Shown here: piece by piece, positions 1 through 51,806 of the stretch
Position numbering within the stretch: position 1 is the stretch's first letter
Layout of the letters: each line of letters begins with the position of its first letter
Source: Pegethrix bostrychoides GSE-TBD4-15B
Lineage (GTDB): Bacteria > Cyanobacteriota > Cyanobacteriia > Elainellales > Elainellaceae
Direction of reading: 5' to 3'
Length of the DNA stretch: 51,806 nt
Assembly (NCBI GenBank): GCA_019359155.1
Contig: JAHHHV010000016.1
Location: 1 to 51,806, forward strand
Notes under the pieces: generated by a model
Database searches by the model: none
What the model saw: the letters and a program-made list of their open reading frames with translations, nothing else
What the model was told of the DNA's origin: nothing
Translations under genes and position numbers: made by a program

Positions 1-1
1 T

Positions 2-109
2 TTTGCCCTGAATTTGTATCGCCACAATGGTTTTGAGAATATGGCTCAAGCTCAACGGCTCGCTGGCTTTGGTCTGAGCACACTCAAGTTATTATTTAGA
101 ATGAAATAA
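2..109 (+). pseudogene. C-terminal end of a probable transposase (cut by window edge)
   Basis: The reading frame open from the window edge encodes about 35 residues ending LSTLKLLFRMK and a TAA at 107-109. The pattern ALNLYRHNGF..MAQAQR resembles the extreme C-terminus of IS-encoded DDE transposases. The family (ISAs1- or IS4-like) cannot be fixed from so little sequence. Whether the gene is intact upstream is unknown. It ends only nine bases before the next gene start, so it marks the left border of an accessory stretch. Confidence 0.35.
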
Positions 110-118
110 CCCTGGGTT

Positions 119-637
119 TTGAAGTCCGCCATTGAAGATCTCTTTGGTAGTGATGCCTGGTATGCACTGAAGGAGTCCAATCACATTCCTACTTGGCGAA
201 GGTATGGGGCTAAGACATTGCAGGCTGTCGGTGTTGCGATAGCCGCTACCGTCGATGTTGCCGATGATGACTGGCGGCAAGAGATTGACAAGCTGTTGGC
301 CGATGGCATTAGAAGGATTAAGGAAGATGCCGAGATAGACGAAATCATTGCAACTCTTGCTGGAACCTTAATTCGCATCTCTTTTGCTCAGATTGGTCTA
401 ATGCCGCGTCGGAAGGGTACAGCCAAGTCAAGCACGTTGCGCAAAGACGCATGGCGTCTTGATTTGTTCAGATCGGTAATCTACACCCAAACCACTGAGC
501 AGAAAGAACGTGTATTTTGGAGTAATCAACAGCGAGAAATTGGATTTGATGCGCAGCTAGAACTTCACGCCAAATACAGGCAAAGCAAATCCAATGTCCC
601 ATATTCGGAGTGGTGCAAGAATGCGAAGAAAGCCTAA
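119..637 (+). CDS. Protein of unknown function in an integron-cassette-like unit
   Basis: The 172-residue soluble protein has no family I recognise. The N-terminal half is rich in acidic helices (residues 40-80), and the C-terminal half is basic with W and Q clusters. The open frame starts at a TTG at 119, and I see no strong Shine-Dalgarno sequence, so the start is uncertain. The notable point is its end: the TAA stop (635-637) lies inside GCCTAAC, the first core of an attC-like element at 632-690. That is the usual arrangement of an integron gene cassette. There is no membrane segment or signal peptide. Function is unknown. Confidence 0.6.
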   Translation: MKSAIEDLFGSDAWYALKESNHIPTWRRYGAKTLQAVGVAIAATVDVADDDWRQEIDKLLADGIRRIKEDAEIDEIIATLAGTLIRISFAQIGLMPRRKGTAKSSTLRKDAWRLDLFRSVIYTQTTEQKERVFWSNQQREIGFDAQLELHAKYRQSKSNVPYSEWCKNAKKA

Positions 638-690
638 CCATCGGTTGCACTCCGACCCGCAAAAGTGGCGGGTGAGCCGAGCCGTTAGAC
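632..690 (+). repeat. attC-like recombination site (59-base element)
   Basis: The element opens with GCCTAAC (632-638), matching RYYYAAC, and closes with GTTAGAC (684-690), matching GTTRRRY. The span is exactly 59 bp. The two cores are near-complementary (6 of 7). Inside, TCGG pairs with CCGA, CTC with GAG, and ACCCGC with GCGGGT around an AAAAGTG loop, leaving unpaired spacer and bulge bases as in attC hairpins. It overlaps the stop codon of the upstream gene and has the orientation expected for a cassette. No integrase gene or second convincing attC is in the window. This is a motif- and fold-based call. Confidence 0.6.
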
Positions 691-732
691 CGCAGAAAGA
701 CAGTGGGTTCTAATACGTAATGGAAAATTTAT

Positions 733-1146
733 ATGAGTCGTGCAGTTGAAAATCTTGAGGCTGCCCAACAACGGGCAATAGCGGGTTGTCCGAAGGTCGG
801 TGGCTTTCCCTATCTGGCCGAAACCTTACGGCGTGCGGGAGTAACGCGAAATCTCTGGTTTCTGCCTGCCTGCCAAAGCCTCTATTTAACCGAACAAGGT
901 TCAGTGGCATTTCAGGGTACACCGCTAGTCTCTGGGATGGCTGATGTACCTTCGTTCAACCGCGAATCGCTCATTATTGCATTGCAAGCCGATCAAGCTG
1001 GGAATAGCACGTTCCCAGAATTCTTAATGGCGACCTGGAAAGCTGGGGTTGTGAAATATGAAGTGGACTTTGCTGAAAGAACTTGTACGTACTATGGAGT
1101 GGAAGGAGAGCAATACGTCGAATCGTATCCTGAGGTAGAGGTGTAA
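733..1146 (+). CDS. DUF1398-like protein
   Basis: The protein has 137 residues. The second half, with FPEFLMATWKAGVVKYEVDF followed by CTYYGVEGE and a YVESYP ending, resembles DUF1398 (YbcV-type) proteins. In these a short alpha/beta fold ends in a strand pair reading 'V.YEVD...TYYG..G'. No biochemical role is established for the family. The ATG at 733 is 43 bases after the attC-like site, which is close spacing typical of a following cassette. However, I found no attC after its stop, so it may be a chromosomal gene flanking the last cassette. Confidence 0.55.
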   Translation: MSRAVENLEAAQQRAIAGCPKVGGFPYLAETLRRAGVTRNLWFLPACQSLYLTEQGSVAFQGTPLVSGMADVPSFNRESLIIALQADQAGNSTFPEFLMATWKAGVVKYEVDFAERTCTYYGVEGEQYVESYPEVEV

Positions 1147-1380
1147 GTCGGTGGGCGAAAAGCAAGGATGGGTATCGGTCAGCAGCGTTGAGCAATGAGG
1201 AGCTTAGTGACCACCTTAGCCACCTGTCCAGTTTTTCGGATTCACCTCAGATAATGGAGAGGAGTAGGTTGTCATGGCTCATTTTCAATGCGTTTAGCCT
1301 GCCCCTACCCTTTTCTTCCTCAATTTGCGATCTACGGAGGTTTCCTGTTTAATTATTTAATTGTTTAAGCTTGACTCACT

Positions 1381-2508
1381 ATGCTTGATCAACTTGCTGC
1401 GGCTTTCGAGCGCCAAGATTACAAAGCTGCGGCCTCCTTGCTCAAGCAGCTACAGCAGCAGTCGCCCGACAGTCCTTGGGTGACGTTTTATCTAGGCAGG
1501 CTGCGAGAGGGGACAGGCAAGCTAGAAGCCGCAGAGCTCATCTATCGCAGCTTGCTACAGGCGACCGCTAACTCCAAAGTGGCGGCACAGGCAAGGCTGG
1601 GAATTCAGCGGCTAGCTGCGCTTAAAACGGCGCTCAAAACGGCTCAGCCTACGGGTGCAGAATCTGGTGTAAACCCTGGCGCATCAGTGACGACTGGTGC
1701 AGCACAGCATTCGACAGATGAACCCGGACTGCTGGTGCTAAAGGCTATTGAACCAGAATATCGCCAGCAGTCCGCTCAGCGCTTTGGTCAGATTATGGGT
1801 TTAGAGGCTTACAGTGCTCGGATGATCTTGCCGGGGCGGGGCTGGCGGCTCTATCGAGTTGGGACGGTGACAGATCTCGCGCAGGTGAGTCAGAAGCTGA
1901 CGCAGGCCGAGATTCCGGCATTTTGGCAGCCGCTTAGCGCCATTAACACCATCAGAGTATTTCGAGTTCGCTACATTGAAACAGCCTCGCCGCAGGTCAA
2001 GATCATTTGCGAAAATGAGGCGGGACAGACGGGCGGTTTGAGCCTGCACTGGTCTGAAGTGTCAGCTCGCGTTGAGGGCAGACTGCCGATTTTTGAGCAG
2101 GTTGTCGATCTCAATGCCCGCAATCAGCTGACGCGCCGGGAGACAACGCAGGACTATGCCCAAGTCATAGATCTGCATCTACCTCAGCGCAGCTGTATGC
2201 TGCGGTTTGGAGACTGGAACTACCAGTTTGACCAAGGCGTTTTGTTGGATGCTAGCCAAGACGGTCAGCTGAGCGTGACTGAGTTGAGCAATCGGATTCG
2301 CTGGAATAAACTGGTCTATTTTCTAGATCAGCAGCTTAGCACTGTCCCGGTCTGGACTGAGTTTTCTCAGTTTGCGGAGACCGCGCTCGATCTTTTGCCA
2401 TTGATTGAGCTGGAGTCAAAGATTGATCTACTCCGCAAGGCTCCTAGCTACTGGGATCAGGCGTTTCAGCTCTACAGCGGCCTAATTTTTCGACAGTCGC
2501 TAAAGTGA
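1381..2508 (+). CDS. Tetratricopeptide-repeat protein
   Basis: The protein has 375 residues. Residues 1-75 form about two TPR helical hairpins (AFERQDYKAAASLLKQL; FYLGRLREGTGKLEAAELIY). A low-complexity T/A/G linker (about 85-115) follows. The longer C-terminal domain (about 118-375) contains LVLKAIEPEYRQQSAQRFG and RSCMLRFGDWNYQFDQGV. I recognise this layout only as a conserved cyanobacterial TPR protein without an assigned role. There is no signal peptide or membrane helix. TPRs suggest a protein-protein scaffold; the C-terminal domain is unassigned. Confidence 0.7.
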   Translation: MLDQLAAAFERQDYKAAASLLKQLQQQSPDSPWVTFYLGRLREGTGKLEAAELIYRSLLQATANSKVAAQARLGIQRLAALKTALKTAQPTGAESGVNPGASVTTGAAQHSTDEPGLLVLKAIEPEYRQQSAQRFGQIMGLEAYSARMILPGRGWRLYRVGTVTDLAQVSQKLTQAEIPAFWQPLSAINTIRVFRVRYIETASPQVKIICENEAGQTGGLSLHWSEVSARVEGRLPIFEQVVDLNARNQLTRRETTQDYAQVIDLHLPQRSCMLRFGDWNYQFDQGVLLDASQDGQLSVTELSNRIRWNKLVYFLDQQLSTVPVWTEFSQFAETALDLLPLIELESKIDLLRKAPSYWDQAFQLYSGLIFRQSLK

Positions 2509-2693
2509 GCTATCTGCCTTGTAGACAGTCGCTTGCGTCTTCTTTTTTATCAAAGCCCCATGCCCGCAAACCGCTGAGGTGATTAATCTCCGTGCCGCAT
2601 TAGACTCTGCTGAATTGTTTGAGTATCCAGCCGTCGTAAATCTAGATACAATCCGGTGGAAGCACTTTGGCAAGCATTTCGGCAGGAGCAACT

Positions 2694-3056
2694 ATGACTC
2701 GCAAACGGTTCGTGATTGAGATGGCAATGGGGATTGACCAGCATGGGCAAGATCCCACCGTAGCCGCCGCCAGAGCGGTTCGTAACGCCATTGCCCACAA
2801 CGCTCTGCCCGGCATCTGGGAGGTCGCCGGACTCAACGACCCCAACGAGATGATCGTCGAGGTGCAGGTGGCTGTGCCCTACCCGGAGCAGGTGCGGGTG
2901 GAGGAAGTTTTGGCTGTCTTACCGTTTGGACAGAAAACCTTGAGCCTCGAATTGGGCGGCATGATCGTACAGGGGCGAGCGATTCCGGTTTTGAATGACA
3001 AAAACGACGAGATGCTGATTGCGGTCGCTGCTGTGACTGTCTATGTTGATATTTGA
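2694..3056 (+). CDS. Lin0512 family protein
   Basis: The 120-residue product matches the Lin0512 conserved family (TIGR02058-type) in length and in the signature MTRKRFVIEMAMGIDQHGQD followed by AAARAVRNAIAHNALPGI. The family forms small alpha/beta proteins with ring-like repeats of 'V.VAVPYPE'; function is unknown. I chose the ATG at 2694 because AGGAG at 2684-2688 sits five bases upstream. A TTG further upstream would add nine residues without a ribosome site. The gene is convergent with the proline-rich protein that follows. Confidence 0.75.
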   Translation: MTRKRFVIEMAMGIDQHGQDPTVAAARAVRNAIAHNALPGIWEVAGLNDPNEMIVEVQVAVPYPEQVRVEEVLAVLPFGQKTLSLELGGMIVQGRAIPVLNDKNDEMLIAVAAVTVYVDI

Positions 3057-3075
3057 AAGATATTCACCACTATCC

Positions 3076-3534
3076 TTACCATTTACAGTATGGGAGCTGA
3101 GATTTAGTACAGACGCTAGGAGGCATATAAGTTGGTGGCTGCACTCCAGATTGGTTGTGCTCCGGAACTTCTGGTGGATACTGTGGATGATTCGGGTAGT
3201 AGGGCGGTTCTGGGCTGGGTGTTACACTAGGCGGATGAGTTGGATAATGTGGGTCAGGAGTAGGCGAAGGAGGATGAATCTTGATCTTCCAATTATCATC
3301 AATCTCTGGCCGAACATGGATTTTAATATCAATAAACGTTTTGACGGTCAATGCAGCCGTAACGCTTAGAGTGATCGTAATCCAAGGAAATGGCTCTGGG
3401 CATTTCTTGGGAGGTGGAGGAATATTCTCACGTTTGACCACAGTGACAATCTGCTCTCCTTTTTGGAGATCATCAACGCTGATATGCGGGCCAGTATTGC
3501 AGTTATTTGAACTATGGGAGGAACATTCGCTCAT
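3076..3534 (-). CDS. Proline-rich single-span membrane protein, function unknown
   Basis: From the ATG at 3534 the product has 152 residues. A Cys/Ser-rich polar N-terminus is followed by a VTVVKRENIPPPPKK stretch and one hydrophobic helix (WITITLSVTAALTVKTFIDI, about residues 52-71). The tail is dominated by PSPTPDPHYPTHPP-type repeats and Tyr. The likely topology is a short cytoplasmic head, one membrane span and an extended Pro/Tyr-rich tail. The frame can be extended to a TTG at 3660, but that part reads less like a protein and no ribosome site supports it. It lies just downstream of the Rep-like gene on the same strand (139-base gap). No family assigned. Confidence 0.5.
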   Translation of the reverse strand: MSECSSHSSNNCNTGPHISVDDLQKGEQIVTVVKRENIPPPPKKCPEPFPWITITLSVTAALTVKTFIDIKIHVRPEIDDNWKIKIHPPSPTPDPHYPTHPPSVTPSPEPPYYPNHPQYPPEVPEHNQSGVQPPTYMPPSVCTKSQLPYCKW

Positions 3535-3672
3535 ATTTAAGCACTGAGAATTTAGGACAGGAACAAATGTTGAAGACGCACATAAGTCAGAGAACCCTAG
3601 AACTGATGTTTGATGACCAACCGAAACCCTGAATCGAAACTCTAAAAACTTTAAAAGCAACCAATCCCCAAC

Positions 3673-4788
3673 TCAACAGTGACAGGACAGCTTCTCAGCA
3701 TTGAGCTGAAACTGAATGCTGCCCGCTTTTTTCTTGCCGGGAATTTCCTGTGCGCCCAGAATATAACCCTCCTGCTGAAGCTCTTCCACCGTGCGCCAAA
3801 AAATCTGGTTGTTGCGCGAAGAGTTACTGCCCAAGAGATCTAGGTTTTTGAAAAGATACTGCTTGGAAATAATTAAACACTGACCATCTCGTAGCGCATC
3901 CCACTTCATGCGGCTTGCCAGATAGATCAGCAGCTTTGTCTTATAGTCCGATTTAGCGTTGCTGCCCAGCTTTTGGCTGATGTCAATATCACTCGCAAAC
4001 AGCACGTAGTCACCCGTGCGGGCTGGGCCATCGAAAAACTCTAGCGAAATCGTATAGGCATCTGCCAGCTCATAGGTGTAGTCAGCCGCTTTAGAGAGAT
4101 CAAAGTCGCGCGGCACGTTGTCGATTTCGTAGTCTTTAATCCGCAGCACGCTTTTAATCATGACCTTTGCGCCCAGTTGGTTGCCCTTTTGCAACGACTG
4201 CGCCATCACCAGCTCAGTCCGATGCAACGCCACCAAATCGCGGTTAAACTGCGAGCGTAGTTTCGAGGCAAAGCCGCCATCCTTCGTGCGCGTATAGCCC
4301 AGATGCTCCAGCAGGTCGTTTGAGCGAAACGAGACAATTGGGCCATTGCCCTGCTCCGCCGCCAGCTTATAGAGGTAGAGCACAATCGAAACCTGACGCG
4401 GATTGAGAAACGTCAGCAGCGCCATAAACAGTCGCTGGATCTTGCGATCCTGGATCTTTTCTAATCCCTTGCTCACGCCCTGGTCTGTACAGGCTTGCAA
4501 GTCGAGCAGCGCGTACTGCGCCTTTAGTTCCTGCCACTCTTCTTCGCTCAGGTTTTCCAGCGGCACTCGCCGAATCACCGCCACCTCGCTGCTCTCTTTG
4601 GAGTCCGCCTCTACCTGCATTTCCAGGTAGTGCCCTTCCGCATCAGACCGCAAAATCGGCAGATGCACATCTGGATTTTTGAGCGAAACCGCAGCGCGCG
4701 GCAGCACCATCAAGAGCTGACCATCAACCGGGAAGAAGCGATTTTTCGGGGAAGCAACCCGCAAACCGGACTTAAACGCACTCTGCAT
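3673..4788 (-). CDS. Iteron-type replication initiator-like protein (tandem winged helix)
   Basis: The 371-residue protein is laid out like plasmid RepA/TrfA-type initiators. The N-terminal region (1-110) is followed by a probable first winged helix (about 115-200), where VSFRSNDLLEHLGY and a spaced SKLRSQFNRDLVALHRT match the 'L..LG...Y.KLR..L..L' pattern of Rep WH1 domains. A second winged helix (about 280-350) contains TKLLIYLASRM, YLFKNLDLLG and FWRTVEELQQEGYI. Six directly repeated 18-bp sequences lie upstream of its start (4926-5219), the classic rep-iteron arrangement. Predicted role: binding the iterons and opening the origin. No partition genes are adjacent. This is a fold-pattern inference, not a homology hit. 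Confidence 0.6.
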   Translation of the reverse strand: MQSAFKSGLRVASPKNRFFPVDGQLLMVLPRAAVSLKNPDVHLPILRSDAEGHYLEMQVEADSKESSEVAVIRRVPLENLSEEEWQELKAQYALLDLQACTDQGVSKGLEKIQDRKIQRLFMALLTFLNPRQVSIVLYLYKLAAEQGNGPIVSFRSNDLLEHLGYTRTKDGGFASKLRSQFNRDLVALHRTELVMAQSLQKGNQLGAKVMIKSVLRIKDYEIDNVPRDFDLSKAADYTYELADAYTISLEFFDGPARTGDYVLFASDIDISQKLGSNAKSDYKTKLLIYLASRMKWDALRDGQCLIISKQYLFKNLDLLGSNSSRNNQIFWRTVEELQQEGYILGAQEIPGKKKAGSIQFQLNAEKLSCHC

Positions 4789-4799
4789 ATGAAATTTGG

Positions 4800-4920
4800 C
4801 TGGAATAAACTGGAATAAACCATCAATTCGAGATTGTGACCAGATCCTACAGCAGTTTTACCAAAACCACACATCTGGATTTCTTTTTTTCAAAAATTAA
4901 TCTAGACGCTAGATATAGCG
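4800..4920. promoter_or_regulatory. AT-rich leader with palindrome, probable rep control/unwinding region
   Basis: Between the Rep-like start codon and the first iteron lie several elements. There is a tandem pair of TGGAATAAAC (4801-4820), a T-run and A/T-rich stretch (4878-4901), and the inverted repeat CGCTA-GATA-TAGCG (4907-4920). Such AT-rich DNA next to iterons is typical of a DNA-unwinding element, and a palindrome next to the rep promoter is a usual autorepressor site. Both roles are inferred from position. Confidence 0.4.
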
Positions 4921-4925
4921 TTATT

Positions 4926-5219
4926 GCCTATAACTCCAGCGGATGATTTTGTCAGATTGCCTATAACTCCGGCGGAGATTTTTGGCTTGTCAGACTGACA
5001 GATGTACCATAGGCTGCCTGTAACTCCGGCGGAGATTTGCTCACCGTGGTGCTGGGCTTTGCTGACTGCAACCGATCACCCGTTGTAGGCAGCTCATCTT
5101 AACCCAGCTTTCATCTCGGCGCTGCAACCGACGCTATAACTCCGGCGGATAAAGCCATGTCAGACCCCCGAATTATGGCCTGTAACTCCGGCGGATCTTT
5201 TGGCTGTTACTCCGGCGTA
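4926..5219 (+). repeat. Six direct iterons, consensus GCCTATAACTCCGGCGGA
   Basis: Copies lie at 4926-4943, 4959-4976, 5016-5033, 5132-5149, 5178-5195 and 5202-5219, all on the plus strand. The core AACTCCGGCGGA is exact in copies 2-5; copy 1 has one change (AACTCCAGCGGA) and copy 6 is degenerate (TACTCCGGCGTA). Start-to-start spacing is 33, 57, 116, 46 and 24 bp, so this is not a CRISPR array. Other elements are interspersed: a perfect palindrome TGTCAG-A-CTGACA (4988-5000) and two CTGCAACCGA boxes (5066-5075, 5122-5131). I read the array as the binding sites of the adjacent Rep-like protein. Confidence 0.75.
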
Positions 5220-5341
5220 TGGCACCCAAAACCCGCTTGAGATCCCTAAAAATCGGTGCTAACCTCTCAGCAATTCTGATCGATTGTAAGGAGTCACCCC
5301 AACCTAATTTCTAAGTCGAGTTATCAAGTCAAGCTGCCACG

Positions 5342-5385
5342 AAAAAAACCCTTATGCCTCCCTACCACAGTTAGCGCAAGGGTTT
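5342..5385 (-). terminator. Stem-loop with T-run, between iterons and primase-like gene
   Basis: AAACCCTT (5346-5353) pairs with AAGGGTTT (5378-5385) across a 24-base loop. Read on the minus strand the second arm runs into seven T residues (5342-5348), so it could stop minus-strand transcription entering the iteron region. The long loop makes an ordinary intrinsic terminator uncertain. It could instead be a structured element of the origin or of the leader of the downstream gene. Confidence 0.4.
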
Positions 5386-5432
5386 CTTAAGTTCACTTCA
5401 CCTCCTGCAAAGCAAGCGAGGCGCAGTTTTTT

Positions 5433-6950
5433 ATGCCCAAGAATTCTAGCAGCTTTTCTAGCTCTGGAATAGAGTCGCCTGCCAATTTTTCTCGCCTAGC
5501 GTTCCAGAGTGGATCGATCTACAATTCGTTTTTTGATCTGTTCCCGCATCGATTTGACTATATCTACGCACCACACCCAGATCCGCAGCAGTCCCCAGCA
5601 TGGCTGAGCGAATCTCGGCACCCGCTGAGTGACCGATTGCTCCAGCAGGCAACCTACCTTTACGGAGTGCGGTTCGGAGCTAAGACGCAGTATTGTCTTC
5701 TAGATATTGATGCAGGCAGCGTTTATCATCCAGTTGCCGATCCGCTGGCCATTTCGCGGATCTTGGCTCAGCTTGAGACAATTGGCCTAGTCAACTATGT
5801 GGCTTGCAGCTCTAGCTACAGCGGCGGTCTACACCTATATTTTCCGTTCCAGCAGTCCCAAAACTCCTGGGAGATTGGGACTGCTGTTGTGGCGCTGCTC
5901 GAAACCTCTGGCTTTGCCATTAAGCCCGGTCAAATTGAAGTCTTTCCAAATCGCCAGCGCTACAGCGTGCAGGGAAAACCCAGCTTATTTAATGCCCATC
6001 GCCTGCCGCTGCAAAATGGCTCGTACTTATTGAACCAAGACTTTCAGACTGTCTGGAGCGATCAGGCTAGTTTTGTCATCCAGTGGCAGCTCACTCAAAG
6101 CCAGAACCAACTCTCAGCCCAGGCAATTCGTCGAATTCTCAAACAGAGTCAGCGCCGTCACTATCAAGTTTCGGGAAAGGCAGCCAAGTTTATTAACGAT
6201 CTGAATGCAGAAATTGAGCTGGGCTGGACAGGTGCAGGCCAGACAAATTATCTGCTCGGCAGAATTACCATGCGTGCCTATATTTTCCATCATGTTTTAG
6301 AAGGCGGCTCTCCACTGACCGGACAAGCATTAGTTGACCAGATTGTAGCCACAGCAAGCTCTCTACCCGGATACCAAGACTGGTGCCAACATCAGCATGA
6401 GATTGAACAGCGGGCATCTGACTGGGCAGACTGCATCGAAAAGAGTCACTACTTCCACTATGGAGATCTGAAGAAGTCAGAGATTCAGCTAGAGGAGATC
6501 TCAATCGGTTTGACTTGGAATCAGCAGCAATGTGAGAGTGTCCGAAACCGGATTGGATCAGCATTGGCTGATCTACTAAATCAAGGCAGACTACCAAGCG
6601 CTACCACAGCTCGCTTTAAAGCATTAGTCGCCTATGGGATCAGCGGCAGTTCCCTCTATCGTCACAAGGATCTGTGGCATCCAGAGTTTTTAGATGCTCC
6701 TGAGCCATTTGAGCAACCTGAGAGAGTTAATGAGACCCTAGATCGGGCTGCTAACTTCACAAGCTTATTTTCTAGCTCAGACTGTAACCCCGCGCCTGAC
6801 TTGGCTCTTAGCGGTGATCGAGCTGTAAAACTTTGGCAAACAGGCTGTAATCCGCTGACTGACTTCAGTTTTGCACCTTGTTCTGTGTCTGAATCTAGGA
6901 ATCCGCAGCAGCATGATCTGCATGATCCGCGCATTTTCAAGCCGCCTTAG
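5433..6950 (+). CDS. Archaeo-eukaryotic primase (PrimPol)-like protein
   Basis: The protein has 505 residues. Three motifs fit an AEP active site. The first is YCLLDIDAGS, an hDhD metal pair at D91/D93. The second is SYSGGLHLYF, the S..GxH nucleotide-binding motif around S130-H134. The third is GQIEVFPNRQRY, the third acidic residue E169 followed by the 'EVFPK/N' seen in primases of TOTE and related conflict or plasmid systems. A helical region (about 245-345) and a C-terminal segment YGISGSSLYRHKDLWHP (about 400-416) follow, the latter suggesting a helix-turn-helix. The gene is divergent from the Rep-like gene, with the iterons between them. Predicted role: origin priming. It could instead act in repair or defence. 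Confidence 0.6.
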   Translation: MPKNSSSFSSSGIESPANFSRLAFQSGSIYNSFFDLFPHRFDYIYAPHPDPQQSPAWLSESRHPLSDRLLQQATYLYGVRFGAKTQYCLLDIDAGSVYHPVADPLAISRILAQLETIGLVNYVACSSSYSGGLHLYFPFQQSQNSWEIGTAVVALLETSGFAIKPGQIEVFPNRQRYSVQGKPSLFNAHRLPLQNGSYLLNQDFQTVWSDQASFVIQWQLTQSQNQLSAQAIRRILKQSQRRHYQVSGKAAKFINDLNAEIELGWTGAGQTNYLLGRITMRAYIFHHVLEGGSPLTGQALVDQIVATASSLPGYQDWCQHQHEIEQRASDWADCIEKSHYFHYGDLKKSEIQLEEISIGLTWNQQQCESVRNRIGSALADLLNQGRLPSATTARFKALVAYGISGSSLYRHKDLWHPEFLDAPEPFEQPERVNETLDRAANFTSLFSSSDCNPAPDLALSGDRAVKLWQTGCNPLTDFSFAPCSVSESRNPQQHDLHDPRIFKPP

Positions 6951-6992
6951 AAGATTTGGGAGTACGGGGCAGTGAGGGTCTACTCAGCCGGG

Positions 6993-7805
6993 CTACTGCA
7001 TCAGCTTGGGCAGGTAAGTTTCCAACACTGAGACTGAAATTGCGGCAGTGTCAGCATCTCCCGGCAGGCTGGGGTTGATTTCAGTGTTAATCCCAACCAC
7101 CTCGCCGTTCTGGTTGAGCAGCGGTCCACCCGAGTTGCCGGGATGAACTTCAGTATTGGTGAGCAGAATTCCGTCTGTGGTAATTTGCTTGAGCTGCCCT
7201 TGCGTCACCACGTCGGCTCGTCCATACGGTGCGCCAATTGCCCAGACGGGTTCTCCAGCGTTGGGCAGGCGGTCGCTGAACTGAGCAACCGGCAGATTGC
7301 TGACTCCCTCGACTTGCACCAGCGCTAGGTCATAAAAAATTCCGACCTCCCGACTGCCGACGGCTATGACGCGGGCAGGGCGCTCTTGACCATTGGCAAA
7401 CCGCACCGTCCACTGACTGCCGCCGTTGCGAACCACATGGCTGTTGGTGAGCACTAGCCCATTTGATGTCAGAATGACCCCGGAGCCAATGGACTGGTTG
7501 CCAGTTAGCATCACGACTGACTGATTGGCGGCGGCGATTGCGGCTGGTGTGCTGGTCTGACCATTCAGATTTGTCAGGCCGTTGGTCAGGCCATTGGTCA
7601 AGCCGTTGGCTAAGCTGCCTGAACTAGCGATATCGGGCTGGGAAATAGCGTCTCGCGACGGGCGGCGCCCCAACGCCTGCTGCACCCAACTCCCGGCGTT
7701 TGTATAAAAGAACAGCTGCCTGATGCCCAGCACCAGCAGCGTGGCGGTGAGCATCACTCGCATCAGCTCAGCCGTCTTTATGTCCTTGCCAAAGTTTTTC
7801 AACAT
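6993..7805 (-). CDS. Membrane-anchored trypsin-like serine protease (no PDZ)
   Basis: The 270-residue protein has an N-terminal hydrophobic anchor (about 15-34, VMLTATLLVLGIRQLFF) and a linker with NGLT repeated three times (12-bp DNA repeat 7573-7608). An S1C chymotrypsin fold follows. The triad is visible: His in TNSHVV (about 122), Asp in FYDLALVQ (about 158) and Ser in HPGNSGGPLL (about 222). It is shorter than DegP/HhoA because the PDZ domain is absent. The likely location is periplasmic or membrane-tethered, with a housekeeping proteolysis role. Divergent from the deacetylase-like gene. Confidence 0.85.
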   Translation of the reverse strand: MLKNFGKDIKTAELMRVMLTATLLVLGIRQLFFYTNAGSWVQQALGRRPSRDAISQPDIASSGSLANGLTNGLTNGLTNLNGQTSTPAAIAAANQSVVMLTGNQSIGSGVILTSNGLVLTNSHVVRNGGSQWTVRFANGQERPARVIAVGSREVGIFYDLALVQVEGVSNLPVAQFSDRLPNAGEPVWAIGAPYGRADVVTQGQLKQITTDGILLTNTEVHPGNSGGPLLNQNGEVVGINTEINPSLPGDADTAAISVSVLETYLPKLMQ

Positions 7806-7858
7806 AGTTGATTCAATCGGCTGAAGGCTGCTTTATGCCTTGTTGGATACTGCTAGAA

Positions 7859-7890
7859 ATTCATACTTCTTAGAATTCATACTTCTTAGA
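7859..7890. repeat. 16-bp tandem duplication in promoter region
   Basis: ATTCATACTTCTTAGA occurs twice head to tail (period 16) between the divergent protease and deacetylase-like genes. It is one of many short tandem duplications in the window and could alter promoter spacing. Confidence 0.7.
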
Positions 7891-7965
7891 ATAGGATGGA
7901 ATCAATTTTTCTTGCAAGACCATGAAATTGCCAGTCGAGCTTCTGGCTCTAAAGGTAGCCGCGCC

Positions 7966-9009
7966 ATGCTGACGGTCTACAGCGACAATCATCGCTTGCA
8001 AAACGCTCGGTTTGAGCTAATTGACGGCAAGCTGCTGCCGCCGTTTGAAAATCCGCTGCGCGCCGACCGGGTGCTGGCTCAGGTGCAGCAGGTGGGGCTG
8101 GGCGCAGTTTTGCCGATTCAGACTTTTGGCCTCGATCCGATTTTGCGAGTCCATGATCCCGGCTACGTGGCGTTCTTGCAAACCGCCTGGTCAGATTGGG
8201 TGACAGCGCACGGTGAGTATGACGCGCTGCCGCTCAACTGGGCAGTGCGAACCATGCGGCATGACCGGGTTCCAGAGACAATTGACGGCAGGCTGAGCTA
8301 CTACTCGTTTGATGCCGGAACGCCAATCACCAGCGGCACCTGGCAGGCTATTACGGCTTCAGCCAATGTTGCTTTAACGGCACAGCAGCAGATTGCCCAG
8401 GGTGCAGGTTCAGCCTTTGCGCTCTGCCGTCCGCCCGGACATCATGCGGCCAAAGACTTTTACGGCGGCTACTGCTTCTTGAATAATGCGGCGATTGCGG
8501 CTCAGGCGTTTTGTGATGCTGGCGCGGCGCGGGTGGCGATTTTGGATCTCGACTACCACCATGGCAACGGTACGCAGGCCATTTTCTACGAGCGATCCGA
8601 CGTGCTGTTTGTTTCACTGCATGGTCATCCCAGTCAGGAATATCCCTATTTTCTGGGCTTTGAGGACGAGCTGGGGCAGGGCGCAGGCGCAGGCTACAAC
8701 CAAAACTATCCGCTGCGCTGGGGAACCGACTGGTCGCAATACCAGACTGTCTTGGCAGAGGCGCTGAACCGGATCAAAACCTACAGCCCGGACGTCCTGC
8801 TGGTGTCGCTGGGTGTCGATACCTTTGAGCAGGATCCAATCTCTGAATTTAAGCTCAAATCAGCAGACTACCTGAAGATCGGAGCTAGCTTGGCTGGCCT
8901 GAAAAAGCCGACGCTGTTTGTGCTGGAGGGCGGATATGCAATCGAGCAGATTGGGGTAAACGTGGTGAATGTTTTGACTGCTTTTGAGGAGGCTGAGCTG
9001 AGCCGCTGA
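7966..9009 (+). CDS. Histone deacetylase family / acetylpolyamine amidohydrolase-like
   Basis: From the ATG at 7966 the protein has 347 residues. It carries the zinc deacetylase signatures RPPGHHA (about 155), DLDYHHGNGTQ (about 195-205) and SLHGHP (about 217), plus a late GGY (LEGGYAIEQIG). The MLTVYSDNH start and the QEYPYFLGFEDELGQGAGAG loop resemble bacterial acetylpolyamine amidohydrolases. They use Zn2+ to remove acetyl groups from polyamines or other small amines. The frame is open from 7840, but the upstream part contains a 16-bp tandem repeat and reads as leader. The substrate is inferred. Confidence 0.85.
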   Translation: MLTVYSDNHRLQNARFELIDGKLLPPFENPLRADRVLAQVQQVGLGAVLPIQTFGLDPILRVHDPGYVAFLQTAWSDWVTAHGEYDALPLNWAVRTMRHDRVPETIDGRLSYYSFDAGTPITSGTWQAITASANVALTAQQQIAQGAGSAFALCRPPGHHAAKDFYGGYCFLNNAAIAAQAFCDAGAARVAILDLDYHHGNGTQAIFYERSDVLFVSLHGHPSQEYPYFLGFEDELGQGAGAGYNQNYPLRWGTDWSQYQTVLAEALNRIKTYSPDVLLVSLGVDTFEQDPISEFKLKSADYLKIGASLAGLKKPTLFVLEGGYAIEQIGVNVVNVLTAFEEAELSR

Positions 9010-9145
9010 GCTGACTCTCTCAAGCTGGCTATCTCAAAAATGCAGATGCTACAGTAAGTCACGGGGGCATTCTTCACGGCTGGTCTGTTTGCGAGTTTCT
9101 CTCTGTTGATAAGCTGACGATTGGTAGCGATCTAGAGTGACCCCT

Positions 9146-10708
9146 ATGCTCAAATCTTGCCTGTTGGCACTGCTGCTCTGGCTGACTCTCCAGATGCCTG
9201 TTGCCCGCGCAGCTGAAATGCCCGCCTCGGCTAAAGCGCAGCATTTGCTAAATCGACTTAGCTTTGGCGCTAAACCCGGCGATCTAGAGCAGGTCAACAC
9301 GATGGGGATTGAAGCCTATATCCAGCAGCAGCTCGATCCCTCGCTGGCTGAACCGTCCTTGCTCACCGCCAAGCTGGAGCCGCTCGAAACGCTCCACCTA
9401 ACGCCCTATCAGCTGCTGCTAGACTATAGCCCCAGCCTCCAGATCCGCCAGTTTCGCCAGCAGGGATTGGGATCTATCTCTCAGGAACAGCTCAATGCTG
9501 TCAATGCCAAAGCTCAGGTAGTGTTGCAGCAGGCGACCCAGGCCAAGCTCTGGCGAGCAATCGACAGTCCGCATCAGCTTCAAGAAGTGATGGTGGACTT
9601 TTGGTATAACCATTTCAACGTGTTTGGCCATGCTGGCAACAGCAGAATTTGGGTGGGAGCCTATGAGCAGCAGGCGATTCGCCCCCATGTGCTAGGTCAG
9701 TTCCGCGACCTGCTAGGCGCAACAGCGCATCATCCGGCCATGCTCGACTACCTCGACAACTGGCTGAACACCGCTCCTGAGAGTCCCGGCGCGCGCCCGC
9801 CTTTGAATGGCCTGAATGAGAACTATGCGCGTGAGCTGATGGAGCTGCATACGCTGGGCGTTGAGGGCGGCTACAGTCAGGCTGATGTCGAAGCCCTGGC
9901 GCGGATTTTGACGGGCTGGAGCTATTGTGGCATTGCCATTCGGGAGTCCAATCGTGAGGCATCCAATCGCGAGATACCAGACAACGGCTTTTGCTTTGCG
10001 CCCCGGCGCCACGATCTGCGTGAGAAGCTGTTTTTGGGACAGAAGATTCCGGCGGACGGCATGGCCGCAGGTGTCGCAGAGGGCGAACGGGCGCTCGATA
10101 TTCTGGCTGAGCATCCGGCTACGGCAAAGTTTATTAGCTATAAGCTGGCGCAGTATTTTGTGGCTGACGAGCCGCCTGCTCAGCTCGTGAATCGCTTGGC
10201 GCAGCAGTTTCGAGCTACTGACGGCAATATTCTCGCTGTTTTGCAAACGCTGTTCAAAAGCCCTGAGTTTTGGGACGAGACTGTCCTTAACGCCAAGTTC
10301 AAAACGCCCTACCAGTTTGCGATCTCAGCGATTCGCGCTGCCGATCTAGAGCCAAGCAATCTCAATCCGGTGCTGGGGCTGATGCGGCAGTTGGGGATGC
10401 CAGTCTATGGCTGCGAAACCCCTGATGGCTACAAAAACACCGAGGCAGCTTGGCTGAGTCCAGATGCAATGCTGCGGCGGGTTAACTGGGCGACCGCGCT
10501 CGCCAGCGGACGGCTGCTAGCCAGCCCCGCAACAGCTCCCGCTAATCCCGCTGACCCCAGTTTGTCTGCCGCTCCAGTCGATGGCCAAAAGCTGCTGACG
10601 ACGCTTGGAGGCTCCGTTTCGCCCAAAACACGGCAGGTCATTGCCAACCGCCGCGATCCGCTCAGATCGGCCTTAATTTTGGGTGCGCCGGAATTTATGT
10701 ATCGCTAG
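9146..10708 (+). CDS. DUF1800 domain-containing exported protein
   Basis: The protein has 520 residues. It has a classical signal peptide (MLKSCLLALLLWLTL..ARAAEMPA, cleavage after AxA near residue 23). The body is DUF1800: AQHLLNRLSFGAKPGDLEQV at the start, VMVDFWYNHFNVF, NENYARELMELHTLGVEGGYSQADV and LARILTGW. The family is nearly always paired with DUF1501 proteins, as here (next gene 70 bp downstream, same strand). Its biochemical role is unclear; an exported enzyme or secretion-associated factor is suggested. A GTG at 9137 is also possible, but the ATG at 9146 starts directly at the signal peptide. Confidence 0.85.
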   Translation: MLKSCLLALLLWLTLQMPVARAAEMPASAKAQHLLNRLSFGAKPGDLEQVNTMGIEAYIQQQLDPSLAEPSLLTAKLEPLETLHLTPYQLLLDYSPSLQIRQFRQQGLGSISQEQLNAVNAKAQVVLQQATQAKLWRAIDSPHQLQEVMVDFWYNHFNVFGHAGNSRIWVGAYEQQAIRPHVLGQFRDLLGATAHHPAMLDYLDNWLNTAPESPGARPPLNGLNENYARELMELHTLGVEGGYSQADVEALARILTGWSYCGIAIRESNREASNREIPDNGFCFAPRRHDLREKLFLGQKIPADGMAAGVAEGERALDILAEHPATAKFISYKLAQYFVADEPPAQLVNRLAQQFRATDGNILAVLQTLFKSPEFWDETVLNAKFKTPYQFAISAIRAADLEPSNLNPVLGLMRQLGMPVYGCETPDGYKNTEAAWLSPDAMLRRVNWATALASGRLLASPATAPANPADPSLSAAPVDGQKLLTTLGGSVSPKTRQVIANRRDPLRSALILGAPEFMYR

Positions 10709-10778
10709 CCGTTCTGGGGCTTAAACGCTCAGAGCCAGACTGAACTGGGACTAAAAAGCTAAAAGCAAAGCTAAAACT

Positions 10779-12026
10779 ATGATCAAACGACGTGCGCTTC
10801 TCAAGTTTGCAGGGCTGGGACTGGCCGCTCAGACAATGGCAGTGGGTCAGTATAGCTGGGCCGTGCGACCTGCTCAATCCGCTAGTCAACGATCTGCTCA
10901 AACGCAGCAGACGGGCAAACGCCTGATTGTGGTCTTCTTGCGCGGCGGCATTGATGGCCTCAACGTGGTCGCGCCTTACCAGGAGGATCGCTACTATCAG
11001 CTGCGTCCCACAATCGCCGTTCCCCGTCCCGCCCAAACCGGCGGACTGCTCAAGCTCGACGAGCGGTTTGGGCTACATCCAGCCCTAGCACCCATTTTGC
11101 CGCTCTGGCAGCAGGGCAGTCTGGCCTTTGTCCAAGCCTGCGGTTCGCCGGTGCTGACGCGCTCTCATTTCGACGCGCAGGATTACTTTGAAACGGGCGA
11201 GCCAGGGTTTCACAACACAGAAGGCTGGATGAATCGCCTCTTGGCCACCTCTGCCGACGTTAGCCCCATCGAAGCCGCGACGATTGGAGCCACCATCCCC
11301 AAAATTTTGGCGGGCGACCAGCCTGTGGCCAACCTGCCTCCTGGCCCCAACCCGCTCCAGCCGATGGCGCTCGACCGCCTGCCGATTGCCCAAGCCTTCG
11401 ACCAGATCTATGGCGGTGACGATGCGCTCAGTCAGCTCTATCGAGAAGCCAAGGCCACGCGGGCGACCCTGCGGGCCACCTTTGCGGCGGATCACGAAGA
11501 GCTGGCGAACAACGGCGCGCCCTTGCCCGTCACCTTTGCGGTCGATGCGGCCAAATTAGCCCAGCTCATGAAGCGCCAGCCTGCGGTTCACCTCGGATTT
11601 ATGGCGCTGGGCGGCTGGGATACGCATGTCGAGCAGGGCAGCAGTGCGGGAAGACTGGCGACACTGCTGGGATATTTGGGGGAAGGCTTGGCGACGCTCA
11701 AGCAGGAGTTAGGCGCACTCTATGCCGAGACGGTGGTTGTGGTGATGTCAGAGTTTGGCCGGACGCTGCATGAGAACGGCAACGGCGGCACAGATCACGG
11801 CTATGGCAACGTGCTCTGGCTCTTGGGCGGTGCGGTCAAGGGCGGCAAGGTCTACGGCGACTGGACAGATCTCGATCGGCTCGAAAACCCGCGAGAGCTA
11901 CCCGTCCATACAGACTTCCGCGATCCGCTCAGGCTAGCGCTTCAGCGGCATTTAGGTCTATCTGAGCGCGAGCTAGCCGCTGTTTTTCCAGGGCATCGGA
12001 TGACGCAGAAGCTGGATCTTTTGTGA
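10779..12026 (+). CDS. DUF1501 family exported protein (Tat-type signal)
   Basis: The protein has 415 residues. The N-terminus KRRALLKFAGLGLAAQ has the twin-arginine and hydrophobic core of a Tat signal. The mature part shows DUF1501/sulfatase-like features: RLIVVFLRGGIDGLNVVAPY, RSHFDAQDYFETG, GGWDTHVEQG and VVVVMSEFGRTLHENGNGGTDHGYG. These give the metal-binding H/D positions seen in the alkaline-phosphatase-like superfamily. It pairs with the DUF1800 gene immediately upstream, probably one transcript. Substrate unknown. Confidence 0.85.
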   Translation: MIKRRALLKFAGLGLAAQTMAVGQYSWAVRPAQSASQRSAQTQQTGKRLIVVFLRGGIDGLNVVAPYQEDRYYQLRPTIAVPRPAQTGGLLKLDERFGLHPALAPILPLWQQGSLAFVQACGSPVLTRSHFDAQDYFETGEPGFHNTEGWMNRLLATSADVSPIEAATIGATIPKILAGDQPVANLPPGPNPLQPMALDRLPIAQAFDQIYGGDDALSQLYREAKATRATLRATFAADHEELANNGAPLPVTFAVDAAKLAQLMKRQPAVHLGFMALGGWDTHVEQGSSAGRLATLLGYLGEGLATLKQELGALYAETVVVVMSEFGRTLHENGNGGTDHGYGNVLWLLGGAVKGGKVYGDWTDLDRLENPRELPVHTDFRDPLRLALQRHLGLSERELAAVFPGHRMTQKLDLL

Positions 12027-12047
12027 GTGACGAGCTGGGTTTCTGGC

Positions 12048-13199
12048 CTACGGGCGACGGTATCCGGTTGTTTTCCAGTCCCGCAGCTCAAAATTCAGAG
12101 CAGACTCACTGCCCGCCGATTCATCGCCAGCTGCGAGCCGCATCACCGCATCCACGCCGTTGGCCGCCACTGCCGCAATATCCGCTCTGCCATCGCCATC
12201 AAAATCCCCCGCTCCGTTGAATCGCCCTTGCCCCCAAACATTTGAGGAGGCCAGCGTCGCGCTCTCAAAATCCTGTCCGGTGGACAGATGCAGAAACAAG
12301 CTGCTGTCTCTGGCTGAGGCCAAATCGGTTCGACCATCGCCATTAAAATCTGCGGCCCAGCTATAGTTGTCTCCACCCCAGTCGGTATCTACCGTCCAAA
12401 CTTCCGAGTCGAACGCTTGGCCGCTGCCGAGCCGCATGGTGATAGTGCCCCCCCGGACTGCCGAGGCTAGATCGACAAAGCCATCGCCGTTGTAGTCGCC
12501 TGTCCAGTTGTAGCCTGACTCTCCCCAGCCGGTAGCGCTGAGCGTCGTAGTGGTGAACTCATTGCCCTGCGACAGATGCAGATAGAGGCTGCTATCTCTG
12601 GCCGTGGCGAGGTCGGTTTTGCCATCGTTGTTGTAGTCTGCGGCCCAGCTGTAGCCCGAACCACCCCAGGGCGTGGACACCTGCCAGGTTTCCAGGTCAA
12701 AGTCGCTGCCGTCAAACAGCCGCATCACCATCTCGCCGTTGGGCAGTGCTGAAGCCAAGTCCTGGAAGCCGTCGCCGTTGAAGTCGCCCACCCAGTTGAA
12801 GCCAGGGCCACCCCAGCGGTCGAGTGTCATGACGGCGGTTTGGCTCAAGGTGCGGCTGTCGTCAGAGAGATGCAGGTAAATGTTGCCGCCGCGTGCTGTG
12901 ACGATATCGGTTTTGCCATCGTTGTTGAAGTCATTTGCCCAGCTATATTGCCGTCCGCCCCAGGCTGTGGAAACGCGCTGAGCCGAGGCCACAAAGCCGC
13001 GCCCGGTCGAGCGACGGATGATGAGCTGCCCATCGGGAGTGGCAGAGGCAATATCGGCCAGTCCGTCGCCGTTGAAGTCGCCTACCCAGTTGAAGCCGCC
13101 ATCGCCCCAGGGGGGAGCTACCTGTGCCCCGGCAGCTGTGCCAAATAAAACAACGAGCAGCAAGCCGAGCAGCGCTGGGACAAAGGATTTGAATTTCAT
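12048..13199 (-). CDS. Secreted FG-GAP/VCBS beta-propeller protein (seven blades)
   Basis: The protein has 383 residues with a signal peptide (MKFKSFVPALLGLLLVVLFG..GAQ). The rest is seven repeats of about 48 residues, each beginning W-G and carrying a DxNxDGxxD calcium-binding loop. Two repeat types alternate strictly. Blades 1, 3, 5 and 7 read like FNWVGDFNGDGxxDLAS; blades 2, 4 and 6 read like YSWAADFNNDGKTDLATAR with LYLHLS. Seven blades suggest a closed calcium-stabilised propeller resembling integrin-alpha or VCBS folds, probably for surface binding. The gene follows the large membrane protein on the same strand (about 45 bp). Confidence 0.8.
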   Translation of the reverse strand: MKFKSFVPALLGLLLVVLFGTAAGAQVAPPWGDGGFNWVGDFNGDGLADIASATPDGQLIIRRSTGRGFVASAQRVSTAWGGRQYSWANDFNNDGKTDIVTARGGNIYLHLSDDSRTLSQTAVMTLDRWGGPGFNWVGDFNGDGFQDLASALPNGEMVMRLFDGSDFDLETWQVSTPWGGSGYSWAADYNNDGKTDLATARDSSLYLHLSQGNEFTTTTLSATGWGESGYNWTGDYNGDGFVDLASAVRGGTITMRLGSGQAFDSEVWTVDTDWGGDNYSWAADFNGDGRTDLASARDSSLFLHLSTGQDFESATLASSNVWGQGRFNGAGDFDGDGRADIAAVAANGVDAVMRLAAGDESAGSESALNFELRDWKTTGYRRP

Positions 13200-13200
13200 G

Positions 13201-13235
13201 AGGGCTGTAGATTGAGGGCTGTAGATTGAGGGCTG
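13201..13235. repeat. 14-bp tandem repeat (2.5 copies)
   Basis: AGGGCTGTAGATTG is repeated two and a half times in the leader of the FG-GAP gene, between it and the upstream membrane-protein gene. Confidence 0.8.
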
Positions 13236-13244
13236 AATGAATGG

Positions 13245-14963
13245 CTAATCGGATTTTACTGGCTCGGCGCTCTGTGAGTCTATCTGTGAATCTATCTGCG
13301 AGTCTATTTTCTGAATACAGGCGGCATCTAAAACGCTGAGATTCCTCTCGCGTAAGGCAGTGCAGGCCGGGATCACCTGAGCTAAAGCTGGCTGCAGGCC
13401 TGCCTTGAGCAGGCTGATTTGATTGATCACAATCTCGGCAAACGAGCTGTGCATCAGCCAGTCTTGCTCGCTCAGAAATTCTGGCCGGGTGAACTGCGCG
13501 TCGAGCACCAGAAAATCGATGCCGTACTGCCGCAGCACGGCCTGCAAATCTGCCAGCTCACGGCTGTAATGTGCGCCAATCAGATCAACAGTTCGCTGCT
13601 GCATCGCTGCATAAAAGACCGGGTGATAGGCCAGTGCCAGCTCGCGGCTGACCAGCACCGAGCGCTGCGTGAAGGTGGGCAAATTATCGGCTTCAGGAGC
13701 TAGCGAGGCGATTAGCGTCGGCTTGGGCTGACTGGCCAACCAGCGATAGAGCGTTGGGTATCCGCCCTCAACCCAGCCCTGCACTGGCAAAAACAGCGCC
13801 GGAACCGCAGGCAGCATGATCACCAGCGCCACGAAAGCCCCTGTCAGCAACCGGGGAATGCCTCGCAGCCTGCCCCAGATCGCTGTGAGGATTAGATAGA
13901 GCACAAGACCTGCCGCAGTCGCCATCCCCACCCGCAGGCTGTAGAAGCTGTAGCGGCTGGGCAGATAAAGCGTCGGGAACAGCAGATGCGCCAGCAGAAA
14001 TCCGCCAGCCGAGGCGAGCAGAAGCTGTCCCAGCAGGTTGATCTCGGCAGAAATTTCTGATTTGCGCCCTAATTTACATCCTGACTCAGATCGCAGCCAC
14101 CAGGGCAGCGCCAGACTCAGCCACAGAATTGGCGGAAACAGCGGCAGCCGCAGCCCGCTGGCTCCTTGCAGCCAAAATTGCAGCGGAGACATGCCAAAAT
14201 AGGCGCGCCTGCCGCCAAGTCCAAATTCCGGCATCTGCTGCATTTGAGCAGCGGTGGCAAGCGCTCCAAACTGCTGGCTAGTCTGCCGAAACAGCAGCAT
14301 CGTCGAGGCCAGCAGCAGCCCTGCCGCCAGCAGCAGTCCCAGATCGCGCCGGGTTCGCAGCCGCAGCGCCAAAACGCCGAGTTCGACCAGCGCCACCTGC
14401 GGGTAAAACAGCCCCATCAAGCCCAGGCTCAGCAGCACCAGACCGGATCTCTGCCGTGCCACGTAGTAGAGAAAGGCCAGCAGCAGCGGATAGACAAAGG
14501 CTCTGGGCGTGGCCGAGATCAGGTCGTCTTTTAGCCAGATAGTTTGATTGAGCAGCAGCGTCGTCCAAAAGCCGCAGGCCGGATGCGGCAGCAGCAGCAG
14601 CGTCAGGTAAAACAAATAGCCCGTCGCCACCAGCGCTAGGCCGGTCGGCAGCAGCTTGGCCAGCAGCAGGGGAGGCAGCCCCAGTTTGGCAAAGGCCGCG
14701 TAGAACAGCTTGAACCCGACTGCCTGAATGGACTGGTAGTACTGGGCAATCAAGTCATCCGGGAAGAGCGCCGGGTCAATTAGCCGTTGCAGCCAGACAA
14801 TGTGAATCCGGGCATCATCCTGCACCCAGTAATCGCCCCAACCATGCCCCAGTGAAATCAGCCCAAAATAGAGCGGCGCAATCAGGCTCAGCAGCAGCCA
14901 TTTGCGAGTGGCCACTGCCTGACTGCTGCCTGACTGTATTTCTGACTGCATTCCTATCTGCAT
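13245..14963 (-). CDS. Polytopic membrane protein, possible glycosyltransferase-like
   Basis: The protein has 572 residues with about ten or more hydrophobic segments from residue 23 onward. An early luminal-type loop WGDYWVQDDARIHIVWLQ carries paired Asp residues at the position where GT-C glycosyltransferases keep their catalytic acid. A soluble C-terminal part (about 420-560) follows, ending in a threefold IDSQ repeat (12-bp DNA repeat 13274-13309). I see no specific family. It is the first gene of a two-gene unit with the secreted propeller protein. The transferase role is a topology-based guess. Confidence 0.6.
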   Translation of the reverse strand: MQIGMQSEIQSGSSQAVATRKWLLLSLIAPLYFGLISLGHGWGDYWVQDDARIHIVWLQRLIDPALFPDDLIAQYYQSIQAVGFKLFYAAFAKLGLPPLLLAKLLPTGLALVATGYLFYLTLLLLPHPACGFWTTLLLNQTIWLKDDLISATPRAFVYPLLLAFLYYVARQRSGLVLLSLGLMGLFYPQVALVELGVLALRLRTRRDLGLLLAAGLLLASTMLLFRQTSQQFGALATAAQMQQMPEFGLGGRRAYFGMSPLQFWLQGASGLRLPLFPPILWLSLALPWWLRSESGCKLGRKSEISAEINLLGQLLLASAGGFLLAHLLFPTLYLPSRYSFYSLRVGMATAAGLVLYLILTAIWGRLRGIPRLLTGAFVALVIMLPAVPALFLPVQGWVEGGYPTLYRWLASQPKPTLIASLAPEADNLPTFTQRSVLVSRELALAYHPVFYAAMQQRTVDLIGAHYSRELADLQAVLRQYGIDFLVLDAQFTRPEFLSEQDWLMHSSFAEIVINQISLLKAGLQPALAQVIPACTALRERNLSVLDAACIQKIDSQIDSQIDSQSAEPVKSD

Positions 14964-15053
14964 GAGCTAGCTGCATTCCGCATAACCATTCCGCATAACT
15001 TGACGCATCCATCGGCTACCATGGGCTACTAGCGTTTGTGTTGTCTGGTTTTC

Positions 15054-16907
15054 ATGCCCCAGCCCGAATCCCAGCCCGAATCCCAGTATCCCACGATCCT
15101 CGATCTGTTCTATGAGCGAGCCGCTGGCGCAACGGCCAATCAGGTGGCCTATCGATTTCTCAAGGGCGATCAGGCTTCTAGCCTGACCTACGGCGAACTC
15201 TATCAGCAGGCGGGTGCGGTCGCTCACTGGCTTCAGGCGCAGACTGCTCCAGGTGCGTGCGTGCTGTTGGTCTATCCCTACGAGGCAGGGCTGGAATTTA
15301 TCGCCGCTTTTTTGGGCTGTCTGCTGGCAGGCCGGGTGGCAGTATCGGGGCATCCGCCGCGCGCTCAGTCGGGCTGGACGGAGTTGGCTGCTCGGCTCAA
15401 AGATTCTGGGGCTGAGGTCTTGCTCTCGACTCAAACGCTGCTGCCCAAGCTGACGGCCAGATTTGCCGCGCTTACCGCCGCTGTCACCGCCTGCGCCACC
15501 GATCAACTCGCGCCCGCCGTCTGGACAGCCCGCTCCATCCCGCCTGACCAGATCGCCTTTTTGCAATATACCTCTGGCTCGACGGGACAGCCCAAGGGTG
15601 TGATCATTACCCACCAAAACCTGATCCAAAATCAGCGCATGTTGCAGCTTGCCTTTGGCCATACTGCCGAATCGGTGGGGATGGGCTGGCTGCCGCTGTT
15701 TCACGATATGGGGTTGATTGGCAACGTGCTGCAAGCGCTCTATCTGGGCGCGTCCTGCGTGCTGATGTCGCCGATTGAGTTTGTGCAGCAGCCGATTCGC
15801 TGGTTGCAAGCCATCTCAACCTACCGCGCCACCACCAGCGGTGCCCCCAACTTTGCCTATGATCTGCTCTGTCGCAAGGTGACTGCTGCCCAGCTCGCCC
15901 AGCTTGACCTGAGCTGCTGGGAGATAGCCTTCACTGGGGCTGAACCTGTCCGACTCGAAACGCTGAAGCGGTTTAGCCAGAAGTTTGGCAGCTGCGGCTT
16001 CCAGCGGGAGGCGTTTTATCCCTGCTATGGAATGGCTGAGGCAACGCTGTTGATTACGGGTGGGCAGAAGCTGTGCGAACCCAAAATTGTCCAGGTTGAG
16101 GAAGTAGCGCTGGGACAAGATCGGGTGATACTGACCGCAGATTCACCCAGCCGGACGCTGGTGAGCTGCGGTAAAGGCTGGCTAGATACCGAACTTGTGA
16201 TTGTCGATCCGGCTACAGCTCAGCCCGCTTTGCCCACTCAAGTGGGCGAAGTTTGGGTGGCTGGCTCTGGCTTGGGACAAGGGTATTGGCAGCAGCCATC
16301 TGAAACCGAACGCAGCTTTCGAGCCAAGCTAGACTCCTCAGATCGGCAATATCTGCGGACGGGCGATCTGGGTTTTTTGCAGGACGGCGAGCTGTTCATC
16401 ACCGGACGGCTGCATGATGTCCTAGTGTTTTGGGGCTTTAATCACTATCCACAGCAGATTGAGCAGACCGTAGAAGCCTGCCATCCGGGGTTTCGCGCTC
16501 ATGCCGGCGCGGCAGTTGCAGTGAACGTAGACGGCACAGAGCGGCTAGTAGTGCTGCAAGAGCTGGAGCGCCAGCATCGAGATTTGCGCGCGGCAGAGGT
16601 GGTGGAGCAGCTGCGCTGGCAAATATTTGATGCCCATTTTCTCGATCTATTTAGCCTCGTGTTGCTGAAGCCGGGGGGATTGCCCAGAACCTCCAGCGGC
16701 AAGGTGCGGCGCTCTGCCTGTCGTGAGTTGCTGCTAGCGCAGCAGCTCGAAATTCTCGATCGGTGGCAGCTGCCACCAGATAGCCCTAGCGATCCAAATG
16801 CCGTCTTGGAGCGTTACCTCAATCCGGCGATCCACCTCAAGCGCTATGCTGACTTGGCTCAAGGCAAATTGCGACACTGGCTAGCAGCGTTAAAATCTTC
16901 GGGCTAG
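15054..16907 (+). CDS. Fatty acyl-AMP ligase (FAAL)
   Basis: The protein has 617 residues. Adenylate-forming motifs are YTSGSTGQPKGVIITHQNL (about 172), WLPLFHDMGLIG (about 205), YGMAEATLLI (about 323), RTGDLGFLQDGELFITGR (about 435) and LPRTSSGKVRR near the end. The MGWLPLFHDMGL motif and length are FAAL-like. The reaction is fatty acid + ATP to acyl-AMP, usually delivered to a carrier protein. No polyketide synthase or carrier gene is adjacent; a DUF1400 hydrolase follows 5 bp downstream. The start at ATG 15054 is followed by a duplicated QPES (12-bp repeat). Confidence 0.85.
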   Translation: MPQPESQPESQYPTILDLFYERAAGATANQVAYRFLKGDQASSLTYGELYQQAGAVAHWLQAQTAPGACVLLVYPYEAGLEFIAAFLGCLLAGRVAVSGHPPRAQSGWTELAARLKDSGAEVLLSTQTLLPKLTARFAALTAAVTACATDQLAPAVWTARSIPPDQIAFLQYTSGSTGQPKGVIITHQNLIQNQRMLQLAFGHTAESVGMGWLPLFHDMGLIGNVLQALYLGASCVLMSPIEFVQQPIRWLQAISTYRATTSGAPNFAYDLLCRKVTAAQLAQLDLSCWEIAFTGAEPVRLETLKRFSQKFGSCGFQREAFYPCYGMAEATLLITGGQKLCEPKIVQVEEVALGQDRVILTADSPSRTLVSCGKGWLDTELVIVDPATAQPALPTQVGEVWVAGSGLGQGYWQQPSETERSFRAKLDSSDRQYLRTGDLGFLQDGELFITGRLHDVLVFWGFNHYPQQIEQTVEACHPGFRAHAGAAVAVNVDGTERLVVLQELERQHRDLRAAEVVEQLRWQIFDAHFLDLFSLVLLKPGGLPRTSSGKVRRSACRELLLAQQLEILDRWQLPPDSPSDPNAVLERYLNPAIHLKRYADLAQGKLRHWLAALKSSG

Positions 16908-16912
16908 GCTTC

Positions 16913-18556
16913 ATGCAAAAGCGGACTCTAACTCATTTGTTGATTCTAGGAACTCTAGTATTTCTAGTTATTGCTTTTCCAGTCAGAGCAGCTGAGCGAA
17001 TCTATCTTAACTACGGTATTTTAGGGCGCTCGATTGCCGTTTCTGAGCTAGAGAATTTTGCCGAGAGTGGCGAATCGCAAGGCGTACTCAACGATATTCT
17101 CAAATTTGTTCCGCCCGAACGCTGGAGCGAACTCAGGGGAGTTTTGCAGGCCAGCTATCAGGTCGATCCGCGAATGATTCAGCGCTTTGCCTATACTGCA
17201 CCGGGCGAGCGACTCTTCCGCGAAATCGGCGAGTTTTTGCAGTCTGAGGCGAGCTTGAATGGTGGACAGGGAATTCGCTCAGCTGCAATTTTGGCGACGG
17301 CAGATCCGGAGGGCATCAGCGTGATCCGATTTCTGCAAAAATTCCCAACCGATATACGAATTAATCTGGCGCGACTGCTGGCTCTAGTACAGCGAGTCAT
17401 GGCTATCTTTCAGCAAACGCAGCAGGTGACTCAGCTCTTACATCAGCAGACGATTCAGCAAAGCGGCCAGCAGAGTGGCCAGCAGAGCGGCCAGCAGAGC
17501 GCTGTAGTGCCGCTTGATCTGTCGCTTGATCTACGCCAAACTGGAGTGTTCAGCTACGCTAAGCAAACGCTAAATCTAAATGATACCGAACGTCAGCGTG
17601 TATTAATCACGGATCTCTATTTGCCAGAGACTCAAAATCAGCCGCTGCCGCTTATCGTGATGTCAAACGGTCTGGGAGCCAGACGCAGCGGCCTAGAAGA
17701 TCTTGCAATGCACTTGGCCTCTCACGGCTTTGCAGTCGCCATCCCCGACCATCCCGGCAGCGATTTGCTGCGCCTGCGCCAATTTTACGAGGGACGCGAA
17801 CCCGAAAACTTTGATGCCAGCGAATATTTGCAGCGGCCTCAAGATATTAGCTTTTTGCTAGATCAGCTGGAGCGGCTCAGTCCAGATTTGAAGCAGCCCC
17901 TGAATCTTCGGCAGGTCGGAATTTTTGGCTATTCGTTTGGTGGCAGCACGGCACTCGCTCTGGCTGGTGCGAGACTGGACTCAGCGTTTTTGCAGTCTGA
18001 CTGTCAGAGCCAGCTGGGCTTGTTTAATATCTCGCTGCTCTATCAGTGCCGAGCGCTGGAGCTGCCCCAGGATGCGGCATTCTCAGCTTCATTTAAAGAT
18101 GATCGAATTGCCGCTGCCTACCTGTTTGTGCCGTTTGGCAAAAGCCTGTTTGGCTCCAGCCTAGCCGAATTGCAGATCCCGATTCTTTGGCAGGTGACCG
18201 ATCTCGATATCCTCACGCCGCTAGTGGTGGAGCAGCTGCCTGCATTTGAGCAGCTGATGACTGGGCAGTCGGGTGAGCGCTATCTGGCTCTGACGCAGGG
18301 CTTGCCCCATGCGCGCGTCACCTACGATGCAATTGGCCGACTTGGCAACAGCTCGCTATCTTGGGAAACGCTGGCTGATTTGGGTCACGCCTACCAAAAC
18401 GCGCTCAGCCTTGCTTTCTTTCAGCTGCATCTGGCTCAAAACCCAGCCTATCGCCCCTATCTGACTCCAGCCTATGCTAAGGCCATTAGCCAAGATCCCT
18501 ATCCACTCAGCTTGCAGATCGACTGGATTCGCCCCGAGCCAGCTCTGACTCCCTGA
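16913..18556 (+). CDS. DUF1400 / alpha-beta hydrolase, exported
   Basis: The protein has 547 residues. A signal peptide or anchor (LILGTLVFLVIAFPVRAAE) precedes the cyanobacterial DUF1400 domain (about 25-140, RIYLNYGILGRSIAVSELENFAESG). A QQSG repeat linker (12-bp units 17457-17501) leads to an alpha/beta hydrolase. The nucleophile elbow is FGYSFGGSTALAL (Ser about 342), the oxyanion region VMSNGLGARRSGLEDLA, and the probable catalytic His lies in the late LGHAYQ. Likely a periplasmic esterase or lipase. Five bases separate it from the FAAL gene, so the pair probably acts on the same lipid. Confidence 0.8.
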   Translation: MQKRTLTHLLILGTLVFLVIAFPVRAAERIYLNYGILGRSIAVSELENFAESGESQGVLNDILKFVPPERWSELRGVLQASYQVDPRMIQRFAYTAPGERLFREIGEFLQSEASLNGGQGIRSAAILATADPEGISVIRFLQKFPTDIRINLARLLALVQRVMAIFQQTQQVTQLLHQQTIQQSGQQSGQQSGQQSAVVPLDLSLDLRQTGVFSYAKQTLNLNDTERQRVLITDLYLPETQNQPLPLIVMSNGLGARRSGLEDLAMHLASHGFAVAIPDHPGSDLLRLRQFYEGREPENFDASEYLQRPQDISFLLDQLERLSPDLKQPLNLRQVGIFGYSFGGSTALALAGARLDSAFLQSDCQSQLGLFNISLLYQCRALELPQDAAFSASFKDDRIAAAYLFVPFGKSLFGSSLAELQIPILWQVTDLDILTPLVVEQLPAFEQLMTGQSGERYLALTQGLPHARVTYDAIGRLGNSSLSWETLADLGHAYQNALSLAFFQLHLAQNPAYRPYLTPAYAKAISQDPYPLSLQIDWIRPEPALTP

Positions 18557-18592
18557 GCCTCTATACTGAGATTCGTTTCGTTCAGCCGCCGC

Positions 18593-19537
18593 ATGACTCT
18601 CCCAAACCCGATCCCAAACCCGATCCCAAACCCGATCCCAACGCCGATTCAAAGTATCTATACCGACGGAGCCTGCTCTGGCAATCCTGGCCCCGGCGGT
18701 TGGGGGACTGTAATCTACTTCACCGACGGCTCGGTGCAAGAGCTGGGTGGACGTGAAGCGCAGACCACCAACAACCGCATGGAAATGCAGGCTGCCATTC
18801 GGGCTCTAGAGTATTTAGCTGCATCTGGACGCAGCGAACCCGTTGCCCTCTACACCGATAGTGAATATGTCAAGAATGGCATCACGAAATGGCTCTCAGG
18901 CTGGAAAAAGAAAGGCTGGAAAACGGCAGCGGGTAAGCCAGTGCTCAATCAAGATCTCTGGCATGAGCTAGACAGCTTGCAGATCCAGGTTGCGAAGCAG
19001 GCTCCGCTGGAATGGCGCTACGTCAAAGGGCATTCTGGTGATCGCGGCAACGACCGCTGCGACGAAATTGCGCGCGCCTTTTCGCTGGGGCAAAAACCGC
19101 AGCTGCGGGAGTTGCCTGACGCAGCCTTCGCTCCAGCCATATCTATTCCTACTCAGGTTCAACCCTCCACTCAAGCTCAATCCAGCGCGCCACTCGTATC
19201 TGTGCCAGAGACGCTACAATCCAGTCACAGACCTGAGGAGGCAGCCGATATTTTGGATGATCGCTCAACGACGGTCGATTCAGCGTTAGATGTAGCCGAG
19301 CTGCCGCGCGAAACAAAGGTGGCGCAGCTGAGAAACGTGCTGGATACGCTGCATATGGCTGATGAGCTGGCGCGGCAGGGCTATTTGATCACCAGCTCTG
19401 AGCTGGCAGATCTGATGGATGTGAACGCGAGCGCCGTTACCAGCCGGGGTGACAACTGGGTCTGGCGCAACTGGGTTATTTCGCGGGTGCGGCGCGAGGG
19501 CAATCAGATTCTCTGGCAGCTTGAACGGGTCGATTAG
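18593..19537 (+). CDS. rnhA: Ribonuclease HI with C-terminal extension
   Basis: The protein has 314 residues. The RNase HI core (about 20-165) has the catalytic acids: Asp in YTDGACSGNPGPGGWG, Glu in TTNNRMEMQAAIRAL, Asp in LYTDSEYVKNGI and Asp in GNDRCDEIARAF. It degrades RNA in RNA-DNA hybrids. Usual RNase HI is about 155 residues, so roughly 140 are extra: a low-complexity S/T/P/Q linker, then a compact C-terminal module (about 245-314) with GYLITSSELADLMDVNASAV and WVWRNWVISRVRREG. The N-terminus has NPIP four times (12-bp repeat 18601-18648). Confidence 0.9.
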   Translation: MTLPNPIPNPIPNPIPTPIQSIYTDGACSGNPGPGGWGTVIYFTDGSVQELGGREAQTTNNRMEMQAAIRALEYLAASGRSEPVALYTDSEYVKNGITKWLSGWKKKGWKTAAGKPVLNQDLWHELDSLQIQVAKQAPLEWRYVKGHSGDRGNDRCDEIARAFSLGQKPQLRELPDAAFAPAISIPTQVQPSTQAQSSAPLVSVPETLQSSHRPEEAADILDDRSTTVDSALDVAELPRETKVAQLRNVLDTLHMADELARQGYLITSSELADLMDVNASAVTSRGDNWVWRNWVISRVRREGNQILWQLERVD

Positions 19538-20433
19538 GGCAGCGCTGGACTTGAGACGGCTGGGCTGGGTAGAACGCCGGGTCGATCGCTGGGCGGTAGA
19601 TCTGAAGTTTGAGCTGCTGGAGTTTGAGCGATTGGAACTTGACAGCTAGTGGCAGCCTGAGTCTGAACCGTCAGCTGAGCATAGCCTGCTGTCCCTAGCA
19701 GCTGCGCGACCGTCAGCTTGGCTCGTTCGTTAGCGGTTTGCAAGATGCCGTCTAAACAGGCAGCCTCGACGACTTTGCCCAGAGTTTCGCGCTGTGCCAG
19801 CTCTTGCAGCTCCGGCGCGACATCTGGCCCTAGACCCATAAAGCCCCGGTCGTAGTCGTAGACTTTGGAACGATTCACGTCGATTTTGCTGTCTAAGATT
19901 TGCGGCGGCGGTAGGCGTACCGTCACCGACTCCCCTACAACCTGAACATCGCTGGGCTGAAGCGCTGCCAAATCTACCCCCGCTCGCACCTCACCATGCG
20001 CGATGTAGAGCAATGTCGTTTTGCCAATCACGTAGTCGCCCAGCTTGCGCTCACGGCTAGCGGGCACCACTGACTCCATGCTGTAGACTGCCGTAGTCAG
20101 CTCGCTTGCGCCGCGCACCTGCTGTACCACCAGCGAACGCAAATCGACTTTGGCAGGGGGTTCGCTCACCTTGAGGGTTGCCCAGAGCCGACCGAAAACC
20201 TCTCCGCCTGTGCGCCAAGTGAGCAGCAGCCCGACTGTGACCAAGCTCCCTATAGTCAGCAGCGCCAGATTGCTCAGCAGGCCAGAGCCAGCTTTACGAG
20301 ATCTGGCAGGCTCTTTAGCGGGCTGGGCAGGTTGCTCAATCCGCCCGTCAACGCCGCCATTCTGTTGCGTCCAATGCTGATTTTTGCGCCTGCGTTCGGC
20401 CTCAGTTTGGTTGAGTCCTCGGTTGAGTCCCAT
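19534..20433 (-). CDS. DUF4230 domain-containing membrane protein
   Basis: From the ATG at 20433 the protein has 299 residues. A basic, Gln-rich cytoplasmic head is followed by one membrane span (about 55-75, LALLTIGSLVTVGLLLTW). The DUF4230 domain follows: VQQVRGASELTTAVYSMESVV, then GKTTLLYIAHGEVRAGVDLAALQ and VTVRLPPPQILDSKIDVNRS. The family is of unknown function and often exposed on the outer side of the membrane. The stop overlaps the end of rnhA by four bases (convergent genes). An upstream in-frame start at 20496 would add 21 residues. Confidence 0.8.
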   Translation of the reverse strand: MGLNRGLNQTEAERRRKNQHWTQQNGGVDGRIEQPAQPAKEPARSRKAGSGLLSNLALLTIGSLVTVGLLLTWRTGGEVFGRLWATLKVSEPPAKVDLRSLVVQQVRGASELTTAVYSMESVVPASRERKLGDYVIGKTTLLYIAHGEVRAGVDLAALQPSDVQVVGESVTVRLPPPQILDSKIDVNRSKVYDYDRGFMGLGPDVAPELQELAQRETLGKVVEAACLDGILQTANERAKLTVAQLLGTAGYAQLTVQTQAATSCQVPIAQTPAAQTSDLPPSDRPGVLPSPAVSSPALP

Positions 20434-20592
20434 GGTTAGAGATGCTTTTAGTTTAGCTTGCCCAAATTGCTCCAGCTGAAATTGCCTCGCAGGCAAAAAC
20501 CCCTGTAAGATACGCTTAGAAATGATTAGATATGAGTTTAAAGATTTTTAAGTCTAGCTAGATTAAACCCACTTCGCTGAATCTACCGTCTT

Positions 20593-20958
20593 ATGCTGCT
20601 TAAGTCCACTACTCGGCACATCCGCATTTACTCAGGCGAAATTCAGGATGGTGAGCTTGTGCCCAGCCCCAATCAGCTGACGCTGGATGTCGATCCTGAC
20701 AACGAGCTGCTCTGGAACGAAGCCGCGCTTCAGCAGATCTATCGTAAGTTTGATGGCCTGGTCGCAGACTATGACGGGGCTGACCTCACCGACTACAACC
20801 TGCGCCGGATTGGCTCAGATCTCGAACATTTTGTCCGCTCGCTGCTGCAATCTGGGCAGGTTTCTTACAACCTCAACAGCCGGGTGCGAAACTACAGCTT
20901 AGGACTGCCTCGGTTGGCCGATGATGGCAGTGCCAGCGATCATCTCAGCGTTCGCTAG
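20593..20958 (+). CDS. ndhM: NDH-1 complex subunit M
   Basis: The protein has 121 residues. Sequence and length match NdhM of cyanobacterial and plastid NDH-1: TRHIRIYSGEIQDGELVPSPNQLTLDVDPDNE, then IYRKFDGLV, DLTDYNLRRIGSDLEHFVRSLLQ and SYNLNSRVRNYSLGLP. NdhM is a small peripheral subunit of the ferredoxin-dependent complex used in respiration and cyclic electron flow. It stands alone here, with no other ndh genes nearby. Confidence 0.92.
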   Translation: MLLKSTTRHIRIYSGEIQDGELVPSPNQLTLDVDPDNELLWNEAALQQIYRKFDGLVADYDGADLTDYNLRRIGSDLEHFVRSLLQSGQVSYNLNSRVRNYSLGLPRLADDGSASDHLSVR

Positions 20959-20990
20959 CGGAGCAGGCTTCAGGAGATATCCCAGCCATA

Positions 20991-21020
20991 CCAAAAGCCT
21001 CATGTCCAAAAGCCTCATGT
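20991..21020. repeat. 15-bp tandem duplication downstream of ndhM
   Basis: CCAAAAGCCTCATGT occurs twice with no gap between ndhM and the phosphatase gene. Confidence 0.8.
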
Positions 21021-21158
21021 AGTCTGTGGCGTAAGAAGTTATGTTGCACAAAATCAGGGGAATCCCGCCTGATTGCTGGATTGGCGACTAAGATATCCTG
21101 ATAAGAGATATCTTGATTAGACTGTCGTAATCCTGGCTTCATGCGTCACGCAGCCGCA

Positions 21159-23573
21159 ATGCTCTACTGCCCCAATTCTACTTGCCAAGCCCTCAACTCA
21201 GAAGCTGAGCAATTCTGTCAAAACTGCTCTACGTTTCTTCCCCGGCACTACCTTTGGGCTTTGGGTGAAGTCACCTGCTCGCCAGGGACATTGCTAGCCG
21301 ATCGCTACCTCTGCCAGCAGTCTCGGATTTTTCTAGACACCAAGCCAGCCCTGCTCTCCAACACCTACCAAGAGCTGCCTGACCTGCTGCTGCCCTATCT
21401 ACAGCTTGTCTCCTATCCGCTGCATGTGCCGCAGGTCTATGACTGGCTCCCAGCCAGCGTTGCCGGAACTGAAATTATTCTGCTTGACCATGCGCCGCTC
21501 TACCAGGCCAGAGGCGCAGCGCTCCAGCCGCTAGATATTCAGAGTCTTGAAGAGGCTTCCTCAGCTGCATCTGAGACCTCATCTCAAATCGAGCTGTTGC
21601 CTTCGATTGCTGCTAAATGGGAGCGAGCCTCAGCGCTGAGTCAGCTCAACTGGCTCTGGCAGATTGCCAATCTCTGGCAGCCGCTCAGCCGCGAAAAGGT
21701 GGCCTCCAGCCTGCTGGAGGCAGAAAATTTGCGGGTCGATGGCACATGGGTGAGGCTGCTAGAGCTGAGCTTCCAGCCCCAGCCGACGCTGCGCGATCTC
21801 GGTCAGTTTTGGTCGTTGCTCTGGTTGCCCTCTGCCCAGCCCGAAATTGCTGGATTCTTAGCTCGGCTCTGTCAAGAGATTAGCCAGGGGAAAATCCACA
21901 ACGCAGAGCTGCTGCTGGCCTACCTGGATGAAGCGCTGGTTCAGCTCACTCAAGCTCAGTCTCGGCAGCTGACGATTGCCACGCTCAGCGACCGAGGGCC
22001 AACCCGCCAGCGCAATGAAGATGCCTGCTATCCCCAGAGCGGCAGCCCTACGGCAACTGTTGATTTGGCAGCCGATCGCCCAGCCGATCGCTCAGCGCTG
22101 GTGATTGTCTGTGACGGCATTGGCGGGCATCAGGGCGGGGATGTCGCCTCGCGGTTGGCGATTGCCTCGCTAGAGCAGCAGGAGAAAGAGCTGGATCTAA
22201 AGCAGCTTGATCCGGTCAGCCTGAGCGTGGCGCTAGAAAAAGCCGTCTGTGTTGCCAACGACAAGATCAGCCAGCAAAACGATAGCGAGCAGCGGTTTGA
22301 GCGGCAGCGCATGGGCACTACCGTCGTGATGGCGCTGGCGCGTCGGCATGAGCTATACGTAACGCATGTAGGGGATAGTCGGGTCTATTTGATGACGCGC
22401 CGAGGCTGCCAGCAGATCACGCTAGACGATGACGTGGCCTCGCGCGAGGTACGCTTGGGCTATAGCTTCTATCGACAGGCGCTGCATCAGCCCAGCTCTG
22501 GCTCCCTGGTGCAGGCATTGGGGATGAGCGCCTCTTCAATGCTCTATCCAACCGTGCAGCGCTTAATTCCGAACGAAGACTGCATTTTTCTGCTTTGCTC
22601 CGATGGCCTCAGCGACAATGAGCGCGTTGAGGAAGCCTGGGAAACTGACGTTTTGCCGCTGCTAGAGCGAACGGATAGTGCTTCAGGCTCGACGGGCTCG
22701 ATTGATCTAGCGGCACTGGCGCAGCGGCTAGTCGATTTGGGCAACAAACGCAACGGCTACGACAACGTCACGGTTGGGATTATTCACTACCAGATCACGC
22801 TCAATCAGCCGCTGCCGACGCTAGCTGAGCTGCCGCTGCTCTCATCTGTTAGCCTGTCTGTTGCAGCCGCTAATGCAGCCGCTAATGCAGCCACAAGTTC
22901 TACCGCAAGTTCTATCACCGCTAGCGAGACTCAGCCTACCGCGCTTGTTTCTCCGGCCATGCCAGCGCCAGAGAGCAAGCCAGCAGGTCGGAGTTTGCTG
23001 CCTTGGCTGGGTCTGATCGTTTTGCTTTGCGGTTTGGCAGGGCTAAGTGTTGCTCTGCTTCCGATTCTTTGGAGGAACTCTCCGTCAATCCGTCCGGCTA
23101 CTGCACCCGCACCTGTCCCCTCGGCCAGCCCAGTTGTGCCTTCGGCTGGAGCGCCATTAGCGGTCGGATCATTTATTCAGCTTCAGGCGCAGCCAGACGA
23201 CGCAGCCTTGCCCAAGCTAATTTCGCGCCCCAGCGAGAGTCCAAGTGGCTCACCCACGTCGCCTGTTGCTGAACTAGGTGCTGAGTCGGGCGCTGAACAG
23301 GTGTTGGGTAGCCTAGTGCCCGGTTCGGTGCTGGAGGTGATTAAGCAGCAGAATTTGAGTCAGCAGGAAAGTTGGGTTGAGCTACGGGTTTGCTCTGTGC
23401 CAGCCGAAGCGCTCGGCCAGCTCCCCAATCAGCCGCTTGATCAGCCAGCTGGACAGCTCCCAGCCGTACCAGTATTGCCTTCCGGACAGACGGGCTGGAT
23501 TCGAGCAGCTGAAATCCTGCCTCAGTCTACAGCAGTTAGCCCCCCGCCCGAACTACGGCAGGCCTGTATGTAA
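21159..23573 (+). CDS. Zinc ribbon / pseudokinase-like / PP2C phosphatase, membrane-anchored
   Basis: The protein has 804 residues. C4, C9, C20 and C23 form a zinc ribbon. Residues 30-265 read like a degenerate protein kinase: LADRYLCQQSRIFLDTKP fits N-lobe strands, and SSLLEAENLRVDGTWVRLLEL fits the catalytic-loop/DFG region without HRD or DFG aspartates. PP2C follows (about 270-545): DRGPTRQRNEDACYP, VIVCDGIGGHQGGD, GDSRVYLMTR, LLCSDGLSDNE, GYDNVTVG. A T/A-rich linker, a membrane span (about 613-637) and a Pro-rich C-terminal domain complete it. It is a metal-dependent Ser/Thr phosphatase. The CHAT-FHA gene follows. The start at 21159 puts the ribbon at the N-terminus. Confidence 0.85.
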   Translation: MLYCPNSTCQALNSEAEQFCQNCSTFLPRHYLWALGEVTCSPGTLLADRYLCQQSRIFLDTKPALLSNTYQELPDLLLPYLQLVSYPLHVPQVYDWLPASVAGTEIILLDHAPLYQARGAALQPLDIQSLEEASSAASETSSQIELLPSIAAKWERASALSQLNWLWQIANLWQPLSREKVASSLLEAENLRVDGTWVRLLELSFQPQPTLRDLGQFWSLLWLPSAQPEIAGFLARLCQEISQGKIHNAELLLAYLDEALVQLTQAQSRQLTIATLSDRGPTRQRNEDACYPQSGSPTATVDLAADRPADRSALVIVCDGIGGHQGGDVASRLAIASLEQQEKELDLKQLDPVSLSVALEKAVCVANDKISQQNDSEQRFERQRMGTTVVMALARRHELYVTHVGDSRVYLMTRRGCQQITLDDDVASREVRLGYSFYRQALHQPSSGSLVQALGMSASSMLYPTVQRLIPNEDCIFLLCSDGLSDNERVEEAWETDVLPLLERTDSASGSTGSIDLAALAQRLVDLGNKRNGYDNVTVGIIHYQITLNQPLPTLAELPLLSSVSLSVAAANAAANAATSSTASSITASETQPTALVSPAMPAPESKPAGRSLLPWLGLIVLLCGLAGLSVALLPILWRNSPSIRPATAPAPVPSASPVVPSAGAPLAVGSFIQLQAQPDDAALPKLISRPSESPSGSPTSPVAELGAESGAEQVLGSLVPGSVLEVIKQQNLSQQESWVELRVCSVPAEALGQLPNQPLDQPAGQLPAVPVLPSGQTGWIRAAEILPQSTAVSPPPELRQACM

Positions 23574-23773
23574 GGCGAGAGGTAACGAGAGGTAAGGCAG
23601 CTTGGTAGGTAGATGGCCAACCAGCGCAACGCCAATTCAGCGAGGAAATTTCAATTCACGCTTGCTCTGTCAGTCGAGCAGTATAAACTGATAAGAGCAT
23701 TGCTCCATGCTCTGTGGGAATGCTCCCAAATCTGTTCCTCGCTCTCAATTTCAGCCCGTTTGACTTCTTGCCA

Positions 23774-25429
23774 ATGTCTGATCTTGCTTGCTTAAGTTTG
23801 GCAATCGCCCGCGTTGCAAATTCTGAGTCACACTATGCCCTTTTGGCAGTGGAGGCTCCTTATCCGAGTGGCCATGTCCTGCATCACCGCGACTGGACAG
23901 AGCTGCTCACCCGAAATTGGCAAGCATGGCAAGAATTCTTCCCGCTGCGGGGAGTCCCCTCGGTGCCTATGATCTCTAGCGCCTATAGCCCGCCACCGCT
24001 GGCTGTTAGCCTGGATACCAGCGCCCCCCCAGCTGGTCAGCCTACCAGTTATACGACTCGCCTCATGCAGGAGCTGGGGGTTAGCCTCTTCCAATGGCTG
24101 TTTGAGGGTCCTATCCAGACCTGCTTTAGCCAGAGCCGAGGGATTGCGATGGGGCAGAGACGACCGCTGCGGCTGCGGCTAGAAATCCGCGACCCCGATC
24201 TGATCGCTCTGCCCTGGGAAATTATGCAGGCTCAGCCCGGAGAGCAGGCGATTTCGCTTAACAATCAGCAGATTTTGTTTAGCCGCACCACAATCGAAGT
24301 TGATCCCCTCCAGCCGCAGCGCCCAGAGCAGTCGCTGCGGATTCTGCTGGTGCTGGGGCATGATCGAGAGGCCAACCCCAACCAGACCGGTCGATCCGCT
24401 GCCAGTTTGACGCTAGAGCAAGAGGCTGAATCGCTGGTGCGGCTGCTGGGGAGCGCTGAAGAAGCTGCGCCTTACGGCAACTACGTTACGCCCGTGGCTT
24501 GTCAGGTCACAACATTAATTGAGCCAACGCCTGCCGAGCTGATTGAGCAGCTGGAAACTGGCGACCACAACGTGCTGTTCTATGCGGGACACGGCGCTCC
24601 GGCTCCAGACGGCGGCCTGCTCTACCTCACCTCCACCGACAGAATGAACGGCACTGAGCTGGCGCAGGCGCTAGTGCGGCATCGGGTGAAGCTGGCGGTA
24701 TTCAATGCCTGTTGGGGCGCGCAGCCGCAGCAGCGAGACGGTCGCTCAGTGCCGCGCAGCAGTCTGGCTGAGGTGCTGATTCATCATGGCGTACCTGCCG
24801 TGCTGGCGATGCGGGACTCGATTACGGATCAAGAGGCGATCAGCTTTATTCAGGTATTTGCTCAGCAGCTGGCGCGTCGCTCGCCCATTGACGAAGCTGT
24901 AACGATTGCCCGCCAAAATCTGCTGATTCTCTATCGCTTTAATAAGCCCGCCTGGACGCTGCCGGTGCTCTACATGCACCCAGAGTTCAACGGCGAGCTG
25001 ATCAAACCCTATACCGAAGGCGTGACCGAGATCCCCGACCAGTCGATGAGCTGGTACAATCGCCGCACCACGCAAGCCTATTTACACTCTCTGGCTCCTT
25101 CGCCTCAGAGCTGGACGCTGCGCGGCGGCGTGATGCGGGTGGGACGCGGTGAAAGCAATGACGTGGTGCTCCAGCAGCCTTATGTCTCCCGCGAACATGC
25201 CGAAATTGTCTACCGCGACCGCGAATCCTCAGCCATTGATGCCGCCGAACCCATCTATCTGCTGCGCGACAAGTCCCGCTGCGGCACCTGGATGGCAAAA
25301 CCGGGCAGTCCGCCTCAGTGGACACGGGTGCATCATCGGGAAGTCCCACTCTCTTCTAAGACTCAGCTAAAATTTGGCGATCCCACCAGCGAAACTTTGG
25401 AGTTTGTGATTGATACCGTGCCAGTTTGA
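23774..25429 (+). CDS. CHAT-domain protease with C-terminal FHA domain
   Basis: The protein has 551 residues. The CHAT (caspase-HetF-associated) domain covers roughly 110-400, with catalytic His in NVLFYAGHGAP (about 271) and Cys in AVFNACWGAQ (about 311). Preceding strands include LRLRLEIRDPDLIALPWEIMQ, and VLAMRDSITDQEAISF follows. The C-terminal FHA domain (about 453-545) has GRGESNDVVL and PYVSREHAEI, the phosphothreonine-binding residues. Predicted to be a cysteine protease recruited to phosphorylated partners. It sits between a PP2C phosphatase gene and an FHA/PrsW gene. A GTG at 23714 is an alternative start. Confidence 0.85.
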   Translation: MSDLACLSLAIARVANSESHYALLAVEAPYPSGHVLHHRDWTELLTRNWQAWQEFFPLRGVPSVPMISSAYSPPPLAVSLDTSAPPAGQPTSYTTRLMQELGVSLFQWLFEGPIQTCFSQSRGIAMGQRRPLRLRLEIRDPDLIALPWEIMQAQPGEQAISLNNQQILFSRTTIEVDPLQPQRPEQSLRILLVLGHDREANPNQTGRSAASLTLEQEAESLVRLLGSAEEAAPYGNYVTPVACQVTTLIEPTPAELIEQLETGDHNVLFYAGHGAPAPDGGLLYLTSTDRMNGTELAQALVRHRVKLAVFNACWGAQPQQRDGRSVPRSSLAEVLIHHGVPAVLAMRDSITDQEAISFIQVFAQQLARRSPIDEAVTIARQNLLILYRFNKPAWTLPVLYMHPEFNGELIKPYTEGVTEIPDQSMSWYNRRTTQAYLHSLAPSPQSWTLRGGVMRVGRGESNDVVLQQPYVSREHAEIVYRDRESSAIDAAEPIYLLRDKSRCGTWMAKPGSPPQWTRVHHREVPLSSKTQLKFGDPTSETLEFVIDTVPV

Positions 25430-25703
25430 TCGTGCCAGTTTGATCCAGTACTGAGCTAGCAGGTGTTTAACAGCGCCTCAATAGCGCCAGTTGAGTGCTG
25501 CTGGATAGGCTGTACTTCAAGAGCCTCACCTGATTGGGCTAGTTCAAAAGAGCCAGTTTTGAAATTGGTTTTCGACTCATGCGGAACAGGTCGGTTTCCA
25601 GATGTAGTGACTCATTGACCGACCATTTGCAAGTCTTGTGACCGTCTTTGTCGGGTTCTCTGACCTAGTAAACCGTGACCCAGCAGCGTTTTAGGAGTAA
25701 ATC

Positions 25704-26366
25704 ATGTCGCATAACCCCAGCCGCCCATCAATGTTTCCGTTTCAAGCCCAGGCCGAACTGGAGCTATTACAGCTAATGCTGCAATCTGAGGCCAATCAGA
25801 CGGCTAGCGATCCGGCTGCCGATTTGGGAGACTATCCCTGGAATCCGGCCTCGCCAGAAGCCGAAGCCTATTTTGAAGCGCTTGAACAAGAGGTGATGCG
25901 GGCTGGCTGGTCGAATCAAGAGCTGATTGAGCAGGGGCAGATCCTTGCCAACGCCTTGAACCAGATTTGGGATGAGCCTGCTGACTTGGCGGCGGCTGAG
26001 AATCTTAGATCCTACAGCGCTGTCCTGCGGCAATTTGCAGCTCAGGTGCCGCAGCAGATCTTGGAGACGATTTCTCAGACTGCGCAGCAGGTTGCCGCCA
26101 CAAACCTGTCGCTGGCCGATCAGATTGTGCAATGCGTGCAGACCTGTCTCCCCAACTGGGCTGAAGAGGATTTGCAGGTGCTGGCTCGCCCGTTTGCCTA
26201 CGCCATGCGTGGCTCTGAAGCTGACATGATTGAATCGGCGCTGCGCTCTGTGCGCTGCGCTGCCTGGACAGAGCTATCTGGAATTGAACAAGCCCGCCTC
26301 AGCCTAGCGATTGCCCGCTACGCAATCGACCAAGCGCCAAGCCAATCTAAATCTCTTGAAGCCTAG
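25704..26366 (+). CDS. Acidic helical protein of unknown function
   Basis: The 220-residue soluble protein is rich in Ala, Gln, Leu and Glu and predicted almost entirely helical. It has no signal peptide or membrane span. I do not recognise a family. AGGAG about seven bases before the ATG supports the start. It lies 274 bp after the CHAT-FHA gene on the same strand and overlaps the convergent FHA/PrsW gene by four bases. It may belong to the same signalling cluster, but nothing in its sequence proves that. Confidence 0.65.
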   Translation: MSHNPSRPSMFPFQAQAELELLQLMLQSEANQTASDPAADLGDYPWNPASPEAEAYFEALEQEVMRAGWSNQELIEQGQILANALNQIWDEPADLAAAENLRSYSAVLRQFAAQVPQQILETISQTAQQVAATNLSLADQIVQCVQTCLPNWAEEDLQVLARPFAYAMRGSEADMIESALRSVRCAAWTELSGIEQARLSLAIARYAIDQAPSQSKSLEA

Positions 26367-27775
26367 CGCAACCGCGTAAACCGAGTCGCAAAATTTTCGG
26401 CGCGGGTGGGCGAGAGTAGCCTTGCCTTAAGAATTGCTGCTGTCAAAAACGCATAGGACACCACGCCTACGACTGCCAGCACTAGCAGATTTATCAGCCC
26501 CATCGTATTCCAGAGCGCATGTAGCGAGGCCGCCGTCAGATAGCCAACTGATAGAATTTGCCAGCGCTTGGCCGGTTTGAGCACGCTGAGACCAATGAAG
26601 TAGCCGAGATAGCCGCTGTAGGCCATATGCCCAGAAATCGATCCCAGGATGCGCGGAATCAGCAGCTGTAGCCCCAGCAGCTCCCGATAGTCTACGCCTG
26701 CCTGGAGCGTCACATCATTCATCACGCCCGGTACATATTGCCCCAGCGTCTCCAAGAGCGTAAAGCCGACTGCTGAAGCTGTACCCAGCAAAATCCCATC
26801 CAGCGGCTCCCAAACGCCCACCTGCTCGCGGTAGGGAGAGCGTAGCTTAGTTCCCAGCCAGTAAGCCAGCAAAATTGGAATTGCCTTGAGCAGCTCTTCC
26901 ATCAGTCCGGCTCCGAAAAACATCTGCACCAGCGTGCTGAAAAAGCCAGCCGAACTGTCAGCCGGAATGCCCCCCGGCAAAACCTGGCGAAACAGCCATA
27001 AAAACAGCGTCAGCACCGGACTGAGCAGCAGCAGTACCGTCGTCAGCCCAGCGCCGAGCAGCAGCCACCAGGGCTTTTGCTTGCCGCAGAGTTGATAGAC
27101 CAGATAATAGGCAATGCCAGCAATATAGGCCGACAGCAGCATATTAAAAAATTCTGGCTGGCCAATTGAGACAAACATCATCACCACAAATGAGACGGTG
27201 ACAATCCCCGGAATCAAGTAGGCTTTGCGGGTCAGATCGCGCCCAGTCGAAAGAATCGGAAACAGCTGGCTGAGGGTGAGTGCATCTCCGGCTGAATCTC
27301 TGGCAGGATCTCTAGCTGGATCTAAGTTCTGCCCCCACTTGGCCGGCGGGCTGCTTGTGCGAATCAGCAGGTCGGGTTCTGTTGGGGGCTGGCTGGCTGG
27401 CTCCTTTGTGACTGTCCCCGAAACAGCTCCCCGCAGCTCAAACATGAACTGCGGCCCTGTCTGAGAGAGCGAAATCAAATCTCCGGGCTGTAAATGCCGA
27501 CAGCCTTGCAGCCGTTGACCATTGATGAACGTGCCGTTGGCGCTGTCTAAATCGCAGATTTGCCAGCCGGAGGGAGCAGTTGAGATGGGACTGATGCGAA
27601 CATGCTGCCGCGATACCGAGCCGTAGAGCTGCGAGTCTAGGACAATTTGACATCTAGGGTCGCGACCAATCACAACCGCAACGGGCGTAACTAGGGGATA
27701 AGAAGCCAGCGCTGACTCTTTGTAGTGTGAGGCAATCCGCCGCAGCGAGGCAGCGCCAGACGGAGCGCCAATCAT
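26363..27775 (-). CDS. FHA domain fused to PrsW-type intramembrane protease
   Basis: The protein has 470 residues. The FHA domain (about 30-115) has VIGRDPRCQIVLDS, VSRQHVRISP and SANGTFINGQ. A linker of acidic/Arg DPARD repeats follows, then about eight membrane helices. The PrsW metalloprotease signature includes GAGLMEELLKAIPILLAYW (EExxK, about residue 290), TASAVGFTLLETLGQY and SGHMAYSGYLGYF, which supply Glu and His zinc ligands. PrsW proteases cleave membrane proteins such as anti-sigma factors. The N-terminal FHA implies phosphothreonine-dependent control or targeting. It converges on the unknown acidic gene. Confidence 0.85.
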   Translation of the reverse strand: MIGAPSGAASLRRIASHYKESALASYPLVTPVAVVIGRDPRCQIVLDSQLYGSVSRQHVRISPISTAPSGWQICDLDSANGTFINGQRLQGCRHLQPGDLISLSQTGPQFMFELRGAVSGTVTKEPASQPPTEPDLLIRTSSPPAKWGQNLDPARDPARDSAGDALTLSQLFPILSTGRDLTRKAYLIPGIVTVSFVVMMFVSIGQPEFFNMLLSAYIAGIAYYLVYQLCGKQKPWWLLLGAGLTTVLLLLSPVLTLFLWLFRQVLPGGIPADSSAGFFSTLVQMFFGAGLMEELLKAIPILLAYWLGTKLRSPYREQVGVWEPLDGILLGTASAVGFTLLETLGQYVPGVMNDVTLQAGVDYRELLGLQLLIPRILGSISGHMAYSGYLGYFIGLSVLKPAKRWQILSVGYLTAASLHALWNTMGLINLLVLAVVGVVSYAFLTAAILKARLLSPTRAENFATRFTRLR

Positions 27776-27844
27776 GGCAACCGCCGCCAGCAGAGCAACA
27801 GGCCGGACTGATTGCTGGAGCTGCGGTGGATTGACCGACTGGGC

Positions 27845-28039
27845 TTACTGATTGGCTCTAGCGTCCTGAACTGCTGCATAGAAACAAATTCCCGTCAATG
27901 GAACAGTCAGGCACAAAATCACGCTGGTGATCCAGCTCCCCAACTGCGGCTGACCCGAAGACAGCTCAAAAATCGAACCTACTGCCGCAATTGCTGCGAC
28001 ACAAGAACCCGCTAACAGCAGACCGCTTTTTGGAGTCAC
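27845..28039 (-). CDS. Small two-helix membrane protein
   Basis: The protein has 64 residues with two hydrophobic segments (about 6-25 and 36-57) separated by LSSGQPQLGSW. It starts at a GTG (28037-28039) preceded by a purine-rich GAGGTAAGG, with TAAGG about six bases from the GTG; that ribosome site is the main reason I accept it. Family unknown. It sits 69 bp upstream of the FHA/PrsW gene on the same strand. Confidence 0.6.
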   Translation of the reverse strand: MTPKSGLLLAGSCVAAIAAVGSIFELSSGQPQLGSWITSVILCLTVPLTGICFYAAVQDARANQ

Positions 28040-28184
28040 TGACGACCTTACCTCTTGCAGATGAAACAGCAGATGAAACGCTCTATACAGCCTAATAGAA
28101 TCACAAAACTAGGCGCAGAGACAGATGAGTCTGAAATTCGGGCAATTTTTACTTTTGTAGAGACTGAATTGTAAAGACTGAAGA

Positions 28185-28745
28185 CTAAAGCGGCTTGACT
28201 GCCCCTACTGCAAAGCCATACTTGCTCAGCTCTTGGTTGCGAGAGAGCGTGTTCTCGACTCGATCAACAAACATCACGCCGTTGAGGTGGTCAATTTCGT
28301 GCTGGATGACGCGAGCTAGCAGCCCGTCTGCGGCCAGCTTTTGGGGGCGGCCCTGTTCGTCCTTGAAAGCAACCTCAATCGTTTCGGGGCGGGTGACATC
28401 TAGATAGACCTGCGGAATGCTGAGACAGCCTTCCTGGATAACGCAGGCTTTGCCGCCAGTTTTGGTGATGGTTGGGTTGATGAGCACCAGCGTCGGGGCT
28501 TCCGGCTTGTCAGGCGCGCAGTCGACGACAATTAGCTGCTTGTTGACCCCTACCTGCGGAGCCGCCAGTCCGATACCGTCTTCGCTATACATGGTTTGCA
28601 GCATTTGGCGAGCCAGCAGCCGGATCTCGTCGTCAATTTTGGTGACGCGCTTGGCGGGCTGGCGCAGCACCCGGTCGCCCAAGTAATGCAGATCTAGCGG
28701 CGCTTTTTCTAACTTCTTCTTTTCAACCAGAACGTGAGCTGTCAT
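28185..28745 (-). CDS. def: Peptide deformylase
   Basis: The protein has 186 residues. All three metal-site motifs are present: GIGLAAPQVGV, EGCLSIPQVY (Cys ligand) and QHEIDHLNGVMF (two His ligands and catalytic Glu). It removes the formyl group from nascent protein N-termini. The length fits, with a short extra N-terminal tail (KKKLEKAP). No fmt gene is adjacent. Confidence 0.95.
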   Translation of the reverse strand: MTAHVLVEKKKLEKAPLDLHYLGDRVLRQPAKRVTKIDDEIRLLARQMLQTMYSEDGIGLAAPQVGVNKQLIVVDCAPDKPEAPTLVLINPTITKTGGKACVIQEGCLSIPQVYLDVTRPETIEVAFKDEQGRPQKLAADGLLARVIQHEIDHLNGVMFVDRVENTLSRNQELSKYGFAVGAVKPL

Positions 28746-28840
28746 GTCTTCGCCCGCAGAGAGTAAATAAATATTTGAGGATTTCTACTATCTTAACTAA
28801 ATCAGTTGCTAAATCGTAGCGATTCCGGGCTGAGACAGCC

Positions 28841-28882
28841 AAAAGGCTGTAGACCTGGAGCATAGCTCTCGATCTACAGCCT
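28841..28882 (-). terminator. Rho-independent terminator
   Basis: AGGCTGTAGA (28844-28853) pairs perfectly with TCTACAGCCT (28873-28882), with a nested GAGC-ATA-GCTC hairpin inside. On the minus strand the stem is followed by TTTT. It follows the PEP-CTERM-type gene and separates it from def. Confidence 0.7.
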
Positions 28883-28935
28883 CAGATTCAAGCTCCCGAC
28901 TCAGCGCTTAGAAGACGCGCTCAGGCAAGGCGTGC

Positions 28936-29877
28936 TTAGGCAAGGCGACGACGACGAGCCGCTGCCAGCAGACCTACAGCCGCCAGACCTGCCATCACTG
29001 AAGATTCGGGTACGTCTTGCAGCTCGCCAGACAGCACTAGACCGTCGTTACCGCATTCTGCGAACAGGCTGGCGATGAAGCTACCGTTTTGGCCGTTGTT
29101 CAGGAATGCCCGATCGACGCTAAAGCCGAAGGTGTGGCTGCCCACTGCGTTGAAGTTGCCGAAATCTAGACCCAGTCCGCTGAAGTTGCTGATCATTTGA
29201 ATGCCGCTCAGGAAGCTGCCAGCTGCCATGTGAGTGGGCGCGGCGGTTTTGCTGTTGTCGCCAAAATAGCTGGTGCTGACGGGCATATCGCCATAGGAGT
29301 CAACTCCACCTAGTCGCTTGATGGTGTCGGCATGTTGCTGCATGGTCTTGTAGCCGGAGTTTTTGGTGGTGAGGCTGGTGGCCGTCACGTCGTCGTAGAG
29401 TCCCAGTTCGGGGGTATATTTCGTGGTTGTCGTGACTGGCTTGTTGTTTTTGCCAATCGTTGTTTCCTGCTTGGTGAACTGGGTGTCGTTTGTGGCATCA
29501 AACCGAATGGCTTGAAGATTGCCGCTGCTGAAGCTGGCGGGTTGAGTGCCAGGTTTTGCTCCGGGCTGGGAAAAGTTCAAAAATAGATCGCCGTAGCCGA
29601 TGCTGCCGTTGAGGGAATTTTTGTCTTTATAGCCATCTAGACTCAGGTTAGAATTAATCGCAAAATAAACCTTGTCTTTAGTTTGCTTATAGGCCATGCC
29701 GTAAAATTCAAACTTGCTCTTAGCGCCAATGACGTTACCTTCAGTGCCGTCGTTGAACGAGTCGATGGAATAGTTCCAGCCATTGTGTAGCGTGCCTGCC
29801 TGCACCTGCTGAGCCGTAAAGGTGAAGAGGAGAGCGACGGTGCCGACTGTAGCTTTAACTGCGGTACTAAGTTTCAT
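28936..29877 (-). CDS. PEP-CTERM-type exosortase-dependent surface protein (XDD-like)
   Basis: The protein has 313 residues with a signal peptide (LSTAVKATVGTVALLFTFTAQQVQA). The mature domain begins HNGWNYSIDSFNDGTEG and ends FAECGNDGLVLSGE. The C-terminal sorting signal is VPESSVMAGLAAVGLLAAARRRR: a V/PES motif, one hydrophobic helix and an Arg cluster. The CGND-type ending matches the exosortase-dependent XDD families of cyanobacteria as I remember them. Predicted export by Sec, processing by exosortase and location on the surface or in extracellular matrix. No exosortase is in the window. Confidence 0.75.
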   Translation of the reverse strand: MKLSTAVKATVGTVALLFTFTAQQVQAGTLHNGWNYSIDSFNDGTEGNVIGAKSKFEFYGMAYKQTKDKVYFAINSNLSLDGYKDKNSLNGSIGYGDLFLNFSQPGAKPGTQPASFSSGNLQAIRFDATNDTQFTKQETTIGKNNKPVTTTTKYTPELGLYDDVTATSLTTKNSGYKTMQQHADTIKRLGGVDSYGDMPVSTSYFGDNSKTAAPTHMAAGSFLSGIQMISNFSGLGLDFGNFNAVGSHTFGFSVDRAFLNNGQNGSFIASLFAECGNDGLVLSGELQDVPESSVMAGLAAVGLLAAARRRRLA

Positions 29878-30316
29878 AGGTCAAAATTCCTAAACAGATT
29901 AAGATGGCTGTGCTGCTGTACCTATGATTCAAAAATAGGGACTAGATTCACCTCAGCTACTTGGCTTAGATAATGGGATGTTTACTAACAAAAAATATTT
30001 CAAAGATTGCCCTCGAAAAATCACTGAAAGACTGCTTAGAAAGTACCTAAATCCTGCTGTTCCAAGCCAGTGTTTATGCGATTACTTTAGCCAAACTTAA
30101 TGCTTGGCAGCTAAACAATGGCTCAATTAAAGCGAAATATACTGAGAAAGCGTTTGAGACAACGAGACCGAGCCAGTTTGAACCCGCAGCCATCCGAAAA
30201 AACTAGCCGCTTTCTAGCTATTTTTACCGAGAGAACTATAATTCTGAAGTCAGATTCTGATGATCAGGGGCGCCGAAGTAGGGCGCATCAGGCGAAGAGA
30301 GCTGAGGGAAACGACC
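29878..30316. other. Spacer between surface-protein gene and ftsX
   Basis: This 439-bp divergent spacer must hold both promoters. It is AT-rich around 29930-30060 (for example AACAAAAAATATTTCAAAG). I see no tRNA, no strong hairpin and no supported gene. A basic 74-codon frame at 30118-30342 lacks a ribosome site and overlaps the likely ftsX start, so I do not call it. Confidence 0.5.
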
Positions 30317-31225
30317 GTGCTGCAAATTTTAACCAAATCTGACTATCTGTTGCGGGAGACACTGCTGGGGCTGAAGCGCGGCGGCTGGATGAACTGGGCG
30401 GCGGTGAGCACCGTAACAGTGCTGCTATTTCTGTTTGGGGTGAGCCTGCAAGCCTCCTGGCAGGTCGAGGGCTTGCTGAATCAGTTTGGCAGTCAGCTAG
30501 AGCTGTCCGTCTATCTGGATACGGGCGTGCAGGCCGCAGATTTGCAGCCCAGGGTTGCTGCCCTGCCTAATGTGGTGGCCGTAGTGCCCATCTCGAAAGA
30601 GCTGGCCTGGGAAAATCTGATCCGCGAGATGGGTCAGTCAGGGCTGGAGGGCGCAACTGCTCAGCTGAGCGGCAATCCGCTGGTGGATGAGCTAAGGGTA
30701 AAAGCGAGCCGCGCCGAGGCTGTCTCTGATCTGGCGCAGCAGCTCCGGCAGATTCAAGGGGTTGATTTGGTGCAGTATGTGGACGAGGCCGTGCAGCGAA
30801 TTAGCCAGCTCAATCAGGGGCTAAGCTGGCTGAGTTTGGGGCTAGTAACAGCGCTGACCCTGACTGCGGTTGCCGTCACCATGACCACAATTCGACTGAT
30901 TGTAATGGCGCGTCGCCGCGAGATTGAGGTGATGCAGCTAGTGGGTGCAACTACCACCTGGATCTATCTACCGTTCATTTTGCAGGGGCTGGTGCTGGGA
31001 TTTGTCGGCGCGCTGGTGGCGTGGAGCTTGATTTTGGGCGTGCAGCAGTTTTTGGCTAGCCTGCTGCCCCAGCAGTCGGAATTCGTCAAATATCTCACGG
31101 GTGGCCTTCAGCTCCAGCCCGCTCAGACGCTGCTGCTGCCGCTAGCGCTATTGCTGCTGGGCTGTTCAGTGGGGCTTTTGGGCAGCTTGCTGGCCGTGCG
31201 GCGGGCGGCTATTCAAAAAAATTAG
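30317..31225 (+). CDS. ftsX: FtsX-like cell-division ABC permease
   Basis: The protein has about 302 residues. One N-terminal membrane helix (AAVSTVTVLLFLFGVSL) is followed by the extracytoplasmic FtsX domain (LELSVYLDTGVQ; NPLVDELRVKA) and three C-terminal helices with REIEVMQLVGATTTWIYLPFILQG. FtsEX regulates septal peptidoglycan hydrolases. I placed the start at GTG 30317 because GAGGGA lies seven bases upstream; the frame also allows an ATG at 30260. No ftsE is adjacent. Confidence 0.88.
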   Translation: MLQILTKSDYLLRETLLGLKRGGWMNWAAVSTVTVLLFLFGVSLQASWQVEGLLNQFGSQLELSVYLDTGVQAADLQPRVAALPNVVAVVPISKELAWENLIREMGQSGLEGATAQLSGNPLVDELRVKASRAEAVSDLAQQLRQIQGVDLVQYVDEAVQRISQLNQGLSWLSLGLVTALTLTAVAVTMTTIRLIVMARRREIEVMQLVGATTTWIYLPFILQGLVLGFVGALVAWSLILGVQQFLASLLPQQSEFVKYLTGGLQLQPAQTLLLPLALLLLGCSVGLLGSLLAVRRAAIQKN

Positions 31226-31233
31226 CGCAGGTT

Positions 31234-31815
31234 TTATAGCAGCGAACATTTGCGGTGCAGCGCCTGCTCCAAAAGCTGCTGGTAATCCTGCTGCGAGACA
31301 ATATAGGAGCCAAATCGCTCTAGATGCGGATTGGTCATTTGAGCATCAAACAGCAGGAAGTTGCGGTGGCGCAGATGCTCGACGAGCTTCACCATTGCCA
31401 CCTTGGATCCTTCTGGAATGCGGTAAAACATCGACTCGCCAATAAATGCACCGCCAATCGAAAGTCCTAGAATGCCGCCCGCTAGCCTGTCGCCTTGCCA
31501 GGTCTCAAAGCTGTAGGCCCAGCCTGCCTGGTAGAGCGCCTGATAGATCTGGCGCAGTTCAGCTGAAATCCAGGTGCTGTCTCGATCCGCGCAGCCCTCA
31601 ACCACAGCCTCAAAATCGCGGTTAATTGCGGTTGTAAATCGATTTTGGTTGATCGCTCGCTGCAACGAGCGCGGGTAGCGAAAGCGGTCGTCTAGCGGAA
31701 TCAAGGCGCGTTCACGGCTCGAATACCAGTTCAGCTTCGAGTTGCTGTCGTTGGACATCAGGAAATAGCCGCTGGCATAATTTTGGATGATGCTGGGGAT
31801 ATCGGCACGAATCAC
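31234..31815 (-). CDS. aat: Leucyl/phenylalanyl-tRNA-protein transferase
   Basis: The protein has 193 residues. It shows family landmarks YFLMSN, WYSSRERALIPLDDRFRYPRSL, FEAVVEGCA, STWISAELRQIYQALYQAGWAYSFETW, LAGGILGLSIGGAFIGESMF and FDAQMTNPHLERFGS. It adds Leu or Phe to N-degron substrates for ClpS/ClpAP. The start is a GTG at 31815. Convergent with ftsX (8-bp gap). Confidence 0.92.
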   Translation of the reverse strand: MIRADIPSIIQNYASGYFLMSNDSNSKLNWYSSRERALIPLDDRFRYPRSLQRAINQNRFTTAINRDFEAVVEGCADRDSTWISAELRQIYQALYQAGWAYSFETWQGDRLAGGILGLSIGGAFIGESMFYRIPEGSKVAMVKLVEHLRHRNFLLFDAQMTNPHLERFGSYIVSQQDYQQLLEQALHRKCSLL

Positions 31816-31919
31816 AGATCTGGAGTCCTAATGTGGGAGATTGACAAGAGATTGGCGAAAGGTTCGTGACGGGGGGCGATATGCTGAGAGTAGATATAGT
31901 AGCAACTGCGAGCCAGACT

Positions 31920-32249
31920 ATGGCTGAGCCGATTCAGGCTATCACTTTACCTGCTGCGCAGCACCCTCAGCAAGAAGGGCAATGGCTTGCTGCCAGCCTC
32001 CAGCAGTGGTTGGATCACGAGTTTCTGCCAGAGCCCGTGAACCAGATAATTGCCGAACGAGCGGCTCAGGTATTTGTGCGGCAGCGGATGGAAGGCGAGA
32101 ACGACCTGGGATCGTTGGTGATCGCAATCGTGACTGAAATGCAGGCGTTCGATTTTTCCAAGAGCTTTTACAGCGAGTTTGCCATCGCGAATGCCGTGAG
32201 CGATCTGCTGTTGGGGAGCCTGGGCATCGATCACTGTTGCGGACAGTAA
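31920..32249 (+). CDS. Conserved cyanobacterial protein of unknown function
   Basis: From the ATG at 31920 the protein has 109 residues and is mostly helical. It contains WLAASLQQWLDHEFLPEPVNQIIAER, AAQVFVRQRMEGENDLGSL, VIAIVTEMQAFDFSK and YSEFAIANAVSDLLLGSLG. I recall close relatives across cyanobacteria without a known role. Starts at 31866 or 31881 are also open. It precedes the sphR-like gene. Confidence 0.7.
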   Translation: MAEPIQAITLPAAQHPQQEGQWLAASLQQWLDHEFLPEPVNQIIAERAAQVFVRQRMEGENDLGSLVIAIVTEMQAFDFSKSFYSEFAIANAVSDLLLGSLGIDHCCGQ

Positions 32250-32263
32250 CGCTGAGAGCCTTA

Positions 32264-32356
32264 ATCTTGAGAAAGTATCTTGAGTAAAGCATCTTGAGAA
32301 AATTTAACTCAGGATACTTAACTTCAAATATCTGTATCTTAAGTAACAGTTAAAAA
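32264..32356 (+). promoter_or_regulatory. Repeat-rich upstream region of sphR-sphS, candidate Pho-box-like sites
   Basis: ATCTTGAG appears three times at 32264, 32277 and 32291 (spacing 13 and 14), with a relative ATCTTAAG at 32336. TTTAACTC (32303-32310), CTTAACTT (32317-32324), CTTAAGTA (32338-32345) and GTTAAAAA (32349-32356) resemble the cyanobacterial PyTTAA-type Pho box, with spacings near 11 or 21 for the last three. Regulation by the adjacent SphR-like protein is inferred. Confidence 0.4.
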
Positions 32357-32434
32357 CTCGATTTGGCGAATTCAGGGTTCAGCAGAGCCCTAGCAGTCTG
32401 CTACGATGAGCTTGAAGTGCTGAGCAAGGATTTT

Positions 32435-33196
32435 ATGCCACTCACAATAGCGCCAGAGACCGTCAGATTTCAGTCAGAGGTGAAGCTGGGGCGAGTCTTG
32501 GTCGTTGAGGACGAGGAGCTGATTCGAGAGACCGTGGCGCTGGCGCTGGGCGAAGAAGGCTACGAGGTATTGACGGCAGAGGACGGGCGCAAGGGCCTGG
32601 AGCTAGCCACCAAAGCCGGAGATAGCAACCCCGCCGAGGCGCTGGCGCTGGATTTAATTATTCTAGACCTGATGCTGCCCTACGTGAACGGCCTTGATCT
32701 CTGTCGACTGATTCGGCATGAAGGCAGCACGGTGCCAATTTTGATGCTGAGCGCCAAGGGTACCGAAACCGATCGGGTCGTGGGGCTAGAAGTCGGAGCT
32801 GATGATTACCTGACCAAGCCTTTTGGGATGCGCGAGCTGGTGGCGCGCTGCCGTGCTCTGCTGCGCCGTCATCAGCGCTCCCAGATGCAGGCGCAGGAGC
32901 CGACCCTGAAGTTTCATGAAATTGTGCTGTATCCGCAAGAATGCCGGGTGACGATTCGGGGTGAAGAGACTAGTCTTTCGCCAAAAGAATTTCGGATCCT
33001 GGAGCTGTTTATGGCCAATCCGCGCCGAGTCTGGTCGCGTGAGCAGCTGATTGAGCGGATTTGGGGGCCAGACTTCATGGGCGACAGTAAGACGGTTGAT
33101 GTGCATATCCGCTGGCTGCGCGAAAAGCTGGAGCTAGATCCCAGCCGTCCTGAATATCTGCTGACCGTGCGAGGATTCGGCTACCGATTCGGCTAG
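32435..33196 (+). CDS. sphR: OmpR-family response regulator, SphR/PhoB-like
   Basis: From the ATG at 32435 (AAGGA 5-6 bases upstream) the protein has 253 residues. The receiver domain (about 22-145) has acidic pair VVEDEEL, phosphorylated Asp in LIILDLMLPYVNG, SAKG and the Lys in TKPFG. The C-terminal winged helix (about 160-253) ends KTVDVHIRWLREKLELDPSRPEYLLTVRGFGYRFG. The PhoB-like sequence and the neighbouring SphS-like kinase suggest the phosphate-starvation regulator. The symbol is by resemblance and context. Confidence 0.82.
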   Translation: MPLTIAPETVRFQSEVKLGRVLVVEDEELIRETVALALGEEGYEVLTAEDGRKGLELATKAGDSNPAEALALDLIILDLMLPYVNGLDLCRLIRHEGSTVPILMLSAKGTETDRVVGLEVGADDYLTKPFGMRELVARCRALLRRHQRSQMQAQEPTLKFHEIVLYPQECRVTIRGEETSLSPKEFRILELFMANPRRVWSREQLIERIWGPDFMGDSKTVDVHIRWLREKLELDPSRPEYLLTVRGFGYRFG

Positions 33197-33285
33197 CTGA
33201 ATGAAAATGCAGCTAATCTAGTAGAGACAGGCCAGATGGGCAAAAAGCCTTGCGCTAGCTACTTCAGATTGTTGCACCAACCGCC

Positions 33286-34740
33286 GTGGTTATCCCTGCC
33301 TTCTTATTCGGACTGACAATTGGACTGCTGCTGCTGGTCTGGCAGCGCCAGCGTCAGGATGCAAGGCTAAAGCAGATTCTCGGCAAGCTGGCCAGCCGTA
33401 CTCAGTCACCCTTCCCGCTGGCTTCGCAGGTTTCGATAGCGGTGGCTCAGCAGCGTCGTGAGCAGCAGGATATGCTCCAAGAGCTGACGCTGCTTCGCCA
33501 AATTCTACAGGCTGCGCCGGTTGGCTATCTGCAAGTTGACGATGAAAACCGCTTGCTGTGGTGTAATCCGCAGGCTCGCCAGATTTTGGGCATTCCTGAC
33601 GCTGAGTCAAAGCCGCGACTGCTGCTGGAGCTGGTGCGCTCCTATGAGCTAGATGCCCTGATTGAACAGACGCGCGATGCCGAGCAGCCCTGCCAGAGCA
33701 GCTGGACTTTCTACCCGATGAGCGCGGATCCCACCCATCTGTCACAGCAGTCGGTGCTGACGCTGCAAGGCTATGGTCTGCCGCTGCCGAATCATGAAGT
33801 TGGTATTTTCCTGGAAAACCGCCAGGAGATTGTCGCGTTAATGCAGCAGCGCGACCGCTGGACGTCTGACTTGGCGCATGAGCTAAAAACGCCTTTGACC
33901 TCTATTCGGCTGGTGGCCGAGACGCTGCAAACTCGGCTAGATCCGAGCCTGCGGAGCTGGGTGGATCGGCTGATTAACGAAACGTTGCGGCTGAGTACGC
34001 TGGTGCAGGATTTGCTAGATTTGAGCCAAATTCAGCGGGGAACGCTCCGCAATGTGCAGCTGCGCCCGATTGAGCTAGTCGGCTTGATTCAGGCGGTCTG
34101 GCACAGTCTAGAGCCGCTCGCCCGTCGCAAAAACCTCCAGCTTGATTACTGTGGCCCCAGCCATCTGATCATGCAGGCTGACGAGCCTCGACTGCACCGA
34201 TTGCTGATCAACCTGCTCGACAACAGCATCAAATACAGCCCGGCTGAGCAAACCATTCGCGTTAAAGTCAGCCTTGAATTGGCTGCAGATTTACCCAGTT
34301 CAAATTTGTCATCAGATTTGTCATCAAATTTGTCGTCAGAGGCAGACTGGCTGTGTCTAGAGATCATCGATCAAGGGCCAGGTTTTCCCGAAAAGGCTCT
34401 GCCCTATGTGTTTGAGCGGTTCTATCGCGCTGATCCGTCGCGTGCCCGATTGGCGCTCGAAGCCTTGAATCACCGGAGCAGCCCAGAGCCAAACAGCCCA
34501 GTGCCAGATCCCCCAACAATCAACAGCTCAATATCTGATGGCCATATTCAGGGTGGCAGTGGACTAGGACTTTCGATTGTGCGGCAGATTGTTGAGGCGC
34601 ACCATGGCACGATTAGCGCCAGCAATCATCCTGAAACTGGCGGCGCATGGCTGCAAGTCAGACTCCCCTGGCAGCTCGCCACAGAGCCGCCACTTGAATC
34701 TCGCCGCCTCGATCCGCCTCTCAGCCCGCCGCAGCCATGA
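33286..34740 (+). CDS. sphS: Sensor histidine kinase, SphS/PhoR-like
   Basis: The protein has 484 residues. An N-terminal membrane helix (FLFGLTIGLLLLVW) is followed by a PAS-like domain (about 60-180, ILQAAPVGYLQVDDENRLLWCNPQARQIL). HisKA has the phospho-His in SDLAHELKTPLTSIRL. HATPase_c has NLLDNSIKYSP (N box), DQGPGFPEKALPYVFERFYR (G1/F box) and GGSGLGLSIV (G2). A low-complexity insert with Pro/Ser interrupts the ATP lid (about 385-425), and SSNLSSDLSS is a 12-bp repeat. The gene overlaps the pseudouridine synthase start (ATGA). Confidence 0.85.
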   Translation: MVIPAFLFGLTIGLLLLVWQRQRQDARLKQILGKLASRTQSPFPLASQVSIAVAQQRREQQDMLQELTLLRQILQAAPVGYLQVDDENRLLWCNPQARQILGIPDAESKPRLLLELVRSYELDALIEQTRDAEQPCQSSWTFYPMSADPTHLSQQSVLTLQGYGLPLPNHEVGIFLENRQEIVALMQQRDRWTSDLAHELKTPLTSIRLVAETLQTRLDPSLRSWVDRLINETLRLSTLVQDLLDLSQIQRGTLRNVQLRPIELVGLIQAVWHSLEPLARRKNLQLDYCGPSHLIMQADEPRLHRLLINLLDNSIKYSPAEQTIRVKVSLELAADLPSSNLSSDLSSNLSSEADWLCLEIIDQGPGFPEKALPYVFERFYRADPSRARLALEALNHRSSPEPNSPVPDPPTINSSISDGHIQGGSGLGLSIVRQIVEAHHGTISASNHPETGGAWLQVRLPWQLATEPPLESRRLDPPLSPPQP

Positions 34741-35528
34741 CCGAACGACTGCAAAAAATCTTGTCTCAATGGGGGATTGCCTCGCGGCGGCAGGCTGAGC
34801 AGATTATTCTGGCAGGCCGGGTGCGGCTGAATGGCGCTGTGGCAGAGCTAGGCCAAAAGGCTGACCCAGCCCAAGACCGCATCGAAGTTGACGGCAGGCT
34901 AGTGCAGCCCCAAAATCGTCCGGATCGGCTCTATCTGCTGCTGCACAAACCTGAAGGCGTGGTTTCAACCTGCCGGGATCCCCAAAATCGCCGCACTGCG
35001 CTTGATCTGCTGCCAGCCTCGCTGCGGCAAATCGGGCTGCACCCGGTTGGGCGACTGGACGCAGCTTCTACCGGGGCGCTGCTGCTCACTAACGACGGGG
35101 TGGTGACGGCTTGCTTGACCCATCCACGCCATTCTGTTGCCAAAACTTACCGCGTTTGGGTAGAGGGACAGCCCTCAGCAGCAGCCTTGCAACAGTGGCG
35201 GCAGGGGCTACTGTTGGAGAATCGCTTAACCCGTCCGGCTGAGGTGCGGCAGCTGGAGGTGCGACCAGATCAGACCTGTCTGGAAGTCGTGCTGCGCGAA
35301 GGCCGCAATCGCCAGATTCGGCGGGTGGCTGCTCAGCTCGGATATCCGGTGCGAGCGCTGCACCGCTTGGCCATTGGCTCGATTCAGCTCGGAGAATTGG
35401 CCAGCGGCCAGTATCGCCTGCTAGACTTATCCGAAATCAACTTTTTGCACCTGCAAGTTCAGCAAGCTGAATTACGAGCTGAATTAATCGACCCAAAGAA
35501 GCAACAGCATCAGCTAAAAGACGAGTAA
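34737..35528 (+). CDS. Pseudouridine synthase, RsuA/RluB/RluE/RluF family
   Basis: The protein has 263 residues. The N-terminal S4 RNA-binding domain (RLQKILSQWGIASRRQAEQIILAGRVRLNG) is followed by the synthase domain. The catalytic Asp lies in VGRLDAASTGALLLTNDG, and the C-terminal motif is EGRNRQIRRVAAQLGYPV. The most likely role is rRNA pseudouridylation in the RluB type; the exact site cannot be assigned. It is translationally coupled to the kinase gene by a 4-bp overlap. The C-terminal tail is Gln/Lys-rich. Confidence 0.88.
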   Translation: MTERLQKILSQWGIASRRQAEQIILAGRVRLNGAVAELGQKADPAQDRIEVDGRLVQPQNRPDRLYLLLHKPEGVVSTCRDPQNRRTALDLLPASLRQIGLHPVGRLDAASTGALLLTNDGVVTACLTHPRHSVAKTYRVWVEGQPSAAALQQWRQGLLLENRLTRPAEVRQLEVRPDQTCLEVVLREGRNRQIRRVAAQLGYPVRALHRLAIGSIQLGELASGQYRLLDLSEINFLHLQVQQAELRAELIDPKKQQHQLKDE

Positions 35529-35655
35529 ACTCAGGTCATAAATTCAGGTCACAAACCCGATAAACTGCTCAAGGAAGTTAAAAAAGCGCTAATCGTTCTG
35601 TCTGCTAGCTCGATCCTGTCCCGCTATTTAGTCTATTACTCGTGTGGTGAGCGCT

Positions 35656-36504
35656 ATGAAAACCCTATCTAGAGAATCGTCGCTTTTACAGCAGGAGCAA
35701 GTTGAGCGTCTGATGCAGATCGGGGCTTACCTGCACCATATCCGCGAAGAAAATTCGCTATCGCTAGAAGATGTGGCGGCACGGACGATGATTCAGGCGC
35801 GGATGCTGAAGGCGATTGAGGAGGGCAAGCTACATCACCTGCCAGAACCCGTTTATGTTCAAGGGTTCATTCGTCGCTATGCGGAAGCGCTAGGCTTAGA
35901 GGGCAGCGAATTTGCCGAAGCGTTCCCGGCAGAGCGGAGTTTGCAAATGGCGCAGTCTTCCTGGAAAAATTCTCCAGCCGCCCAGCTCCGGCCTCTGCAT
36001 CTCTATATTGCTTATGTGGCGCTGATTATGGCCTCGGTAAGCCTGCTGTCCTATGTTGTGGGTCGCTCGGCCAACCCCTCAGCTCCCGTCAATGATCTGC
36101 GCCCCCAAATTTCGCAGGCAATTGCCCCGGCCAGCCCTTCTTCTGCTTCAGGTAGCTCTGTCCCTGCTGGATCTGCTTCAGCCGGATCTCCCTCGCCCGC
36201 CAAGTCGCCACAAACTAAGCCCGTGCAGATCGATGTCAAGCTCACGGCTCAGTCTTGGCTGGAAGTGGAGGTCGATGGTGAGGTGAAGCTCGCTGAGGTT
36301 TTGCAAGAAGGTGCTGAGCGTACCTGGACGGGCGATCGGCAAATTCGAGTCAGATCGGGAAATGCTGGGGGCGTTCAGATTTCAGCCAACGGCAGCAAGG
36401 CAGCACTGATGGGTGCGCCGGGAGCTGTCGAAGAAAAAACAGTTACCCCGACCACGGACAGTGCTAGCAGCCCCAGTTCTAACCCTAGTCCTCAACCCCA
36501 GTGA
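35656..36504 (+). CDS. RodZ-like helix-turn-helix membrane protein
   Basis: From the ATG at 35656 the protein has 282 residues. The HTH domain is ENSLSLEDVAARTMIQARMLKAIEEG (about 30-60), then PVYVQGFIRRYAEALGL. A membrane span (about 115-135, IAYVALIMASVSLLSYVVG) is followed by a Pro/Ser/Ala-rich linker and a C-terminal DUF4115-type domain with LTAQSWLEVEVDGEVKLAEVLQEGAERTW. RodZ links MreB to the membrane for cell shape; no mreB is nearby. Confidence 0.82.
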   Translation: MKTLSRESSLLQQEQVERLMQIGAYLHHIREENSLSLEDVAARTMIQARMLKAIEEGKLHHLPEPVYVQGFIRRYAEALGLEGSEFAEAFPAERSLQMAQSSWKNSPAAQLRPLHLYIAYVALIMASVSLLSYVVGRSANPSAPVNDLRPQISQAIAPASPSSASGSSVPAGSASAGSPSPAKSPQTKPVQIDVKLTAQSWLEVEVDGEVKLAEVLQEGAERTWTGDRQIRVRSGNAGGVQISANGSKAALMGAPGAVEEKTVTPTTDSASSPSSNPSPQPQ

Positions 36505-36563
36505 GGCTGCCAGTAAAGCCTACCAGTGAAGCCTACCAGTAGCCTCTGCTGAAATGGCTACTG

Positions 36564-36971
36564 CTATTCCTCAGCAGAGTCGGGATCAAGCTCCCAGCGG
36601 TGGTCGTCCCGCTGCTCTAAGATTTCACTGGTACGCAAAAACGCCTGATCGTCCATCTCTAGGCCAACTGCGGCCCCCAGCTCATCTACCACATCCATAT
36701 CGGGTGTAGGAGCTGTGCCGCCGACTGCCTCATCGCCAACCGCTTCAGCCTGTTCCCAGTTGGCATCGAGATCACCGCCCGTCAGAACTGGACTAGCAGA
36801 ATTTGTCTCCTGCATCCGATCATAGATGCCCGTACTGAACTGCGGCTGGTCGCGAATGCCTGTGCCGTAGGATGGTGTTGGCAAGTCGACCTCTGGCTCT
36901 GGCTCTGGCTCTTGCTCTTGCTCTGGCTCAGCGTTCTCTAGCTCATTCTTGAGCTGCTTTTCGTCCTGCAT
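36564..36971 (-). CDS. DUF6335 family acidic protein
   Basis: From the ATG at 36971 the protein has 135 residues and is strongly acidic. An EPEQEQEPEPEPE run (6-bp DNA repeat) is followed by the conserved block TGIYDRMQETNSASPVLTGG, DLDANWEQAEAVGDEAVGGT and PTPDMDVVDELGAAVGLEM. I recognise this block as the cyanobacterial DUF6335 family, of unknown function. No membrane or export signal. An alternative start at 36992 adds seven residues. Confidence 0.8.
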   Translation of the reverse strand: MQDEKQLKNELENAEPEQEQEPEPEPEVDLPTPSYGTGIRDQPQFSTGIYDRMQETNSASPVLTGGDLDANWEQAEAVGDEAVGGTAPTPDMDVVDELGAAVGLEMDDQAFLRTSEILEQRDDHRWELDPDSAEE

Positions 36972-37058
36972 GACCCACTCCAGTTTTTGCAAAATTACAA
37001 AATTAACTGTATTCAGCTAAACAAAGCGAGAGCTGGGCAGCATCTTCAAAAAGGCGGA

Positions 37059-39647
37059 TTAGCCTAATGTGCCTCTGGTCACGCCGAGCTGATGATGCAG
37101 CTTTAACTCGCGCCAGAGCTGCGCGCCCGTGATTTCGCCCCGCAGCAGGCGCTGATAGTATTGCAGCGTCCGCATCACTTCAGCAGGCGTTTCGTTGACA
37201 AACTCTACCCGAAAATAGCCTGCGCCCAAATTGATCAAGCGCTGCATATATTCTGCGCCCGTCTGTGCCAGACCGTTAAACAGCGTGTTCCGACAGCCCA
37301 CGTCTGCCTGCAAAATATGCTCCGTGCCAACCCGGTCGCGCAGTGTCACCTGATGCTGTTCGCAAGGACGACCACAGTTGCGGTAGTCTGTGCCCTCTGA
37401 CAAAAAAGCACAAAAAACGCAGTGCTCCATGTGAAACATCGGCATATGCTGATGAATCGTGATTTCAAACCACTGGGGCGGCGCGGTTTGCAACAGAGCT
37501 TCGAGCTGGCTGCTGTTGAGATCGTATGAGGCGGTGAGTCGCTGTAGTCCAAGCTTTTGCAAATAGGCAGCGGTGAGCGGGTTGGCAACGTTGAGCGAAA
37601 AATCTCCTACGATTGGGTGACTCGCTGACTGACTCGCTAACTGACTCGCTGGCTGACCTGCAAAAAACTGAAGCTGGTCGTAGTTGCGGATCAAATAGCC
37701 GTCGGCCTCAGCATCCTGCACCTGCTGCAAAATCCACGTCTCGCCCGGTTTGGTAATGCGCGGCGGAGCCACATAGAGCACTACGCCCGCCTGACGCGCC
37801 ATTTTGACCGCCTCCCGATATTTACGCGGATCTTCTAGCTCGCAGTAGAGCGTTGAAAGGCCAGTCTCGGTAGCGGCTTGGAGCTGCGGCAGGCTGCGGA
37901 CTAGGGCAATTAGCTGGGCGGCGGGTTGTGCAGGTTCAGTTGCGGGTAGTAACTCTGCGAGTTGGACATCGCGGAGCTGCCAATGCCGGGGCTGCCTAAG
38001 CTGGCGGGCGAGCTGGCTAACGATTTCGCGCCGCATTCGGTTGAGTTCACTCACGGGCAGCATTAGCTCGCCCTGTAGATTTAGCTCCAGCTGCTCTAGC
38101 CGAAACGGCGTATTGCCCAAACGTCCTAGCTGTTCTTGCAGTCGCTCAGCGGTCAGCGGTTTACTGTGCGCCTGCACCAGCGGCATAGCAGACTCAACTC
38201 GCAAAATATGCCCCTGTCGGTCGCGGGCAATCACGACTAAAGGCTGATGGACTGCGCCGTGGATTTCTAAATCTAGCGGACGCTGAAACTGCGGTACTTC
38301 TGTAGCATAGCTCTGGCGCAGATGCCGCTCTAGCTCTGGGTCGCTGGTTTTCCAGACCCGATCGCCCAGCCTGATTCGATTCAGATCCAAGTCTCGACGG
38401 CCAAAGCTTAACTGCGCCTCTGCTCCCTGTATTCCAGCATCCTGTATTCCAGCATCCTCTAATTCAACGCGGTAAACCCTTCCGCCTTCCTCTTTCGCCT
38501 GCGGTTGACCATGCTCAAATACCAACCCGTCGCCCGGTTTTACGACTGATTGCCGTGACTGTAACTGCGGTGATCGCAGCCGGACGGTAACAGTATCTTG
38601 ATCCACTTGCGTTACGTCGCCCAGATACACCCCGCGCTTTTTACCAAATCTAGCGTGAACTAGCTCCTGATTGTTGATTCCTTTAAACCAGCCGCTATAT
38701 AAGCCGCGTGAAAAGGCCATTTCTAGGCGATACTGCTCTGCGTCCTGAGCTTGATACTGCTGAGATTCTTCAGACCGCAAGCTGACCATTGCTCGATCAA
38801 TCGCTGCTCGATAGACCTGCGTTACGTTCGCTACATATTCGGGAGCCTTCAGGCGGCCTTCAATTTTTAGGCAGTGCACGCCCGTTTGGATCAGCTCTGG
38901 CAACACTGACAGTCCGGCCAAATCCTGCGGGCTAAGCAAATAGCTGCGGTCGCCGAGATCAACAGGCTGACCGTCTGAGATCAGCTCGTAGGTCATGCGG
39001 CAGGCCTGAGCGCATTCGCCGCGATTGGCTGAGCGTCCACCCAAAGATTCGCTAGTCAGGCATTGCCCGGAATAGGCGACGCAAAGTGCCCCATGCACAA
39101 AGACTTCCAGCGGCACGGCCAGCTGCTCCGCCTCAAGCTGCTGCTGAATCCGATTGATTTCTTTCAGCGAACATTCGCGGGCTAGCACCACTAGATTACA
39201 GCCTAGCTGCTGGGCAAACGCCACTCCAGCCGCGCTAGTCACGGTCATTTGAGTGGAGGCGTGAATTGGGAAATTGGGCGACAGGTGCCGGATCAGCCGA
39301 CAGAGACCAATATCCTGCACAATAGCTGCATCAACCCCGGCAGTAATGATGGTGCGGAGATAGCGCTCGGCCTCGGCTAGCTCTTGCGGAAAAATCAGCG
39401 TGTTCAGCGTCACGTAACCCTTGACCCCCCGGCCATGCAAAAACGCCATCAGAGCGGGCAAATCAGCCTCGGTGAAGTTGGCGGCTCGCATTCGGGCGTT
39501 GAAACGCTCTAGACCAAAGTAAATTGCGTCTGCGCCATTCTCGACGGCAGCTTTGGCACAAGTCCAGTCGCCTGCTGGGGCTAGCAGCTCAGGTTGCTGA
39601 AGTTGAAGGGTAGAGCGTATGGGGGAAGGGCTTGACATTGGTGACAA
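37059..39647 (-). CDS. U32 family peptidase, RlhA-like
   Basis: The protein has 862 residues. The U32 core at the N-terminus has PELLAPAGDWTCAKAAVENGADAIYFGL, a Cys-rich block ESLGGRSANRGECAQACRM, and PQDLAGLSVLPELIQTGVHCLKIEGR. The long C-terminal part includes HMPMFHMEHCVFCAFLSEGTDYRNCGRPCEQHQV, a second Cys cluster. The family includes RlhA, which hydroxylates a 23S rRNA cytidine, and collagenase-like proteins. The length fits the two-domain (DUF3656-containing) form. Internal QDAG and Ser/Gln repeats come from 12-15-bp duplications. Confidence 0.85.
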   Translation of the reverse strand: MSPMSSPSPIRSTLQLQQPELLAPAGDWTCAKAAVENGADAIYFGLERFNARMRAANFTEADLPALMAFLHGRGVKGYVTLNTLIFPQELAEAERYLRTIITAGVDAAIVQDIGLCRLIRHLSPNFPIHASTQMTVTSAAGVAFAQQLGCNLVVLARECSLKEINRIQQQLEAEQLAVPLEVFVHGALCVAYSGQCLTSESLGGRSANRGECAQACRMTYELISDGQPVDLGDRSYLLSPQDLAGLSVLPELIQTGVHCLKIEGRLKAPEYVANVTQVYRAAIDRAMVSLRSEESQQYQAQDAEQYRLEMAFSRGLYSGWFKGINNQELVHARFGKKRGVYLGDVTQVDQDTVTVRLRSPQLQSRQSVVKPGDGLVFEHGQPQAKEEGGRVYRVELEDAGIQDAGIQGAEAQLSFGRRDLDLNRIRLGDRVWKTSDPELERHLRQSYATEVPQFQRPLDLEIHGAVHQPLVVIARDRQGHILRVESAMPLVQAHSKPLTAERLQEQLGRLGNTPFRLEQLELNLQGELMLPVSELNRMRREIVSQLARQLRQPRHWQLRDVQLAELLPATEPAQPAAQLIALVRSLPQLQAATETGLSTLYCELEDPRKYREAVKMARQAGVVLYVAPPRITKPGETWILQQVQDAEADGYLIRNYDQLQFFAGQPASQLASQSASHPIVGDFSLNVANPLTAAYLQKLGLQRLTASYDLNSSQLEALLQTAPPQWFEITIHQHMPMFHMEHCVFCAFLSEGTDYRNCGRPCEQHQVTLRDRVGTEHILQADVGCRNTLFNGLAQTGAEYMQRLINLGAGYFRVEFVNETPAEVMRTLQYYQRLLRGEITGAQLWRELKLHHQLGVTRGTLG

Positions 39648-39894
39648 CAGCGTGACGGCATGACGGCAGAAAGCAATGAGCCGATCATAGCGAGCCGGTC
39701 GCCGAATTTGGGGCTATGGGGCTAATTGTGGAGCTAGTTAGGGAGCTGATTTGCAGCCGATTCGGCTTATCTTCTGCCCGAAGTTAAGTTTCAGGCTCTG
39801 CCCAAAGCAGGGTGGAAGCCTCTGCTCTGCTTGTTACAGTGCCAGCGTATACCAAAGGCAAAGTTTGTCAAGAATTTAGTTTAGGAGGCCGACG

Positions 39895-40395
39895 ATGACC
39901 TATACCACTTCTAACTCTTCAGCTGAGCTGCTAAGCGCTTTTCAGGCGTTGGATGTCGATCAACAGCTGGCGCTATTTTATTTCATCTATCGAGAGATGG
40001 GAGACACGGTGACACCTGCTGCTCCCGCTGCCAGCACTGTCTCGCCTGAAATCGCTGAAGGTTTGTTCAACCAAGTCAAGGAGCTTTCACAGGAAGAGCA
40101 ACTTCAGCTCCAGCGCGATTTGATCAACCGCCAGAACAAGCCTTTGACCCGTCAATATGGCGCGCTGAGTGACACAACCAAGTTGCTGTTTTGGTACAAC
40201 TTGGCACAAGGGATGGACAACGGCACCATTATTCCGATGCCCAACGACTATCAGCTCTCTGATTCAGCTAAGACTGTGCTGAATCAAACCAAAGGACTCG
40301 ACTTTGATGAGCAAATTACGCTCTTTCGCAATCTAGTTTCACCGATGGGCGTTGATCCGACCAGTGCCGCTCAAGATCCAAACACTGGGCTGTAA
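39895..40395 (+). CDS. Helical carotenoid protein (OCP N-terminal domain homologue)
   Basis: The protein has 166 residues. The all-helical OCP N-terminal domain is recognisable: AFQALDVDQQLALFYFIYREMG, then NRQNKPLTRQYGALSDTTKLLFWYNLAQGMDNGTIIPMP and LDFDEQITLFRN. There is no NTF2-like C-terminal domain, so it is a stand-alone HCP. HCPs bind one keto-carotenoid and quench singlet oxygen or phycobilisome excitation depending on clade. No CTDH, OCP or FRP gene is in the window. A strong GGAGG precedes the ATG. Confidence 0.9.
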   Translation: MTYTTSNSSAELLSAFQALDVDQQLALFYFIYREMGDTVTPAAPAASTVSPEIAEGLFNQVKELSQEEQLQLQRDLINRQNKPLTRQYGALSDTTKLLFWYNLAQGMDNGTIIPMPNDYQLSDSAKTVLNQTKGLDFDEQITLFRNLVSPMGVDPTSAAQDPNTGL

Positions 40396-40459
40396 GGTCG
40401 TATGGTCGCTAAGCCTAGCTGCTAGGAGTGGCTCTCAAGCTAATACCTCAAGCTAATAT

Positions 40460-40483
40460 CAGTGCCCTGTTATCGGGGCGCTG
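40460..40483 (+). terminator. Possible stem-loop downstream of the carotenoid-protein gene
   Basis: CAGTGCCC (40460-40467) pairs with GGGCGCTG (40476-40483) with one G-U pair and an eight-base loop. No clear T-run follows, so terminator function is tentative. Confidence 0.35.
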
Positions 40484-40576
40484 ACTTAGGCCACAGAATG
40501 CGTCGTAAAGAGTGCTACAGAGGCTGACTTGCAAGACCAAGCTTGATTCAGGACTGCTAGAGAGACTTGTGAACCG

Positions 40577-41293
40577 TCAAGACACCAAAGACATCTGCGC
40601 TAGCTGGGTCGGCAGCATGTTGTCATTTTGAACCATCCCATCCCGGAACCAAACCACGCGATGCGTTTGGCGAGCTACCTCTGGCTCGTGCGTCACCATC
40701 ACCACCGTAATGCCGCTGGCGTTCAGCTCTGAGAAAATATTTAGCACTTCCTGCGTGGTCTGCGAATCTAGTGCCCCGGTTGGCTCATCAGCCAACAGCA
40801 TTACAGGACGGTTGACAATGGCACGAGCAATGGCCACGCGCTGCTGCTGTCCTCCCGATAGCTGATTAGGACGGTTATGGAGGCGGTTGGCCAAGCCTAC
40901 CCGCGTCAGCGCCTCGGCGGCTCGCTCACGACGCTCTGAGGCGGCAACACCCGCATAGACCATGGGCAGCATCACATTTTCCAGGGCTGAGAGCTGGGGC
41001 AGTAAATGAAACTGCTGAAACACGAAGCCTAGCTTGCGATTGCGGACATGCGCTAGCTCGTCATCTGAGAGTCTGGCCACATCTACGCCATCTAGATAGT
41101 AGCTGCCGGATGTCGGGCGATCGAGACAGCCAATCACGTTCATGGCTGTAGATTTTCCAGAGCCGGACGGCCCCATAATTGCACAATATTCACCTGTATT
41201 CACCACTAGGTTCACATCGCTAAGCGCTCGGACTTCAGTATCGCCTGTGCCGTAGATTTTATCGATATGTTCAAGACGAATAACCGGTTGCAT
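40577..41293 (-). CDS. ABC transporter ATPase, MacB/LolD type
   Basis: From the ATG at 41293 the protein has 238 residues, typical of a stand-alone ATPase. Walker A is GPSGSGKST, the Q-loop VFQQFHLL, the signature LSGGQQQRVAIARA, Walker B VMLLADEPTGALD and the H-loop VTHE. It powers the FtsX-like permease encoded just upstream (58-bp gap). The frame can be extended to 41428, but that would overlap the permease gene. Confidence 0.92.
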   Translation of the reverse strand: MQPVIRLEHIDKIYGTGDTEVRALSDVNLVVNTGEYCAIMGPSGSGKSTAMNVIGCLDRPTSGSYYLDGVDVARLSDDELAHVRNRKLGFVFQQFHLLPQLSALENVMLPMVYAGVAASERRERAAEALTRVGLANRLHNRPNQLSGGQQQRVAIARAIVNRPVMLLADEPTGALDSQTTQEVLNIFSELNASGITVVMVTHEPEVARQTHRVVWFRDGMVQNDNMLPTQLAQMSLVS

Positions 41294-41351
41294 AGTTGAA
41301 AAAGTAGGGTTGGAAAAGGTTGCAAGAATCTCAAGAACAAAGCGCGAATCT

Positions 41352-42569
41352 CTAGGCGCTCCGCAGCGCCACAATTGGGTCGAGCTTAGCTGCCTGACGC
41401 GCTGGGAACACGCCGAAAAATAGGCCAATACCGCCGGATACTCCCACGGCCACCAAAATTGCTGGAGTCGAAACGCCAGCCTTCAAGGGCGTTGTTGCGC
41501 TTACTAGCGTCACGCCGCCTACGCCAATCGCCGTTCCCAAGATGCCGCCTAAGGCTGAAAGAATGATCGCCTCAATCATAAACTGCACCAAAATATCCTG
41601 CCGCGAGGCTCCAATTGCTTTTCGTAACCCAATCTCCTGGGTTCGCTCTCGCACCGAAACCAACATGATATTCATGATGCCAATACCGCCAACAAACAGC
41701 GAAATTGCGGCAATTGCGGCCAGCATCAGCGTGAGCGCGCCCGTAACGTTGCCAACAATTTCGAGCGCATCTTTTTGAGTGCGAACCGTAAAGTCATCTT
41801 CGTTGGTGATTTTGTGACGCAGCCGCAGTAGGTTTCTCAGCTGAAATTCAGCCGCACTGACCGAAGCCTCATCCCTGGCGTTAACTGAGATAAACGTCAC
41901 CTCAGTTCCATAGGGTGACGTGTCGCCCGTAATCCGATTCGACATTGTGGTAATCGGAATATAGACTGCATCATCCTGGTTGTTGCCCAAGAATGCGCCT
42001 TTGGATTCCATAATGCCGATCACCTGAAAGCCAATATTCTTAATCCGAATTTGCTGGCCGACCGGATCTTTGTCGTCAAAAAACTTGCGGGCAATATCAG
42101 ACCCTAGCACTACGACCTGAGTGTTACGCTGCACGTCAGTTTCAGTAAAAAAGCGGCCTTGCTCTACGTCGAAATCGCGCACGGGCAAAAAGTCAGGTGT
42201 CGTGCCCATCACCAGCGAAGTCGTCTGGCGGTTGCCAAAGCTCAGCGGCTGCTGAGACTGAAGTTGCGGCGCGACTGCGCTAACGGTAGAAACCTGCGAG
42301 GAGATCGCCTCCGCATCTTCCAGCGTTAGGGTTCGGGGTATCTGGAAGCTGCGGTCGCGCGCCTCCTCGCTGCCTGGAATAATAAACAGCACGTTAGGGC
42401 CAAGTGACTCAAACTGACCTGAGGCATAACGTTGTGCCCCTTGCCCTACGCCCACCATCGTAATCACCGAGGCGTTCCCGATAATAATCCCCAGCATCGT
42501 CAGCGTGCTGCGGAGCTTGTTTGCAGTCAGCGTCTTGACTGCCATTTTTGTGCTTTCAATCAGGTTCAT
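41352..42569 (-). CDS. ABC transporter permease, MacB type
   Basis: The protein has 405 residues. One N-terminal helix (LRSTLTMLGIIIGNASVITMVG) and a large periplasmic domain (about 45-280) are followed by three C-terminal helices with MLVSVRERTQEIGLRKAIGASRQDIL. In many bacteria MacB carries its ATPase on the same chain; here it is a separate gene. It works with the periplasmic adaptor upstream and presumably a TolC-like channel encoded elsewhere. The substrate is unknown (macrolide, peptide or glycolipid are family options). Confidence 0.9.
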   Translation of the reverse strand: MNLIESTKMAVKTLTANKLRSTLTMLGIIIGNASVITMVGVGQGAQRYASGQFESLGPNVLFIIPGSEEARDRSFQIPRTLTLEDAEAISSQVSTVSAVAPQLQSQQPLSFGNRQTTSLVMGTTPDFLPVRDFDVEQGRFFTETDVQRNTQVVVLGSDIARKFFDDKDPVGQQIRIKNIGFQVIGIMESKGAFLGNNQDDAVYIPITTMSNRITGDTSPYGTEVTFISVNARDEASVSAAEFQLRNLLRLRHKITNEDDFTVRTQKDALEIVGNVTGALTLMLAAIAAISLFVGGIGIMNIMLVSVRERTQEIGLRKAIGASRQDILVQFMIEAIILSALGGILGTAIGVGGVTLVSATTPLKAGVSTPAILVAVGVSGGIGLFFGVFPARQAAKLDPIVALRSA

Positions 42570-42623
42570 AGAACTGAGTTGCCTTGCTGGCCTGCTGGTA
42601 TTAAGACTTGCTGAATTTAGGGC

Positions 42624-43967
42624 TTACTGCTCTTTAGGCTTTGCCCAAACAGACTCTTTAGGAATATCGGTGAAGACGCGCTGACCCGGCTCCAAGCCTT
42701 CTAGAATCTGGGTTTGGTTCTTGACTGACGTGCCCAGCGTCACCTGCCGAAACTCAGGCTGGTCGTTGCTGTTGGGGATCAAAACACCAGTCTCACCGTT
42801 ATTAGTGACAATCGCTACCGTCGGAATCACGATTGCGTTCTGCATTTCGTCACCTAGAAAAGTTACGTCAGTGTTCATTCCGGACAACAGCTGCTCTGTT
42901 CCAGTGTCGAGGGCTACCCGAACCTGGAAAGACGTCACGTTCTGTTTAATCACCGCTTCGGGAGCAATCAGCCGCACCTTGCCGCGAAAAGTCTCAGCTG
43001 GATAGGCATCCGCCGCGATTTCCACCGACTGCCCCACCTGCAATTCTCGCACGTCCACCTCTGGCACTTCGGCCAGCACTTCCAGCCCTTCGGCAATCGC
43101 AACTACAGCAGTCGAGGTGGCTGAGGTGACTTCAGAAGCCGAGGTTGTGGGGGTCACAAACGCACCTTCGTCGGCAAATTTTTGCGTGACGATGCCGCTA
43201 AACGGCGCGTAGAGGAAGCTGTCCTGCCGCTTCACCTTCGCGGCCTGAAGGTTGCCCTTGGCCTCAGCCAAATCAGCGGCAGCGGCGGCAATTTCTTCGG
43301 CTCGACTGCCGTTGCGTTGGGCTTCTAGGCCGCGACGCGACTCTTGCAGACCCGCCTGAATCTGATCCAGATTAGCCTTAGCGGTATCGACCTCATTGCG
43401 AATTTCGTCGAGTCTGTCGCTGGAAATCGCGCCCTGGCTGGCCAAAGACTGGTTGCGATCCAGCTTCTGTTCTGCTAGGCCAACCCGTGCCTGTGCCTCG
43501 CTGACTCTAGCCTCGGCCTGCCGCACTCTGGCTTCAGCCTGGGCAATATCTTCGGGACGATTTCCCGCTTTGATCTGGGCAAAGTTGGCTTCCGCCCGAT
43601 CGACTCTGGCCTGCGCCTGGAGCAATTGCGCCTCGGCATCATCGTTTTCCATGCGGGCGAGCAGTTGCCCTTTCTGCACCCGATCGCCCTGCTTCACAGA
43701 TAGCTCAGCCAAAATGCCAGGATTTTTGGGGCTGACGTTGACGGTCTGAATCGGCTGGACTGTGCCGCTGGCTGTAATCCTCACCTGAATCGACTCTGAC
43801 TCGACAGGCACGGTCATGGCCGCTAAATCAATTGGCGCTGAGCGACGCTGAACCAGCGTGTAGGTTGTTGCCCCAGTGCCGACGATGCCTGCTGCGACTA
43901 GACCGAGCAGCCAAGGGTTCGGCTGATTTTTTTTGCTGTTGCTGGCAGTAGAAGGGTGCGTTGTCAT
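42624..43967 (-). CDS. Periplasmic adaptor, HlyD/MacA/DevB-like
   Basis: The protein has 447 residues. An N-terminal membrane anchor (PNPWLLGLVAAGIVGTGATTYTL) is followed by the first lipoyl half (VSPKNPGILAELSVKQGDRVQKGQLLARM). A long coiled-coil hairpin (about 115-240) of Ala/Glu/Arg heptads precedes the second half (APFSGIVTQKFADEGAFV) and beta-barrel domains. It is the membrane-fusion component of the tripartite pump with the two genes downstream. Confidence 0.92.
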   Translation of the reverse strand: MTTHPSTASNSKKNQPNPWLLGLVAAGIVGTGATTYTLVQRRSAPIDLAAMTVPVESESIQVRITASGTVQPIQTVNVSPKNPGILAELSVKQGDRVQKGQLLARMENDDAEAQLLQAQARVDRAEANFAQIKAGNRPEDIAQAEARVRQAEARVSEAQARVGLAEQKLDRNQSLASQGAISSDRLDEIRNEVDTAKANLDQIQAGLQESRRGLEAQRNGSRAEEIAAAAADLAEAKGNLQAAKVKRQDSFLYAPFSGIVTQKFADEGAFVTPTTSASEVTSATSTAVVAIAEGLEVLAEVPEVDVRELQVGQSVEIAADAYPAETFRGKVRLIAPEAVIKQNVTSFQVRVALDTGTEQLLSGMNTDVTFLGDEMQNAIVIPTVAIVTNNGETGVLIPNSNDQPEFRQVTLGTSVKNQTQILEGLEPGQRVFTDIPKESVWAKPKEQ

Positions 43968-44063
43968 GGTGCTAGTTTGGGATGTCGGTAGGGATTTGAG
44001 TAGGAGTATCGGTTGGAACAGCGCGAAGATGAAGATGGCGAATAAGATGGCAAATCAAAAGAA

Positions 44064-44603
44064 TTAGGAAACGGTTTCTCGCTTGAGCTGCTGCTGCTGC
44101 TCGACTTCCCAGCGCTGATCAAGCAGCGGCATTTCCCGTTCTAGAAAGGCGTGCAGGTCATGCATTTCCCGAAGTCGCTGCTGCTGAACGGGCGGACTGT
44201 CTTTCAGTAGATCTAGTCCTTTTGCCGCTAGCTCCTTGAATGCCGTAATCTGCGCCATGCGCTGCTTGGTCATCTGCGACCAAGCGTTAGGTCTGATTTG
44301 AAAGTAATCCCGCCGCTCACCCGGAATGCTGATCCGCTCAATTAGGCCAATCTGGATCAGCAGTCGCGTCATGGTGCTAATCGAACCTTTGCTAGCCTGC
44401 AAGACTTCGGCCAGCTGACCATGCGACTGCCGCTGTGGACTGGAGAGCAGCAGCCAGCCAAAAATTCGACCTGACATCCGGGGCAATCCCGCTAGCTCAA
44501 ACATCAGGCCAACTTCTTCGACAAACTGCATTTGTTCAGGCTGATTGGAACTCAAGCTAGGATTTGAATTAATATTTACATTACTTAACTCTAAAAGTAC
44601 CAT
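44064..44603 (-). CDS. GbsR/MarR-family transcriptional regulator
   Basis: The protein has 179 residues. A winged helix-turn-helix (about 50-110) shows MSGRIFGWLLLSSPQRQSHGQLAEVLQASKGSISTMTRLLIQIGLIERI and the wing SIPGERRDYFQI. Helical ends provide dimerisation. The GbsR type typically represses its own or a neighbouring operon in response to a ligand. It is the first gene of the efflux block, and an inverted repeat lies just upstream of its start. Confidence 0.85.
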   Translation of the reverse strand: MVLLELSNVNINSNPSLSSNQPEQMQFVEEVGLMFELAGLPRMSGRIFGWLLLSSPQRQSHGQLAEVLQASKGSISTMTRLLIQIGLIERISIPGERRDYFQIRPNAWSQMTKQRMAQITAFKELAAKGLDLLKDSPPVQQQRLREMHDLHAFLEREMPLLDQRWEVEQQQQLKRETVS

Positions 44604-44611
44604 ATTTTGAA

Positions 44612-44631
44612 TGTTCAGTACTGATTGAACA
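44612..44631. promoter_or_regulatory. Inverted repeat, candidate operator of the GbsR-like regulator
   Basis: TGTTCAGTACTGATTGAACA has perfect 6-bp arms (TGTTCA/TGAACA) around an eight-base centre. It lies eight bases before the regulator's start codon, a natural autoregulation site. Confidence 0.55.
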
Positions 44632-44823
44632 AATGGAGCATACGAGTAAATAGAGGAGCTAGCAGATCTGTCAAAAGCTGGTTGTTACTTACAGGTTTAC
44701 TTACAAGATAGCGAGGCAGAACTCCCCTGCCTTCATCCGGTCGGATGATCCGGCTGGATTTCAAATAGCCGGAATAGTTGGAAAAAGTCGGAAAATCTTA
44801 GGTGGCGCTAGTCTGGGCTTGCT

Positions 44824-45789
<966 letters not shown>

Positions 45790-45835
45790 CTAAAATTGAG
45801 GCAGTAAGTCTGGGCAGTTACTTTCGTTGATTTCT

Positions 45836-46153
45836 ATGGCAACCAAAAAGCAGTTTGGCAGTTTTCAGGATTTAGTCGCGCAGTCGGAACTGCCGATCTT
45901 GGTCGATTTTTATGCGCCCTGGTGCGGTCCCTGTCAGATGATGGCAGGCATTTTGGAGCAGGTTAACAGTCAGATGAAGCAGCAGCTGCGGATCGTCAAG
46001 ATCAATACGGAGAATTACCCCCAGCTTGCGAGCCAGTATCAGATCAAGGCATTGCCAACGCTGGTGCTGTTTAAAGCAGGCGAGCCTGCCCTCAGAATTG
46101 AAGGGGCGCTGTCGCTAGAGAAGCTGAAGCTAAAGCTCCAGGCGCATACCTGA
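45836..46153 (+). CDS. Thioredoxin, y-type (TrxQ-like)
   Basis: The protein has 105 residues. The redox site is FYAPWCGPCQMM, followed by the cis-Pro loop KALPTLVLFKAGEP. The MATKKQFGSFQDLV beginning and QMM after the site match the cyanobacterial y-type thioredoxin as I recall it from Synechocystis, rather than m-type TrxA. It reduces target disulfides in antioxidant metabolism. Divergent from fabG. Confidence 0.88.
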   Translation: MATKKQFGSFQDLVAQSELPILVDFYAPWCGPCQMMAGILEQVNSQMKQQLRIVKINTENYPQLASQYQIKALPTLVLFKAGEPALRIEGALSLEKLKLKLQAHT

Positions 46154-46185
46154 TTGGCTGTTTAAAAGCAGCTATTCAAACTCAG

Positions 46186-48057
46186 CTATTCAAAAGCAGA
46201 TGGCTCGGTCTCCTGATTGTCGGCAGGTTCTCTAAGATCTGGCTCTCTGGAATCTGGCTCTCTGGAATCCGACAGATCTGAGCGGCCAGCATCCCTAGTG
46301 GGCGGCTTAGATCTGTCGCGAATGCAGCGATAGAGCCGATAGCGATAGCCATCCACAGAGCGGGACTTGCCCTCAGCCTGACAGTGCTGCTGGTTGAGCA
46401 CATCTTCTAGCGGCTGCTCTGGGACAGTCTGAAAGTTGATTAGCCACAGATCGAGTGGACGCTGTAGCAGATTGAGATTGCGGCGCAGCGTCGTCACGAC
46501 TGCATCTTGATCCTGCGCCCCATGTGCCAACAAAAACTGGGATTCAGGCAAATCGGGCAGCTGTTCTAGCCCCAGTGCCAAGCCCATTAGTCGTCCAGTC
46601 TGGCCGTGTGTCTGATGCGGAATTGCGATTAGGGCTGGAGCCTGAGACTGCTGAGCGATTGCTGCAACCACCTGATCCGGGCGATGCGTTTTTTGATAGC
46701 CCAGGTCGCTAAGCACCGTCGCTGCCCCAGCTAGACTCAGCAGCCAGATTGCAACCACGACTCGGCGGCTGCTCACCCGCAGCAGCGCCAGCAAAACCGG
46801 CGAAACACGGTCTGCAGGCGAGCGAGCAATCTGTAGCGCCACATCCCAACTGCTAGCCAAGCTGCCGCCAATCAGGGCAATTGCGCCTGGGAAGAAGACA
46901 AAGTTATAGCGAAAAGCGCTGGTTAAATCGGCATCCAGCGAGTAGGTGATGCCGAAGAACAGCAACGCCGTGCAGCAGACAAACAGGCTGAGCGCCATCA
47001 CGCCTAGTCGCGCATCTCGGTTGAGCATCTGCACCCGCAGACCTCGGTAGAGTTTGGGCAGCGTCCAGAGCAGCAGCAGCACTAGCGCCCCACCTGAGAG
47101 CCAGCGAATTAGCTGCGAATCGGCCTGAATCGGCAGTAGATAGAGCAGTGTTGCCCAGCCAGCCAGCGCCTGAGCGATCGGTTCGAGCCAAGCTAGCCCT
47201 GAGCGACTGGGGCTGTAGATCCAGCGGGTTAGCTCGCTGCCCTGAATATCTTGCAGCAGCGGCAGCCAGACTAGACCCGTCGCCGCCGTCCCTGCTGCCA
47301 CCAGCCAAATGCGCCGCCAGTGCGATGAGGGATGCCAGATCCCGCCTTCCCGCCAGCTCTGCACAAGCCCCAGACCCAGCAGCACGACCGCTTCAGCGCC
47401 CAGGGTAAGCGCAACGAAGTAGTGGGTGGCAATCCCCAAGCCGTTGATCACAATCCAGCCCAGACAAAGCCCAAGCGGCAGCGACATTCGGTCGCGCAGT
47501 TGCCTTGCTGCCGCCATCAGACAGCAGAGGGACAGCAAAATCCAGCAGATGGCTAACGTATAGTGTCGTCCCTCCTGCGCCAGGTAAATGCCAAACGGCG
47601 ATACCGCCATCAGTGCGGCTGAAATCTGCGCTGCTACCCGCGAACGAAACCCTAGCCAGCCCAGCCAGTAGCTCAGCGGAATAGAAATTGCGCCAATCAA
47701 AGCTGATAGCGACCGCAGGTTCCAGGCTGAAACCAGGCCGTCTAGGGGTGAAACCAGCTTCAGCCAAAGGTGGTTAAGCAAAAAGTAGAGCGGCGGATGA
47801 TTACTCTCCTGCACCAAGCGCTCCACTACCTGCGCGAGTCCGGCTGAGTGATTGGGCTTCAGCGGTGCGAGCAAAGTCTCAGCGGCAATGACCTGATCGA
47901 GCGGCACTGTCAAAAAGCTGTTGCCCAGACTGAAGACAATGGTTGAAAACTCGTCTGCCCAAAGCGGTTTGGCGGCCAGATTCACAAACCGCAGTCCTAG
48001 ACCCAGCGCTATCCAGAGGCAGAGCAGCCAAAAATCGGTGCGGTTAGCAGGTTTCAC
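46186..48057 (-). CDS. GT39-like polytopic membrane protein
   Basis: The protein has about 623 residues from GTG 48057, chosen because GGGGGAGG lies about ten bases upstream; a TTG at 48120 is possible. The first loop carries KPLWADEFSTIVF, an early D-E pair as in GT-C (PMT/ArnT-like) enzymes. About ten membrane helices follow, and ESNHPPLYFLLNHLW is typical of GT39/DUF-type glycosyltransferases. A soluble domain lies near the C-terminus. The tail is an SREPD repeat from a 15-bp duplication (46237-46266). Lipid-linked sugar transfer is inferred. Confidence 0.7.
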   Translation of the reverse strand: MKPANRTDFWLLCLWIALGLGLRFVNLAAKPLWADEFSTIVFSLGNSFLTVPLDQVIAAETLLAPLKPNHSAGLAQVVERLVQESNHPPLYFLLNHLWLKLVSPLDGLVSAWNLRSLSALIGAISIPLSYWLGWLGFRSRVAAQISAALMAVSPFGIYLAQEGRHYTLAICWILLSLCCLMAAARQLRDRMSLPLGLCLGWIVINGLGIATHYFVALTLGAEAVVLLGLGLVQSWREGGIWHPSSHWRRIWLVAAGTAATGLVWLPLLQDIQGSELTRWIYSPSRSGLAWLEPIAQALAGWATLLYLLPIQADSQLIRWLSGGALVLLLLWTLPKLYRGLRVQMLNRDARLGVMALSLFVCCTALLFFGITYSLDADLTSAFRYNFVFFPGAIALIGGSLASSWDVALQIARSPADRVSPVLLALLRVSSRRVVVAIWLLSLAGAATVLSDLGYQKTHRPDQVVAAIAQQSQAPALIAIPHQTHGQTGRLMGLALGLEQLPDLPESQFLLAHGAQDQDAVVTTLRRNLNLLQRPLDLWLINFQTVPEQPLEDVLNQQHCQAEGKSRSVDGYRYRLYRCIRDRSKPPTRDAGRSDLSDSREPDSREPDLREPADNQETEPSAFE

Positions 48058-48374
48058 GCAGTTTTGCCTCCCCCGCCTCGAATCCTGCCTTCGGCTGCCA
48101 TCTGCCGGTTGTCTGGCCAAACGGTTGTTTCATTCTATTTCGTCAAACCCAGGTAGGCTGCCCCGCACTCAGCTACGGCGGCACTGATTCAGTGATGGAG
48201 TCTTTCAGTGATGAAATTTCGCGGCGCAATCTTGGCTAATCAAGCGCCCAATAATCCAGTCTAGTTTGCCAAACAACAGGGTTCGGTGTCATCCCAGATG
48301 ATTGGGATACTGAACTGTATCATTTCAGGCGCAAGATGGCTCATTCACAGAGGGTCAGCAGCGATACCTGCAAT

Positions 48375-49529
48375 CTACCGCCCTGCAATCTGCCGCAATG
48401 CATCTGCCAAAATTCCATAGTCTAAAGGCTGGTTGTGCAGATGGGCAGAGATCCGGATCAGCCATTGATCTTGCCAGAGAATCACAGGAACTACAATCTG
48501 CTGCTCAAACAGCTTGGCCTGAAGCTGGGCTGCGTTCTGGTCTCGGTAGGGAATCACGGCCATTGAGCCAATTAAGGCATCTGGGCAGGGTGGCTCAACC
48601 TGAAGCTGTTGGTAGAGCAAGCCCCGCATCGCCAAGACCAGCGCTCGATTCCGTGCCATGACTGCTGGCCAGCCGCCTGGTAGCGTTGCGGCCACCACCT
48701 GAATGGCGGCAGGAATGCAGAGATAGGGCGAGGGATCGGCAGTGCCTACCCAGTCAAACTCTAGGTGAAAGCGCGAGCGGTCGGTGCGGGGCGAATTGGC
48801 ACCGTGGCTAATCACCAGGGGGCGGATCTGGGCTTGACGGTCGGGGCGTACATACAGAAACGCCGCACCTTTGGGCGCACAGAGCCATTTGTGGCAGTTG
48901 CCCGTATAGTACGCTGCTCCTAGCTCGTTCAGATTGAGCGAGATCATCCCCGGCGCATGCGCCCCATCTACTAAAACATCAATGTTTTGCAGTGCCAATT
49001 GCTGAATCAACGCCTGAAGCGGGAAAATTAGCGCGGTCTGGCTAGTCACATGATCAATCAGCACCAGCCGAGTCTTGGCTGAAACTCTATATAGTACGGC
49101 TGTGGTAATTTCAGCGTCAGACTGCACCGGAAACGGCACTTCCGCCACAGTTACTTTTGCTCCAGATGCCGCTGCTGCAAACTCCAGCGCATTTCGCGAA
49201 GCATTGTACTCATGGTTAGTGGTCAACAGCTCGTCGCCGGGTTGAAACTTCAGCGACCGCAGTACCGTATTTACGCCCGTGGTTGCATTGGGGACGAAAG
49301 CTAGCTGGGCAGGATCTGCGCCCACAAAAGCGCCTAGTTCAAGTCGAGCTGTCTCCAGCAGCGGCTCTAGCGCCAGCTCAAAAAACCGAACTGGCTCTTG
49401 CTCTAGCTGCGCCCGAAGCTGCTGCTGCTGCTCCATCACCTGCTTCGGACAGGCTCCAAACGAGCCGTGATTTAAAAAGGTGATGTCTGGATCAAGCGAC
49501 CAGTGATCGCGCCAGTTAGATTTACTCAT
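48375..49529 (-). CDS. Class V aminotransferase-fold PLP enzyme (isopenicillin-N-epimerase-like)
   Basis: The protein has 384 residues. DITFLNHGSFGACPKQVME is followed by FVPNATTGVNTVLRSL, VLVDGAHAPGMI (Asp contacting the PLP ring) and GNCHKWLCAPKGAAFL (Schiff-base Lys, about residue 213). This pattern is that of epimerase/cysteine-desulfurase-like class V enzymes. The substrate is not determined. I chose the start MSKSNW at 49529. Confidence 0.85.
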   Translation of the reverse strand: MSKSNWRDHWSLDPDITFLNHGSFGACPKQVMEQQQQLRAQLEQEPVRFFELALEPLLETARLELGAFVGADPAQLAFVPNATTGVNTVLRSLKFQPGDELLTTNHEYNASRNALEFAAAASGAKVTVAEVPFPVQSDAEITTAVLYRVSAKTRLVLIDHVTSQTALIFPLQALIQQLALQNIDVLVDGAHAPGMISLNLNELGAAYYTGNCHKWLCAPKGAAFLYVRPDRQAQIRPLVISHGANSPRTDRSRFHLEFDWVGTADPSPYLCIPAAIQVVAATLPGGWPAVMARNRALVLAMRGLLYQQLQVEPPCPDALIGSMAVIPYRDQNAAQLQAKLFEQQIVVPVILWQDQWLIRISAHLHNQPLDYGILADALRQIAGR

Positions 49530-49548
49530 AGCTGCCAACAGCTGTCAA

Positions 49549-49620
<72 letters not shown>

Positions 49621-49723
49621 ACGCGATACTTACTTTAGCTAAAAGTAGAAGGGTTTGGCAAGCTTTGGATGAGCTGCGCCAGAATATTGAGCCAACACTG
49701 AGCCAATGTTGAGTCAGAAATCT

Positions 49724-50296
49724 CTAGCGGCCTTCAGAAATATTCCTGCCCAGTCTCAGCTGAGCCAGCTTTGCCTGAGCCTCCGGATTGAGGGCACTGC
49801 CCAGCAGCCGTCGCGAGGATTGCTGCTGTCGGTGCAACGACCGCTGCTTGTGACGAACCCGATGAGCCGCTAGCTCCACCTCTGTCCAGAGCCGCTGTGC
49901 TGACATCCACTCTGCGCCATAACCAATCACCGTCAGCTGCTGTGCCCGATCTGAAGTTGCCACAATCAGCCGATGTGAAAATTTCCGCAGGTCTTTGCGA
50001 AATGCCGCACAGGACTTTTCGATAAAGGTATCGGCAGTTTGGCGATGATCGGTATAGTGAACCGAAAGATAGCTGGCAATCACCTCCCGACTACCGGGAC
50101 TATCGCGGTACTGCGAGTCAAACACAACTTGAGTCTCAAAGTTTTGGGCAGCGCTGTAGCTCAACAGAGATTCCACTAACTCACGCCGCGCTGATCCCAG
50201 ACCCTCACAGTCACGTAGCCGCACTAGCTCTGGCCAAGCGCCAATCATGTTGTAGCCATCGACATACAAAATCGCTTCGGACTGAGAGGCGGACAT
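49724..50296 (-). CDS. NYN-domain ribonuclease (YacP/Rae1-like)
   Basis: The protein has 190 residues. PIN-like acidic residues lie in LYVDGYNMIGAWP, VVFDSQYRDSPGS and VATSDRAQQ. These match the YacP family of NYN nucleases (Rae1 cleaves ribosome-bound mRNA in Bacillus). The C-terminal helix is basic (HRVRHKQRSLHRQQQSSRR). Confidence 0.85.
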   Translation of the reverse strand: MSASQSEAILYVDGYNMIGAWPELVRLRDCEGLGSARRELVESLLSYSAAQNFETQVVFDSQYRDSPGSREVIASYLSVHYTDHRQTADTFIEKSCAAFRKDLRKFSHRLIVATSDRAQQLTVIGYGAEWMSAQRLWTEVELAAHRVRHKQRSLHRQQQSSRRLLGSALNPEAQAKLAQLRLGRNISEGR

Positions 50297-50398
50297 AGCA
50301 AAGCCTCAATTGCGGCACTCGTAGGTTTCGTTCCCTCTAGTGTGCCTAGATTTAATTCAGTTTGTAAACCAAATCTGAATTAAATCTAAACCTGCGAA

Positions 50399-51100
50399 CT
50401 AAACCTGCGAACTCATCTGCATTAGCCGCTGCTTCAGTCGCTCTGGGTTGCCTTGATCCACCACCCGTCCGGATTCCAGCAGAAACGCGCCGTCGCAGTA
50501 ATCTAGCTCTTCGAGGCGATGCGTTACCCAGAGCGCCGTTAGCCCTCGCTGATGCACGAGCTGCCGCACCTGTGCCACCAGACTCAGCTGGCTGTCGGCA
50601 TCCAGCAGGGCAGTTGGCTCATCCAGCAGCAGCACCTCACAGTGACGGGCAATCGCCCCAGCAATCGCTACCCGCTGCTTTTGGCCACCGCTGAGCGCAT
50701 AGATGGGGCGGCGCTGAAGGGGGGTTAAATTAACCGCCCCCAGCGCCTCCTCAACCCGCTGCCGAATTTGGGCATAGCTGAGCTGTTCAGCCACCAAACC
50801 AAAGGCAACATCAGCCCCAACAGTCGGCATCACCAGCTGATGATCGGGGTTTTGAAACACAAAGCCGACTGGCGGCGCAATTTCGATCTGACCGCTGGCT
50901 GGAGCCATGAGTCCTGAGAGCACTTTTAAGAGCGTGGACTTGCCGCTGCCGTTGCTACCCAGCAGCATCCAGAATTCGCCCTTGGGCACTTCCAGACTGC
51001 AATCTTGCAGCACCATTGCCCCAGACGGCCACTGAAACTGGAGTTGACGGACGGTAATGGCGGCTTTACTAATGCCTGTGCTAATCCCAACGTCTGACAT
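50399..51100 (-). CDS. Energy-coupling-factor ABC transporter ATPase (EcfA/CbiO-like)
   Basis: The protein has 233 residues. Walker A is LGSNGSGKSTLL, the Q-loop VGFVFQNPDHQLV (typical of ECF/CbiO proteins), the signature ALSGGQKQRVAIAGA and Walker B VLLLDEPTALLD. It energises vitamin or metal uptake with EcfT and an S-component, neither in the window. Five bases downstream of the UPF0367 gene. Confidence 0.88.
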   Translation of the reverse strand: MSDVGISTGISKAAITVRQLQFQWPSGAMVLQDCSLEVPKGEFWMLLGSNGSGKSTLLKVLSGLMAPASGQIEIAPPVGFVFQNPDHQLVMPTVGADVAFGLVAEQLSYAQIRQRVEEALGAVNLTPLQRRPIYALSGGQKQRVAIAGAIARHCEVLLLDEPTALLDADSQLSLVAQVRQLVHQRGLTALWVTHRLEELDYCDGAFLLESGRVVDQGNPERLKQRLMQMSSQV

Positions 51101-51105
51101 CTGGC

Positions 51106-51378
51106 CTATTCTGCCGCCACCATGAAAAATCCGGGCGGACGGCCTGATGCGGTTGCCGTACTCGACTTCTCGGACATCTGCACGGCAGCCACTTCGCTCA
51201 CCAGCATCGCCACTGATTTGCCCGTCATCTGCTCGCAGGTCATTTCTAGCGTAGTGGGATTCCCTGAGCGCAGCGCTTCTAAGATCTGCTGATAGAGCGC
51301 TTTTGCATCTTCTTCAGTCTTACGCTGTACCGAGAGCATCATGGGTGAGTTTTTCAAACTTACGTCAATCACAAACAT
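51106..51378 (-). CDS. UPF0367 family protein
   Basis: From the ATG at 51378 the protein has 90 residues. It matches the cyanobacterial UPF0367 family in length and pattern (LSVQRKTEEDAKALYQQI, EMTCEQMTGKSVAML, STATASGRPPGFF). Function unknown. It is probably co-transcribed with the downstream ECF ATPase gene. Confidence 0.88.
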   Translation of the reverse strand: MFVIDVSLKNSPMMLSVQRKTEEDAKALYQQILEALRSGNPTTLEMTCEQMTGKSVAMLVSEVAAVQMSEKSSTATASGRPPGFFMVAAE

Positions 51379-51679
51379 ACGAGTCCGATCCAAAACGCTT
51401 TTTACCTATACCAGTGTACGGTTTACCAGCTCGAACGAGGAGCACTGCTATTGCCGGACTCACTCGCTTTTTCAGCTTCTCTTTAGGAACGGGGATGATA
51501 AAACCCGAATGACGTGACATAATGAGGAAACAGTAAAGAAAAGTAAACCCTGCTCACATTTTGTTGCTCTTTGTGCAGATTGCAGTTTCGAGTGGCACTG
51601 TCCTCAATCTGCCCTCAACCTGCAAGCCGAGCAGATGAACTCATTCTCAATTAATCCAGAACGTTTTGGAGATTAAAAT
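51379..51679. promoter_or_regulatory. psbD upstream region
   Basis: This 301-bp divergent spacer holds the psbD promoter and leader. A CATAAT at 51520-51525 could be a -10 box, leaving a leader of roughly 150 bases. The ribosome site GGAG is at 51668-51671. No second gene is seen. Confidence 0.45.
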
Positions 51680-51806
51680 ATGACCATAGCAATGGGAAGA
51701 TCGCGGAGCGAGCGCGGCGCATTCGATGTCGTCGATGACTGGCTCAAACGCGACCGATTCGTTTTCGTCGGCTGGTCTGGCCTCCTGCTGTTCCCCTGCG
51801 CTTTCC
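51680..51806 (+). CDS. psbD: Photosystem II D2 protein (5' part, cut by window edge)
   Basis: The first 42 residues, [20 protein letters not shown] then [20 protein letters not shown], are the conserved N-terminus of D2. D2 is the reaction-centre core subunit of photosystem II. The rest lies outside the window; psbC commonly overlaps its end. Confidence 0.97.

Follow-up and report, generated by a model that had tools for sequence, protein, structure and literature searches.

The window analyzed here (51,806 bp) is the entire contig C16 of a 92-contig draft assembly, and no exact terminal overlap of at least 15 bases was found on this contig. It carries two divergent genes separated by a leader with direct repeats. 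On the minus strand, positions 3673-4788 encode P0001 (371 aa), which the AF2 model and PDB comparison described below indicate to be a Rep-type initiator with a predicted tandem winged-helix structure. On the plus strand, positions 5433-6950 encode P0002 (505 aa), predicted from its AF2 model to be an AEP-type primase or PrimPol-like protein. Rep, iterons and primase follow one another in a conserved order among the homologues.

The AF2 model of P0001 was built with 41 sequences (pLDDT 88.7, pTM 0.88). Foldseek comparison of this model with the PDB gave domains 2-3 of RctB (E 3.9e-6) and RepE54 (E 1.9e-4) as the best matches. By VIA-align, the model superposed over 249 residues with RctB (rmsd 5.2, Z 13.1), over 204 residues with RepE54 (rmsd 4.6, Z 11.5) and over 215 residues with Pi of R6K (rmsd 4.2, Z 10.2), and the best row outside the initiators reached Z 6.8. 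Each of these three top fold matches is a replication initiator that binds iterons. The predicted model contains two winged-helix domains, like the initiators of iteron-type Rep replicons, and this agrees with the original prediction of two probable winged-helix regions in the 371-aa protein. On the basis of the model, P0001 is predicted to fall structurally among the tandem winged-helix initiators. In the sequence databases, a Pfam scan of P0001 returned nothing above the cut-off (only YlmH_1st, E 0.17), an NCBIfam scan gave no match, and at the curated cut-off P0001 fell into none of the named plasmid Rep families of Pfam and NCBIfam. Likewise, phmmer and profile searches of the PDB sequences with P0001 found no initiator. 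By sequence, P0001 appears to belong to no named family among those compared. A phage origin of the Rep was rejected, since P0001 had no match (0) in 50,697 phage records.

Upstream of the P0001 gene, six direct repeats of the CTRTWACTCCRGCGKAK type were located on the plus strand (4928-4944, 4961-4977, 5018-5034, 5134-5150, 5180-5196, and 5204-5220), with spacings of 33, 57, 116, 46, and 24 bp. Written as 18-bp units, they are CCTATAACTCCAGCGGAT (iteron 1, 4927-4944), CCTATAACTCCGGCGGAG (iteron 2, 4960-4977), CCTGTAACTCCGGCGGAG (iteron 3, 5017-5034), GCTATAACTCCGGCGGAT (iteron 4, 5133-5150), CCTGTAACTCCGGCGGAT (iteron 5, 5179-5196), and GCTGTTACTCCGGCGTAT (iteron 6, 5203-5220), all on the plus strand; the earlier claim of six direct 18-bp repeats, four with an exact core, was confirmed at 4927-5220. 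The 12-base core AACTCCGGCGGA had four exact matches in the window, all four inside the array. With up to two mismatches allowed, 17 matches to the core were found in the window, compared with a mean of 3.8 in dinucleotide shuffles, and none of 100 shuffles reached 17, indicating that the iterons did not arise by chance. Across the genome (5.72 Mb), seven sites matched the extended core TAACTCCGGCGGA with at most one mismatch, five of them in the window array, and the same pattern read backwards as a control occurred at 20 sites genome-wide. Hence, the unusual property of the iterons is their clustering and not their genome-wide number. Such a direct-repeat array beside the rep gene characterizes iteron-type Rep replicons like those of RepE, Pi, and RctB.

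Positions 4800-4949, between the start of rep and the first iterons, form an AT-rich stretch, with a GC content of 34-35% compared with 52-57% at 4950-5199. An AT-rich region adjoining the array is also characteristic of iteron-type Rep replicons, and this stretch, which may melt, is a candidate DNA unwinding element. It contains the perfect palindrome CGCTAGATATAGCG (4907-4920), which, as a motif match, is a candidate operator of the rep gene; CGCTANATNTAGCG with up to one mismatch had a single match in the window, where 0.11 was expected and 11 of 100 shuffles reached one. Some related leaders have similar palindromes. The AT-richness of the leader had been predicted together with palindromes in the plural; the former was found as described, and the latter came down to the one perfect palindrome.

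We also analyzed P0002, whose divergent primase gene the original prediction had missed. The mean pLDDT of its AF2 model was 77.7, with a confident core. The predicted model has the catalytic fold of the AEP/PrimPol superfamily: it aligned with the CRISPR-associated Prim-Pol CAPP (Z 17.0 over 187 residues, rmsd 3.1), with the LigD polymerase (Z about 10-11), and with eukaryotic primase (Z about 7-10). P0002 differs from CAPP and the LigD polymerase domain in sequence, with about 13-16% identity, and in context, as it is encoded beside a Rep/iteron unit. A Pfam scan of P0002 gave no match, and the sequence-profile support for an AEP was weak: the LigD PolDom was found at E 0.019, below an evidently unrelated TATA-box-binding protein that matched the variable C-terminal part (E 0.0072). 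Residues D91, D93, and H134 were invariant in 30 sequences; we take D91/D93 to be the AEP DxD metal-binding motif and H134 to be the histidine of motif II, and P0002 would accordingly carry both sequence motifs of the AEP/PrimPol superfamily. The length of the C-terminus varies throughout the P0002 family.

By motif match, 5237-5265 on the plus strand is a candidate promoter of the extended -10 type for the primase gene (TTGAGA, 17 bp, and TGC before TAACCT), with its -35 element beginning 16 bp past the last iteron of the window. The motif was present in 44 of the 60 evaluable related leaders described below, compared with 6/60 on the reverse-strand control, and in 39 of these 44 the -35 element stood exactly 16 or 17 bp after an iteron. 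A second count with a different leader set and a slightly different pattern gave 61/84, with 12/84 in the control. A generic promoter scan of the window did not report 5237-5265, because TAACCT agrees with TATAAT at only three of six positions. The near-fixed distance of the last iteron upstream of this candidate promoter suggests that Rep probably controls the expression of the primase.

Sixty-two loci with P0001 relatives were collected as the related set, and 60 of them had evaluable leaders (L009 and L064 were without a scorable leader). Using the consensus CCTGTAACTCCGGCGTAT with up to five mismatches, at least three sites on the expected strand were found in 54/60 leaders, and on the opposite strand in 0/60. 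In 22/60 leaders the sites followed a strict two-block layout, the gaps being about 25, 31, 25, 73, 25, 31, 25, and 24 bp. Nine plasmid-size replicons with a leader were examined: pMB05, pMIC7113.01, G241, G256, G189, G271, G149, G167, and G065. Seven of the nine had 10-18 iterons at near-fixed spacings, the longer plasmid arrays gaining units of 31+25 bp (14 sites in G271, and 18 each in G149 and G167). Allocoleopsis pMIC7113.01 had only six iterons, and G065, a distant relative with 30% identity, had no sites of the CCTGTAACTCCGGCGTAT consensus. The window array is a shortened and less regular version of this larger array, with six iterons compared with 10-18 in most of the plasmid relatives examined. 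Neither the conserved spacing nor the shortening had been noted earlier.

At the thresholds used, 36 of the 62 related loci encoded a P0002 homologue upstream of the Rep gene and divergent from it; some of the other loci stop at contig ends. Elsewhere, the partner of Rep is a protein of roughly 1040 aa instead of the AEP primase, and the Leptolyngbya-type chromosomes likewise have a partner other than the AEP primase. Eight alternative partners were scanned: six had DUF3854 (the CyRepA domain), one on the Allocoleopsis plasmid had DUF3987, and one was a glycosyltransferase at L043, a locus without an iteron array. The primase was truncated or split in some relatives (440 aa at L057, two frames at L033). 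The DUF3854 gene of the window genome itself (C4:56249-59611) was scanned for iterons, and no array was found.

The genomic setting of the cassette was then compared. In addition to def, one of the chromosomal neighbors named in the original prediction, the window carries an FtsX-type gene, aat, and tRNA-Asn; these genes make a chromosomal contig likely, though the assembly is in 92 contigs. The plasmid character of the module was supported by relatives of Rep on real plasmids and by plasmid-size contigs of the same layout, in agreement with the proposal of a plasmid-type Rep/iteron module in a chromosomal setting. In PLSDB, six plasmids hold the Rep, four at 67-77% identity and two at 28-30%, and the Acaryochloris plasmid pMB05 has the divergent Rep/primase layout of the window. 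The same divergent layout with arrays of 10-18 iterons was found on 345-964 kb contigs of six genomes assembled in 2-10 contigs (G241, G256, G189, G271, G149, and G167), and with G065 included, the cassette or its DUF3854 version occurs on contigs of 172-964 kb. Among assemblies with few contigs, the size of the contig likewise places the cassette (or the version with DUF3854) on the main chromosome in G190 (6.43 Mb) and in G205, G127, and G195 (5.7-6.3 Mb). A further main-chromosome cassette, in G282, would hold if the scaffold is right and is doubtful, because the 20-kb stretch contains 10 N and in the sister G167 the cassette sits on a contig of 345 kb.

Across the order, Rep was present in 27 of 36 genomes and absent from nine, including both single-contig ones (G029 and G030, of the family of the window), indicating that it is not generally essential. 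Across the class, the 41-row profile found Rep in 67 of 388 genomes and the single sequence in 66; the sole extra match was partial (E 4e-4), and no hidden distant branch of Rep appeared. In a quick tree with SH-aLRT support only, the copies of Elainella, the genus of the window, formed a clade (97) within a 24-row clade (88) that also holds the DUF3854-type loci. Within this clade, the arrays had 8-11 sites in Phormidesmis, 7-8 in Myxacorys, and 4-5 in Leptolyngbya; chromosomal location was checked for G205, G127, and G195, and tpiA adjoins L189. From this quick tree, the cassette may have been captured long ago, with the partner exchanged and the array shortened later.

On this evidence we considered whether the locus is a decaying relic or a recently integrated plasmid. 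The relatives on plasmids agree with such an origin, as do the flanks, which differ between genera. Within the genus, the neighbors on the contigs include asnS (L009), psbA (L010), and pyruvate kinase (L012), and the left flank differs, with Lin0512 only in the window and L012. On the right flank, however, HtrA-like and histone-deacetylase-like genes are common to the window, L010, L011, and L012 (the deacetylase gene is broken in L012), and all five Elainella genomes have one Rep copy without inner stops. An empty site was searched for in the 36 genomes of the order, 18 of which have Lin0512; Lin0512 and the histone-deacetylase-like gene never lay within about 1.5 kb of each other in the relatives' loci, and the flanking gene order is too shuffled for an insertion to be demonstrated in this way. 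Between the window and L009, a relative with 97% identity, the Rep gene had a pN of 0.020 and a pS of 0.560 (in other pairs pS was 0.72-0.85, near or past saturation), and it is under strong purifying selection. The primase gene, with a pN of about 0.27 within the genus, is less constrained than Rep. In alignments of repeats, which can favour repeats, pairwise identity among four Elainella leaders was 0.76 for the iterons and 0.86 for the promoter, against 0.37 for the remaining sequence between these, and among seven Leptolyngbya-type leaders 0.72, 0.81, and 0.59, respectively; the contrast was smaller in four more distant leaders (0.83, 0.79, and 0.74). Since Rep is under purifying selection and the iterons and promoter are better conserved than the spacers, the cassette is not a decaying relic, and a recent integration is disfavoured by the selection on Rep together with its presence in 5/5 genus genomes. 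We consider this explanation highly improbable.

The original prediction had also raised the possibility that the chromosome itself uses the cassette as its origin. The dnaA and dnaN genes were present in 15/15 genomes tested, with dnaA at C71:95230-96567 in the window genome. Here, the fetched 20-kb stretch with dnaN contained 12 DnaA-box-like sites, seven of which (two exact and five with one mismatch) formed a cluster spanning about 200 bp, at roughly 250-450 bp upstream of dnaN. The strict DnaA box TT[AT]TCCACA, a motif sought as another trait of iteron-type Rep origins, did not occur in the window. A sole origin at the cassette would go with the absence of dnaA or of DnaA boxes near dnaN, and the window genome has both. 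These results suggest that the usual origin is intact and that the cassette is at most a second origin. The proposed GC-skew analysis was run on the complete chromosome of G190 (6.43 Mb, with a regular array), sampled at 60 stretches of 20 kb, and neither GC nor coding skew was V-shaped (p 0.58 and 0.65 by shuffling). In G023:C5, a contig of 299 kb, the skew did not change sign at the module (82.5 kb): up to the module it was slightly positive or close to zero, and it was more positive over the following 40 kb. Skew was uninformative for the origin, neither for nor against. DnaA-independent, multi-origin replication has been reported in some cyanobacteria, and dnaA mutants of S. elongatus can shift initiation to an integrated plasmid origin (PMC7198777), which would fit a cassette that replaces DnaA-oriC as the main origin. 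Against it stand the dnaA gene, the box cluster upstream of dnaN, and the lack of Rep in G029 and G030, and we give this explanation very little chance; the chromosome might use the cassette, if at all, as an origin beside the usual one.

We propose that the locus is a plasmid-type replicon cassette captured by the chromosome, most likely working, alongside the normal DnaA-dnaN origin, as an accessory unit for Rep-dependent initiation, a reading to which we assign about an even chance. The cassette would work like an iteron-type Rep replicon with its own primase and would start replication on the chromosome. In this model, the RctB/RepE-like initiator (371 aa) would bind the six direct iterons and the AT-rich stretch adjoining the array would open, exposing a strand on which the divergent AEP-type primase (505 aa) would synthesize primers; iteron-bound Rep would probably set the expression of the primase as well. 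Selection maintains Rep, the remaining iterons, and the promoter, despite an array in the genus that is shorter than the 10-18 evenly placed iterons of most of the examined relatives on plasmids.

The shorter array and the faster-diverging, sometimes truncated or split primase would also fit a fading origin function. If that function is lost, the locus may be a two-gene regulatory unit in which iteron-bound Rep controls only the promoter of the primase (or DUF3854) gene, and the primase serves fork repair or restart. The array is shortened in the genus and further in the Leptolyngbya chromosomal loci, where the 4-5 sites have matching positions; conservation in the leader is highest in the promoter and iterons, and Rep is more conserved than its partner, all of which would be expected of such a unit. 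However, an AT-rich stretch adjoins the array, several widely spaced iterons exceed the needs of a single operator, and the identified partners are nearly always of the replication type (36 AEP, and six DUF3854 and one DUF3987 of the eight scanned), a tally in which L043 has the glycosyltransferase and some partners, such as that of L059, lie outside the identified set. We regard a purely regulatory unit as possible, though somewhat unlikely.

Genomes with more than one copy bear on a further explanation, a plasmid-exclusion device, in which the chromosomal iterons and Rep would titrate or handcuff incoming megaplasmids of the same type (incompatibility). G005, G019, and G025 each have two full-length copies with differing iteron classes (TAAC and TCAC); the comparison covers the leaders of these three genomes, and G089 has four matches. 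SGI1, a chromosomal island with a Rep/iteron origin, destabilizes a coresident plasmid (PMC7433901), and resembles our cassette in having a plasmid-type rep/iteron origin within a chromosome; a feature of its own is that it excises and replicates with a helper plasmid (same source). On the other hand, only three genomes show the pattern and their copies come from different clades anyway, the two copies in Nodosilinea LEGE 06152, 99.5% identical across 4.5 kb and perhaps duplicated in assembly, belong to a single class, and exclusion leaves the conserved primase unexplained. An exclusion device seems decidedly improbable to us.

Returning to the accessory initiation unit, its boldest form would be a second, plasmid-derived origin in a family of cyanobacterial chromosomes, made up of an RctB-like initiator with its iterons and a dedicated primase and firing there either normally or when DnaA is limiting. 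We consider this form unlikely; if true, it would supply one of the still unknown initiators for the DnaA-independent replication from multiple origins in polyploid cyanobacteria. Whether chromosome copying can be started by a second route in some cyanobacteria is a question that the cassette poses. The initiators of large cyanobacterial plasmids are described as little known in PMC10899382. The cassette, which occurs on contigs of megaplasmid size and is also kept under selection on chromosomal ones, is a specific initiator candidate that combines a dedicated primase with a defined protein and defined sites on the DNA. It bears on large-plasmid initiators and on chromosome initiation in cyanobacteria without DnaA, both of which become directly testable, and such cassettes may serve as replicons for large vectors.

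Among the literature results listed, with thin coverage of subscription journals, titles and abstract openings described no such iteron/primase cassette in cyanobacteria. What is new is the combination of an RctB-like Rep, a phased two-block array, and a divergent AEP or DUF3854 primase, and the long-term residence of a Rep/iteron cassette on chromosomal contigs. The CyRepA (DUF3854) Reps of pSYSA and pCC5.2 are linked to it by the DUF3854 protein that replaces the primase beside the Rep/iteron unit elsewhere, whereas the partner in the window is an AEP PrimPol. CyRepA homologues have been reported on chromosomes in 80 of 145 cyanobacteria, and their function needs validation (PMC10899382); the words 'iteron' and 'repeat' are absent from the main text of that article, as is 'winged' from the main text of PMC10079941. 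RctB, the initiator of ori2 on Vibrio cholerae chromosome 2, is the closest to P0001 in fold, and there too direct iterons and an AT-rich stretch adjoin the initiator gene. RctB, however, has 658 aa in four domains, and ori2 has 11-, 12-, 29-, and 39-mers and drives a separate replicon (PMC6090056), whereas P0001 has 371 aa with an identity of about 12-13%, and the window unit, which has a primase of its own, is part of a chromosomal contig. RepE of F and Pi of R6K share the tandem winged-helix fold and a direct-repeat array with the cassette. In contrast to them, P0001 has no match to a Pfam Rep family, the cassette includes a divergent AEP primase gene, and its plasmid relatives have the two-block array with a 25/31-bp alternation.

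The predicted AEP-type primase encoded beside the Rep gene (P0002) has a homologue with 32% identity on NC_005231.1 (positions 16058–17272), a Synechocystis 6803 plasmid of 44,343 bp, probably pSYSG. This homologue is a candidate replication protein for that plasmid. The chromosome of G190, a genome carrying the cassette of Rep gene, iterons, and partner gene, was assembled as a single 6.43-Mb contig (C1), and its GC skew and coding skew were both non-significant (60 samples).

In the genome of strain GSE-TBD4-15B, a search for a second Rep gene found none. It does carry a further primase gene of the P0002 type, with 60% identity and truncated by the contig start, on contig C54 (locus L213, positions 1–13945), which also encodes ParA, ParB, and topoisomerase I. 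The genome's one gene for a DUF3854 (CyRepA-type) protein, the alternative partner in other loci, lies away from the window on contig C4 (positions 56249–59611), and no iteron array of the cassette kind accompanied it.

Two related loci, L022 and L033, retained a full-length Rep gene, and the adjoining partner gene was split into two frames in both. The broken partner was a primase in L033 and was probably of the DUF3854 type in L022. Two contigs of one genome, Nodosilinea LEGE 06152, carried cassette regions (L045 and L069) that were 99.5% identical over 4.5 kb; this pair may represent either a duplicate or an assembly effect.

In the window, the primase gene has an HtrA-like protease gene (6993–7805) as its neighbour, and four related loci (L010, L011, L012, and L014) show the same adjacency. 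Within the fetched stretch of L014, no histone-deacetylase-like gene was found after the HtrA-like gene. The window also encodes an exosortase-dependent XDD3 surface protein (28936–29877) and, at 39895–40395, a 166-aa protein homologous to the orange carotenoid protein's N-terminal domain.
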